64,000 nucleotides of DNA from Prorocentrum cordatum (lineage: Eukaryota > Sar > Dinophyceae > Prorocentrales > Prorocentraceae): assembly GCA_963575745.1 (NCBI GenBank), contig CAUYUJ010014325.1, positions 172,501-236,500 of the forward strand, in the 5' to 3' direction. Every line of letters begins with the position of its first letter. The first letter of the stretch is position 1. The position numbers were made by a program, and so were the translations under genes. Below are positions 1 through 64,000 of the stretch, piece after piece. The notes below the pieces were generated by a model. That model ran no database searches. It was not told where the DNA came from and worked only from the letters and a program-made list of their open reading frames with translations.

Positions 1-20
1 TTCGAGGCTCGTCGTCACAT

Positions 21-845
21 TTAAGTTGTCGTTGATGTGTTGGGTTTCGTTCGGGGGGGTCCTCGCTTCGAAAATCGCACCGACACGTCGTTACATAATC
101 GGAACACGTGCTTGCAGTGCTTCCACTTAGGGTCAGAAATTGCAGCTTTGTGCTCGCTGTTCTCCCCCGTCGCATTGCGGGGGCGATTGGCTGCAGCAGC
201 CCTCTCAGCAATCTCGGTCACTGCCATTGCTGTCACGGCGCCAGGGATAGGAGGGCGAGTCAACTCCACGTTTGCCTTTTTGATCACAGAGGGTTCATCT
301 CGAGGTAGCGCACCGTCAGGGGGACATCCACCGCGATATCCTTATTCACGTTGGTGCAGGTGAACTTGAAAGTGTCCTGAAAAGTCTGAACGACCATCGT
401 AGCCGCAGTGGCGGCCTTCGCGGACGTCGTAGACACCATCCATGCTGGCTGGAACGCTTCGCACGAGAACGTGCTGTAGTTGTGGCCGTCGATGTAGAGC
501 TGTTCGTTGGCGTACTGGCACACGGGCAGGCCCCCTCTGCTCGGCAAGCGCGCCACCTTTCCAAGGAATGCCACCTGGGCCGCCTGCGTCGCACGCGATG
601 CAACCAGGCGCGGCGGCGACTCTGACGGGCCAGCCTCGATGAATGAGGTGCCCCATTCAGCTGGCGCCCCCTTCCTGGGAGGACTGCGTGCGCAGGTCCT
701 CCACAATGCGTCTCCAACGCTTTGGTGAACAACTCAATCGCGAGAGGAGCGGCTCCGACGTCGACGCTGGTCTTGAACGCGTTGCGAATTTCAGCCAACG
801 TCGAGGGCTTGGCCTGCTCAGCGGCGTCGATGCTTGCGTCGCCAC
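21..845 (-). CDS. Unknown protein, downstream segment continuing past the window edge
   Basis: After the intron the frame reads GGDASIDAAEQAKPSTLAEI then NAFKTSVDVGAAPLAIELF. It becomes ambiguous near 700-715, where two frames look equally coding. The next clear stretch, about 650-284, includes EQLYIDGHNYSTFSCEAF and ends at a TGA at 286-284. A one-base shift there reopens VIKKANVELTRPPIPGA, which runs to about 21. The family is unknown and there are no membrane segments. The repeated single-base frame changes match those in the upstream segments. The 3' end of the gene is probably beyond base 1. Confidence 0.45.
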
Positions 846-1039
846 CTTTGACGAACGATCAACGCGCACCCATGCCCATAGGGGAGACGGAATGAGCTGC
901 GGGCGCGCGTTGTCGGATAAGGGTCCCCGCTCGAGCGGGGGCCTCCTCAGGGGCCCGACAACCCGCGCCCATGCCCAGAGCCAGCCCTTCTCACTCCGAC
1001 CTCCCCATGGGCATGGGTGTGCGTTGTTCGTTCGTCAAC
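846..1039 (-). other. 194-nt intron built as a terminal-inverted-repeat element (introner-like)
   Basis: On the minus strand the exon ends AAGGAAG and the intron starts GTTGACG; it ends CGTCAAAG before GTGGCGAC. Removing 1039-846 joins ...MTKE to GGDASIDAAEQAKPS in frame, replacing the TGA that otherwise ends the upstream ORF at 1035. The intron ends are inverted repeats: about 42 of the outermost 49 bases match (TTGACGAACGA...CACCCATGCCCAT). The arms converge on a perfect palindrome CCCCGCTCGAGCGGGG near 936. AGG is duplicated at both borders (1041-1039 and 847-845), as expected of a target-site duplication that also supplies the AG|G splice context. Confidence 0.75.
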
Positions 1040-3016
1040 CTTCCTTGGTCATGACACTGCAGTCCTCATTGGTTGGCTCAGCGGCCTTGTCGTCGCCATC
1101 CTTCTTGGTCTCGGCACTGGTAACTGTGGCCTCCTGTGCTGGTGTCGTCTCCGAGGCGTCGGCGGGCGCCTCGGCCTCGGCGCTGGTGGCTGCCTCGACG
1201 GATGGCGCCTCGGCGCAGTTGCCCTCGCCGGCTGCGCTGGCTGCCCCGTCGGCGAGAGTTGCCGCGAGGATGTCGTTCCGCACGTTAGCAACTTGGAAGT
1301 CCGTAGTGCTCGACTCACGCAACAGTTCCGGCCAGAACGGCGCCCAAGTGTTGCGGCCCAACATGCAGTCCGACTCCGCGATGGCGTTGGCGTTCGCCAC
1401 CAGGACATCAGTGCTTGCATCCTTCATGAACACGAAGTCGGCCATGGCGCCCAGCATCTCGAACATGTAGGTAGCTCGCATGGCCAAGAAGCGCGTGAGA
1501 TTGATATCAGTGTTGAAGATCCCCAAGGACACGTCGGAAGGAGTCGCACTGGTCTGCCTAACCACTTCGCGGCATAGAAAACCAAAGTCCACGAACTCAG
1601 GGCGAACATGATTGAATATCAAGTCCTTCATCATGCTCAGGGCTTGGCCCATGCTCATGTCGCCGTTCCACCCGAAGATCGTCTTCACCATGTTCTGGAG
1701 TTGCGGGTGGAATCTGCGTGGCTTGGTGAGGTCGGTGTCGTTGATCAGCGTGACCAATTGCATCGTGGCGTCACGATCGGCTTAAAGTTCCGCAGGTGTC
1801 TCTTGCTCCTTGGTTGCGTACGTGGCGGACGCAGATGGCACTGGATGTTCAGCCTGCTCCGCAGTCGCCAGCTGGTCGCAGACAACTGTGGCGATCTTCT
1901 CAGGTGTGACGCCCCATAAGGATGCATCGAGATGGCTTTGATAAAGATGCGAATGATCGCGAGCAGCGTTAGCCCTGAGCTCCTTGCGTAGCACGCTCCA
2001 CTTCTCGATGCATGCGCCGTTCCACTGCGCGGCCCCCCCCCCCCCCCCCCCCCCCCCGCAAACAGGAACGCGAGGCCAATCTTGATCGAGCGCGAGAGCT
2101 CGTCAACGAGGATGAGATTCGACGGGGGCTTCTCCACTGGCCCCCAAATGACCCCGATCATATCGTCGATGAAGTACTTGTCGCGTGATCCATCGCAAAT
2201 GCGCCTCGTCCCCAGGGGCTCGCGCGACTCGCTGCCTGAGGCGCTGCAGGAGGTTCCACTAATCTTCTTGGGTCTCCCCCTGGCCTTGGCCTTGGCATTC
2301 GGCTTCCCGTGGCCGTCCGCGTCTAGCAGAGGCTGAGGGCTCACGGCGTCACCATCGCGAACCTCGGCGTCCTCAGGTACAGCCCCAAGCCGGCATGCAC
2401 TGCGCTTTGTTCCCCTGGATGCCTGGCCTCTCCTTTTGCAAGTGGGGTCGTAGACGACAGGCCCACCCATAGCCGCCATCACCCAGTCCAACTTGATGCG
2501 GGACTTAGCGCCCCAGCAGATCCAGGGCACCTCAAGCTTGGGGTTCGAGCTCGTCTCCGAGTCCATTTCTTCGGAGTCCAGCAAGATCGGCGCGGCGAAC
2601 TTCAGGACCTCTATGACGAGCTTCTCGAAGATGACGGGATCCATCCCGTTCGAGAACTTCTCCACGAGCAGCGACACAATGTCGTGATTGAACCTGCACA
2701 TCGCCTGGTTCTCGATGCGGGGGCCCAAGAAGTTCGACTCCTGCTCCATCATAGATTTGCACTCGTCGCACACACCGAGAGCGTTGGCTATTGCGTTGTA
2801 GAAGGGTTTGCAGTTCTCGAAGTGCTGCCATGGCGTCGATCCGAAGAAGTCATTGTGATTGGCCAGCACGAACTCCTCGCGCTGCTTCTCGCATCGGTGC
2901 GGGCACGTGGACTTTGTGATGGAGTGCTTCTTGCGGCGTGCGTCCCAGTGCTCCTGGATGATTGGGCGCTCGTCGTACAGCTCGATCACTGCGGCCTCCG
3001 ACCCCGCGTGGTGCAT
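1040..3016 (-). CDS. Unknown protein, central segment with AT-hook-like motif; frame broken at poly-C
   Basis: Reads leftward from 3016. It contains a Cys pair (CDEC), a long helical stretch, then a basic region ending ARGRPKK, which matches an AT-hook core and hints at DNA binding (inference). The frame is lost in a run of 25 C at 2033-2057. Beyond it the sensible frame reads GVTPEKIATVVCDQLATAEQ and meets a lone TAA at 1784-1782. It reopens in the same frame with MQLVTLINDTDLTKP and ends in an Ala/Glu-rich tail just before the intron at 1039. The family is not recognised. The several breaks mean a decayed copy or noisy assembly; the intact intron junction downstream argues that it was once a spliced host gene. 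Confidence 0.5.
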
Positions 3017-3047
3017 GTTCGATTGGGCGCGAACCTACTTCAGGACA

Positions 3048-3542
3048 TCAACGGAGTATCGCGATGGAACTCGCATGCGTCGTTGATGCCGTTCTTGTAT
3101 ACCCGCGCGACGTGTTGATTTTTTTTTGGGGGGGGGCCAACTTGCGCGCCGTGTGGGTGGCGCAAACCAGCGTGCCACCGCCGATCATCAGGTCGGCGTC
3201 TCCGTTCGTGTCCCTCACGTGCCACATCTCCCCCCTGAGTGCTGTCATCAGGCCTCGCTTCGTGAACAGCTTGCAGCATCGCGCCGCCGCTGCCTGTTGC
3301 GCGCGCTGGTTGAGCATGCGCCTGCGCACGCGCTTCTCGCCCGTAGCAGAATTCCACAAGTAGAGCTTTGCAGCGGGCGGCCTCGGCAACGCGCACGTCG
3401 CCGCGACGAAGCCCACGCGGGCGGCCCCCTCGAGGCCCTCGAGACGAATGTCGATGGATTCGTTCGGGCCCCAGGTGCCGACCTTCGGCCGCCGCGCTGA
3501 GTCTGGCGAGGCTTCCTGGGGAGATCCGTCGGCGAACGACAT
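3048..3542 (-). CDS. Unknown protein, upstream coding segment of interrupted minus-strand gene
   Basis: Open frame of about 160 codons reading leftward from an ATG at 3542. I do not recognise the family. The protein-like part runs to a T9-G9 homopolymer at 3119-3136, where the frame changes. The frame that continues sensibly past it reads NQHVARVYKNGINDACEF. It then stops, and coding resumes in a third frame at about 3016. Codon use is GC-rich like the downstream segments and the strand is the same, so I infer one gene read through 3542 to 21. The frame change at a homopolymer could be an assembly error or a real lesion. No signal peptide or membrane segment is visible. Confidence 0.45.
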   Translation of the reverse strand: MSFADGSPQEASPDSARRPKVGTWGPNESIDIRLEGLEGAARVGFVAATCALPRPPAAKLYLWNSATGEKRVRRRMLNQRAQQAAAARCCKLFTKRGLMTALRGEMWHVRDTNGDADLMIGGGTLVCATHTARKLAPPQKKINTSRGYTRTASTTHASSIAILR

Positions 3543-4906
<1,364 letters not shown>

Positions 4907-7900
4907 TGGTGTCGGGCTCGGAGCTGGAGGCACGTCTTTCAGTGTACCGCAGACGCCATTGTTCATATCCACGGACAGCCAACTGTATCCGACGGGGACG
5001 GCCACGACTTACTTGTTCCATCCTCTTCTTTCTGATCTTTTGTGGCCGGTTTACGGTTGGCTTCGGGGCTTCCATACAAGATCGAGCTGATGATGTTATT
5101 AGCAGGTATATAAGGTCCAGCCCCGACTTCCCACAGTTGCGACGACCTGCTCTTGCATCCTCAGCCTATGCTGTCGTAAACGGGCTTTGTAGTTGGACAG
5201 ATGACTTACCATTTGATTTTGATTTTATCTCAGGTCCGAATGCACGGTCTCTTCAGCGGCTACTGAAGGCAGCATTGTGGCAGATTCTCGTTCCTGTTCC
5301 GTCAGAGACGTTCATCCTGGCACTTGCGCAATTTCAACAACACCTGACTAAGCTGCTCGAAGTACCTAGTGCGAATTTACCTCCAGATGTACAACACATT
5401 GCAGTGACGGTTTCCATAGCTTTATCAATTTGCAGATTGCGAGCTATGTGGACTGGAGGTCGTAGGCTTCAACAGCGTGCAGTTCGTTTCTCTCGAGGCC
5501 TCCCGACTCATCTTTGGGATGCCTTGCAACGACCAGGAGCTGCTAATATTTTATACACTCTGGAGTTGGTTCGTTTCATGCAGGTCCAAGGGCAATGTAT
5601 CTCGGGCAAATGGGATATCAAAAACAGAGGTCTAAGCTTTGTTTACCTTTTGGGCTCCAGGGCCCTCTATATCGGGCAGGGCGTCTGCATACGCACTGGT
5701 ACTTGTAGCGGAGTCTCTGGGAGATATCGGGAACATCTACGTGGTCTCTATAGGGTCTCCGTGGGCCTCCCTACTCCAGATACTGCTCGATATCGAAAGT
5801 TACTACTTGGTAGTGCAGATAGGCTGTTTTTTCTTGTGCTGACCACGGCTCCGAGTTCTCGCATCAAGGCTGTGGAGTCCGCGCGCATTCAGTTCTGCCA
5901 GCCCGAGGCCAATGGTTTCGGATCTAGCAAGCTTGTTGGCCGTGCACATGCGCATCTTCAGGCTCATAGGCGTCGTCGAAATCGTCGTGCACGTCGGCAC
6001 CCAGGGGATCGAGAGGACAGCCTCAGAGAGGCACAACTGTGGAGGGACGATCGGATGGATAGGCTCGTGACTCGCTCCATGGGCTTTGAGAGGTATCTTG
6101 CTGCACGTAGATTTTGGCAAGGTATTCTGCGTCGTCCTTTCCCCCTCACCTACGACCACTTCCTCGCGCGGCATGTGCAACGTACGCGCGAGTTCGGGCC
6201 GCTGGATGTGTACAGTGGCTCTCCATTGCTGTTCCTCAGATGGGTGGCCTTAAGGCCGAATGAGATTATATGGCAGCGTTTCCTACGAGGGCAACAAGAA
6301 TATGATCGATTGTATCTTATTTGGCAGCTTACAGCTATTCTACCTCACTACCAAGATAGATTACGAGTTCAGGGATGTTTGGGGGAATTTCTAAAAATGG
6401 TTGGATATCCTAGGCCAAGCCCTACACATATTACAGTATCTAGCCAGAATGAGGTGTTTCGTGTTCGTAGATGGCTCCAGAAGGTCTTCAAGGACATCCA
6501 GGGTACCCGGCCTTTTTGGGCCCAAATCTGCAAACATCAACTTTCCATTTCAGTGGCTTTCCCTCAGACGTTACGGCAAAAGTATAGTTCCATTTCCAGG
6601 AGTCTTCAGGACCTCAGTTTGGAAGGTATTAGTGAGTTACCAGATTGGGTTTTTCAGGAGGCTGCCCTAGGTTCGGATATGATTCGATGTGACTTTAATG
6701 GTCGAGTTCCATACCCTGAGTTGCCAGCAGAGGAAGCGGTACAGGTGACCCGCTCAGCGTGTGCACGGTGGCTTTCTTCTCAGGCAATCGATCTTGAGTT
6801 GCTACAACATCTCCAACTTCCTCCATGTCCTGAACCTCCTCCTCCAACCTTATCAGTACGAGCCTGCCAGCAGATGTGTCAGGAGCTGGCAGAATCGGGC
6901 AACACACTCACGGCCACAGTTGAGGATAAGGATCCCAACACGCTTTGGTTTGTTGCCCCGTGGGCCATGCTACTTCGTTGGCTAGCTGTTCTGGCACGGG
7001 CTCCGTCTCGGTGGTCTCTCTCAGCGTCTCCAGTCAGTCATATCGTGGATTGGTATCGGTTATGTTTCGACGCGTCGGTCCCGAAGTCCCTACTAAAACG
7101 GGGAGAAAGCGCCATATCCCAAAGGAACATCCCGTACGCCTACCCCACGGTCAAACTAAAATGCTGGGATCCCTCACCCACGTGCCCACCCCAAGGTCGT
7201 CATCGCTGTTCGAAGGCTTCGCACTCCTGTGTTCGAAACATTTGCAGCTTCGCGAAGTTCCCTGGGCGTGGTTTGTTTCGGTGTATGGGCAGGGCTATCA
7301 AATATCTGGTCGACGTCGTCACTCCTGGTTGGTCTTTTCGGGATCTGGATTCTGCCCTGGACGAGATCACTTCGGAGTTGACCCTTCTGGAGGCCCCTAC
7401 GTCGTATAGGTGTACTCGGTGCAATGAGATCATGCATGTTCCTGGTGTGTGTGTCGCAGATGCAGGCCAAGCGTACGAGGCCATCCGATTGGAGCGCATC
7501 TGGCGATCTATTGATAACCTTTTCAAGCGTGTAAGGCAACGTATCCCTCACCGCTGCATTTCAGTGCTGAAGTCTCGCCGTTCACATGTCTTCCCAGGTG
7601 GCACCATTGTGACGAAGTTTTGGGATCGGACTGTGTTCACCATGTCAAGTTTGCGTCGAGCTCTTACAGGCTTTATGGGCTTTCGCTTTTTCCTGTGTGC
7701 AGGGTTCTGTCTCACGCAGCTGCAGGGCATCCCGATTGGCGGGCCATTGAGCCCGATCATCTTGCATATAGTGCTCTCGGAATGCGAGTACCTGTCTGAT
7801 GCTGTGTGGAAAAACCGACAACGCAGGATGTTATGCAAGCGGTATGTGGATGATCTCCTTCTCCTGTCCTATACTACATGTCATAAGTGTCTACACCTAC

Positions 7901-9501
7901 ACGTACAAGATGTATATGGAAAAACAGTAGTATTCGACGTGGTTAGTACACAATATATTTTACACGGCACTGTTATCTTTCCCTATTTGGAAATGGAACT
8001 CCATGTGGCTTTTAATCGGGTTTTGGTCTACTGTGTTCACAAGAATGAAGCTTACGCGCTTACAGGGGATGTATCACGTAGGGCCAAACACAGCATACCA
8101 CCATATATGGGTTCTCTGAATCGACGACAAGTTTTACAACATCGTAGTGAACTAAAAGGACGTCTACGGCGTTGGGAACGTTTGGGCCTAACCCAGGAGA
8201 ACCTTATCCTTTTGTATTGCGTGGATGTCCTGGTCTACCTTCGTCTTGGGTATCCGTGCTCTCTGATCAAGAAGATATGGTCCATGGTTCTCCCCCCAGG
8301 GCCCCGCTATAGTCTCCTGTGGCTTTGTGTCCAACTTACGTTCCAAACTTGTTCTCATCTTCTGGCGCCTCCCTTGTCCGCTGCAGCCGCTTTCACGGCC
8401 ACAAGCGAGATTGTGCGAGCCCGTCGTGCCGACACCGCTCCATCCTCACCTACGCCAGCACCTCCAGCCATGGGCGGTCAGAACTGGCCCAAGGGTGGAA
8501 AAGGTGGCAGGTCTTGGGGATACGGCAATTTCAGTGGCGGCGGCAAGGGACAGTTCGGAGGTATGGCTTCTCAATGGCAGAGTATGATGGCGGAAATGCA
8601 AGCCATGGGTCAGATGAGCCAGCTGTCGCAGTTGTTGGTCCAGCAGAATGCAGCCGCCCCGACTCCTGCGGGCACGGCATCTGCCGCACCAGCGAGCCAG
8701 GCTCCGACGACCGAGGCAGCTACCGACCTTGTGCAGGCAGTCACTCAGCTTTTGGAGAATCGGTCTAACAAGAGCCCGACCGACACGCGCCTCACCAACA
8801 CCATCAAGCGTCTCCATGAGTTGATGGGCAATTCTACCAGCGACGAGCCTTTCGACCTCGAGAATCACCCGGCCTTCAAGAAGCTGCGTGCCGAGTTTTC
8901 AGGTTTATCTGACACGGTCAGCGCTCAGGGTAAGCAGCTTGGAGGGCTTCAGAGGACGGCAGAAGAGACCCAGAGCACCATCAAAGACATGTTCGCGGAG
9001 TTCAGGGCCTTCATCAGCACGCCTAACCCCTGGCATACAGGAAAAGGTGGCCGCCCATCTGAGGTTCCGCCAACAGTCCTTCCAGGACCACGGGAACCCA
9101 CGATCGAGCTCCCTCTGTTCAACAAGGAGATCTCCAAGAGCCTCCACGAGTCCGGCCTCGCGACCTTCGGGATCGGCCTTGAGAGGGCCTCGGCGGTGGA
9201 GCTCGCTCAGGCGGTGGCGGATGCGTCCGATAAGCTGCCCTTTGCGGAGTGGTGGAGCGCTCTCCAGAAGAATAAGTCGCTCCCGCAGTGGAAGACGAAG
9301 TTAGTGTCCCTTGGCGCCAACGAGACCGACATCAAAAACCTTGGGATGAAGCAGATTGGCGAATTCATGTTCAGTCGCATTACGGAGGAAGGCTCGGTGG
9401 CCGACCAGAGTCTCCAGACCATCACGATTCCGTGAGATCGCAAGTTGCCGCCGAGTGCTGCCGACTACCATCCATGGTTTTCGTGGCAGTGCCTTGGACG
9501 T

Positions 9502-9801
9502 ATGATGCAATGCATGGCAGCTTTACTGATGTTGTGGTGTGGTCTGCAGTGTGCCTACCTTGTTCTCGACACCCGTTATGCTTTAGAGTACGCTCTAGAA
9601 CAGATGTGCATGAAGCTGTTGACACTTGTACCTTTTGCGGCTTGTAAGTGGCTTACTGGCAGTCTCCTTCAAGGGCATGCTGGATCGTTCTCTTCTGTTG
9701 CAAAGCATGGTTTCAGCTTTTCGGCACTTGCCAAAGATCCCTCGGCGGTCATGGGAATAATGACTACGATGAGCGGGCTTGTGACGTGGTTCATGGGCTA
9801 G
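9502..9801 (+). CDS. Small hydrophobic ORF downstream of RT
   Basis: 99 codons from an ATG 67 bases after the RT stop. It has two hydrophobic stretches (near MAALLMLWCGLQCAYLVL and at the C-terminus GIMTTMSGLVTWFMG), so it could be a small membrane protein. Not recognised. It lies inside the retroelement between the large ORF and the right repeat, and could equally be 3' UTR. Confidence 0.3.
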   Translation: MMQCMAALLMLWCGLQCAYLVLDTRYALEYALEQMCMKLLTLVPFAACKWLTGSLLQGHAGSFSSVAKHGFSFSALAKDPSAVMGIMTTMSGLVTWFMG

Positions 9802-9994
9802 AAGTTTTCAAAGGACAGCATCTTTAGCCAAGATCAGGAGCGAGATTGACAATCTTTCTTGGTGGGCCAGCCGACTGTGGCAGCAATACGGTGACACTTG
9901 GGACTTCTGATCTGTCGTGAAGCCCTCAGTTGAATTTCTGTTGCCTTGTACAGGCTTTCCCACCCTTCTTTGGGAGGCTGTGTGTGTGTGTGTG

Positions 9995-10671
9995 TTTGTT
10001 TCACTTCATCCTAACATTGCTGATTGCATTCTTCAGGTTCTGTATTCTACGAATGTTGTATATTCCAGTCTGCAGTTTAGGGGCTGCACACGGGCTCAGA
10101 TACACTTTTCGGGTGTAGTTTCAGATTGCTGATGTATGTTTGTCGGCGCCAACCAAGTCCTCCTAGGAAATAGTTGCACTCACATAGTTCTGCTCAGCTG
10201 CGGTTTCAGATTGCTCTGAGAATGTAGTTGCATGCACACACATACTTGCCCTCGCAATAACAATATATCTGATTGTATGCACGTCGTTTTCGCTCTCGCC
10301 GTTTTGTCTCAAAACGTTTCTTGGCCAGCTGTCTGGCGCCTTGCACAGGGCAAGGCCAGCGTCGCCTAGGCAGCAGCTGATGTTCAAAGACATGACACGC
10401 TAATCAGGCCAGACAGGAAAAACATTATCACGATAATGATGTTGTGAATTGTGACTTCAGCAGATTGGTCTTTTGTATCTGGACTCCATGTCTTACGACG
10501 CTGCCGCGATATCTTGGGCTAAGTTCTTTGGGCTTTATCTTGGATGTCTTGGGTGGCTTCAATGGGCCTTGCAGGGCTTCCTAAGGCGCCCTTTGAGGAC
10601 TTTGGGGAGACCTACGGGGACCAGGGCACGGAGTTCAAGAGCTAAGATTACTTCTCTTCCCTTCAGTGTGT
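9995..10671 (+). repeat. Right direct repeat (pseudo-LTR) of Penelope-like element
   Basis: Matches 4230-4906. It is preceded by a short (TG)8 and breaks off exactly where the element reads CAGTGTGT, continuing as pure (GT)n. It carries the first 61 codons of the large ORF, so a truncated N-terminus reads into the microsatellite. Confidence 0.9.
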
Positions 10672-10693
10672 GTGTGTGTGTGTGTGTGTGCGC

Positions 10694-10728
<35 letters not shown>

Positions 10729-10821
10729 TGTGTGTGTGTGTGTGTGTGCGTTTTGGGGGGCGGGGGGGGGGGGGGGGGGGGGTTCGGGGGCGGCGGGGGG
10801 GGGGGGGGGGAGGGGGGTCGC
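10666..10821. repeat. (GT)n plus poly-G tract between two retroelements
   Basis: GT repeats with a few CG/CT variants to 10748, then G-rich sequence to the start of the copia LTR at 10822. Confidence 0.9.
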
Positions 10822-11071
10822 TGTGAAAGTTATATTAGCAAGGATGTGAGTTATAGGATGATGTTTAGAAGTTTCTATGTTATTGCTCTCGCTCGCTCAT
10901 GCTTGCACTCTCTTGTTCGCCGCTGCCATTTGTGGCTTGGGCCCGCCCAGCTGAGGCGGGAGGGTGGGCGCGCCTATCGAGCGCTGAGTTTGATTCGGTA
11001 TAATATATCCTATCATCTGCCTGTTTCTTCTGGCATCAAGAGGTTGTGGGTGGAGAGATCTGGATCATTAT
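10822..11071 (+). repeat. 5' LTR of copia element
   Basis: Starts TGTGAAAG and ends GGATCATTAT. It contains a hairpin CCCGCC-CAGCTGA-GGCGGG and an AT-rich GGTATAATATATCC, both shared with the 3' LTR. Confidence 0.85.
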
Positions 11072-11077
11072 CTCCTC

Positions 11078-11090
11078 TGGTAGCGTGAGC
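11078..11090 (+). other. Candidate primer-binding site
   Basis: TGGTAGCGTGAGC six bases after the LTR. The TGG start and its resemblance to the initiator-Met PBS of plant copia elements suggest pairing with a tRNA 3' end ...GCTACCA. Confidence 0.45.
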
Positions 11091-11142
11091 TGAATCGGTC
11101 CACGGTGCGAGGATTTCATGCAGAGTGGCCGTGCAGACATAT

Positions 11143-12024
11143 ATGCTGGCGCTCGCTTACTTCCTCGCGGTGCTTAACCGCTGCGCTCAACAACAGATCG
11201 CGGTGATCGACAACACGCTCAAACTCATTACCTACAACAGCTTGGGCGAGGATCGTTGCATCAACAGCACCCCGGGCGAGCAGCAGAAGCACGGCAGCAA
11301 CGATCTAGACAGCTACTACATGGGAGATAATCTCAGCGGCATCACAGTGATCAAGATGACGCCCAGGCAGCAGCGGCAGTTCAACGACGGCCCCCTCTTC
11401 ATTGACAAGGAGGGCGTGGCACGCTGCAACGGCGACCCATCCTGCGGGGGGGAGTTCGAGGAGCGCGCAATACTCGGCTACCACGCGAGCGAGGAGGAAA
11501 TCAAGCAGCTCTACGCGATCAAGCTCAAGAATTCTCTGAATGGACGAGCGTGGGCACTCACGCGAAAGAAGGCTGAGATCAGTACGCAGGCCGTGTTGGA
11601 CGAAGCAGGTAATGACCCACTTGCTGCAGTCAAATTGGTGGTAACTACAGTGCGACAAGCGTGTGAAAGGATCGCGCCACTACAGAAGCAGCAAGCGTTC
11701 GAGGAGTATTTCTTCCGAGGCTTTCGCAATCGAACAGAGTCTGTGCAGGACTACATATCGAGGCGAGAGACAGAGTACGAGCGGCTCAAGTCACTTTCAA
11801 CGAACACGACAGTCAGCGAGGACCTACGGACATACTTTTTATTGAAACTAGCGAACATCAGCATGCAAGAGCACAAGGCAATCCTTGGCCAATGCAACAA
11901 CGAATGCATCTGGGACGGCGTTGCGGCAGCCGTGCTGATACAGCTGGACAGCACAGGCCGTGATGATCGTGGACATGGGCGATGCGGAGCCTACCCGGTG
12001 GACTACGACGACGAAGAGGAATAA
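11143..12024 (+). CDS. Copia Gag-like protein
   Basis: The open frame contains a helical gag core from about 11480, with segments such as LNGRAWALTRKKAEI, RTESVQDYISRRETEYERL and EDLRTYFLLKLANIS, which have the look of the copia gag fold. The first ATG is 11143; a later ATG at 11320 (MGDNLSGITVIKMTPRQQRQ) may be the true start because the first 60 codons are hydrophobic and atypical. It ends at TAA 12022-12024, after which the same frame stays open into the nucleocapsid zinc knuckle and protease. The stop may be a mutation or a gag/pol control point. Confidence 0.65.
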   Translation: MLALAYFLAVLNRCAQQQIAVIDNTLKLITYNSLGEDRCINSTPGEQQKHGSNDLDSYYMGDNLSGITVIKMTPRQQRQFNDGPLFIDKEGVARCNGDPSCGGEFEERAILGYHASEEEIKQLYAIKLKNSLNGRAWALTRKKAEISTQAVLDEAGNDPLAAVKLVVTTVRQACERIAPLQKQQAFEEYFFRGFRNRTESVQDYISRRETEYERLKSLSTNTTVSEDLRTYFLLKLANISMQEHKAILGQCNNECIWDGVAAAVLIQLDSTGRDDRGHGRCGAYPVDYDDEEE

Positions 12025-14135
12025 GCTCTACTCGGAGACGAATGTGCACCGTGCGATGAAGACGTTTTCCCGAGTGATGAGGGCTACGACGCACTTGCAG
12101 CGGACATCGATGAGATCGAGGGAGTGATTGACGACGTGGGCCCGGGAGAGATCAGCCAGGCGGAGTGCGACAGCCTGGCGACGGAGGCTCAACGTCTTGG
12201 CTGGAAAGCTGGACGGCGCAACCACAAGCCCAACTACAAGCAGGCCCGGGAGCGGGTTGCTCAGAGCAAGTCGAATAGAGGCTGGAAAGCCAACATCAAC
12301 AAGCATGGCTTTATCAAGGTGGACAGCAAAGAGGCTGATGAGAAGCTGAAGCCGATCAAGGCGCGCACGAAGTGCAACGCGTGCCGCAAGACGGGTCGCT
12401 GGAAGGGTGACCCCGAGTGCGAAAAGACGAGGTCACCCGCGAGTGGATCCAGCGCGCTACAACGTGGAGGGCGAGGGGGCGGACGTGGAGGACGAGGCTT
12501 TCACGGACGACCTGGAGGTTTTCTACGACGAGCTGGATTCGCAATGGCGACCGCGGTCAAGCTGCTGATGGCGGACAGCTCGGTGGACATGGCCGCCATG
12601 CAGATTGTCAGCGACCAGCTGGCAATCATAGACGTGGCGATGGAGGAGACCGCGAGTCTGACGAAGGTGAGAATCGACACCGAGGAGCAGATCGTGAACA
12701 CCTACGCGGTTTCAGCAGCAGGAGACCAACCGAACTTCCAAGAGAGGATCGACCAGGCACACGAACCATGCCCAGTACCTGGAGAGCATCAAACGCAAGA
12801 ATCTGACGAACCCCTGAGCACTCCAGCGGGCTCAACGAGCAGACCGACACCAGGGGCGTGGTCGAGGGCGGAGCCCAGCAGACCAAGTACAGACTACCTG
12901 GAAGAAGACAACACAGAGGAGGACCTACAAAAGATACGATATCGTGCAGAGCAGATCGCAGCGCTGTGGGTAAGCTGCGAGAACATGGAAGCGGCCTATA
13001 GGGACTATATTGATTTCTGTTTGGGCTGGGCCCTACATCGCTTCCAGCAGCTCATGCACATCACCATGGAGATGGCACCGAACGGTCTCAGGAATATGGC
13101 CTACGATCTATGCCAAGCAGCCTGGGACAGGACCTCGGAGCTTCGTGACGTCGTAGGGAGTACTTGCGAGCGCCTACCGATTGGAGTACGACCGACATGG
13201 TTGTGGACGCAACGCCGAGCTGGAACCAACTACGCTCCAGAGGGAGCTGGGCGGCAGCAACCTTGCGAGGAGCTGGGAGAAATTGAAGCCTACGCAGTAC
13301 GAGAAGGACCTATTCCAGATGGACATGCTGTACTGGACACTGCGTGCCTACGTGGATGTGGAGGTTCAATATCACTGGACGGCTACACAGAGGACGGCAG
13401 AGTCACCGCGCGGATGAGAGGATCCTCCATGCGCTTCCGAGGCGTGAATGATAGCGCACCGGTCATGGCAGAAGGAGAACAAGAGGTGACGGCTGGACTT
13501 GCTGGAGCTGACGTGAACCTACGCTTCCAGAGGTTGCCGAAGTCAAAGACGCCAATACCGCTGAGCATCCACCAGCTGGAGGAGCTCGACACAGTGATAT
13601 ACATCAAGGATCGGAAGGCGGACTTCAAGGACGGAGTGCCTCTCGACAAGACGGAGAAGGGACACCTGACGATCTCGCTCAAGGAGTGGCCGAAGAAGGA
13701 GACGACACAGATCGAGCCATCAGTCACGCCCGACGAGATCGACATCTGGAATGCGGAGGTCCAGGAGATCGATAAGGGCATCCTACGGCGGAAGCAGAGG
13801 AAGCAGATCGAGACGTGGGAGAAGGAGATTCAGGACAAGCTGGACCAGTGCCAGCAGATCGTGGACACGCTGAAGGCGGACCCGGAGGAGAAGCGGCCCA
13901 TCATCTGCGAGCTCTACGCAGGAGGCATGGCAGCCACATCAGAAGCTCAGCAGCGGCGGCATCCAGTGACGAGGCCGAGGGGCATCCTGATCGGGGACGA
14001 CCTGCTGGACGCGAAGTCGCAGAAGACCGTCCTGAAGCAGCTGAACGAGGATGACCCCTACATGACCATTGTGGGTTTCCCCTGCGACCCGTTCACGAAC
14101 ATATCCCACATGTTCCCGAAGAACACATATGCGCA
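12025..14135 (+). CDS. Copia pol N-terminal part: degenerate zinc knuckle, protease, MTase-like domain start
   Basis: In frame with gag after its TAA. CNACRKTGRWKGDPEC (12373-12420) is a zinc-knuckle-like motif in which the expected His before Trp is Arg (CGC), a probable loss-of-function change. At 13321-13362 HAVLDTACLRGCGG fits a retropepsin active site (D-T-A). A charged linker with many Glu/Lys follows (SLKEWPKKE, RRKQRKQIETWEKEIQDKL). From 13895 a methyltransferase-like domain begins. The frame is lost near 14130, where coding passes to the next frame and continues into integrase. Confidence 0.7.
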
Positions 14136-14460
14136 AGTTGGCGATCGGCATGAAGCACCTGCAGCTTGTCAAGAAGATCTGGCTCAACTGCAGGCGCCGA
14201 GGAGCTCATGTGCTACTGGAAAGCCCATTGACGTCAAGAGCCTGGCAGCTTATGCCATGGCTGGGCTCAGAGTTCGTGAGCGCGATGATGCACCAGTGCG
14301 CCGGGGGCAGCAACCTGGTGGACTTCATGGGCGATCCAGTCAAGAAGCCGACGAGGTTCCTGACGACGGCCATCATGCTCGGCAAGAAGCTCCTCAGCAT
14401 CAGGTGTGATGAGCAGCATGTACACGCGAGCGTGATCAATAGGCCGAAGGGAACAGCATC
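13895..14460 (+). other. Cytosine-methyltransferase-like domain inside copia pol
   Basis: Ordered motifs: ICELYAGGMAAT (resembles the SAM-binding FxGxG/DLFAGxGG motif I), GILIGDDLLDA, MTIVGFPCDPFTNI (motif IV-like Pro-Cys with the candidate catalytic Cys), HVLLESPLTSRAW (ExP, motif VI-like), MMHQCAGG, KKPTRFLTTA and a CDEQHVHAS segment. A frameshift at about 14130 splits it. Modules of this kind between protease and integrase occur in dinoflagellate copia elements, as far as I know. Whether it methylates DNA cannot be told from sequence alone. Confidence 0.6.
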
Positions 14461-15949
14461 GAGCCTTGGGAACTGGACCAAGGAGCTGGCCAAGACGATC
14501 TTGGACGGCATCGAGGATCAGCGAGACCTCGAGAAGCAGCATGGTGGCTACGCCCGGTACGCCAACAACTTCGACGACATCGACTGTGACGAGTTCGTGG
14601 CCAACCCTGCGGAGACGGAGGCGCCGATGCACGCAAGCGCGGCGGCGATCTTCAGCAAGCATGGCGAGAACATCGAGATGGCGGAATGGACGGCGGTGCC
14701 ACCACTCATGCGAGCAGCTATCAAGAAGATACACGAGAGCCATTCACATGGGCCCTACAAGGAGTCACTGGTACGGTATCTACAGCATGGTGGAGCTAGC
14801 CGACGAGCGGTACAAGCAGCACGTCTCTTCAGATGCACGACATGTGAAGAGCAGGCTCGGACGGGAGCGAGACCTACGGCAGCTCAGCCTAAGGTTGAGG
14901 ACTTTAACGATGCCATCAGCATGGACTTCGTGATCATACCCGACCTGGACAATAACATGCACGTGGTGCTTGTTCTCGTGGACGTGGCCTCGGACATCAC
15001 CGCGGCGATCTACGCGTGTCCCGGATCGAGACCTACGGCAGAGATAGCAAAGAAGGCTTTCGAACTCGGATGGCTTACCTGGGCCGGGCCACCGCGCATT
15101 GTGGAGCAGGACCAGGACTCTACCTTCATGGGCGAGTTCGAGACGCTGTGCAACGACCTGGGCATTGTGATTAACAACGCGGCTCCAGAGGCTCACTGGC
15201 AAATGGGCAAAGTCGAGAGGAAGATGCGATACCTGAAGGAGATGGCGACGAGTGTCTTCAACGCTGGGGAAGTTCGTGGTCAAGATTCGGCTGCAGCAGC
15301 AGTACGTGGTATGGCCAACGCGTGCAATCAACTTGTCAGCACGGCAGGCTTCTCACCACAGCAATGGGTACTTGGAGCTGGACACCGACTGCCTGCAAGT
15401 GCGGCGAATCCCGACAACGACCCAGCAGTGGTTTCACGAGTGGCCGAGAAGACGTCATTCTGGAACCGACTACACCTACAACAGATCTGTTCGGGATCTT
15501 TTTTCAAGGCAGCAAACTCATCAGCGCTGAGACGGGCAGTTCTGGCGAGGGCGAGGCCCCAGCCAGGGCCATTTCAGCAAGGTGACTTACTGATGTTTTG
15601 GCGATCTGATAACCTAAAGCGCAACCTGCATGCACGATGGCATGGACCTGCCCGGTGCCTAGGCAAGGATGAGCACGGTTACTGGCTGATCCATAACAGG
15701 ATCCCGATCCTAAGTTCACCCAGTCTCCTTCGAAGGGCGACTGGGCACGAGGTGACCAGCATGCAGTTTACCGACCTGTTTTCAGATGGCGGACCTGCAC
15801 GTGGACGAGCTGGTCAGCGGGGTTTTCTGGATCTTCGAGGTCAACAGTATAACCCAGCACGAGATGATCGACAACCAGACCAGCAGCCAGATCAACGGCC
15901 AGATCAGCAGCCAGATCAACATCAAGATCACCGAGATCCAGGACATTAG
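14136..15949 (+). CDS. Copia integrase
   Basis: Begins inside the MTase-like domain after the frame change. It then has an HHCC zinc-binding segment (HESHSHGPYKESLVRYLQHG ... FRCTTCEEQ) and an rve catalytic core with ISMDFVIIPD (first Asp, about 14924), EQDQDSTFMGEF (second Asp, about 15110) and AHWQMGKVERKM (Glu, about 15213). The C-terminal GDLLMFWRS...WHGPARCLG...YWLIHNRIP region resembles the copia GKGY-type chromatin-contact fold. It ends in a Gln/Asp-rich repeat (DQQPDQ) and a lone TAG at 15947-15949, beyond which the same frame remains open into RT. Confidence 0.85.
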
Positions 15950-18900
15950 CAGAGTCCTGGACATGGCGATGTTCCACCTCAGCCAGCAGGTGGACACGGG
16001 GATGCACCCTCGAGCGCACCGACGACGGCACCAGCAGCACCTGCTCAGGGCAACGTGGAGCTGACGAAGCCAGCGGACAGCAGGAAGCGACGATCGGAAG
16101 TGGTGCACGATAACGACGCGATGCCAATGCGTCAGAGGCTTGACGACGAATACGAAACAGTACCAGTTGATCAAGATCAAGCGGAAGAAGACCTACGAGC
16201 ACGACCTGTTCGAGCGCACCAAGCTTGGGACACCATCTTGGGAGCGGTGGCGGCCAGCAGCCAGGGCAAGACCGACCTGAGGCAGCTGGACAATGTCAGG
16301 AACGCTCCTCTTCTACCTGACCCGACACCTGGGTTCAAGATTGAGAGGCGGCGGCTTTTCAACTTGGACACGCGCGACCTGGTTCAAGATATCTCGAGAG
16401 TGGACTGGGCAGCCAATCCTCAGATCATCGACGATGTGGTATCACAGGGCCCCATCACGATCATCGAGGAGATCGCTCTGGGAAAGGAAGAGGAAGCTGG
16501 AGATGGACCAGGAGGTGGCCAACAGCCTGCAGCGGCCCCGCAGGAGCCTACCAATACTGACGAGACCATGGAGGAACCTAAGGAGGTGAAGCGCGGAGGC
16601 AAGAAGCACACCAAGAAGGACCTGAGGCTCAAGCAGACCAAGCGGGTCGACGCTCAGGACGATCGAGCTCAGCTTCGAGTACCTGCCAGGATGCAGAGAC
16701 ACATGGAGGAACGCCAGAAGGCGGAGGAAACGGCAGCAGTACCAGCAGAGGCACCGCAAGACCAGCCGGCCACATCATCGCCAATCACGCGACAGCCTGC
16801 GCAGGGCAAGCGCCAGGAGCATCCAGTCACGCTCAAGGAGTTCTTGCTGGACGGTGTGCCGATCAGCATCAAACGAGCCCGGGCGCAAACTGGGCCAGTC
16901 AAGCAGCTGGCAGATACGCCGCTGCTCGTCGAGGCGTTCGCGGCCGAGCGGACGTGCAGCCAACCGACGAGAGCCAACAAGCATCAGGAGATCAACTTGA
17001 AGACGCTGGGCGATGACAAGCTCAAGTGGAAGAAGATGCAGCAGGCGGTGGAGAAGGAATGGAACACGTGGTGCAAGTGCGACTCAGCAACCCACATATC
17101 AGGAGCAGCAGTCGACAAGGTCGACCCGGACAAGATCCTGAGCTCCAAGGTGGTCTGGACCGATGAGGACCCCGCGACCTTCGAGCCGAAGGCCAGGATC
17201 TGTGGGAGAGGCTACGAGGAGGAGTTTGACGACAAGCTACGACGGGACTCACCTACAGTCTCAGCACAGACGACGTTACTCTTGTGCAGCATCGCATCAA
17301 GCCTCAATTTGGACCTAGTCATCGCAGATGTGAAGGGGGCCTTTCTGCAAGGCGAAGCCATCGCACGCGAGCTCTACTTCCGTATCCCGACGAACCTCGG
17401 GAAGTGCAACGTCCCGGGAGTGAAGGCAGGCGACCTGCTGAAGTTGAATAAGAGCATCTACGGGGCCAACGATGCAGCTCGTGCGTGGTATGTGGCACTA
17501 CGCGAGACGCTCGTGAAGCTTGGATGGGAAGGCCTGGGCTTCGAGCCCGCGACCTTCATCAAGCGCAATGCGGAGGGCACGATCATCGGGATCATGTGCC
17601 TGCACGTGGACGACTTCATGGGCATCAAACAGGACGACCCGGAGGGCGGCAAGATCCTGAAGGACCTGCAGAAGGATATCGACTTTGGCGAGGTCAAGTA
17701 CGCAAGGAAAGAGCAGGCGACGTTCTGTGGCCGGGCCTACCAGCAGGACAAGGACGGCAGCATCAACGTCACCATGGAGGCTTACGTGAAGTCGATGCAG
17801 ACTGTACGTATCTCCAGAGAGCGCAGCAAGGCACCAGATAGCGCCTTGACTCATGCAGAGCATCGTGGACTACGAATGGTAGTTTGGCAACTGCAATGGG
17901 CTGCGCGAGTGATATGCTTCGAGGAAGCCTTCGAGGCATCCCGACTGGCATCTACGCTGGGAGCTCCGACGGTGAAGGACCTACAGGACGGCAACGCGGC
18001 CATCAGGAGGGTCCAGAAGCGGACCGACTTGCTGATTAGGTTCTCAGCAGGCCTGAATCTGTGGCAGACCATGGTGATCAATGTCACCGACAGTGCTTTC
18101 GACAATCTGCCCAAGCACAGATCACAACGCGGACACTTCATCATGCTGGGCGACCAGAAGATCAACGAGGACCATAGTAACAAGTACAAGGTACACTGCA
18201 TTGGGTGGCAGTCTTCCAAGATTCAACGAGTGGTGCGATCTACTCTATCTGCGGAGGCCTACTCATGTGCGGATTCAGTGGGCATGCTGATATGGACGAG
18301 GTCGACCCTGGCGGAGATCCTGTACCCGGAGATGGACATGACCGAGATTGTGCGCGACACCTGCCCGGTGACATGCATTCCGGTGACCGACTGCAAGAGC
18401 CTATACGACACGGTCACAAAGGAGAAGATCTCTATGACGGACAGGAGGCTTTCTTTGGAAGCGGCCATATTGCGGCAGTCACCCAAAGAGAACAGCATCA
18501 AGTGGGTCAAAAGTGAGCAGATGCTAGCGGACTGTTTTACAAAAGTACTTCCAGGAGGCTACGCGAGGAAGATAATTACACCAAATTTATGGACTCTTGG
18601 GCCTGGTGACAGGGCACCATCAATACGCGGACGGAAGCTTGTTGGACCAGAGAAGGTGGCAGCCAACAAGGAGGTGGACGAGCTCAACGCGAAGATGGCC
18701 AAGTACGTCAAGCAGGAGCTGTACGATGACACCGGGAAGGACGACGAGGAGATCTCTACGTGGCCAGTGGAGACGTACAACTACGTGGACGAGTGCTTCT
18801 ACGACGACAAGGACGAGGTTCAAGACGAGGACTACGTCGAGGCATTCTACACGGAAGAGCTACCGGACAACTACCCAATGGAGAGGAGTGGCGCGGAGAG

Positions 18901-19498
18901 AACCATCCAGATACCTGACCAAGTTGTGGTTCTGTTTCAACTTTGTGCACTTGCAGTGTATGGAGTTTGTCTTTCGATGTCTCCTACGGTGGTGGCAGTA
19001 GTCTCTATCATCGCGGGTATCATCATATTCATTTACGTAACGCAGCCTAAGCAGAACGATGGCGAGGACATGTTTGATCCGATGGAGGTGGATAGTTCAA
19101 GCAGCGACAACCTGTTCAAGCCGGAGTTGCCCGAGAAGCCGGTCAAGGTCAAATCCAGGACAGCGAAGGCTACACCAAAAACTACGACGACAACGCTCGC
19201 AGTACGAGCCGACCCAGAGACCTACGATGATGAGATCATGGGAGATGGACCAATCATGCTGGGAGATAGTGCTCTACTGAGGCAGTGGCTGGAGACCATG
19301 GGACCGACGATAATCAGGAGTGGCAAGTACGAGGGCGACAGCTACGAGACGATTTATACGAAGGACAGGCACTATGCAAATTGCCTAGGACGGTGTCTCA
19401 AGCTGGGCGCAGACGAGAGCAGGAGTTACAACCTCGACCCGAGCATCAAGGTTTACATTGCATACAGCATCATCAAGTCAGCAGTGCGTGTACGCTGA
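15950..19498 (+). CDS. Copia reverse transcriptase / RNase H with transmembrane C-terminal extension
   Basis: In frame with integrase after the TAG. A charged linker precedes the RT: SSKVVWTDE, DLVIADVKGAFLQGEAI (motif A, about 17326), LLKLNKSIYGANDAARAWY (motif B) and MCLHVDDFMGI (YxDD equivalent HVDD, 17603-17614). RNase H follows with VTDSAF, TLSAEAYS, VTDCKSLYD and LADCFTK, i.e. all four acidic positions. Copia polyproteins normally end soon after; here about 300 more residues follow, acidic at first (YVDECFYDDKDEVQDEDYV). Two hydrophobic helices come next at 18922-19040 (VVVLFQLCALAVYGVCL, VVAVVSIIAGIIIFIYV), then a soluble tail. The extension could be an env-like or membrane-targeting domain (inference). 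This half is intact. Confidence 0.85.
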   Translation, partial: QSPGHGDVPPQPAGGHGDAPSSAPTTAPAAPAQGNVELTKPADSRKRRSEVVHDNDAMPMRQRLDDEYETVPVDQDQAEEDLRARPVRAHQAWDTILGAVAASSQGKTDLRQLDNVRNAPLLPDPTPGFKIERRRLFNLDTRDLVQDISRVDWAANPQIIDDVVSQGPITIIEEIALGKEEEAGDGPGGGQQPAAAPQEPTNTDETMEEPKEVKRGGKKHTKKDLRLKQTKRVDAQDDRAQLRVPARMQRHMEERQKAEETAAVPAEAPQDQPATSSPITRQPAQGKRQEHPVTLKEFLLDGVPISIKRARAQTGPVKQLADTPLLVEAFAAERTCSQPTRANKHQEINLKTLGDDKLKWKKMQQAVEKEWNTWCKCDSATHISGAAVDKVDPDKILSSKVVWTDEDPATFEPKARICGRGYEEEFDDKLRRDSPTVSAQTTLLLCSIASSLNLDLVIADVKGAFLQGEAIARELYFRIPTNLGKCNVPGVKAGDLLKLNKSIYGANDAARAWYVALRETLVKLGWEGLGFEPATFIKRNAEGTIIGIMCLHVDDFMGIKQDDPEGGKILKDLQKDIDFGEVKYARKEQATFCGRAYQQDKDGSINVTMEAYVKSMQTVRISRERSKAPDSALTHAEHRGLRMVVWQLQWAARVICFEEAFEASRLASTLGAPTVKDLQDGNAAIRRVQKRTDLLIRFSAGLNLWQTMVINVTDSAFDNLPKHRSQRGHFIMLGDQKINEDHSNKYKVHCIGWQSSKIQRVVRSTLSAEAYSCADSVGMLIWTRSTLAEILYPEMDMTEIVRDTCPVTCIPVTDCKSLYDTVTKEKISMTDRRLSLEAAILRQSPKENSIKWVKSEQMLADCFTKVLPGGYARKIITPNLWTLGPGDRAPSIRGRKLVGPEKVAANKEVDELNAKMAKYVKQELYDDTGKDDEEISTWPVETYNYVDECFYDDKDEVQDEDYVEAFYTEELPDNYPMERSGAERTIQIPDQVVVLFQLCALAVYGVCLSMSPTVVAVVSIIAGIIIFIYVTQPKQNDGEDMFDPMEVDSSSSDNLFKPELPEKPVKVKSRTAKATPKTTTTTLAVRADPETYDDEIMGDGPIMLGDSALLRQWLETMGPTIIRSGKYEGDSYETIYTKDRHYANCLGRCLKLGADESRSYNLDPSIKVYIAYSIIKSAVRVR

Positions 19499-19960
19499 TC
19501 ACCACTACTACATGTGTGGCGATATCTTGGAGCCAGCCAAGGCAGTGGCTCAGATGTGAACGGTGGTGTGGATGATGAGTGATTTGGGTTACCAATTTCA
19601 GATGATGTGTGATATTTGGTCACCATCTACAGATGAGGAGTGAAGGCGCCCCCTCAAGAGCCCAGGTAAATATTCTATATATTGATATCTGTTGCTCGGT
19701 GCGCAGACCGCAGGTAAATATTTTGTATTGTAATATTTGTTGCTCGGTGCGCTGATTTCTTTTATCGTGATATCTATTGTTTGATACACGGGCGGTAGTT
19801 TGACCGTTTGAGCAAAGAATATTGGATTTCCTTTGTTTGATATCTGTTGCGTGGTGCACGGGCGATAGTTGGATCGTTCGAGCCGATGCTATTATTGAAT
19901 ATTCTAGAAGCTTGCTGCAGAATTTGCCGAGGCATTATTTAGCAACGTGTCCTTTTCCCG
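19499..19960 (+). repeat. 3' non-coding part of copia element with internal subrepeats
   Basis: No ORF. An AT-rich degenerate unit of about 70 bp (GGTAAATATT...GATATCTGTTGCTCGGTGCGC) recurs three to four times between 19660 and 19880. I see no clean polypurine tract before the 3' LTR. Confidence 0.6.
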
Positions 19961-20210
19961 TGGGAAAGTTATATTAGCAAGGACGTGAGTTATAGGACGA
20001 TTTTCAGAATTATCTATGTTGTTGCTCTCGCTCGTTCATGCTTGCACTCTCTTGATCACTACTGCCATTTGCGGCCTGGACCCGCCCAGCTGAGGCGGGA
20101 GGGTGGGCGCGCCTATCGAGCGCTGAGTTTGATTCGGTATAAGATATCCTATCGTCTGCCTGTACCTTCTTGCGCCAAGAGGTTGTGGGTGGAGAGATCT
20201 GGATCATTAT
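19961..20210 (+). repeat. 3' LTR of copia element
   Basis: 250 bp, about 91% identical to 10822-11071. The palindromic CCCGCCCAGCTGAGGCGGG core and the last 30 bases are unchanged. Confidence 0.85.
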
Positions 20211-21430
20211 TTACAGCGCGGAGGAGAAGGCGCGGGGGCCGGGGAGCGTGGAGGGAGCACCGGGGCAAGGAGAGAGGGGCGCAGGGGAGGAACCTCGGGG
20301 GGGCGCACGGTCGGAATAAGGAGAGGGGGGCCCGGGGAGAGCGGGGGAGCAGCACGGGGGAGACAGCGGGGGGAGGGCGGGGGGCGCGGGGAGGTGGGAG
20401 GAGGACTTGGGCAGAGGAGGGAGGCGCAGGGGAGAGCGGGGGAGGGGGGGGGGCGCACGGTCGGAATAAGGATGGGGGGGGGCTCGGGGACGGCGGGGGG
20501 AGCACGGAGGAGAAGGCGCGGAGGCCGGGGGGCGTGGAGGGAGCATGGGGGCAAGGAGAGAGGGGCGCAGGGGAGGAGCGGCGGGTGGGCGCACGGTCGG
20601 AATAAGAGCAGGGGGGCCTGGGGAGAGCGGGGCGGGAGCACGGAAGAGAAGGCGCGGGGGCCGGGGAGCGTGGAGGAAGCACGGGGGCAAGGAGAGGGGG
20701 CGCAGGGGAAGAGCGGCGGGGGGGCGCACGGTCGGAATAAGGGGAGGGGGGCCCGGGGAGGGCGGGGGAAGCACGGGGGAGAGGGGCGCGGGGGCGCGGG
20801 GAGGGTCGGAGGAGGACGGGGGCAAGAGGAGGGGGGCGCAGCAGGGGAGAGCGGGGGGAGGAGGGGGGGGGCGCACGGTCGGAATAAGGAGTGGGGGGGG
20901 CTCGGGGACGGCGGGGGGGAGCACGGAGGAGAAAACGCGGGGGCCGGGGAGCGTGGAGGGAGCACGGGGGCAAGGAGAGAGGGGCGCAGGGGAGAAGCGA
21001 CGGGTGGGCGCACGGTCGGAATATGGGCAGGGGGGCCCTGGGAAAGCGGGGGGGGAACACGGAGGAGAAGGCGCGGGGGCGTGGGGAGGGTGGGGGGAGC
21101 TCAGGGGCAAGGAGAGGGGGGCGCAGGGGAGGAGCAGGCAGGGGGGGGCGCACGGTCGGAATAAGACAAGGGGGGCTCGGGGAACGCGGGAGAAGCACGG
21201 GGGAGAGGGCGCGGGGGCGGGAGAGGCGCGCAGGGGCAGGGGTGGGTGGGTGGGGGGAACACGGGGGCGGGAGAGGCGCGCAGGGGAGGAGCGGGGGAGG
21301 GGGCGCACAAAAGGAATAAAGGGACAGGGGCCCGGGGAGGGCGGGGGGAGCACGGCGGAGGGCGCTTGTGGAGGTTAAGGGTGGGGGGAGCACGAGTGCA
21401 AGGGGAGGGGGGCGCAGGGAAGGAGCGGGG
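20211..21430. repeat. G-rich minisatellite, 136-148 bp units
   Basis: Eight to nine units each containing GCGCACGGTCGGAATAAG (near 20311, 20459, 20596, 20731, 20879, 21015 and 21151) plus GGAGCACGG and AAGGCGCGGGGGCCGGGGAG blocks. Spacing alternates around 136 and 148 bp. Long ORFs on both strands here (Arg/Gly/Pro-rich) reflect lack of A/T and are not genes. Confidence 0.85.
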
Positions 21431-21433
21431 GGC

Positions 21434-22530
21434 CAGCACGACCACCAGCATGACCGCCAGCACGGGCAGCAACCAGCACGACCACCAGCACAAGAACCAG
21501 CACGACCACCAACACGACCACCAGCACCTCCAGCACTACCAACCACCAGCACGACCACCAGCAGAACCACCAGCACGACGACCAGCACAACCACCAGCAC
21601 GACCACCAGCACGACCAGCCACCAGCACGGCCACCAGCACCTCCACAAGCACGACCTCCAGCACGACCACCAGCACGACCACCAGCACGAGCACCAGCAC
21701 GAGCACCAGCACCTCCATCAGCACGACCAGCCACCAGCACAACCACCAGCACGACCACCAACACGACAACAGCACGACAAGCAGCACAACCACCAGCACA
21801 AGGGAGAGCAGCAGGCCCAGCCAACAGCACCGGGCCAGCAGCACGACCACCAGCACGACCACCAGCACCTCCACTAACCACGACCACCAGCACGACCAGC
21901 CAGCACCACCAACCACCAGCACGACAACCAGCACAACTAGCAGCACGACCAAAAGCACAACCACCAGCACAACCACTACCAGCGACCAGCACGGCCACCA
22001 GCACAACCACCAGCACGACGACCAGCACAACCACCAGCACGACCACCAGCACGACCAGCCAGCAGCACGGCCACCAGCACCTCCGCAAGCACGACCACCA
22101 GCACAACCACCATCACGACCACCAGCACAACCACCAGCACAACCACTAGCACAACCACCAGCAGGACCACCAGCACGACCACCAGCAGGACCACCAGCAG
22201 GACCACCAGCACGACCACCAGCACGACCAGCCAGCACCACCAACCACCAGCATGACAACCAGCACAACCAGCAGCACGACCACCAGCACAACCACCAGCA
22301 AAACCACTACCAGCGACCGGCACGGCCACCAGCACATCCACCAGCACGACGACCAGCACAACCACCAGCACGACCACCAGCACGACCAGCCACCAGCACG
22401 GCCACCAGCACCTCCACAAGCACGACCACCAGCACAACCACCAGCACGACCACCAGCACGACCACCAGCACAACCACCAGCACAACCACCAGCAGGACCA
22501 CCAGCGCGACCACCAGCAGGACCACAAGCA
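21434..22530. repeat. 12-bp tandem array (CACGACCACCAG)n with variants
   Basis: About 90 units of CACGACCACCAG/CACAACCACCAG, with larger blocks (AGCACCTCCACAAGCACGACC) repeating at several-hundred-base intervals. At its right edge GCGCACGGTCGAAATAA reappears (22535-22551), so the array sits inside the preceding G-rich family. Confidence 0.9.
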
Positions 22531-22569
22531 GAGCGCACGGTCGAAATAAAGCAGTGCGAGATCACACCG

Positions 22570-23100
22570 GTAGGCATGATGATATTCGTTTGGGTTCCAC
22601 CTCCGGGCCCCCTCTTAGGGCCGTCTTGGGGCCCTTCTGGGCCGTTTTGGGGGCCTCTTGGGCCGTCTTGGGGCCCTCTTGGGCTGTCTTGGAGCCCTGT
22701 TGGGGGCCGCCTAGGCCGTTTTGGGGCGATCTTGGAGGCCTCTTGGGCCATCATGGTCATGGTGAAAACCCCAGAGGCGAATGCGCTAAAGTAAAAGGTT
22801 TGCCAAGGGAATGGGAAGATTTTCGCTTCTTGGGGCCTTCTTGGGGGGCCTCTTGGAGGCCTCTTGGAGCGTGTTGGCGGCATCTTGGGCCGTCTGGGTG
22901 CCACCTTGGGCGTCTTGGCTGGATCTTTCGGCGATTCGGGGCCCTTTTGGACCGTCTTGGGGGCCCCTTGGGGCCCTCTTGGCCCGTTGTGAGGCCCCCC
23001 TCTGTTCCCTTGTGGCGCGTTCAGCCGGGGTCGTCCCGCGCCGGGGGGTGGTGTCAAACTCGCGGTTTGGGGTCCTTGCGAGGGGACTATGGGGGGGAAC
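22570..23100. repeat. Degenerate about 20-bp repeats (GGCCGTCTTGGGGCCCTCTTG type)
   Basis: Two blocks (22610-22780 and 22820-23000) separated by a unique AAAACCCCAGAGGCGAATGC segment. The same family expands at 33930-35600. Confidence 0.75.
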
Positions 23101-23167
23101 GGTCTCATACGCCCAGAGACCCACAAGGGGTCGGCGGATGTCTTTCAAACACCGCCTGTAGGAGGAC

Positions 23168-24650
23168 ATGCCCGACATAAATCAAGCACTACATCCAGCT
23201 TGGCTTCATGCAAACTGCCATGCGTCAGGACTTTCTCAAACGCCACCAGGTGAAGCAGGCCGATCTCTCGTCCTCACCAAGCCAATTCCTCACCAACTTC
23301 CTCGGGCGTGCGTACGGCTACAAGGCGATAGGTTCGCACCCGTCCAAGACAGTCCCAGCGACCAGCTGCCCCCGCGTTTACGGCCCTGCCACCACCCTCC
23401 CGCCGCCGGACCTTTTGGTGCGCCTTGCCACCGCCTGGTCCCGCGCCGGTCAGCTGGATTTCAAGTGCGAGTTCCTCCACGCGGCCACTCAGCCCAAGGC
23501 ACTCGCCCCCCCACCTCGACCCCAAGCTCAACCCTCCTGAGCTTGTGGGCGCGGCCGTGAACGGCCACGAGACTCACCAGCTCGACGGCCGGAGGACTCA
23601 CACTCACGCCGTAGCGCGAGCTCGTCCAGCTGCTCGTCAAAACACCACCTTGGGTCGGCCGCAGGATCCCTTTTGTGGGGTGGTGCTATCCCAGGCTCCG
23701 CCTCTGCGTCCCCCGCCCCGGGCACGGGGAGCTGGGGACGGCCCCGCGGCCCTGGTGCGACGGGTGCTCTGGGGAGACGAGCCCCCCACCGCAGGCGCCG
23801 CGGTTCTGCCGCAGCGACCTTTCTCCCAACGCGACCCGACGCTCATCGGTGCCGCCCCCTCCCAGAGCGCCACGCCCGCCCCGCACGTGGCGGCGTTTTC
23901 TGGCACACTCCTGGTGGAGATTCGCACCATGCAGCAGCGGTTCTGGCCCCGTCCGGGCCACAGCCTGGCCCCGCCGTTGCCACCGCCGCCTCCCTCTCCA
24001 GCCGTTCCATGTCGTTCCCCACCCACCGCAAGCCCCAAGGCCCTCCTGATCGCGAGAATCTCTTCGCCCTCCCCCGCCGCCAAGGGGCGCCGCGGCCGGC
24101 GGCAGGCATCTCTGGCGGATTTTATCCCGGCGGATTGCGCGGCCAGCTTTGGATGGAAGCCGTCGCTTCCCAAGGCTCCCGCCGACCTTCCAGTCTACGC
24201 CCGCGGGCGCCCGCGCGACGCCGTCCTCCCCTTGCTCAGTGCAGCTCCAGGCGCACCACGCCCTTCCCATGCGGTCGCGACACAGAGCCGTGGATCTCCC
24301 CGCGCTGAGAGCGCCATTGGCGCCAAATCTCTTCCCGCCCCCACAGCTTGGGCGCGGTTCGGCGAGCTCCACGCTGGCCCAGAGGAGGCCCCTCCGCCAA
24401 AACAGCGGGCCCTCTGGGCCTGGGGTCTCTCCCCCAGCTTGCACGTCGGCCGTGTTCTTCCAAGCTGGACCCAGATCTTTACACGGACGATCAGCTCAGC
24501 AGTTTCTTTGTCACGGTCCCCGTTCGGAACACGCGTGCGGGCGCAAGGGGCCTGCTGAGGCGGGGCCCTTCCAGGGAGCTCCCGCGGCCGCACCGCCCGC
24601 CCGCCCCGCCCCAGGCGCTAGCCGGACGCTAGCCAGGCGCGTCTATGCGC
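23168..24650 (+). other. GC-rich region with possible decayed coding sequence
   Basis: The start resembles coding sequence (ATG 23217, MRQDFLKRHQVKQADLS ... FLTNFLGRAYGYKAIG) and another protein-like scrap lies near 24465 (LDPDLYTDDQLSSFFVTVPV), both on plus. Intervening Pro/Ala-rich frames are open in all phases because of GC content. No domain recognised; possibly an eroded retroelement ORF or exons of an unknown gene. Confidence 0.25.
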
Positions 24651-25860
24651 GTTTTCGCCGTGTCCTACAGCTGTTCGCTGCTGCAGGTACTCCACCCTGT
24701 CATTTCCACAGGCGGCTGTGCCTTCCCTTGTGATTCACCCCAGACGGCTTTCCTACCGCGGGCATGCTCCCAGCTGACTGGTTGGTCGGCTTCGTCGGGT
24801 GCCGCCGTCTTCGTCTGCGGACGCTGCCTCAATTTCAATCACTCGCATCCCTCTCCCGTGTGGCTATGCGCGGGCTACCCCCAAAGCGGTCCCGCATGGT
24901 CTCGCGCGTTAGTGTCGTGCCGAGTTCTCGACTTGCTCCGCCTCGTCGCTGCGCGCGAGGCCGCGACCGCCGAAAGTAAGTGTGTGTGTGTATGTGTGTG
25001 TGTGTGTGTGCGTGCGTGCTTGCGTGCCTGCGTGCCTGCGTGCGTGCGCGTGCGCGTTTGTCCAGGGTCTCGTCTCTTCGTCTCTTCATTGGAGCGCGGA
25101 CCGCTTCTCCTTGGTCGCGCCTTTTGCATGTGCACGCATCGGATTCGTTTTTTATTCCTGCACGCTTTAGTTTTTGCTTGCCCATAGCCCAGGATTGCAC
25201 GTCCGAGATTCGCCTTAATGATCAAGGTCGGTGAGCAAGTCAGTTGCCGTTGTTTGGTTGCTGCTGGCGCGTTCGTGTCGCGCTGTGTTTATCATTCCAG
25301 CGATGCCACGCCATCTTCAGGGTATGTGTCGCATGTGCATGCGCAACGTCACCGCAGCCCGACAGCTTCTGACACATGAGCACGTGAGTGCTGCGCTCGT
25401 CGCAGGAGGAACCGGTGCACGCGCGCACAGGGAATGGTGACAATTGCAGAAGCAAAGACAATAATGAGAGCGGGATGTAGGGAGAGCAAGGACATGAGCG
25501 AAGCGTACAAACATCTCTTGGGAGCGCAATCCGAACGCAATGTAGTTGTGGACGCTGGCGCTGCATACGACGGCTATTTTCTGGGGCATTGTTTTGGCTC
25601 CAGATTCTTGCTTGTGACTTTTGCTTTCGGTTCTGGTTCTATGACGCAGTGCCACGTATTTTCCCTGTGTTCTCAGTGCGAGGTCCTCAATAACAGTGGC
25701 ACGCCTCGTCTCGCACTTACTCCCGCCGTCTTGATATGTCCCCATATCCTAAGATGGGGTTCTTGTTATTATTTGACTGCGCGGACCTTCTCTGTCCCCT
25801 TCCCCTTCTCCCCTCCTCCCTCTCTTCCCTTTCATACTCAGAGTATGAGGATGCTCTCAG
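24651..25860. other. No supportable gene; one GT/CGTG microsatellite
   Basis: 24977-25060 is (TG)n passing into TGCGTGCC units. The remainder looks unique and non-coding to me. Confidence 0.5.
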
Positions 25861-26283
25861 AGTATGATGGTGGCGAATGGTGACGATGAGAGTATGATGA
25901 CGACGGTGATGATGATGTAGATGATGAATGGAATTGGTGAAAATGATGATGATGATGATGATGATGCATACGACGAGAGATGCTGATGATCATGTTGAGT
26001 ATGATGATGCTGATGCTGATGATGATGATGCTGATTATAGTGATGACGATGATGACGACACTGGTTATGATGCTGATGCCGATGTTGATGTTGCTGATGA
26101 TGATGACGGTGATGAGTGATGCTGGTGAAAAGGATGATCATGAGTGTGATGAGTGTGATGAGTGATGCTGATGATGATGATGATGATGAGGATGATGATG
26201 ATGATGATAATGATGATGGTGTGGATGATGATGATGATGCTTATGAAACATGTTAATGGTGACGATAATGATGATGCTGATGC

Positions 26284-26329
<46 letters not shown>

Positions 26330-26398
26330 ACTGATGCTGCTGATGGTGGTGATCATGACTGGTATGATGCAGATGATGGTGCTGCTGTTGCTGGTGAT

Positions 26399-26429
<31 letters not shown>

Positions 26430-26436
26430 ATGATGC

Positions 26437-26504
<68 letters not shown>

Positions 26505-26545
26505 GTGATTGTGATGGTGATGGTGATGGTAATCACGGTGCTGAT
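25860..26545. repeat. (GAT)n microsatellite
   Basis: Long GAT/GAC/GCT trinucleotide tract with uninterrupted blocks near 26280-26330 and 26410-26505. Met/Asp or Ile/His homopolymer ORFs in it are artefacts. Confidence 0.95.
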
Positions 26546-26564
26546 GACCAGAGGGGGCCAGATT

Positions 26565-26930
26565 GCGGGGATTTCTCGAGCGGTTTGCCTGTTTTGGTGG
26601 CCAGGCTCGTCTGCGCTCAGAGCAGATCCTGAGGATGTCTCAGGCGGTGTGCTGGTTTTCGGACTCCTAAGGGGGGGCCGCCAGCGGTATCTCACGGCTG
26701 CCGTTCGCGCCCAGATTGTGGGGATGTCTCAAGCGGTTTGCCTGTTTACCAGCTCAACATCCTCCGCTTTCGGAGCAGATTCGGAGGATATCTCGTGTGA
26801 GGCGCTGGTTTTCGCACCCCAGGGGGCCCAGATGGCGAGCATGCCTCGAGCGGTTTGCTTGTTTTGGAGGCCAGGCTCATCCGCGCTCAGCGCAGATTCC
26901 GAGGATGTCTCAAGCGGCTTGCTGGCTCCA
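26565..26930. repeat. Tandem repeat of about 120-150 bp, three units
   Basis: Each unit has GATGTCTCAAGCGGTTTGCC (with variants), a GGCCAGGCTCATCCGCGCTC block and CAGATTC(C/G)GAGGAT; units start near 26565, 26712 and 26830. Confidence 0.75.
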
Positions 26931-26934
26931 GGAG

Positions 26935-27575
26935 AACCCAGGGGGCCACAGGAGATCCCAGGAGGCATCAGAAGGCCACAGGAAACCACAGGAAGCCCCA
27001 GGAGGCCACAGTAGGCACCAGGAGGCTCCAGGAGGCTCCTGGAGGCACCAGGAAGCACCAGGAGGCACCAGGAGGCCACAGGAGGCCATAGGAGACCACA
27101 GGAAGCGACGGGAGCCAACAGGAGGCCCCGGGTGGCTGCAGGAGCCCCCACGAGGTCCCAGGAGCAGGAGGCCTCAGAAAGCCATAGGACTGGCTCCAAT
27201 CCCAAGTGTTTTACTTATGCTCCTATAGATTGTCCTTCTCCTGCGTATTCACTCCTCAGTGTTTACGTATGTTCCTATAAATTGTGCCTGCCCTGGGGCA
27301 CGAGTCTTTGGTGTTTTGCGTGTGTTCATGTAGATTGCCCTTCTCCCGTGGCTCCAGTTCGGAGTGTTGTACGTCTGTTCCTATAGATTGGGCCTCTCCT
27401 GGGGCACGAATCCTCCCCAGGAGGCCTCAGGAGGCTCCAGGAGGCTCCTGGAGGCCCCAGAGGCTCCAGGAGGCCTCAGGAGGTCACAGGAAGCCCCAAG
27501 AGGCCCCAGGAGGCCCCAAGAGGTTCCAGGAGGCACCGGGAAGCCCCAGGAGGTTTGAAGAGGCCCCGGGGGGCC
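26935..27575. repeat. CCAGGAGGC minisatellite flanking a 60-65 bp repeat
   Basis: 26935-27175 and 27415-27575 are degenerate CACCAGGAGGCC units. Between them (27205-27415) a unit with GTTCCTATAGATTG(T/G)CCTTCTCC recurs four times at 60-65 bp. Confidence 0.75.
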
Positions 27576-29214
27576 GCAGGCTCATGCGCATAGGCGCGCC
27601 AATACTACTGAGACTCTTTCATGCTCCAACCATCGACTCCTTCACACTCCAACCCATTCACTACGGTAGATTCGCTCTCAGGCCGTCCATACCCAAGCCC
27701 GTTTATATTCGACAACTTTTGCGCTTGGGCACTCACGGCGGACAGGTCCATGCTAATAGATGCGCGTATGGGGAGCTCCACGCAGTGAGTAATGTTCTGA
27801 TCCTCCTTCCCAGTGTGAGACTTGTTTGGCCAATTAGCTATTCGAACCCGGACTCATATTCAGACTTGTCAATTCCCTGACGCATTCACGCCCAGACTCA
27901 CTCACACTCAGACCCGCTCAGACTCAGACTGACCGCGCAAGAAACCACCGCAACCGGAAGTTATGGATGTTTCTTTAAAATGATTTGTTGTTGGCTGTTC
28001 TGTTGTCGCGGTTACTGTTGGCACGTGCTTCGATTTCGCATGTATCGCGTTCTCGTGGGGTTGCTTCATTGCCATTTGCAGAGCGTCTCCCGCAGACCTT
28101 CCCTTCGACGTGCTGGCGCGAGACCGAGTGGCGTGCCTGCGCGGCGCGGCCTGTTTAACACGACGCGCGTGCGCGCAGTTCAGAGGAGTTTACATTCGTA
28201 GCCGCCTGATTGTTGCGGCACCGCGCCATATTTGTTTGCGCGGCGCGTAACGCTCTTTTCGGATGCCATTTGCGCGTGTTTTGCATGGGCGGATCGCCTT
28301 GGCGCAGCGATGCTTCGCGCGGCGTGGTTCGGCCGCTTTTGCGCGATGATGCGCCCGTGTGCGTGTGTGTTGTCAGAGCGGCTCTGCGTGACGGCGTGTC
28401 CAGTAGCGATTACCATGCCGTTAAGTTTGTTCCTCGTGGGCACGCGGGCCCCCCGCCCCTTTTCCCTTCTTCGCGGCGCGCCAAATTGTTGGAGTGTCTA
28501 TAAGTTTGTTTCGTTGGGCGCTTGCGCATGTGATTTTTTTGTGAGCATTGTTCATTTGTTGTCCACCTTTCGCGCGACCTCTTCTGGTTGCTTTCCCCCT
28601 CGTCCACTCGCATTATGTTTTGATGGTGTTTTATTGCGCACGTCTCAAGGTGGAGGGCCCGGTCCGCTCGTGGAGGGCGCGACATTGTTGACAAATCATA
28701 CGCGTCGCGCGGTTGTGGTAGAAACCACGGCGCGTGCGTCATGCCGATCTGTTCGCGGCAAGTCCCGCGCACCGCGACCGCGCAGCACTCGGCGTGGCGA
28801 GTCTTCGAGCACCGCCACGAAAGCCATAACGCGCGACATGTCGTCGCCCATAGCCTTGCAAGGGCCGCAACATGTGACGCGCTCTTCCGCGCCGCTTCGG
28901 GGCGCACTCCTTCGTCTACGTCGTCGCCCTCCCCCTTCCCACGTCCCCCATGTTGTCACCCTCCCTTCTTCCATTTCGTTCTCCTTGTCTCATTATTGCG
29001 TCTCCTGGGGTTCTCACGTGGCACACATGGACAACATGTGGTATGTCATGGGTTACTGTCGGGTTGTCATGGGGGCCTCCTGGGACACTCTTGAGTCGTA
29101 TATGGGGCTACCTGGGACATTAGGGGCCCTCTTGGGCCGTCGTGAGTTGCCTGGGGGGTATCTTGGTGCCGTCTTGGGCCGCGTTCGCCTCCATGCTGGT
29201 TTTCTTGCTTTGCC
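27576..29214. other. No supportable gene
   Basis: Mixed-complexity DNA with CACTCACACTCAGAC-like short repeats near 27885-27935. The long plus frame from 28232 has no recognisable motif and runs into a minisatellite, so I do not call it. Confidence 0.4.
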
Positions 29215-29960
29215 TGGGTTGGGTCTTCAGTTACCCCCAACCCCACTAGGTCTGGTACCAGACCTCCCTTCCACCTCCAACAGGTCTGGTGGGATGCCCC
29301 CCTTCCACGTCGACCAGACCTCCCAGCGGGCCCTCCTCCGGCGAGGTGGAGGGGGCCTCCACCAGACTTCCTCTGGTTCTCCTGGATACCTCCCCCTGAT
29401 CCCCCCGAGGGCTTGGGGAGGCCTTCCGGAGGCTTCCCTTGGTTTCCACAAGGTGTGGCGAGAGGCTTCCCACGGCCCCTGGGAGCACCAGGCGAGGCCT
29501 CCCCCAGGCTTCCGGGACGACCAGGGGAGGTCTCTGGGAGGCTTCCCCTGGTTCACCTGGAAGCCTCCGATGAGAGTTCCCGCGGGGGGGAGGTCTCCTG
29601 TGGGAGGCTTTCGGGAGGACCAGGGGAAGCTTCCAGGAGACCTCACCTGGTCCTCCACCAAGTTTCCCCCCAGCGGCCCGGGAGGACCAGGGGAGGTTTC
29701 CAGGGGGCCTCCCCTGGTCTCCCCGGAAGTTTCCCCTTGGAGGGAGCCCTGCCAGATTTCGAGGTCTGGGGGAGGCTCCCGGACCCTGGTCCTCGGGGAG
29801 GATTCCCAGCAGGCTTGCAAGGACCAGAAAAAGCTTCTGGGAGACCTCCCAGCCCCCTTCTGGAAGTTTGCGGGAGGCCCCCAAGAGGACCAGGGGAGGT
29901 CCCCCGGCGGTCTCCCCCCAGATTCCAGGAGGTCGTCAGGACACCGCTAGGAGGCTTACT
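29215..29960. repeat. Degenerate about 30-45 bp minisatellite
   Basis: Units of the type GACCAGGGGAGGTCTCTGGG / GGCTTCCCCTGGTTCACC recur throughout, giving Pro/Gly-rich frames on both strands. Confidence 0.75.
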
Positions 29961-30329
29961 CTTCGGGGCCCTGAGGCCAGTGGATCACCGGATGCAGTGC
30001 AGCTACGGTGGCGACGGCAGCAGAGTCGCGTTCAGCCTCGGCGAAACATTTGCCGCGCGTTTCCAAGCTGGGTGGCTGGTTGGGGGCCTCCGACGGCCAC
30101 GCCGGGACGTTTGAACTTTTGGTCTTTCCGCTCCAAGAAAACATGGTGGACGTAAGGAAACTTCTGGTTCCTTAATAAATGCCCCCCGGGGGGCCTCGAT
30201 GGTCCCAAAGTGCGAGACATCTGTCGATCCACCAAATTTAATAAGGAATTCCCGGGGTCCCAAGTAAGGTCCTTACTTGGGTGCCTGGCGGTCCCAGAAT
30301 TCAGGGCCTTACTTGGGTCCTCGGCGGTC

Positions 30330-32300
30330 ACAGGTCCCACAGGTTCCACAGGTCCCACGTGTCCCAGATGTCCCACAGGTCCCATAGGTCCCACGGGTCC
30401 CGCAGGTCTCGAAGGTCTCGCCGGTCCCGCAGGTCCCGCAGGTCCCGCAGGTCCCACAGGCCGCACAGGTGCCACAGGTGCCACAGGTCCCGGAGGTCCC
30501 GCAGGTCCCGCAGGTCCCACAGGTCCCACAGGTCCCTCAGGCCCAACAGATCCCACCGGTCCCAAGGTCTTGCAGGTGTCACAGGTCCCGCAGGTCCCAC
30601 AGGTCCCACAGGTCCTACAGGTCTTACAGGTCCCACAGGACCCACAAGTCGCAAAGAAGGTGCCAAAGGTCCCACAGGTCTCGCAGGTCCTACAGGTCCC
30701 ACACGTCCCACAGGTCCCAAGGGTCCCACAGGCCTCGCGGGCCCCACAGGTCCCACAGGCCCCACAGGTCCCACATGTTTCACATGTCCCATAGGTTCCG
30801 CAGGTTCCGCAGGTCCCGCGTGTCGCGCAGGTCTCGCAGGTCCTGCAGGCCCCGCAGGCCCCGCAGGTCCCGCAGGTCCCACTGGGTCCCACAGGTCCCA
30901 CAGGTCCTACAGGTCCCACAAGCCCCACAGGTCCCGCAGGCCCCACAGGATCCACAGGGTCCGTATTTCCCACAGGTCTCGCAGGTCGCGCAGGACCCGC
31001 CAGTCCCGCATACTCCATAGGCCCCGCAGGCCCCGCAGGTCCCACAGGTCCCACATGCAGGTCCCGCACGTCCCACAGGTTCCGCAGGCCCCACGGGTCT
31101 TACAGGTTTTAAAGGTCTCGCAGGTCCCGCATGTCCCGCAATTCCCACAGGTCCCGTAGGTCCCAGAGGACCCATAGGTCCAACAGGTCCCACAGGACCC
31201 GCAGGTCCCGCAGGTCCGCAGGTGCCACAGGTCCCACAGGTATGAATGACCCCACAGGTTTCACAGGTTCTCGCAGGTCCACCGGTCGCACATGTCCCGC
31301 AGGTCCCGCAGCTCTCACAGGTCCCACAGGTTCCGCAGGTCTCCCAGGTCCCTCAGGTCCCACAGGTCCCACAGGCCCCCCGGGTCCCACAGGTCCCGCA
31401 GGTCCGACAGGTCCCGCCGCCAGCACAGGTCCCACGAGTCCCACAAGTCCCGCAGGTCGCGCAGGTCCCACAAATCCCGCAGGCCCAGCATATCCCACAT
31501 GTCCCACAAGTCCCACATGCCCCACATGTCCCACAGGTCCTACAAGTCCCGCAAGCCCCGCAGGCCTCGTAGGTCTGGCAAGTCCTGCAGCCCCGCAAGT
31601 CTCAGTCCCCCCAGGTCCCACATGCCCCGAAGGCCCCACAGGTCCCACAGGCCCGATAGGGCTTACAGGTCCTACAAGGGCCACGGGGTCCGCAGGTCCC
31701 GCAGGTTCCGCAGGACCCGCAGGTCCCACAGGTTTCGCAGGTCGCGCAGGTCCCGCATGTCCCACACGTCCCACAGGCGACGCATGCCCCACAGGCCCCT
31801 CAGGCCCTACAGGTCCCACAGGCCCCACAGGTCCACCCAGCCCCTCCGGTCCCACAGGTCCCACAGGTCCCACAAGTCGCGCCGGTCCCGCAGGCCCCGC
31901 AAGTTCCGCAGGTCCCACGGGGCCTACAGGTGCCACAGGCGCCACAGGTCCCACTGGTATCGCAGGTCCTGCAGGTCCCACAGGCCCTACGAGTCCCTCA
32001 GGTCCTACAGGTCCGACAGGTCAGGCAGGTGTCGCAGGTGGCGCAAGCCCCGCAGGTCCCACAGGTCCCACAGGTCTCGCAGGGACGACAAGTTTTGCAA
32101 TTCCGAAGGCCCCACAGGTCCCACCAGGCCCACGCGTCCCACAGGTCCCAAGGGTCCCACAGGTCTCGCAGGTCCCTCAGGTCCCACAGCTACCGCAGCC
32201 CGCACAGCTCCCACAAGTTCCACAGGGCTCACGCTCCCAACATTTATCCCAATTCCGGCAGGTTCCACAGGTCCCGCAGGTCCCACAGGTCACCTTTGGT
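30330..32300. repeat. 9-bp array (CCCACAGGT)n, about 215 units
   Basis: Nearly 2 kb of 9-mers with CCGCAGGTC variants. Because the unit is 9 bases and lacks stops, all six frames are open: plus strand gives collagen-like Gly-Pro-Thr, minus strand Gly-Pro-Val. Preceded (30240-30320) by two CCTTACTTGGGT units. Confidence 0.95.
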
Positions 32301-32776
32301 GTTATTAAGATGGTTCCTGGGGTGATGATTGCAAGGCGAAGGCGCGTGTAATTGCATGCGCTGTGCGCAGTGCAGAGTGAACCGTGAGTGCAAGTGCGAA
32401 GCGCTGCCATGTAAATTTGGGATTGCGCCCGTCCTGGAATCTTTTTGTGAACTTGCGGTTGCGGTGGTTTCCATCGTGGTCACAGACCCACCCATGATCA
32501 GATCCCCTCGCGCTCAGACCACTCACACCCAGACCCATCAGGTGTCGGCGGGACGGGCAGTGGCCTTGCTTTGGGCGGCCTTGTTTTTGGCGCCCTCATG
32601 GCTGGTCCAGGAGCGGTTCGGTTTGTGGGTACGGCGTGCCTTTGCGTGTAACAGAAGTGCATAGCAATTAATATCATCATTGGTTGGGCACCGTCGTCAG
32701 CCGCATGTCATCATCGTTGCTTCGCTCGCCTCCGCTATCCCCCTCTTCATCCCCATGGTCATCCCATCGTCTCGAG
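32301..32776. other. No supportable gene; possible intron 5' of kinase exon
   Basis: Unique-looking sequence without convincing ORF. Confidence 0.4.
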
Positions 32777-32880
32777 ATGGCTCTACGGCTTCCGATCACG
32801 CACCGCGGGGACGTGTGGGGCATCGCGGTGTCGCTGTGCGAGCTGTACTGCGGCCGCTTCGTCTGGCACTGCGAGGCATC
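32777..32880 (+). CDS. Protein kinase exon (subdomain IX region)
   Basis: After an AG at 32775-32776 the frame reads MALRLPITHRGDVWGIAV then SLCELYCGRFVW. The D-V-W-G...E-L-Y-x-G-R pattern matches the conserved subdomain IX of eukaryotic Ser/Thr kinases, closest in look to DYRK/PRP4-type kinases (family judgement by eye). The 3' end is uncertain, around 32865-32880 (HCEA then unrelated sequence), where a non-canonical GC donor is possible. No other kinase exon is adjacent; the next match on this strand is the terminal exon at 61.9 kb. Confidence 0.5.
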
Positions 32881-33303
32881 CATCAGCCGTTCTGCAAATA
32901 GCCTATGTGTATCAGAACTTCTGGCTCCGCCCATTCCCCAAGGAAGAAAGCTCGGTGTGACGGGGGTGGCGTGCTGGCGGCATACCTTCGAGCAATTGAA
33001 GGAGCGGGCCGCGCAATATCACCCCCCCAGGTTTATTTGGAAATGTGGACGGGCAGTGAAGCATGAATTTGCCGATGATTTGATCAAGGACACCCACGGC
33101 GAATCACCGCGACCCCCTGCCTCCCAAAAACGCCTATGTTGGGCCAAGTTCTGGCCAGGAGCAGGCTATTGATCAATGGGTTCCCCCAGCCGTCGTGGAA
33201 ATTCTCGGGGAAACATTTGGGTGACAAAGAAGAGAGGAGGGGGCGGAGGAGGCAGAGGAGGAGGAGGTGGTGGTGGTGGACGGCCACGAAGGCGGGCATG
33301 CAG

Positions 33304-33803
33304 CTACCCAAAGTCAAAGTCACTCACTGAGGCCTCTGGCTCCTCAGCCAAAACTCTTCGAGCGACCTGCACAGCATTCTCCCCCCAGGTCTTGACCCTG
33401 GGGAGATCAGACTCAACGATGCCGAAGGCCGCTAGCACCGCTGCCTGCGAGGCAAAGCCTGGGACCCAAACGGCATCAGGCTCCGAGAGGAGGGGGGTGA
33501 GGGCGGGCTCGAGCGCATGCTCGCGCTCAGCTCTCTCCTGGGCGCCCAGAGGGCTGGCGCACCGAACACAAGGACCTTCGCTGTGGCCCTTTAGTGCGGG
33601 TGCTTCCCCCGACGAATTCGACCGAGCTGGCTCTGTTCCACTGTTCCATAGTCGCCACATCGGATGCAACGACATATTGAAGAGGGTTCACGCGACAGGG
33701 TCTCAACCTTACGTTTCACCAGGCCGTGACCGAGCGCATACAACGCAATAGGCAGCGGTTCTGCCCACTCGTCGGAGACAATCGCCTCCCCCCCACAACA
33801 CAC
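33304..33803 (-). CDS. Unidentified Cys-containing ORF, frame-shifted
   Basis: Two overlapping minus frames together read a protein-like sequence: RCIRCGDYGTVEQ (CxxC) upstream (33803-33620) and GPCVRCASPLGAQERA then FASQAAVLAAFGIVESDLP downstream (33675-33304). Paired CxxC motifs spaced like this resemble the zinc-binding tails of dinoflagellate LINE proteins, but similarity is weak. It could be a decayed retroelement tail or an unknown gene. Confidence 0.3.
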
Positions 33804-33824
33804 GACGACACCTCGACGACCCCA

Positions 33825-33930
33825 GAGAGGAGGAGGAGGAGGAGGAGGAGGAGAAGGAGGAGGAGGAGGAGGAGGAGGAGGAGGAGAAGTAGGAGGAGGA
33901 GGCGGAGGAGGCGGAGGAGGAGGAGGGGGG
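33825..33930. repeat. (GGA)n microsatellite
   Basis: About 35 GGA/GAA/GCG units. Confidence 0.95.
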
Positions 33931-35600
33931 GGCCTCTTGGAGGGCCTCTGGGCTCTGAGTGCTCTGAGGGCTCTGAGGGCTCTGAGGGCTCTTGGAGCGT
34001 TGGGGCTCCGGGGGCTCCTTGGGAGCCTGCTGGGGCCTCTTGAGGGCCTCTGTGCGGGCCTCTTGAAGGCCTCTCGGGCCGAACTCTCTTGGCCCGTCTG
34101 ACGCCTTGGGACGCTGTATTCGGGTCCTCTGTGGACCGCCTTGGGGTCTTCCGTGGGCGCTTTCCAGCTTTCTTGGAGGTTTCTTGGGTCCTCGTGGGGC
34201 CCTCTTGGAGCCGTCTCGTAGGCCTTCTCGGGGCCCTCTCGGCCAGTCTTGGGCCTTCTTGGGAACTTCTTAGACTGTCTTGGGGTTCTCTCGGAGGCCT
34301 CTGTGGCCGCCTGGGGCTGCTGGAAACCCGAAAGGGGAGAACGCGAGCATTATTCAGCAACGCTTGGGGTAGTTTGTGATTTTGGGTGTCTTCGGACCCT
34401 TGAGCTCCTTGAGGGCCTCTCGGAGGCCTCTTCGGCTGTATCGGGGACCTCTTGGGCCGTTTCGGGGCCGTCTGGGGCCATCTTGGAGGCATCTTGTACC
34501 TGCTTGGAGGCATTCTCGATTTTTGTGGAGGCCATCTCGGGCCAGATTGGCCATCTTGGAGCTCGTCTTGGAGAGCCATCCCGGGAGATACCCTTTGGAG
34601 TGGTTTCTTGGCGTGGCGGACTGGGCCAGAGGCCGCTGGGAACTTGTTGGGAGGACCCGAGCTACACCTCGACACCCCAAGTGTTGCAGGAAAAAGCAGG
34701 CGGCGGATATTGGAGGTCCCCTGGGCTGCCTGAGGCTCTCGGAAGCTCGGAATCGCGAGAATGCTAACATGACTTAGCACATGCATGACGATCAATAACT
34801 TTGGCCTCTTCGGGTCGTCTTTGAGGGCTGCTTGAGAGCATGCTTGGCCGTCTTGGGGTCATCTTGGGCCGTTTGGATAGTACTGGTGGAATCTTGGTTT
34901 TTCTTGAAGGTATCTCGAGCTGTATTCGATGCATGTGGGAGCATAGTTGGGCCATCTTGGTCGTATGTGAGGCCATCTTGAAGCCATCTTGGAGTCTTCA
35001 AGGGCCGTCTCGGGGCTATGTCGGAAGTCCCTGGGGCCCTCTTTGGCTGTCGGGAGCCCGGAAAGGCGAGAGCGCGGTTGTCATTGGGCAGCCAATCGAG
35101 GAAGATTACTTTGGCATCTTATGGGCGTCCTTGAGGGCCTCATGGGTGCATCTTGGGCGTCTTGAGACCGTCTTGGGGTCGCCTTGGACCGTCTGCGTCG
35201 TCTTGGGCCATCTTGGAGGTATGTTGAGCCTTCTGGAAGGTAGTTTGGGCCATCTTGGGGCCATCTTGGATGGGAAAGCCATTGGGAGACAACTTTCCGC
35301 GTGGAGCCTTGGGATTCCTTTTGGATGCCTCGTGGGGGCCTCTTGGGGTCCTCTTGAGCTTCTCTCGGGGCCTCTTGGGCGCTTCGTGAGGGCCTCCGAG
35401 GGGCCTCGTGGGGACCGCTTGAGGGCCCCCTGGCGGTCTGGGGGTCCATCCTGCGGGAAAGGGCTCCGAATGCTAGTAGTTCGTGTTCCGCCTCTTGGGG
35501 GCCTCTTGGGGTCATCTTGAGCTTTTTTGTTTGGCCTCTTGGGCCCCCTTGGGGCCTACTTGAGGACCCCTTGGTCTGTTTTGGACGCTCTGAAGATCGA
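33931..35600. repeat. Degenerate CTTGG(A/G)GGCCTCTTGGGCC repeats in a larger unit
   Basis: About 20-bp motifs punctuated by spacers with CCGGAAAGG(C)GAGAGCGC-like sequence near 34330, 34750, 35050, 35460 and 35600, giving a higher-order period of a few hundred bases. Related to 22570-23100. Confidence 0.7.
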
Positions 35601-35965
35601 AAGGGTAAGTACGTACGGGCAAGATGCTGATATAATAACCATTTTGTCCTCAGAAGGGGCTCTGATTTTCGGGCCGTTCTTGGGGAGGCTCGCACTGGCC
35701 AGAAAAAGCCACTTGTATTCGGCGCTCCTCATGGTAGCACGAAAATCATACAACATCCGAGTCTGTTTTGATGATGTGGGACCCTTGGGCCGGCCCGCAT
35801 GACGTCCAAGGCGGCCCAAGATGCCCCCCTATCAGCCCCAGGACGGCCCTTTGGAGCTATCTTAGAGCATGCTGGAGGCTGAGCCCCGCGGCCGTGCTCC
35901 GAGTGCATCAGGAAAAGTCACGCGGGCATTCCCGAGAGTGCCCGGGAACGCCCAGAACAGGGGGT

Positions 35966-36224
35966 CTGGGCCTTAGCGGGCCCTGGAAACGACAGGGCCG
36001 TTTTTTTACCGGTTCCGTTTTGCCGTTTTTTTGCCGGTTCCGACGCCGTTTTTTTACCGGTTCCGTCGCCGTTTTTTGACCGGTTCCGGCTCCGGTTCCA
36101 ATCTTGGAGCCGTTTTTTTGCCGTTTCCGGTCGCCGTTTTTTTGCCGTTTCCATTTTCAAGTAGCATTTTTCTGGAAACGGTGAAAACGGCCCTGCCGTT
36201 TCCGGGGCCCACAAAGGTCTGGGC
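35966..36224. repeat. Foldback element with internal tandem repeats
   Basis: About 40-nt inverted arms (35966-36006 and 36183-36224; core GGGCCC-GGAAACG-CAGGGCCGTTTT) enclose about eight copies of a 17-22 bp unit GCCGTTTTTTTGCCGGTTCC. MITE-like; no coding capacity. Confidence 0.65.
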
Positions 36225-36461
36225 CCCGGAAAAGTTTGAGGCGACCCGAGGGCAACCCATTCAGTGTATACTGAACGGTGGCGGATCTTGCTGTGACCAT
36301 TTTCCGTTTCCCCAGCCATCCCGTGGTGCTGGGTCCACGTGTTGAATCCGCACCGCCCAGCGTCGCGCACCTTCCCCGCACGCAGACCCCTCGCACGTTC
36401 CGCGGCCTCCCAGGAACCTCCAACTAAGACCAAGATGCCAGGGCCCGCTTTGCGTCGCTTA

Positions 36462-36610
36462 TGTCGGGAGTTCCACCGAAGGCCCCAGTGGCTAGGCTCG
36501 CGTGGTGTCGCCTGGCCCATTCCAGCATACCGCTCACATGCTTCGTGGCCGCAGAGCTCCACCGAAGGCTCCTGGCAGGGTTCGCATGCCGCCGCTGCCT
36601 CCGTTCGCAT
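36462..36610. repeat. Two dispersed monomers of the 76-bp array family
   Basis: GGGAGTTCCACCGAAGGCCC and TTCGTGGCCGCAGAGCTCCA correspond to the monomer tandemly repeated at 52680-54520. The flanking 36230-37400 holds no supportable gene. Confidence 0.6.
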
Positions 36611-37399
36611 GCCGCCGCATGGCGCACGCTTCGTGCCGCATCATCCTTTTCCTTTTTCTGTTCACCTGCCTTGCAGCGGCCACACCTGTATACGTCTGGG
36701 TGATTCATCCAGAAATTTGTTTGGGGCAGCATGCCGTCGATAGAAATAAGACCACCGCAAATACGCAAGGACGAATGTCCGACTCGCTTTCTGCTTTGCG
36801 ATGGCCCAGGCAGACACCGCCGAGGTTGTCCTCGCGCAGGCGCTCGGGATCTGCGGCCTGCGCGAGGGCGTGCCCTCTTCGCTGCTGTGCCTTGGGGAGC
36901 CTGTAGAGCGCGTCGGAACCTAAGTCGATTCCTCCTCTTCCTCCTCCCGCGCCTTCGTGGTCTCATCGTTGTTATCAACGTCCCATATTCCTCGTCCTCC
37001 CTCTGCTCTCCTGACCTTGACCACACACTCGTACCACAGCGAAATCGACCAGAAGAATGGTATGAACGTGGGCATGTTTGCCTTTGTATACCCATCTGTA
37101 CATATTCCCTTTTCTATATCGTTACAAGCCGGGGGGGTCAGACCGCCCCCTCCCCGAACCCCCCAGATCCGTGGCCCCAAGGAGGCCCCTAGCCGCCCCT
37201 GCAGGAGGCCTACCCAGGCTTTCCGGAGTTCCTGGAAGCCCCTGCTGGGCCTAGGCAGCGGGCCTTAGTCGGTCAGAAGGGTGGCCGAACGGCCCCCCGA
37301 GGGCCCCAAGAGGCCCCAGACACCCACCAGGCGCCCGAAGACGACCCAACGAAAACTCCCAAGAGGCATTCGAAACGCAGGGAACCATTGATGTTCAAC

Positions 37400-37500
37400 A
37401 TTTGTCCCAACCATCCTGTGGTGATGGGTCCTCGTTTTGAAGAGACGATCCCCGCGTTCCTTCCTTCCTTCCTTCCTTCCTTCCTTCCTTCCTCCTCCCC
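37400..37500. repeat. Dispersed repeat followed by (TTCC)n, copy 1
   Basis: CCATCCTGTGGTGATGGGTC then CGTTTTGAAGAGACGATCCC and (TTCC)n. A second copy lies at 45558-45655. Confidence 0.75.
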
Positions 37501-37879
37501 CTCCTCATTCCTCCCATCCCAGCCGCCGTCCCGGCACGAGGGCTTTGGGTGCAGCTTCCGGGGAAAGCTGCGAGCCCCCCACGGACCGCGGCAGCGCGCT
37601 GGCCCGCCTCATCGGCAGAGGCGGCTGGCCGCGACTCCCGCACACGCGCGCCGCGGCCCTGCCTGGCGCCGCCACGGCTCGCGACCACAGGAGTCCCGAG
37701 CCTGCCTGGCATCGCAGACAGCGCCAGGCCCGCGGCCAGGCGCGCACGCTTCTACGAGAACGTTCCGCAGTACAGCTATTTGCGGGGCACCACGCGGCGA
37801 TGGACCGCACGCCGCCATGGGTTCGGTCGCCCAGGCGTGGCCGCCACCGCACCACGCGTGGCAGCGGCAGCAGCGGCGG

Positions 37880-39257
37880 CGGAGGCGGCTGGTTCTGTCC
37901 AAAGTGCGGCACGCACAACGATGGTCGATGGTGCTCGTGGTGCTATCCGTCGCAGCGGTCGAGTGCTGGCAGGCTGGCAGGTCGCCGTCATCTCCAGGCT
38001 CCGCGTCGCAGCAGACGCAGCCGCCGCAGTCCCTGCCAGCCACAGCTGGCGATGCAGAGCCCCCTGCCACACGACATCGGTCAGAGTCCAAGCTGCCAGC
38101 TCCCAAGGCGCCAGTGGCAGTGGCAAGTCTGGGGGTGGCCCGTGCGCACCCAGTCTGGGTGGAGCCCCACGCCGCTGCTGCGGACCGCGCGCAACACAGA
38201 GTACATCTGAAGGAGGCTATCACCGGCATGGAGCAGAACATTTCAGCACAGCGGTCGCTCCAGTCAGACTCAGCCCAGTTGCAGGCACTCGAGCTCGAAC
38301 TGAGCGCATTGCAGTTCATGCACGTGTACGCGTACCCCGCCAAGGAACGAGCTGCCAACCAACGGGCATATGTGCAGCGGGCCGAGAAGAGGCTCGAAGC
38401 AGCAAAACAAGAAGAGAAGATGACAGCAGCAGCCCTTCAAGCAGCGTCTGCCCATCGCAAGACCTGAGCAGAAGACATCCAGCAAGCGAAGTCGGCCTTG
38501 GCCCAGTTCGACGAGATGGCGGAGCAGGAGATCAAGTCGGTCGCCTTCGCGGAGGCGGCCGAGTCCCCGTTCAAGGCTGTCCGCCCCAACCCGTTCATGC
38601 CCGCGGACACGTCGTCGCCGACGGGTACGAGTCCCTCAGAACCACAGCAACCCCAGCACCCACCGGCTGGATGCTGTGCTCAATCTGCGGCACAGTTCCC
38701 GCAAGTCATCGCGGAGATGCAGGCGTCGCAGCTCACACTGGCAGCTCAGATGAAGATGCTGACAGATTCCCTCGTCGAGGTCCAGAGCAGCATCTCCGCG
38801 CTGGTGATGCACCGGTCGATGCCCGCCACCGCCGAGCCCCCGCTCGAGACGGCTGCGAGCGCTGCGCCAGCCGCGGCCCAGACAGCAGCCTCGCGAGCGA
38901 AGCCAAGGGCCCGGAAACGACAGGAGGCTTGGCAGCGGGCAGTAGCCAATTTGCCAGGCCAGGTCAAGCTAGTGGCAACTCTGACCTCGTCCTCTGCGGC
39001 ACCTGCCGGCGCGCCCGAGGATGCCGACAGCGAGACGGAGTTGCCGCGCAAGTCCTTGTGCCTGCCCCGCGACCCCGAGGCAGCGATGGCGCGGTTGGCG
39101 GGCATGCAGGCCTCGGGTCGCCTCAACTCGCCCACTCGGAGTGCACCACTACCTCGCGCCCGGGCTTTACTCAGGACGACAGGGGAGCCTCCACTCCAAT
39201 TGTTCGAGGCTGTCAGAGCAGCCCGCTCCCGCTCGACACTTCCATCGAGGCCACTAT
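37880..39257 (+). CDS. LINE ORF1-like protein: zinc finger, coiled coil
   Basis: GWFCPKCGTHNDGRWCSWC is a CxxC...CxxC zinc ribbon resembling RanBP2-type fingers. After a frame change comes a strongly helical, Gln/Glu-rich coiled coil (LQSDSAQLQALELELSALQF, AEKRLEAAKQEEKMTAAALQ). A lone TGA at 38465-38467 interrupts it and the same frame continues AEDIQQAKSALAQFDEMAEQ into an Ala/Pro-rich region with MQASQLTLAAQMKMLTDSLV. Such zinc-plus-coiled-coil proteins precede retroelement enzymes in dinoflagellates (from memory of the group). Probably nucleic-acid binding. Decayed. Confidence 0.5.
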
Positions 39258-40005
39258 TCACCGTCTGTTGTTTCCTTGGAAGCAGGATCTGTCCAGGCAG
39301 TATTGGTCGTTTGCTAAGTACTGGCGTTCTACTACTGCTGCCGAATTACCGTGCCTCAGTACCCTGGAGTCTCCGGGGGATGCTTGTCGCATACACATAT
39401 GCATTGATGGCTCTGGAGGTGCCAGAGGTGCTGCTGGCATTGGACCATCTGCCTGGTCCTTTGCAGCATTTTCCTATGATGATTGCGATCACGGGGCCCT
39501 CGCAGGGCACCTCGGAGGTACATTGGACAGCGATGATATTGTTAGCACGCTGGCTCCGTTATCGTCCGGAACCTATGCAGCCCAATGGGCTTTCGCCGGG
39601 CTCCTGCAGTCTCCTTGTCTGGAATGGGATGTTCCCATGGCTGTCTATGGGGATTGTGTGGGTGCTCTCAGGGTTGCCCCTGGTGGAGCTCTTTCTCGAA
39701 GTCTCTCGGGGCCCCGCGCCGCGCTGGACTCGCTCGCCAGGGTTGTTGGCGCCAGGGCCCACGGCCTCCATTGGGTGCATGTCGAGGGCCACTCTGGGCA
39801 TCCTTGGAACGAGTTTGGTCGACGCGATCGCCAATCTCGCCCCTGTCCGACGCGAGCGGCCACCTTTGCCCGACCGCGTCACGGTAGGTCTGGGTGTTTT
39901 TTTTGTCGCCTGAGGATCTCGCGCAATGCCCCCCGCCTGGAGGGCGCCAGATGCCACGGCGCGCCCCTCATGCGAGACCAAGTGACTTATTGGTGGCCAT
40001 GCTAG
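39258..40005 (+). CDS. RNase H domain of LINE-like element
   Basis: The frame reads IHICIDGSGGARGAAGIG (first catalytic Asp, about 39405), GTYAAQWAFAGLLQ where the usual acidic Glu is Gln, MAVYGDCVGALRVA (third acidic) and LHWVHVEGHSGHPWNEFGRR (His and terminal region). The pattern is that of type I RNase H, with the second acidic residue apparently lost, so activity is doubtful. A Cys-containing segment (GCFFCRLR) follows. It overlaps the ORF1 frame. Confidence 0.6.
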
Positions 40006-40029
40006 GCACGGCCGCGGCTACTCAATCTT

Positions 40030-40250
40030 CCGCCCCTACCTTTTCCACTCCACTCTGGTTTGTTGCTGCCGACTGTTTGGCTTTGGACTCTCAGGTTTAT
40101 GGGCAGGCCTTTGGAAGGCGCAGGACAGGGCTGTACATGTCAGGGCGCATGAAATACTTGGGGGATCAGTTTGCCAGGCATAAGTTGTTCATGGTGGGGG
40201 CTGTTGAAGCCAAGTTTCCTCGCAGCAGAGCGATGTGCGACCCGAGCGCG
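40030..40250 (+). CDS. Truncated endonuclease-like fragment
   Basis: SGRMKYLGDQFARHKLFMVG followed by AVEAKFPRS resembles the beginning of LINE apurinic-type (EEP) endonucleases, where a Glu follows the V-G strand. Only about 70 residues remain before low-complexity (TCC)n. Confidence 0.4.
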
Positions 40251-40299
40251 CGGCCGACCGCCCCGCACCCCATCCTCTCGGTCAAGTATAGGGCGGGTC

Positions 40300-40615
40300 C
40301 ACTGCCGCCGCCGCCGTCGTCGTCGTCGTCGTCATCCCTCTCCTCCCCTCCCTTCCCCTCATCCCATCCGGGAGGGGACGAGAGGGAGGAGGGGAGGGTC
40401 CCTCCCCTCCTCCCTCTCCCCCCCTCCTTCCTCCTCCCTCCTCCGTCCTCCCTTCCCCTCCTCCCTCCTCCTCTCCTCCTCATCCTCCTCCTCCTCCTCC
40501 TCCTCTCCCTTTTCCTCTTCCTCTTCCTTGCTCCTCCTCCTCCTCCTCCTCCTCCTCCTCTTCCTCTTCCTCCTCCTCCTCCTTGTCCTCCTCCTCCTCC
40601 TCCTCCTCCTTCTTC
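40300..40615. repeat. (TCC)n / (CCG)n pyrimidine tract
   Basis: CTC/TCC trinucleotides with TTCC interruptions; cuts off the LINE-like fragment. Confidence 0.95.
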
Positions 40616-40679
40616 GGACCCTCTTGTCAGGGAGCTGTGTGCGCAGGGTCTGTACAACGCGATAGCGGGATTTACCAGT

Positions 40680-41280
40680 GAGGATGCTGGGGTGTATCGC
40701 TGGGATTCGGGCCAGAAGTTGTCGTGTGGGGGGACTGAGTTCTCGGGAGGCGAGGATGCGGGGGCGTAGTGGGGGCGCGGTGGGGGGTGACATAGGGATG
40801 CGGGCCGAACATTTTTGTGTGTGGGGGGGCCTGAAAATTGAGCATGAGCTCTCGGGGAGTGAGAATGAGGGGCGTGGCGGGGGCGCTGCGGGAAGTGTCG
40901 GTGGGAGTCGGGCCAAGAATTGTTGTGTGAGGGGCGCAAAATTGAATTCTCGGAGGGTGGGGGTGCCGGGGCGTGGTGGGGGCGCTGCGGGGGGTATCGG
41001 TGGGATTCGTTCTAGAAATTTTCGTGTAGGGGGGGCTCGAAAATTGAATTTTCGGTGGGTGAGGATGCCGGGGCGTGGTTGGGGCGCGGTGAAGGGAATG
41101 GGTGGGATGCGGGCCAGAAGTTGGCGTGCGGGGGGACCCAAAGACTGAGCTTTCTCGGTGGGTGAGGATGCCGGGGCGCGGTGGGGGCCGGCGGGGGATA
41201 TCGGTGGGGTTCGGGCCAGAAGTGGTCGCGTGGGGGGACGAAACAATGAGCTTCCGGTGTGTGAGCACCCCACACACAAC
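40680..41280. repeat. About 100-bp tandem repeat, block 1 (six units)
   Basis: Unit: GTGAGGATGCCGGGGCGTGG, GGTATCGGTGGGATTCGGGC, CAGAAGTTGTCGTG, G-run, (A)AAATTGA. The same unit forms block 2 at 42306-42530; together they bracket the helicase fragment. Confidence 0.85.
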
Positions 41281-42120
41281 GCAGTCTTTCAAATTCCCCA
41301 TCGCCGCCGCATCCCGCTCTGCAGCTGCCGCGTCGACATTGGGTACACGCAATTGACGCTTTGGAGGCGTGGCTCGACATGTAAGCGGAAAGCTCTGACT
41401 GCCTTTTGGACTCACCACACATCGAGCATACCACCCGTTTGTCGTCCTCGGCGCGATGCATCTCTTCCTTTCTCCCCAATTTCTTACACCTCTTGTACTT
41501 GCGCTCGTCGCTGTTCCTTTCCGCCTTGGCAAACTCGTCCGCCAACTTCTCCTGGCCGCAGCGGGAACACTCCAGGTGCTTTTTCAGCTCTTCGCACTCC
41601 GCGCACATCCCTCCTCTGCACCGGCTGTTCCCTGCCAGTTCCCATTGATATGCCGCGAACGCCTCCTCGTATTTTCGAACATCGCACGCGCGGCATTTCC
41701 GTCTCTCGGGGCAGTCCACGCAGCGCCGCGAACTCAGCTTCGACGAGTGGTGCTCGGACGCGTGGGAGGCATCCTGGCCCTTCCACAGACCGCATTCCAT
41801 GCACTGCCACGGAGTGCCTACACTCTTTTGCCTTCTAGGCGCAAGTTACACACGCGGAGACCGTCGTCGCGACTCCACTGCCCAAGAGCATACTGGTTCT
41901 TGTACTTCGCTGATGAGCACAGCGAACACCTTCCCGAAGGCATGAACTCCATCTCGATTGCATCCCAGTCCAACGTTTCTCCTCGCAACAATTGCAACAG
42001 TAGCGCGGGGCCCTTCTGTCCCCTCTGAGTGTAGGCAGCTCGGTCAAAGGGCCGAACGATCAGCATATCCTCCCGCCGTCGAACGCGCGTCAGTGCCACG
42101 TAACTGGACAACGGCGACGT
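41258..42120 (-). pseudogene. 3' end of PIF1-like helicase with C-terminal zinc fingers
   Basis: The minus frame from 42120 reads SSYVALTRVRRREDMLIVRP, matching the C-terminal motif VI region of PIF1/RecD-type helicases, then LLQLLRGETLDWDAIE. A zinc-binding tail follows: CSLCSSAKYKNQYALGQW, a stop at 41818, then in the next frame GTPWQCMECGLWKG, KCRACDVRKYEEAF, LECSRCGQEKLADEF and VVCSMCGESKRQSEL. These are repeated CxxC-x-x-x-K-x-x-x-x-F units of Stc1/treble-clef style. A one-base shift joins the two frames. The ATPase core is absent and both sides run into the 100-bp repeat, so this is a fragment. Confidence 0.6.
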
Positions 42121-42305
42121 GCCCCCCCAATTCTCAGGTCGATGACTACTCCTTGCTTAAATGTCTGCCTTGTGCTGAGTGGGCCGTCGCCCCAAAGGCT
42201 GGCGCCAAGGGGAATTGTCGCTGTTTCATTTTCAAATGCGGATACGGGCGCCCCTTGTCCGCAACACTGCCAGCTCTTTGGGGTCGGCGGCAGAGGCGAC
42301 AGCCT

Positions 42306-42725
42306 TCACAATGAGCTTTCGGTGTGTGAGGATGCTGGGGCGTGGTGGGGGCGCGGCGGGGAGTATCGGTGGGGGTCGGGCCAGGAATTGTCGTGTGGGG
42401 GGGCTCAAAAACTGAGATTTCAATGGGTCAGGATGCCAGGGCGTGGTGAGGGCGCAGTTGGGGGTATCAGTGGGATTCGGGCCAGAAATTGTTGTGTGGT
42501 GGGACGAAAACATGAACTTCCGGTGTGTCGTCCCGGGGCGGATTGTGCAGGGTGGGGGGTCCTTAAGAATTGAAGCGCAAGGGTTCCAGGAGACTGAGGA
42601 TGTCAGGCGTGGTGGAGGCGTGGTGGAGGGGGGTCCCGGGGTTGATTTTGCAGGGTGGGGGGTCCCTAAGAATCGAAGCACAAAAATTCCTGGAGGCTGG
42701 GGATGGCAGGCGTGCTGGAGGAGAG
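42306..42725. repeat. About 100-bp tandem repeat, block 2, plus a 117-bp duplication
   Basis: 42306-42530 holds two to three more units of the family at 40680-41280. 42533-42650 and 42650-42725 share GCAGGGTGGGGGGTCC(T/C)TAA and CAGGCGTG(G/C)TGGAG. Confidence 0.7.
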
Positions 42726-43689
42726 ACTCAGGAGGATCCGCTCGAACACGGGCTTTCCCTCCCACGCCTCTGGGGTCGGCGGATTCAACAGCTCTTCATC
42801 AATACGTGCACGTTCCCGTGTGGTGAAGGGTCATTTGGACCAACGAGCAATTGCGATTACATGCAGCCAAGGCTTGGCATGTATCATTTCATGTTTAGCT
42901 TCTGCTGCTGCTGTTCCTCCTCCGTCTCCTCGCGCGGCGCAATCGGGAACACGGTCGGACGCAGGCGCAAGAGTCCGCTCGACATCCGCGTGCTCTACAC
43001 GCCAGCCCCGCGGCACCTGCCGCTTCGCCGCGGCCTTAGTGTTGTCCTTGCTCCCCGTTCTCCCCCTTCGCTCCACCCCGGTACCATGTTTACCGTTTCC
43101 CGTTCCTTGCGCTGGCCCCACAGGTCGATGTTGCCACCTCTGTCTCCCATCTCGCGCATTTCGGGGTGCCGTCGGCCCAGTTGGGCGGCGCTGTCAATGC
43201 GGCCTGGCCGCTCGTCCCGCTCACAGTCCACGCGCTAGCGATTTGGCTTGGGGCAGTAAGTCGGATCACGCTACTATGGGATGGTGTAGGGTCATGGAGA
43301 GGGCAGGGGAGAGAGGTGGAAAGGGCGAGGGGGAATGGAATGGAGTTGGAGATGGGGGATGGAAAGGGGGTGGGGGATATTAGATGGCGAGGGGAGTGTG
43401 GGAGGGATGGCTTCCACTCCAAGTGGGGGGGGGGCGCACCATCCCCTTCCCGCCCGTCTTCTGTCCCCTCAGCAGAGGCAGAACAAGGACAGGCGCAATT
43501 GGGCGCAGCAGCTACATGTATCCGATGTGTGGGTTGCCCGGGTGGTTTATCCCCTCTGTGAGCGCAGATCTAAGGTCTTTGCACGGGGTCAGGGCCTTGG
43601 AAGTGCGGGTCCATATTCTCGTGCAAGGGGCCATCGCTTCAGGACGGTGGACCATTTCTCGGCGGCAAGCGAGGGGGGAAAATGAGAAG
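42726..43689. other. No supportable gene
   Basis: Unique-looking sequence followed by a GGAATGGAG/GGGGAT purine-rich patch (43290-43390). Confidence 0.4.
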
Positions 43690-43800
43690 GAAAAGGCCTT
43701 CTCAGAAGGCGGCGGTTCTTCTCAGAAGCCCTAGCGCGTTCTGACACACTTCTCAGAAGGCCAGGGGACTTCCGAGCCTTCTGAGAAGGCCCGCCCGTTC
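43690..43800. repeat. Cluster of CTTCT(C/G)AGAAG palindromes
   Basis: CCTTCTCAGAAGG, CTTCTCAGAAGC, CTTCTCAGAAGG and CCTTCTGAGAAGG within 110 bases. Confidence 0.8.
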
Positions 43801-43839
43801 TCACTTCCCCCCGGGCTCGCCGCCGAAGTTTCGCTCAAA

Positions 43840-44215
43840 GGATCGCGGCCCCAGGAGTGGTGCAAGTCTAATCCTGTAGGCAGGGATCGTGGCCTCGAGG
43901 GCGCGGACCTGTCGTTTTGTACTCTGGTCCGCGGCTCCAGTAGAGCGGGCCCGTAGTTCTCGTTCAACTGATCGTGGTAACGGGAGCGCGGGCCCATAGT
44001 CTTTGCCGATGGGGCGTGGTCCCGTGAGCGCCGACCCATGCTGCTGCACATACACGGGATCGCTGCCTCGGGAGCGCAATTGCTAATCCGTTTGAGAGGA
44101 TCCTGGCTCTGGGCGCACGGATCGAAGTCCTTTTCAAGGGATCGTGGCCTCGGGATCGCGGGTCCAGTTTGCATTTTATGCTGGATCGTGGCATCGCTTC
44201 TACGAGTCCCAGTGC
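43840..44215. repeat. Degenerate 50-55 bp minisatellite
   Basis: GGATCGTGGCCTCGGGAGCG-like motif recurs about seven times. Confidence 0.65.
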
Positions 44216-45557
44216 CCCCACAAATTCGGATGGCGTGACTCGGAGGTGAGAGCGCCGCCCTTTCGGGCTTACAGTGGTGGGGCGTGCTCTTGAAACAGTG
44301 GAGCATCATTTCCAGGTAGAAAGAGATCGACAGTTCGGCACTCTGAGAACAGCTGAATAGAAATGACGGCTGCTGAGTTGTTGAGTTCCTCAGGGTCGTG
44401 CAACGCTGCATGTTGCCTCATGGCACAGCTGATGAAGCATAGCCATTGCAGCCACATGGTCCAGAAAGGGAAGGGGGCAGCGGATACCATGGTGCTTCCA
44501 CGGGAGCTGCCACTGGCCGAGGCCGAACCCCGCTGGGGCAGCTGGAGGCCCTGCAGCCCAGGCGCTGGGGTCTCGAGCAGGCGCCGGCCGCCCCCAGGGG
44601 CGGGGCCCATGGGAACTTACTCAAGTGGTCTTGTCTGCTCCTCCAAGTGGTCCCTCCTTCGGTCTAGGCCTCCCAGATGGGGTCCGAGTAGGTGGGGTCA
44701 GATGAGCGCGCAGCACCGCCGATGCCATTCGATGTGGAGCCCGATTTTCCCGTCGACGTCGCCAACACATCGGCAACGTCGCCAGTGCATCGCCGATGCA
44801 TTGTCGATGCATCGGAAGTGCTGCGCGATCCTCCGAGCCCATCTATTCCGAGCCCATCTGAGAGGCCTCTATTCCTAGTCGGCCGAACGGGGGCCCGAGT
44901 CAGGTTGCCCACGCACAAGGGCGAGGCGAGAACAGAGCAGCATGAAGGCACGGCGGCGGCAGTTGGAAGGTGCAGGCAGAGCAAGGCCTGTCGTGTCTTC
45001 GCAACCTCGCAGTCTCTTGTCTTCGCCTTGGCCTCGTCCGCCACCGCCCTTGCCATCAGAGGTGCTCGAGTTGATGCGCTACCCATTCATCGTCAGCCCC
45101 TACCACTCCATTACTTCTCCGCCTCTCCCTCTCTTGCCTCCTCCCTCCTTGGCTGTCTCCCACTCTTCTTGCCCACCTACTACTCTTTCGCCCCCCCCCT
45201 CCCTTTGGACTGACGGGGCCGCGTACCAGTTGCCTGGTCGCTGCCAGGTGCTGGGGGAAGACTGGCGCGACGGCGAAAAGGCAGCCTTCGGGGAGCTGTT
45301 GCAGGCCGTGCCTGCTCGTCGTGCGGCCGCAGCGGCCCGCTGCCTCCCAGCAGTTGGTTGCCACTTGCCATCCTTCTCCGGGCGCTTGCACGCCGTCTCA
45401 CCATTACTCTTGTCTGAGTTCGGATCTCTGGTGAGATGTGAGGCATTCTCCAGCGGGGGATGGTCGCATCTAGACAACAGGCCCCCCCTGGCCCCCCTGG
45501 CCTCCCGGCCCATACCCGCCGCCAGTTGTCACCCTGCCCAGGCGAGCTGGCCCAGAT
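44216..45557. other. No supportable gene
   Basis: Several GC-open frames on both strands but no motif, and no frame stands out. Confidence 0.4.
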
Positions 45558-45655
45558 TTTTCCCAGCCATCCTGTGGTGTTGGGTTCTCGTTTTGAAGAG
45601 AATGTCCCCGCGTTCCTTCCTTCCTCCTCCCCCTCCTCCCTCCTCCCATCCCTGG
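45558..45655. repeat. Dispersed repeat followed by TTCC/CTCCT tract, copy 2
   Basis: CCAGCCATCCTGTGGTGTTG then TCGTTTTGAAGAGAATGTCC; copy 1 is at 37400. Confidence 0.75.
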
Positions 45656-45679
45656 CTCTTCCCTGCGCACGCCCTTGTC

Positions 45680-45739
45680 GTCGTCATCATCATCATCAGC
45701 ATCATCATCAGCATCATTATTATTACTATTATTATTATG

Positions 45740-45781
<42 letters not shown>

Positions 45782-45835
45782 TATTATTATTATTTTTCTA
45801 TTTATTTTTTTATTATTATCATCATTATAATTATC

Positions 45836-45889
<54 letters not shown>

Positions 45890-45909
45890 GATATTATCAT
45901 TATTATTAA

Positions 45910-45945
<36 letters not shown>

Positions 45946-45955
45946 CATCATGCAT
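45680..45955. repeat. (ATT)n/(ATC)n microsatellite
   Basis: Trinucleotide tract directly left of the tyrosine-recombinase element. Confidence 0.95.
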
Positions 45956-45958
45956 GTT

Positions 45959-46042
45959 CGTGCACAGTGTTGAATGGGATTGGGCTCGGGTCGTGTTGCT
46001 GCAATATTATCCGCAACTGTTTATGCTCAAAGTTTCTCGCGG
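45959..46042 (+). repeat. Split direct repeat A1
   Basis: 84 bp, CGTGCACAGTGTTGAATGGG ... TTTCTCGCGG; matches 52295-52376 with four substitutions and a 2-base gap. Confidence 0.85.
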
Positions 46043-46043
46043 G

Positions 46044-47823
46044 ATGAATCCCGTCCAGGCCGCCAGCACCGGGGCGCTCGCGGTGGCCTTCCTGGAGTCG
46101 GTGGTGCGGCCACTGCTGACTCAGCCCCCGCAGTTCTACTGCCCAGGTGCGGGCGAGCCCTGGCCCGAGTGCCCGTCCTGCTTGCCGTGCCCCCCTTGCG
46201 AGGCGGCGGCGGAGCCGGCCTTCTTGCTGGCAGAGAGCACGGGCGCCCTGAACGAGCGCGACGCGCCCGAATCGCCGTTCGACTGGGGGGGCGTGGTGGG
46301 CGGCGTCGCCAGCGTGCTGAACCTGTTCGCCTTCGCCTGCTCTCGGCTCAGCTGCCGGCGCGATGGCGATGGTGGCGGCCGCCAGCGTGGCCGAGGAGTT
46401 CTGGTTCCGCCTGGTGCCGGGGGAGCTGTACTTGGCGTGGTTCGAGGACGACACGGTGTGGCACGAGAGGATGTGCTTCTGGCCGACCGCTCAGGAGGCC
46501 AAGTGGATGATCCTGACGCCCGACGGGCACGTGTATGGTGAGAGCGTGCGAGGCTGTGAGGAAGGGCCCGCGCGTACGAGGGCCATGAGGGGCGGCCAGC
46601 TGCCGGCTCGCCTGCGCGCGCCAGTGTACAGGTTCAAGGAGTACCCCGGCACGCATGAGCTGCGGGCGCTGGTCGCAGAGGCGCGCGAGGAGGCCGTCTC
46701 CGACGCCAGCGTCCGTGGGCTGCCCGCTGTGGAGGAGTACGTCAGCCCGAGCGGGCGCCGGCGGCCGATCGGCGCTCTGTTCGGCGAGGCGGCTGTCGCC
46801 GGTCCCCCACCATGGGAGGCCGTGGTCGACGAGCCGGCGGCAACGCCCGCTGGCGTCGAGTTGGGGCTCGCCACGACCGCGCCTCCAGCGGGCCTCGAGT
46901 GGACGGTCGTGGACCTGTCGGGCGGCTGGGACAGCCTGGGCGAGGTGGTGACGCTCGAGGCCGGCGACCTGGTGCTGACGTCGGGGGGCCTGCGCGAGGG
47001 TCTCAAGCGCGACGGTGTCGGCTGGACGAATGTGCAGGCGTTGTCCGGCCAGGGGCGGGAGGCCCTTCGGGCCCGGCGTGGCGCCGCTGGCCCACCGCTC
47101 CCTCCGCCAGCAGGGGCGCCGCCCGAGGGGACGGCCGGTGAGGCCGAGGCCGCCGCTGGGACGGCCACGCCCCGGTCGGCAGGCGGGCTGGACGAGCTGA
47201 GGGACAGGCTGAACGGGCCCGCGAAGACCGACAGCAAGGAGGGCGGCGGCGAGCTGGACGTGCGCACCCTCGCCGTGGACTTCGACGCGCAGGGAAAGCG
47301 GTTCAAGGCGTGGCGGGAGGTGGTGGCCGAGATGATGCGGAGTCCGTTCTCGGATTGGCCGCTCGACACGCCGCCGACGGTGATCCACTTCTGTGCCCAC
47401 ATGGAGCGGACGGGCCGGGTCCCGTCGGGCTGGCTTGACAAGTGGGCGCAGAGCACGAGCATCGCGGTCACTGACCGCGTCTACTACGAGTTGAAGACGA
47501 CCATTGATGCGCTGGAGTACACTGGTTGCTATGACCAGACCAATTTGGGATCGCTGGTGTTCGCTGAGCTCCTGTGTTTGCGGGTGCAGGCGATTGTGGA
47601 CGCCTACGAGAATAACCCGAGCAAGCCGAGCTTCGAGAACGCGAAGTACTTCTCGGGGCTCAAGAGCTTGTCGGACGCAGTGTGCCCAGACCTGAAGAGC
47701 TTCGCGGCTCGGAAGGCCAAGGAAGAGACGGAGGTAGAGAAGCAGCGGCAGAAGGTCAGGGAGGTCCGAGGCAAGGCCGACGGGAAGGGCGACAAGACTG
47801 GAGCCGCTGGCAACAATAATTAG
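46044..47823 (+). CDS. Gag-like protein of tyrosine-recombinase retrotransposon
   Basis: An ATG at 46044 sits two bases after A1 and opens MNPVQAASTGALAVAF, with a Cys-rich stretch PECPSCLPCPPC and a hydrophobic segment. Near 46365 coding moves to another frame (MAMVAAASVAEEFWFRLVPG) that stays open to 47823. That frame has a conserved-looking N-terminal part (YLAWFEDDTVWHERMCFWP), an Ala/Pro-rich linker, and a C-terminal helical domain (DFDAQGKRFKAWREVVAEMM, TVIHFCAHMERTGRVPSGWL) ending in a Lys-rich tail. Position and shape fit gag; the sequence itself is not diagnostic. Confidence 0.6.
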
Positions 47824-47923
47824 GCGTGACGCGTGGGCCTGGGGGGGCCAGCAGGCCCACGCAGGAGACAGCGCTGGTCCCACCTTCCTGGGCAAGGGTG
47901 CTTACCCCGAGAAGATTTTCCCC

Positions 47924-50000
47924 GTGCCTCTGCTCGACACCGAGCCGGCCCCCCGCCCACTCTCTCGCGGAGTTCGTCAGCGGATTCGCCGTCGGCGCGC
48001 GTTGGACAATAGGGCCAGCGATGTTCTGCTTGCGCTGAATTGGATGTCCGGCCATGGTGATGGCGATGGAGTGGGTCGAGCTCCTGGCGCCGTGGCTCGG
48101 GTGCACCGAGAGATCAACGAGCGGGTGCTGAAGGCTGTCCACAGCTGGCCGGCCCCTGAACGCGAGGTCACTCAGGAGGAAGCCACACGCGCGCTTCTCC
48201 GCGCCGAGTCGGTGCACGACAAGGCGCACATGACAGTGGCACCCTACGAGGAGGGCAAGGTGCCCCTGCCCGAGGGTGCCCGCGACGCGAGGTATGCGGA
48301 CGCGATCGGCGGGGCGCGCGCCCGCGATTTGCTCGAACGGCATCGGCGGAGCCCCGAGGAGATCGATGAGCCGAACCAGACCTTTGGGGTTTTTAAGCCG
48401 TACATGGGCCGTCGGTTGTTATCGAGCCCTCGACTTTGCTGACGACTGGCGCGCCAGTTTGACCAGAAGGGCGTGATCCACTGGACTCGGAGTCCCAAGT
48501 GCTTCATCTCCTTGTTCTTCGTGAGGAAGAAGAGTGGGGCGCTGGGGATGATAACCGACGCGAGACCTACTAACAGACTTTGTCGACCTCCACCTGGAGT
48601 TCAACTCTGCACAGCGGAGGGGCTGGGCCGGAACGAGCTGGAGGGGGGGGTCGAGCGGGCGTACATGGCGCAGGCCGACGTCGCGGACTGCTTCCACAGG
48701 CTGAGGATGAGGGAGGAGCTGCCGGAGTTCTTCGCGTTGCCGCCGCTGGCAGCGCGCGCAGCCGGGCTGGAGCGGCGCTCGGACGTTGCCGTGGGCTCGC
48801 CTGCCGAGCTCTGGTGGCCCTGCTGCGCCACCTTTCCCATGGGGTTCAGCTGGGGCCTCATCGTGGCGCAGGCCGTGGATGAGTGCCACGCCAGCTTGTG
48901 GGGCCGGGCCTGGAGCGGCAGCCACCGATGGCGGACCCGCGGGGTCCAGCCGTCCTGGGCCCCGACGCCCTGCCGGCTCACTGCGTCTACGTCGACAACC
49001 TCGGCGTGCTCGACGCCGATCCTCGGCGAAGGGTGGCTGTTTTCGTTGGGGCCTGCAGCTCGTGCGAGGGGGCCGGGCTCGCCCTGCGCGACCTCTTGGA
49101 GGGCGTCGGTGCCATGGAGAGACTCGCCTCGAGGCCGCCCGCTACTGGCGGCTGGACGCCGGGCTACGCTGGCTGCTGGCTCGGCGGGAGGTGTCGGCGC
49201 ACATGGTCGAGGTGTTCGTCGGCCATTGCACGAGTGTCGGGCTGCTCGTGAGGCAGACGATCTCCGTGTTCCACGCTGTGTACAAGTTCGCGCAGGCCTA
49301 CCCTTCAGGCCTTTTTTCCCATCTGGGCCTCGGTCAGGGCCGGGTTCAAGGCGTTCTTGGGTATCATGCCGCTGCTGGTAGCCTCCTGGGTGGAGCGGGG
49401 TGGTGGGCGCCAGCGACGCCAGCGAGTTCGGCTTCGGGAGCTGCTCCACGTGGTGGGGCGGCCGCGCCGCCGCCCGGCATGGCAGGGTGCCCGAGCGGTC
49501 GAGGTGCCGCCTGGGCTCGGCCGCCGCGCGGGACCACGCCTTGCTGCAGTCCGGGCTCGGGAGTTTTGACGACGAGATCGACGACCTCCCTCGCGAGTGC
49601 TTCGAGGAGGTTGGAGATTTTCCCGAGATGCCGCCCGGGCTGCTGAGGAAGGCCGACTGGCGAGTTATCATCGGAGGTCGCTGGAGGCGGCCCGAGCACA
49701 TCACCTTGCTGGAGACCCGGGCTGCCGTCGCCATGTTGCGCCGGTGGGCGAGAGCTCGGCCGGGGGCCGGCGCGCGGAAGCTCTATATAGGTGATAACCT
49801 CGGCATGGTTTTCTCGCTGGAGAGGTGCCGAGCGCGAGACTATGCGATTTTGACCCAAGTAAAGAAGTGGTGTGCTATCTGTCTTGCAAGAGAAATCCGC
49901 CCAGCTATTCGCTGGATCCCGTCAGAATTAAATGTCGCCGACGAGCCCTCCAGGGAGCCCGGGTCGAAGAGCGATGGCCACGTCTGGGTCGTCACTCCTT
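47924..50000 (+). pseudogene. Reverse transcriptase / RNase H, frame-shifted
   Basis: The frame from 47924 meets TGA near 48440 and continues with SLFFVRKKSGALGMITDARP, YMAQADVADCFHRLRM (motif A) and FPMGFSWGLIVAQ (motif B). Motif C lies in the next frame as HCVYVDNLGVL (48988-48999 encodes YVDN, not YVDD). A third frame holds the thumb (YWRLDAGLRWLLARREVSAH). RNase H is in the first frame again from 49400: GASDASEFGFGSC, TLLETRAAVAML, LYIGDNLGMVF and NVADEPSR supply D, E, D, D. The NVADxxSR ending is typical of DIRS-like/Ty3-like RNase H. Broken by three frame changes. Confidence 0.75.
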
Positions 50001-50169
50001 CAGCCGCTCCCGCAGCCGCCTGGGTTCGAGCGCCTGGGGGCTTGCGGCGATCACCAGTCGCTGGCAGGAGCGCCCGGCCAGGATGTCCAAGCTGGTCCTG
50101 GGCGCCGGCGGGCCGCCGCTGGGACGTCGCCACCGGCGGCGCGTGCTGACCGCGGAGGCCGCCAGCCGC

Positions 50170-51362
50170 GCGCCGGCCGGCCTGCACCTGGCGGGCCCAA
50201 GGGCCGGCAGCGGACGCTGACGGAGGCCGACGTCCACGCCTCGCTGAACTCGAGGTTGCGCTTCAAGCTGGCGAAGCCGCCCGTGGACCTCGACGAGGTA
50301 GGGGGCGCGAGCGAGGAGGGCCGCGAGACAGACGGGTCCAGCGGGGCTACCTCCGGGGTGCCTGTTCATTGCGGTCCTACGAGGACTCGCCGGCTGGCAA
50401 GATATGCCAACCTCGACCCGAAGCGGGGCGCCACGCACCTGGAGCAGAAGAGCGCGACGCCGAGGGTGATGGACGACAACAAGCGACGCATGCGGCTCGC
50501 GTTGAGCTTCGCGCAGCGGCGCCGCTTCCAGGCCCGGTCTCAGACGGACGTGGACGAGCTGTTGACGCACTTCATGAAACGCAAAGTACCGCGACGGCGA
50601 GCACAGCAGCTACGGCGTCAAGCTTCTCGCCGGCTGGATGGACGTCTACCCGGAGTACGGCAAGTACGGGAAGTTCAAGTTGCCGCGGGCGGGTCGCGCT
50701 CTGAAAGGGTGGCGGCGCCTGGTGCCGGGGCGGAGTCGGAAGCCGTGCCCGTTCCCGCTGGTGGCGGCCCTGGTCGTCGCGCTGATCCACCTGAACGAGC
50801 TGGAGGGCTGTGGGTGATCGTCGCCTGCGGCTTCTACTTCAGGCCGTGCGAGTGCCTGGGGATCCAGGCGGAGGACCTGGTCGCACCCGTCACGGGGGTC
50901 TCGAGCCACTGGGGGCTGCTGGTCGCGCCGGAGGAGCGCGGGGTGGCGACCAAGGTCGGGGCCTTCGACGACAATCTGCTGTGGGATGCCCCGTGCCTGT
51001 CTTTCATGAACGACGTGTTTCAGGTGCTCCGCTCGCGGCCGGAGGGGCAGCCCTTGTGCGCCCTGGACTACCCGCGCGTGCTGAAGGCTTTCAAGCGGGC
51101 GTTCAAGCTGATCGGGGCCGACGCGGTGCCGTACCACATGAGGCACTCCGGTCCGAGTTGGAAGCGGCTCAAGGAGATGGGGGCGCTGCAGCAGATCCAG
51201 AAGAGAGGCCGCTGGGCCTCGGTCAAGAGCCTAGTGCGGCACGAGAAGCATGGCAGGCTGGCGATGCAGATGGCCGAGCACTCCGCCGCCAAGCAACGCT
51301 GGCTGCTGGCCTGCGAGCGACGCGTCGGGGAGTGCGTCCTCGGCTCCAGAGTCGCCGACTGA
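50170..51362 (+). pseudogene. Tyrosine recombinase with Tyr-to-His change at nucleophile position
   Basis: The N-terminal domain runs to about 50590, where coding slips to another frame (YGVKLLAGWMDVYPEYGKYG ... PLVAALVVALIHLNE) and returns near 50805. The catalytic domain has GFYFRPCECLGI (first Arg, 50841), PYHMRHSGPSW (H/R box; Arg 51141, His 51144), RGRWAS and VRHEKHGRL. In relatives I recall this last motif as RYEKHGRL, the Tyr being the nucleophile; here the codon is CAC at 51240-51242, one base from TAC. If correct, the recombinase is inactive. It stops at 51360-51362, with the methyltransferase-like frame beginning just after. Confidence 0.7.
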
Positions 51363-52110
51363 CCGCCACCACAGTGAAGGAGGGCGTGTTTCTGGACCTG
51401 TTCTCCGGCAGCGGGGGCGTTGCCAGGGCCGTCCGCTCGGAGGGCTTCAAGGCCGTCGAGTGGGATTTACAAGTCGGTGAAGACTTCGACCAGTCAAAAA
51501 GAAAGCGCGTAGCGAGACTCAAACGGGTGATTCGTGATGGAGGAGTGATAGGAGCTTGTTTGGCCCCGCCCTGTTCGTCTTTCTCGATTGCCCGAGATAG
51601 GACAATGATGATTCGTAGCAGCAGTCACCCGTGGGGCCTCCCTGGGCTGCCAGAGAATTAGCAGATAAAGGTGTCTGAGGGAAACTCGTGCCTGCGTGCC
51701 ACGTTAGAGCTAGTCAGATGTCTGAATCGGTTTCGGGTGCCCTGGGCCTGGGAGAATCCCCTCACTAGTCGAATGTGGTTGACTCCCCAGGCCCAGAGAA
51801 TAATGCGCCTCTCCTGTGTAGATGAGATCGTCTGCGATTCTTGCATGATGGGAACCCCTTGGAGGAAAAGGGCCCGGTTTTTGATAGGGGGCGCTTGCCC
51901 GCAGGACCTAAAAAAGCTCGCGGCCATGAGATGCCGTGGCCGCCGTGGGATCAGCTCCAGGACCAACCTCCCGCATTGTCACTTGTCTAGGGGAGGTCCA
52001 GGCGGGCAGAGATGGACTGTCATTGCTCAGCCTTATCCTGCCAAATTCAATCGGCTGCTGGCCCGGATCCTCACAGAGCAGGCCCGTGCCTCCCGTCAGC
52101 CCCCTGGTCC
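51363..52110 (+). pseudogene. Cytosine-methyltransferase-like ORF downstream of recombinase, one internal TAG
   Basis: VFLDLFSGSGGVARAVRSEG is a SAM-binding motif I (DLFSGSGG). GVIGACLAPPCSSFSIARDR matches C5-methyltransferase motif IV (P-P-C-x-S-F-S, candidate catalytic Cys). HPWGLPGLPEN is followed by TAG (51659-51661), and the same frame continues FRVPWAWENPLTSRMW (E-N-P, motif VI-like), CDSCMMGTPWRKRARFLIGG and a final AQPYPAKFNRLLARIL. No ATG lies close to the start of the domain; expression may have depended on frameshifting or fusion with the recombinase. Removing the single stop would leave a domain with all recognisable motifs; whether it methylates DNA is unknown. Confidence 0.65.
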
Positions 52111-52175
52111 AAATCGGATGAACTCTTCGAATTCGGGGTGCGCCGTGTCCTCGATGCCATGGGTTTTCGGCTCGG

Positions 52176-52288
52176 AAAGCTTTCAAGAGTCCTGGGCGCC
52201 GAGGCGGCCCAGGGGCTCTCGCCGCAGTATAGACAGCGTCGCTCTCATGCAAGACAGATTCCCCACCTGAGAAAACAATCCCAGTAAT
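52176..52288 (+). repeat. Split direct repeat B1
   Basis: 113 bp, AAAGCTTTCAAGAGTCCTGG ... ATCCCAGTAAT; seven differences from 52454-52566. Weak similarity extends about 15 bp further left. Confidence 0.85.
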
Positions 52289-52294
52289 GTATTG

Positions 52295-52376
52295 CGTGCG
52301 CAGTGTTGAATAGGATTGGGCTCGGGTCGTGTTGCTGCAATATTCTCCGCAACTGTTTGTGCTCAGTTTCTCGCGG
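52295..52376 (+). repeat. Split direct repeat A2
   Basis: Copy of A1, starting six bases after B1. Confidence 0.85.
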
Positions 52377-52453
52377 CCCAATGCCATGCCCGCCCCTCTC
52401 CAATCATTGCCCTTCCAGGCCCACTTGGCCTAGTCAGGGGTATTCGGCCCGTT

Positions 52454-52566
52454 AAAGCTTTCAAGAATCCTGGGCGCCGAAGCGGCCCAGGGGCTCTCGC
52501 CGCAGTGTAGACAGAGTCGTTCTCATACAAGACAGATTCCTCACCTGAGAAAACAATCCCAGTAAT
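52454..52566 (+). repeat. Split direct repeat B2, right end of element
   Basis: Copy of B1; followed directly by an ATCGTC trinucleotide tract (52567-52660). Confidence 0.85.
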
Positions 52567-52679
52567 CTTCATCGTCATCGTCATCGTCATCGCCATGTCA
52601 TCGTCGTTAACATCGACGCCATGATCACCACCGTTATCGTCACCATCATCGCCACCAATTTCGCCACACCCCTTGCACG

Positions 52680-54520
52680 CTTCGTGGCCCCACAGGGGGG
52701 CCCATCGAAGGCCTCAATTGCGGTGTCCGCATGCGTCTCCCCCACCCAGCACAGGGCTTCGCGGCTTCATAGGAAGGGTCACCTAAGGCCCTGGTGGCGG
52801 TGTTCGCATGCGTCTCCTCCACCCAGCACAGCGTTTCGCTGGCCCCATGGGGAGTTCCGCTGGCCCCATAGGGAGTTCCACCTAAGGCCCCAGTGGCGGT
52901 GTTCGCATGCGTCTCCCCCACCCAGCGCGGCGTTTCGTGCCCCAGAGGGCGCCCCACCTAAGGCCCCAGTGGCGGTGTTCGCATGCGTGTCCCCCACCCA
53001 GCACGGCGCTTCGTGGCCTCATACGGATCTCCACCGACGGCCCTAGTGGCGGTATTCGCATGCGTCTCCCCCGCCCAACACAGCGCTGCGTGACCCCGCA
53101 GGGAGCTCCACCTAGGGCCGCAGTGGCGGTGTCCACGTGCGTCTGCCCCCACCCAGCACAGCGCTTCGTGGCCCCATAGGGAATTCCACCAAAGGCCCCA
53201 GCGGCGGTGTCCACATGCGTCCCCACGTAGTGCAGCGCTTCGTGGCCCCATAGGGAGCTCCACCGAAGGCCCCGGTGGCGGTGTCCACATGCGTCTCCCC
53301 ACCCAGTGCAGCGCTTCGTGGCCCCGTAGGGAGCGCCGCCGAAATCCCCAGTGGCGGTGTCCACATGCGTTTCCCCCACCCAGCCCAGCGCTTCGGGCCC
53401 CCGTAGGGAGATCCGCCAAGGCCCCAATGGTGGTGCCCACATGCGTCTCACCCACCCAGTACAGCGCGTTTCGTGGCCCAACATGGAGCTCCACCGAAGG
53501 CCCCAGTGGCGGTGTCCACGTGCGCCTCTCCCACCCAGCACAGCGCTTCTTGGCCCCATAGGGATCTCCGCCGAAGGCCCCAGCGGAGGTGTTCACATTC
53601 GCCTCCCGCACCCAGCACAGCGTCTCGTGGCCCTATAGGGTGCTCCAACGAAGGCCCCAATGGCGGTGTCCACATGCGTCTCACCCACCCAGTGCAGCGT
53701 TTCGTGGCTTCACGGGGAACTTCATCGAAGGCCCTGATGGCGGTGTTCGCATGCGTCTCCCCCGCCCGCAACAGTGGCGGTGCCCACATGCGTCTCCCCA
53801 CCCAGTAGAGCGCTACGTGGCCCCATAGGGAGCTCCACCGAATGCCCCAGTGGCGGCGTGCACATGCGTCTCCCCACCCAGCACGGCGAGCCGTGGTTTC
53901 ATATGGGGCTGTTCCGAAGGCGCCCGTGGAACAGTTCACATGCGTTCCCCCCGCCCAAAACGGCGATTCTTGACCCCGCAGGGAGCTCCACCAGGGCCCC
54001 AGTGGCGGTGTCAGCTCCGCCGAAGGCCCCCGTGGCGGTGTCCACAGGTCTCCCCCACCCAGCACAGCGCTTCGTGGCCCCATGGGGGGGCTCTTCCAGA
54101 GGCCCCACTGGCGGTGTCCACAGGCGTCACCGCACCCAGTGAAGCGCTTCGTGGCCCCATGGGGAGCTCCGCCGAGGGTCCCAGTTGCGGTGTCCACGTG
54201 CATCTCCCCCACCCAGTGCAGCGCTTCGTGGCCCCATAGGGAGCTCCGCCGAAAACCCCAGTGGCGGTGTCCACATGCGTTTCCCCCACCCAGCTCTGCG
54301 CTTCGTGGCCCCATAAGGAGGTCCATCTAAGGCACCAGTGGCGGTGTTCACATGCGTCTCCCCGACCCAGTACAACGCTTCATGGCCCCACAGGGAGGTC
54401 CACCGAAGGCCCCAGTGGCGGTGTTCGAGGGGGCTCCACTGGAGGCCCCAGTGGCGGTGTCCACACGCGCTTCCCCCACCCAGTGCAGCGCTTCGTGGCC
54501 CCATAGGAAGCTCCACCGAA
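52680..54520. repeat. 76-bp tandem array, about 24 units
   Basis: Unit core: GGCCCCAGTGGCGGTGTCCA, CATGCGTCTCCCCCACCCAG, CACAGCGCTTCGTGGCCCCA, TAGGGAGCTCCACCGAA. Unit starts are 76 bp apart (for example 53280, 53356, 53432). 76 is not a multiple of 3, so ORFs across it cycle through frames. Confidence 0.92.
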
Positions 54521-54529
54521 GGCCTGGCC

Positions 54530-55282
54530 CAGCACCCGCCCAGAGGAGTCGCTCTAGCCAAAGTAGAAAACCACGGGAAGGTAGAAGACATCAGCGACCT
54601 AGGAGCAGACTACTTGTTTGTTCTTTTGAGTGACCTGACTGACCGCATAGCGAACCAATGGGCCGACAATGTTCGCGCGCATGCTGCTGCTAGAGACAGC
54701 GGGTCCCGCGCCCAAGCGATTGCCCTCCAGGTTCGCCAGCACCTCGGCCACAGTCTTTTAGCATCGACCGAAACCGACGGGAACCGCGTGCCCAGAGAGT
54801 TGGTTTTGAGGCCCAAGAGGCGGGATATCAAAATCAAACTGCTGCTGACTGCTCACCTGCCTGCGTGGGGGATATGTTCCCAGGTCCGCTGTCATTGCTG
54901 CGGAGGATGTGCGTCATGCAAGTTGGCGGACAAATTGTTAGCGACCCCGTGCCACCAGGGCTTGTTTCAGGGGATGCTTTTGGTGCCCACTAAGAGCACA
55001 GTCAATGGCGCAGACTTGCATAGCTCCCACACCTCGGCCTATCACAAGGAGTTCGGGAGCGCTGTTTGTCTGTCCTGTGGCTGCGTGGCCACCCAAACTG
55101 TCAGGAAGTTTGCGGAAGCATGCGCTTCCCAGCTGAATCAATATGGCAAGCGCCAGTTGAGGAGTGCAGCGAGGTCTGCCACTTGGCTCCTCGAGGCTTG
55201 CCCAGATGCAGAAGGTCCAGAAGAAGGCCTCGTGTTCACTGTTCAACTCTGCCTATGGCTGGAAATAACAACATGCTGTTGA
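54530..55282 (+). pseudogene. 3' end of LINE protein: RNase H remnant and zinc-binding tail
   Basis: After the array the frame reads GVALAKVENHGKVEDIS and LTDRIANQWADNVRAHAAAR, resembling the terminal His...N-x-x-A-D segment of RNase H. A Cys cluster follows (RCHCCGGCASCKLADKLLAT), then SAVCLSCGCVATQTVRKFAE and a basic helix (KRQLRSAARSATWLLEA). This order (RNase H end, then CxxC-containing tail) is what I associate with dinoflagellate LINE C-termini. The 5' part is replaced by the 76-bp array. Confidence 0.5.
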
Positions 55283-55430
55283 TGGTCTCGGTGCGCGTTC
55301 TTGCCCTGGCCGCCTTGTGTGTGTGTGTGGCTCGGTGGTTGGTGCTATGGTATGCCGTTGATGGTCTCGGTTGCTCGTTCTTGCCTTGGCTGCCCGATGT
55401 GTGTGGCTCGGTGGTTGGTGCCTTATGGGT
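55276..55430. repeat. Tandem duplication of about 80 bp
   Basis: GTTGATGGTCTCGGT...GTGGCTCGGTGGTTGGTGC occurs twice. Confidence 0.75.
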
Positions 55431-55559
55431 GGTGCTACACGGTCTGCGGCTAGGATGCAAGAACATATTGTTCGGGGGGCACGGGGGCGCCCCATAGCCC
55501 AACCATCGAATCGCATTCGCATCGCCATTTCCAGGCACCGCGCAGCAAAGCGTTAGTTA

Positions 55560-55880
55560 CCAAATCACTGCATGCCGTCGCATTAGATTGAATTGCGTTC
55601 GTTGCGTAGGGAGGAACGCCAGGGGATTGTGACAGTGGCGAGTTACACGCTGATTCCAGCTGCTGCGGATTACACATTGAATTTGTTATGACGGGCTCAG
55701 AATTGATCGACTGTGTTGCGCATTACAAATTGAGTCAGTGCTGTTGCGGGTTACGCATTGAGTTTGTTTGCGAAAGGGTTCCAATTTGAGTCGTTCTGTG
55801 GTGCAGTGCAAACTATCACCCTGTTGCGGCGGATACCAATTGAATCCGCTTGTGCAGTAATTCGAATTGCGCACTTATGT
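55560..55880. repeat. Degenerate 35-40 bp AT-richer repeats
   Basis: Motifs like GTTGCGGGTTACGCATTGAGT recur about seven times. No gene. Confidence 0.55.
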
Positions 55881-56194
55881 TACGCCTTTACACTGATCCT
55901 CTCTCTTTCGATGTACACCATGTATCCGTTGGTCACGGATTTCAGACGGAGTCCGTGCGCGGCCTTTGCTTCCCCCGAGGGAGGGCCCCACAGGAACAAC
56001 GCCCATATCCAAAAATATGAAAATCAACAAGCGCAGGAGGAAACACATGTAATACATAGCCCGCAGGCAGAACAAATAACGAACTCACGGCTCTGGCTTG
56101 CTGCTGACATGGGGACCAAATGCAACATAATATGTCTCAGTGTTTCCTTTCAGGGCTTCCGAAAACCAGTCAGACCTTGATGTCGTTCATTTGT

Positions 56195-56300
56195 TTCCTG
56201 GGGGATTTGAATTTCGTGTGTTTCATCTTTCGGCGTCCTTCTCCCCCAAGCGCCGCCTCCACCTTGCCCAGGGAGACGCGCCTCAGCTGGGCGCTTGGGG
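56195..56300. repeat. Dispersed repeat, copy 1 (copy 2 at 60650-60745)
   Basis: TTTCNGGCGT...AGCGCCGCCTCCACCT...CCCCAGCTGGGC-like block shared by both sites, on either side of the 89- and 79-bp arrays. Confidence 0.6.
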
Positions 56301-56539
56301 CCAGCAACAAACACACATATTGGAATCAACCAAACATGAAGAAAACCAGGAACAGCATAGCCCCCCCCCAGGCAAACAAAACTACGAAATGGATGTCCCA
56401 ACTGGTTTTTGGCAGAAAACAACACAACGCCTAATGTGTGTTCAACGCTTCCCTTCGAACGACAGTCGGGGTTTTGATTTCTTTGTTTTGGGTTGTCTGG
56501 GTGTTATACGTTTTATGCTTGCTTTGATATTTGATTTTT

Positions 56540-57030
56540 TCCCCACATGTTTCGTAGGGGTTATGGTTTTCTTCCCTGCCGCGCCGCACCCGAGACACGC
56601 CCTCGCACACCTCACTTTTCCCCTCCTCTTCTTCCTCTCCTCACCCGCGCTCAACACATGCAACAACATGCGCGGCAAGTACATGAGACACGCGTCTACA
56701 TACAGCCGCACGCACACACACACACACTCGCAAACACACACACACACACACACTCGCAAACACACACACACACACTCTCGCAAACACAAGACGCATGTTC
56801 ACTGCATCACAGGCCGCGCACACATCATACACATACACATGACACACAATATATAAGACGTGCGTGTAGGATTCGCAGTGCATGGCAAGCGTGGCATTTC
56901 TCGACACCATAGGGGCAAAAACAAGACGCATGTTCACTGCATCAGGCCGCGCACACACCATACACATACACATGACACACACCACATAAGACGTGCGTGT
57001 AAGATTCGCAGTGCATGGCAAGCGTGGGAC
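56540..57030. repeat. Leader of 89-bp array: conserved block, CA tracts, 130-bp duplication
   Basis: CCCCACATG...GGGGTTATGGTTTTCTTC...GCCGCGCCGC (56540-56600) is repeated at 58550-58610 before the 79-bp array. (CA)n follows, then two copies of a segment with AAGACGCATGTTCACTGCAT. Confidence 0.75.
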
Positions 57031-58430
57031 TTTCTCGACACCATAGGGGGTGCGCAGGATGTGGTCTCTCACCGCTGTCTCTATACGCGCCAGTCGTCCA
57101 GGCGTAGCAAGCGTTGCATTTTCTCGACGCCATAGGGGGTGCGCAGGGGGTGGTCTCTCGCCGCCGTCTCTATACGCGCCAGTCTTCCAGGCCACACCAG
57201 GCATGGCATATTCTCGACACCATAGGGGGTGCGCAGGGGGTGGTTTCTCACCGCGGTCTCTATACGCCCCGGTCGCCCAGGCACAGCAGGCGTGGTTTTT
57301 TCTCGACACCATAGGGGGTGCGCAAGGGCTGGTCTCTCATCGCGGTCTCTATACGCCCCAGTCGTCCAGGCACAGCAGGCGTGGCACTTTTTCGACACCA
57401 TAGGGGGTGCGCAGGGGGTGGTTTCCCACCGCGGCCTCTATACGCCCCAGTCGTCCAGGCACAGCAGGCGTGGCACCTTCTCGACACCATAAGGGGTGCG
57501 CAAGGGCTGGTCTCTCACCGCGGTCTCTATACGCCCCAGTCGTCCAGGCACAGCAGGCGTGGCACTTTCTCGACACCATAGGGGGTGCGCAGGGGGTGGT
57601 CTCTCACCGCGGTTTCTATACGCCCCGGTCGTCCAGGGCACATACGACACCATAGGGGCTGCGCAGGGGGTGGTTTCTCACCGCGGTCTCTATACGCCCC
57701 GGTCGTCCAGGCACAGCAGGCGTGGCACTTTCTCGACACCATAGGGGGTGCGCAGGGGGTGGTCTCTCACAGCGGTCTCTATACGCCCCAGTCGTCCAGG
57801 CACAGCATGCGTGGCACTTTCTCGACACCATAGGGGGTGCGCAGGGGGTGGTTTCTCACCGCGGTCTCTATACGCCCCGGTCGTCCAGGCACAGCAGGCG
57901 TGGCACTTTCTCGACACCATAAGGGGTGCGCAAGGGCTGGTCTCTCACCGCGGTCTCTATACGCCCCAGTCGTCCAGGCACAGCAGGCGTGGCACTTTCT
58001 CGACACCATAGGGGGTGCGCAGGGGGTGGTCTCTCACCGCGGTTTCTATACGCCCCGGTCGTCCAGGCACAGCAGGCGTGGCGCTTTCTCGACACCATAG
58101 GGGGTGCGCCGGGGGGGGGTCTCTCACCGCGGCCTGTATACGCCTTGGTCGTCCAGGCACAGCAGGCGTGGCACTTCCTCGACACCATAGGGGGTTGTCC
58201 CTCGGCGCGACCGCTATGCGCCTATGTCGTCCAGGCACAGCATGCGTGAGACTGTCTCGACACTATAAGGGGTGCGCAGGGGGTGGTCTCTCACCGCGGT
58301 CTCTATACGCCCCTTGTCGTCCAGGCATAGCAGTCGTCCAGGCATAGCAGGCGTGGCAGTTTCTCGACCCCATGGGGGGTGCGCAGGGGGTGGAGTCTAC
58401 CAGGGCGTAGCGCGCGTCACGTTTTCTTGA
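57030..58430. repeat. 89-bp tandem array, about 16 units
   Basis: Unit core GCAGGCGTGGCACTTTCTCG, ACACCATAGGGGGTGCGCAG, GGGGTGGTCTCTCACCGCGG, TCTCTATACGCCCCAGTCGT; 89-bp spacing, degenerating after 58180. Confidence 0.92.
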
Positions 58431-58439
58431 GGCCACAGG

Positions 58440-58461
58440 GGTACGCAAGCAGGGGGGGCGC

Positions 58462-58514
<53 letters not shown>

Positions 58515-58840
58515 GCATCATCATAATCAACATCATCATCATTATTCCCCACATGCTTGGTGGGGTTATGGTTTTCTTCTCTGCCGCGCCGCGGCCGCGA
58601 CTCACACGCCCGCGATTCACACCTCCTCCTCCTCCTCCTCCTCCTCCCCCTCCTCTTCTTCCTTCCTCCCTCACCCACAACACAGCACAGCACATAACAT
58701 CAAAGCACACACATACACACATACACACATGCACACATACACACAAACACACAAGCACACACAGCACACCACACACACAGCATAGCACAACACAGCACAG
58801 CTCAGCACAGCTCAGCACAACAGACCGCAGCACAGGCCTC
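58440..58840. repeat. Leader of 79-bp array: (ATC)n, conserved block, (TCC)n, (CACA)n
   Basis: (ATC)n at 58462-58515, the shared GGGGTTATGGTTTTCTTC block at 58560, (TCC)n to 58660, then CACACA/CAGCACAG repeats. Confidence 0.85.
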
Positions 58841-58844
58841 GCAA

Positions 58845-60520
58845 AGCGTGGCAGGCGTGGCACTTCCTCGACACCACAGGGGGTGCGCTGGGGGTGGTCT
58901 CCCTATCCGCTGCGGCCTCGCACAGCGTGTCAGGCGTGGCATTTCCTCGACACCACAAGGGGATGCGCTGGGGGTGGTCTCCCTATCCGTTGCGGCCTCG
59001 CAAAGCGTGGCAGGCGTGGCACGTCCTCGACACCACAGGGGGTGCGCTGGGGGTGGTCTCCCTATCCGTTGCGGCCTCGCAAAGCGTGGCAGGCGTGGCA
59101 TTTCCTCGACACCACAGGGGGTGCGCTGGGGGTGGTCTCCCTATCCGCTGCGGCCTCGCAAAGCGTGGCAGGCGTGGCACTTTCTGGACACCACAGGGGT
59201 TGCGCTGGGGGAGGTCTCCCTATCCGTTGCGGCCTCGCGGAGTGTGGCAGGCGTGGCATGTCCTCGACACCACAGGGGGTGCGCTGGGGGTGGTCTCCCT
59301 ATCCGTTGCGGGCTCGCATAGCGTGGCAGGCGTGGCACTTCCTCGACACCACAGGGGGTGCGCTGGAGGTGGTCTCCCTATCCGTTGCGGCCTCGCAAAG
59401 CGTGGCAGGCGTGGCACTTCCTCGACACCACAGGCGGTGCGCTGGAGGTGGTCTCCCTATCCGTTGCGGCCTCGCAAAGCGTGGCAGGCGTGGCACTTCC
59501 TCGGCACCACAGGGGGTGCGCTGGGGATGGTCTCCCTATCCGTTGCTGCCTCGCAAAGCCTGGCAGGCGTGGCACTTCCTCGACACCACAGGGGGTGCGC
59601 TGGGGATGGTCTCCCTATCCGCTGCGGCGTCGCAAAGCGTGGCTGGCGTGGCACTTCCTCGGCACCACAGGGGGTGCGCTGGAGGTGGCCTCACTATCCG
59701 TTGCGGCCTCGCAAAGCGTGGCAGGCGTGGCACGTCCTCGACACCACAGGGGGTGCGCTGGGGGTGGTCTCCCTATCCGTTGCGGCCTCGCAAAGCGTGG
59801 CGGGCGTGGTACTTCCTCGACACCACAGGGGGTGCGTTGAGGGTGGTCTCCCTATCCGTTGCCGCCTCGCAAAGCGTGGCAGGCGTGGCACTTCCTCGAC
59901 ACCACAGGGGGTGCGCTGGGGGTGGTCTCCCTATCCGTTGCGGCCTCGCAAAGCGTGGCAGGCGTGGCACTTCCTCGACACCACAGGGTGTGCGCTGGGG
60001 GTGGTCTCCCTATCCGTTGTGGGCTCGCAAAGCGTGGCAGGCGTGGCACTTCCTCGACACCACAGGGGGTGCGTTGGGGGTGGTCTCCCTATCCGCTGCG
60101 GCCTCGCAAAGCGTGGCAGGCGTGGCACTTCCTCGGTGCGCTGGGGGTGGTCTCCCTATCCGTTGCGGGCTCGCATAGCGTGGCTGGCGTGGCACTTCCT
60201 CGGCACCACAGGGGGTGCGCTGGGGGGGGTCTCCCTATCCGTTGCGGCCTCGCAAAGCGTGGCAGGCGTGGCACTTCCTCGACACCACAGGGGGTGCGCT
60301 GGGGGTGATTTCCCTATCTGTTGCGGCCTCGCAAAGCGTGGCAGGCGTGGCACTTCCTCGACACCACAGGGGGTGCGCTGGGGGTGGTCTCCCTATCCGT
60401 TGCGGCCTCGCGGAGCGTGGCAGGCGTGGCACTTCCTCGACACCACAGGGGGTGCGCTGGGGGTGGTCTCCCTATCCGTTATGCACGACGGTCGTCCAGT
60501 TCATAGCAGGCGTGGCATTT
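58845..60520. repeat. 79-bp tandem array, about 21 units
   Basis: Unit core GGCAGGCGTGGCACTTCCTC, GACACCACAGGGGGTGCGCT, GGGGGTGGTCTCCCTATCCG, TTGCGGCCTCGCAAAGC. Shares its first 50 bases with the 89-bp unit. Long ORFs across it have no stop only because the unit has none. Confidence 0.93.
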
Positions 60521-60849
60521 GCTCGGCACCAGAAAGGGGATGCGCAGGGGTTGGCAACGGCCACCAACATCATTTTCGCATGCTTCACTTAAGTGATCAT
60601 CACTCTAGCCATAATATAAGTATGTGGGGTTCCTCGGTAGCGCAAGTGTTATGTCTTTGTTTGGTTTCCGGCGTGCACCCTCTCCCCTCGCTAGCGCCGC
60701 CTCCACCTCCCCGCTGGGGCTGCGCCCCAGCTGGGCACGGTCGACCAGAAACCGGCAAAATGATGAGCATCAATCATCACATTAGGAGAGACATGAAACT
60801 CAGAGCCCCCAGGCAAGACATTCCGCGGCATCGCAGCCTGGAGATAGAG

Positions 60850-61130
60850 AGGCAGAGGGACAGCGATATATATATATATATATAGGTATACATCTATAGA
60901 GAGAGAGAGAGAACGAGAGATAGAGAGAGACCACGGGAAAATTTATATATACATATATATATATAGGTATGCCAAGAAAAGCCTCAGATGGACGACAGGG
61001 GTGGTGCTTATCGCACTTGCATGTATGCACATAATATACGGGTATATGTATATGTGAGCACACACATATATACATATATAGAGAGAGATACACATGTATA
61101 TTTACATGTATATATATACATATGTACTTA
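60850..61130. repeat. (TA)n/(GA)n/(CATA)n low-complexity tract
   Basis: TATATA and GAGAGA runs alternating; no gene between here and 61850. Confidence 0.85.
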
Positions 61131-61852
61131 TGCGTGTAGTAGTTTACGCCTTCGTGTACTCTGGCCAGCGCGCCTTCGTACAACTCCGTGCCAGCATGAT
61201 GCAACACGTACGCGTATGTAAGCAACCATGCGGTTCGCAAGATGATTCAGCGCGCCAGCTTGAGGATGGTGGTGATTATGACGTGTTGGCTATGACATTC
61301 ATAGAGGTGGAGATTATGATGACCATCGCGAAGATGGTGACGCTGGCATGGCGATTGGGATGGATGTGGTAGCCAGCGTAGGCCCAAAAGAGTCGCCTCC
61401 TGCACTCTCGACGTGCGACCTCTGTAGCGTAAACTGTGCTGAGAGTGCAATACCTGCGGTGAAATGTTTACGATGCAATCTATGGGGTGCAACTCGTGAG
61501 GTGCAAAGTATGTGATGTAATCGATTGAGTGCCATAGGTGGTGTGTACGATGTATCTGTGCACATGTACATGTACAGGGTGACGTATTTGTAGTGCAACC
61601 TGAGCGAGTCCGTCCAATATGGTGCGGAAGCGTGACGACAAGAAGGAGCATTTGGGTCGCTATCTGTGTTAGATTGAGTCGTCAGCGGTTCAACCAGCCC
61701 TCACACATCGCGGACGCATAATTGCATGCCAGAGTGCTCGTCGAGGGCAAGTCTCAGGTAGGCGGCGGGTGCCCGCGCGTTTTTTTCAAAGGATTTATGT
61801 TCACATGATTTCAGCTTGCCGCTGGCCACGGCTTCCGTTTGTTCTCTTGCAG

Positions 61853-62013
61853 TGGTCAATCCGTGTACGTTCGTTGCAGTACCTCATCTGGGCACACTTC
61901 CCCAGGCCGCGCTGGTGATGGACCCAGCGCACAGGCCCTCCGCCAGAGAGCTGCTGGAGAAATGCAGGTTCGTTACGAAGGAGGAGGCCCCCGCCGCACC
62001 GCAGGCAATTTAA
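61853..62013 (+). CDS. Terminal exon of a Ser/Thr protein kinase (subdomain XI)
   Basis: The frame ending in TAA at 62011-62013 reads QAALVMDPAHRPSARELL then EKCRFVTKEEAPAAPQAI. D-P-x-x-R-P-S-A-x-E-L-L is the subdomain XI signature of eukaryotic kinases, and the ORF ends 22 residues after RPS, as expected for the C-terminus. Acceptors: a good one (CTCTTGCAG) gives a start at 61853; an alternative (TTCCCCAG) starts at 61906. The kinase subdomain IX exon at 32777 is on the same strand, 29 kb upstream. The intervening catalytic-loop exons are not seen in this window. Confidence 0.6.
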
Positions 62014-62039
62014 TGCTTGAGGGTAGGAAGGAGTCCGCT

Positions 62040-62210
62040 GAGCGTGAGTGGGTTGCAAACGTATGTACCTGGGCTTGCGTTTGGACTAGCAGCACAGGGC
62101 AGACGTACCTGGGATAATGATTGGACCGGAAGCAGGATGCAAGTGCACCTGGATAGCGTTGGGGTCGGCAACAGGAGTCCAATGTACCTGGGATTCTGCT
62201 TAAGTTAGCA
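62040..62210. repeat. Three to four copies of a 48-bp unit
   Basis: GTACCTGGG(A/C)... recurs at about 48 bp just after the kinase stop. 62285-62340 is then (GTCGCC)-rich. Confidence 0.6.
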
Positions 62211-62629
62211 TAACATTTCCAAACAGTGTCTGCACTCAAGGGTTCCCACTTCTGGTCAATCTAAGGAATTGGGCTGGTGTGTCGCTCTGGTGGCAATGTT
62301 GTCGCCGTCGCCGCCACGTCGCCGCCTCGTCGCCGCCCGTCGTCTGGGCCAGCCTGGCGGTCTGGCTGCTAGTCGCCGTTTCTGTCCCGTTGTCGCCTCG
62401 TCGTCGCCCGTGGCCGCTGTTGGATTGCACCACTCGGTTGCTTAACTTCTTGTTGCGCGCCAGAGGCTGCACAACATACATTACACCACATTGATTGCAC
62501 TATTATATTGTGTATTTTGCACTACGTAGAGTATACCACTTAGCGTGCACAACATAACTATGTGTACATATGCATATGTATAGGTATGTATGTATAGATA
62601 TATGGGTTGCAGCCGCAGGACCTGAAAAT

Positions 62630-62915
62630 AAGACCGATAACCCGACAAACCGATAAATTATTTGGGTTGATCGGTTTATCGGTTTATCGACCGATAAACC
62701 GATATGATCATATCGGTCTACCGGTCGATAATTTGACCAACCGATCAACCGATCAACCGATAAACCGACTCATCGCAAGCGTTTCCAAATCTCAGCGCAG
62801 TATGGCTTTATCGGTTTATCGGTTTATCGGTATGCTTCTCTGTTTACCAGTGTATCGGCATGTCGGTTTACCAATTTCTAGGTTGATCGGTTTATCGGTT
62901 TATCGGCTCGGAGTT
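62630..62915. repeat. (GGTTTATC)n octamer cluster with inverted copies
   Basis: CGGTTTATCGGTTTATCG alternates with its complement CCGATAAACCGAT, creating perfect palindromes such as CGATATGATCATATCG-like centres near 62700. Confidence 0.8.
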
Positions 62916-63059
62916 GTCGTAGTTGTCCGAGTGGTAATCAGTCGAAATCTTTCTGAGGAATCCTGGAGAATCCTTTGAACCACTCCGAGTGGTAATCCTT
63001 CTGAATCCTTCTGATGACTCCTTTGTCCTGAAGAACTCTCGGGGATCCCAAGGGATCCT

Positions 63060-63880
63060 TACAATAACTACTACTACAACATCCACAACCATAACAGCTA
63101 ATTCTACTACCCCTATTTGTTACTACCGTTTCCGCTGCTGTCACTGGTGCCACAAACAACTATCATTCCCATGTGTTATTATCGTTATTGTTGTTGTTAC
63201 GGGTGCTGATAAGGAACACTTGCTACTGTTATTCTTAGTACATCCACACATATTATGGTTGACGCTATGTATTATTATCGTTTTACCACTACTCCTACGG
63301 GTACCAGTGCAACTACAACTACTAGTGCGATCGCAACTTCAACAGCACTTACCATTGAGGTTATCGCAACTATGCGCATGTTTTAAATGAGTGTTGCGGC
63401 TATGACTATGTCTACTCGTACAAAAGCTAAAACTACGACTACTGCACCAGCACATATTATTGTGGCTACCGCTGCGATGCACATGTGCTATTCTCGTGGT
63501 TGCTACTGTTATTCGTACGAGCACAGCTATTAGAACTATTACTGCTCCTGCTGCTGCTGCTACTGCTCCTGCTGCTACTACTACTTCTACGACGACTACT
63601 ACGACGCTACTGCCGTTGATATCACTACCACAACTATTTCTATCACTCCTTGCTACTACGGATATTTGTAAAGCTACAACGAGCATGCGGATGCTGATGA
63701 TGATAATGATGCTGCTGCTGATGATGATGAGAATGATGATGGAAATGATGCCGTGGAGGAGGAGGCGGAGGGGAGGAGGAAAACGAGCAGGAGGAGGGGG
63801 AGGCGGCGGAGGGAAGAGGAAGAGGGGGAGGATAAGGAAGAGGAGGAGGAGAGAAGAGGACAACGAGGAGCGGGAGGAGG
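63060..63880. repeat. ACT/GCT/ATT trinucleotide-like tract, then GAT and GGA tracts
   Basis: Imperfect trinucleotide sequence to 63660, (GAT)n 63690-63745, then GGA/GAA to 63880. No gene. Confidence 0.8.
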
Positions 63881-64000
63881 AGGCCTTCGGCGGCTGTCCG
63901 AGACTCGGTCACCCCAGGGGCGCAAAGATAATCGTGCTTCGCGCGTCGCTGCCTAGGCTAGAGAGCTGGCCTCCTCCAAGGTGGCCTCGCGATGGCCTCG

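Follow-up and report, generated by a model that had tools for sequence, protein, structure and literature searches.

A 194-nt sequence interrupts a coding region on the minus strand of a 64-kb stretch of Prorocentrum cordatum DNA (the window, 64,000 nucleotides). Its ends are inverted repeats and its borders carry splice dinucleotides. Is it an intron that was made by the insertion of a DNA transposon, as an earlier note on the locus had claimed, or a transposon that is never removed from the transcript? The element, the border repeat and the splice dinucleotides lying at that repeat all agree with the claim, and from them we infer transposition and splicing. Our overall reading is a MITE-like introner that took its splice sites from the duplicated target and that sits in a probable retrocopy. 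We give this reading a probability of about 0.72.

Anatomy of the inverted-repeat element

The positions of the features are collected in Table 1. The two arms are 86% complementary over 49 nt, which bears out the long and about 86% matched inverted repeats described before, and within them the terminal 11 nt are identical. When the 194 nt were folded as RNA, the energy was -138.9 kcal/mol, compared with a mean of -82.3 for its shuffles (sd 4.8, z -11.8). None of the 200 shuffles folded equally well. The fold pairs 158 of the 194 nt, and its outer stem consists of 46 pairs.

Table 1. Features of the insertion and its host gene copy, in window positions. A slash marks an exon/intron border.
Feature	Position	Strand	Remarks
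P0121-like host gene copy, likely retrocopy	99..3542	-	single intron-sized insertion, which is the element
Candidate DinoSL relict	3614..3634	-	15/21 positions; 72-92 nt before the ATG at 3542
Putative introner intron	846..1039	-	GT(1039)-AG(846), 194 nt; P0121 matches the junction without gaps
MITE-like inverted-repeat element	848-1038	.	191 bp (3-bp target reading)
MITE-like inverted-repeat element, 5-bp target reading	849-1037	.	
Inverted arm, 49 nt	848-896	+	first letters TTGACGAACGA
Inverted arm, 49 nt	990-1038	-	first letters TTGACGAACGA on the minus strand
Element termini			form TTGACGAACGA...TCGTTCGTCAA
Inner inverted pair 901-917 / 954-970	901..970	.	flanks palindrome 922-943
Subterminal motif, third copy	959-980	+	direct repeat of 860-881, 86%
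Target duplication, 5' copy AAGGT	1038..1042	-	AGG = 1041-1039; holds donor AG/GT
Target duplication, 3' copy AAGGT	844..848	-	AGG = 847-845; holds acceptor AG/G

The window was scanned for terminal arms with strict settings (a 9-base terminal seed, at least 42 of the 49 arm positions and a length of 98-700 bp). The element was the single place found, and 40 first-order Markov shuffles of the window gave none. Inverted pairs of at least 16 nt number 93 in the window and are hence not rare as such; the element ranks fourth among the 25 listed. A looser scan for inverted ends with a 3-10 bp repeat, run without a shuffle control, returned ten rows, two of which are this element.

Between the arms lies a core of 93 nt. 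The palindrome that had been placed at its centre is present, and it is only roughly central, about 10 nt away from the midpoint at 943. This offset, the second inverted pair and a subterminal motif present for the third time make the core less regular than a simple plan of two arms joined by a palindrome. Overall the element has the characters of a MITE: terminal inverted repeats, a short length (191 bp), no coding sequence and a duplication of 3 or 5 bp. The suggestion that it inserted fairly recently is unsupported, as the mismatches between the arms may belong to the family. For want of sister copies to compare, we rejected the 86% arm identity as a clock.

The window contains no second copy of the element. 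The terminal 11-mer occurs exactly only at the element's two ends, and blastn of the element within the window gave matches of at most 21 nt outside it. A 17-letter terminal pattern (16 specified bases) was found at 11 places in viral_contigs, where the matches were short, terminal and no longer than 31 nt; for this reason we took these places as chance and not as copies. In viral_contigs (viral sequences, not dinoflagellate) there were 0 matches to either a 20-base subterminal pattern or a both-ends pattern, and genome_contigs (prokaryote genomes, not dinoflagellate) likewise had 0 for the latter. The element matched nothing in phage records. A scan of the window yielded 0 Rfam matches at gathering thresholds and 0 ARAGORN genes.

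Other repeats and mobile elements were seen in the window. By eye, none of the inverted repeats at 44666-44868, 43674-43812, 35961-36227, 13441-13730 and 62665-62750 has AG/G at both borders, and the first three (139-267 bp) have no clear target duplication. On the plus strand, a frame open from stop to stop at 4675-9435 (1586 aa) has a YVDDLLLL motif and a weak match to the reverse transcriptase family RVT_1, below the Pfam cut-off. Upstream of this motif is a stretch that looks GIY-YIG-like by eye. The frame may presumably belong to a Penelope-like retroelement with its endonuclease on the N-terminal side. A Copia-like element occupies 11089-19498 (+) in several frames, with RVT_2 in 15950-19495 and in-frame stops at about 12024 and 15949. 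Among the best 120 of its 259 relatives, unnamed ENA proteins come first at about 43% identity, followed by e.g. Symbiodinium RE1 at about 30%. At 46321-51661 (+), frames resemble by eye a retroelement with recombinase-like and cytosine-methyltransferase-like parts (LFSGSGG...APPCSSFS). No Pfam match was obtained in the four pieces of this region that were scanned, which leave out 46321-47823.

Border repeat and putative splice sites

On the minus strand the borders read ...GACCAAGGAAG/GTTGACGAACGA...TCGTTCGTCAAAG/GTGGCG..., with GT at 1039-1038 and AG at 847-846. The splice dinucleotides are those named in the earlier note, and 194 nt lie between these bounds. The same note had described a duplicated 3-bp AGG. 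This repeat is present, and a 5-bp AAGGT reads equally well. With AAGGT as target, the inverted repeat begins one base further in, at TGACG, and the target supplies both splice sites entirely; with AGG, the T of the donor is supplied by the element. Both readings give the identical empty site and the identical splice junction, and one copy cannot decide between them.

At a single locus a duplication of the borders is not separable from an AG/G splice context. The acceptor AG/G is usual in dinoflagellates, at 79.7% in P. cordatum and 56.5-97.1% among the remaining species in the table of PMC10666404, so that the 3-bp repeat alone is weak evidence for a target duplication. The stronger part of the evidence is that the inverted repeats end exactly at the border repeat. 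No polypyrimidine tract was evident by eye before the acceptor.

Removal of the putative intron restores an open frame locally, for 742 nt before the junction and for about 140 nt after it; the restored frame that had been claimed across the junction does not reach beyond this. Coding GC3 is 0.78 over the 742 nt upstream. Downstream, in the spliced frame, it starts at 0.78 for the first 100 nt and drops to 0.71 for 150 and 0.68 for 200, a fall that is due to the frame change near 706, about 140 nt past the junction. A restored frame is not evidence of splicing, because any transposon, once taken out with one copy of its target, leaves the original frame.

The fact that discriminates between an introner and a plain MITE is that the target reads AG/GT. 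To see how often chance would give such a target, we counted sites. Of 3246 sites in the host open frame, 63 are AGG, 9 are AGGT and 3 are AAGGT, this site included. An insertion would acquire GT-AG borders at 20 of the 739 upstream-exon sites if the target is 3 bp long and at 20 of 737 if it is 5 bp; across the window the share is 3.3-3.9%. Since GT makes up only 24.7% of P. cordatum donors, next to 51.4% GC and 23.8% GA (PMC10666404), GC and GA donors must be counted too. With them, the upstream exon has 56 of 739 or 80 of 737 such sites, and the window 7.6-10.1%. Splice-like borders are thus met by chance at about 2-4% of sites for GT, or 8-11% for GT, GC and GA, which favours an introner by a likelihood ratio between about 10 and 50.

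The host gene copy and its probable retroposition

We searched for a relative of the host gene with pieces translated from the minus strand. Among the 7998 scored candidates that shared most words with them, one protein reached E <= 0.01. This protein, P0121 ("unnamed protein product [Prorocentrum cordatum]", 1081 aa), is 85% identical to the translated pieces over 99% of the 751 residues scored. A previous search with the spliced 313-aa stretch had given 0 of 5619 candidates at E <= 0.01, its length limits having left out the 1081-aa P0121. By tblastn, P0121 is collinear with the window from 3542 to 99, over 3.4 kb, and the element is the sole intron-sized interruption. The protein has no insertion at the element's place. 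Compared with the spliced product, it is identical at 261 of 293 positions and runs through the junction with 0 gaps. P0121 is itself a predicted protein, and the gene that encodes it might be interrupted by an intron at the junction codon. No Pfam domain was found in it at E <= 0.01, and by sequence it has no relative among solved structures. In viral_contigs one stretch matched a peptide pattern of P0121, and it encoded no relative.

As assembled, the host copy is damaged. The reading frame shifts at 25 consecutive C (2033-2057) and near positions 3117, 3049, 706 and 290, and in-frame stops lie at 3037-3035 and 1784-1782. The C run falls within coding sequence and is absent from P0121; it is a variable tract or an assembly artefact. 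As two lesions, that near 3117 and the C run, are at homopolymers, where assembly errors are common, and the remaining ones are not, the damage may come from faulty assembly, from decay into a pseudogene or from both. With several lesions the copy may also be unexpressed.

The differences between the host copy and P0121 have a marked direction. The window has G/C where P0121 implies A/T in 90 cases (G for A in 62, C for T in 28) and the opposite in 17 (15 and 2, respectively), with 23 transversions. This tally covers 130 of the 142 differing residues; a transition was chosen where several single changes were possible, and 12 multi-change residues were dropped. The changes show just a slight excess in CpG context (G>A after C, 23/62; C>T before G, 13/28). 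The GC content of the window is 59.7%.

Genes of P. cordatum have 9.8 introns on average, and 83.7% of the genes have introns (PMC10666404). Judged by its collinearity with P0121, the 3.4-kb host copy is without introns except for the element. Upstream of its ATG is a candidate relict of the dinoflagellate spliced leader, matched against the DinoSL sequence as quoted in PMC6050394, which also says that leader relicts between -50 and -100 are more conserved; the candidate, at -72 to -92, falls in this range. The match is 15/21 only, and five places in the window, on both strands, reach 15. The number of such matches expected in 255 sense-strand starts is about 0.01 from the window's 5 sites and about 0.003 from 20 shuffles. 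We therefore consider it likely that the host copy is a retrocopy of a trans-spliced mRNA. If it is, the intron would have entered after the mRNA stage and would post-date retroposition.

Proposed origin of the putative intron and its relation to known introners

The following course of events would account for the locus. The host copy probably arose first, by retroposition of a spliced-leader mRNA. A short non-autonomous DNA transposon with inverted repeats would then have inserted at an AAGGT site of the coding strand, and transposition would have duplicated the target AGG or AAGGT. The left target copy would serve as donor AG/GT and the right one as acceptor AG/G. By removing the element and one target copy, the spliceosome would give back the coding sequence as it was before insertion, without adding or deleting a residue. 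Being nearly palindromic, the transcript is predicted to fold into a hairpin whose foot would bring the splice sites close to each other, which may help their pairing.

From the likelihood ratio and the enrichment in introner elements reported for P. cordatum introns (PMC10666404), we think it probable that the element is a splice-competent introner. That this particular copy is spliced we rate lower, at somewhat better than even odds, because the copy may be silent.

The element might instead be an ordinary MITE-like transposon in a dead retrocopy that is never spliced, its AG/GT borders reflecting coincidence or a mild target preference. The frame changes, the two stops and the 25-base C run of the host copy would suit such an origin, any insertion with a target duplication restores the frame, and splice-like borders arise by chance at the rates given above. 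The exact GT-AG placement has a low chance on this explanation, which also sits poorly with the published enrichment of introners, and part of the damage, near 3117 and at 2033-2057, is at homopolymers, common places of assembly error, the other lesions being elsewhere. We consider a never-spliced MITE fairly unlikely. An inverted repeat that is no element at all, formed by coincidence or by a local inverted duplication of GC-rich sequence, or else in assembly as a hairpin chimera, could draw on the abundance of inverted pairs in the window. Its arms, however, stop exactly at the direct repeat and at the protein-level junction, the shuffles gave no such structure, and the arms differ at several positions, unlike those of a single-strand chimera. 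This makes an artefact or chance origin very improbable.

A further alternative keeps the introner and changes the timing alone: an older introner of the parent gene may have been retained when the mRNA was retroposed. Dinoflagellate retrogenes with retained introns are described in PMC6050394. The 3.4 kb hold no other intron-sized insertion, and the keeping of just one intron seems less likely than a later insertion, so that we regard retention as improbable. Our preferred reading thus remains a MITE-like introner that entered a probable retrocopy.

As the earlier note had stated, introners that arise in this way are known from dinoflagellates; P. cordatum is among them. Roy et al. 2023 (Curr Biol), as summarised in PMC11453091, reported transposon-born introner families in five dinoflagellate genomes. 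The element falls within the definition of introner elements in PMC7789003 and PMC10666404, inverted repeats of 8-20 nt and direct repeats of 3-5 nt near the ends. Like it, the P. cordatum introners of PMC10666404 have, close to either end, inverted repeats (the search there covered 8-20 nt) and direct repeats of 3-5 nt. The genome described there has a GC content of 59.7%, the same as the window, whereas its introns are far longer, with an average of 4709 bp compared with 194 nt here. As described in PMC7789003, the introners of Amoebophrya share several features with the element: inverted repeats, direct repeats of 3-5 nt that span the exon/intron borders, a hairpin RNA and the lack of transposase genes. 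Their inverted repeats are of 8-20 nt and they were defined among non-canonical introns, whereas here the arms have 49 nt and the borders are canonical GT-AG.

The introner families surveyed across eukaryotes in PMC9860276, e.g. in Symbiodinium microadriaticum and Florenciella, resemble the element in having terminal inverted repeats and/or target duplications (3-9 bp there). According to the same source, introner families recruit splice sites from the target and leave mRNA length mostly unchanged. The Symbiodinium microadriaticum introner has its own 3' splice site and 4-bp duplications, unlike the element under the 5-bp reading. That of Florenciella carries neither splice site, as does the element under that reading. 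The kind of introner is therefore already published, and the element is at most a further member.

A more specific picture is also possible, and we offer it tentatively as the less probable one. The element may be an orientation-neutral introner, near-palindromic and without a splice site of its own. Any insertion whose 5-bp duplication has the sequence AAGGT in the sense direction would then turn into an intron, and here one such insertion would have been caught in a retrocopy. If this were true, the intron gain would be dated to a time after the earlier introns had been lost in a step at the RNA level. Among titles in the literature on introners and retrogenes or on introners and Prorocentrum, none concerned an introner inside a leader-tagged retrocopy.

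How introns originate has long been asked, and introners provide one well documented route by which they arise in large numbers. Taken singly, the present locus is an illustration of a published mechanism. An introner in a retrocopy gives the direction of the change, a gain, without an outgroup, since a retrocopy of a spliced mRNA starts intron-free. Dinoflagellate retrocopies are tagged by the leader relict, and introners within such copies would make a clean set of dated intron gains.
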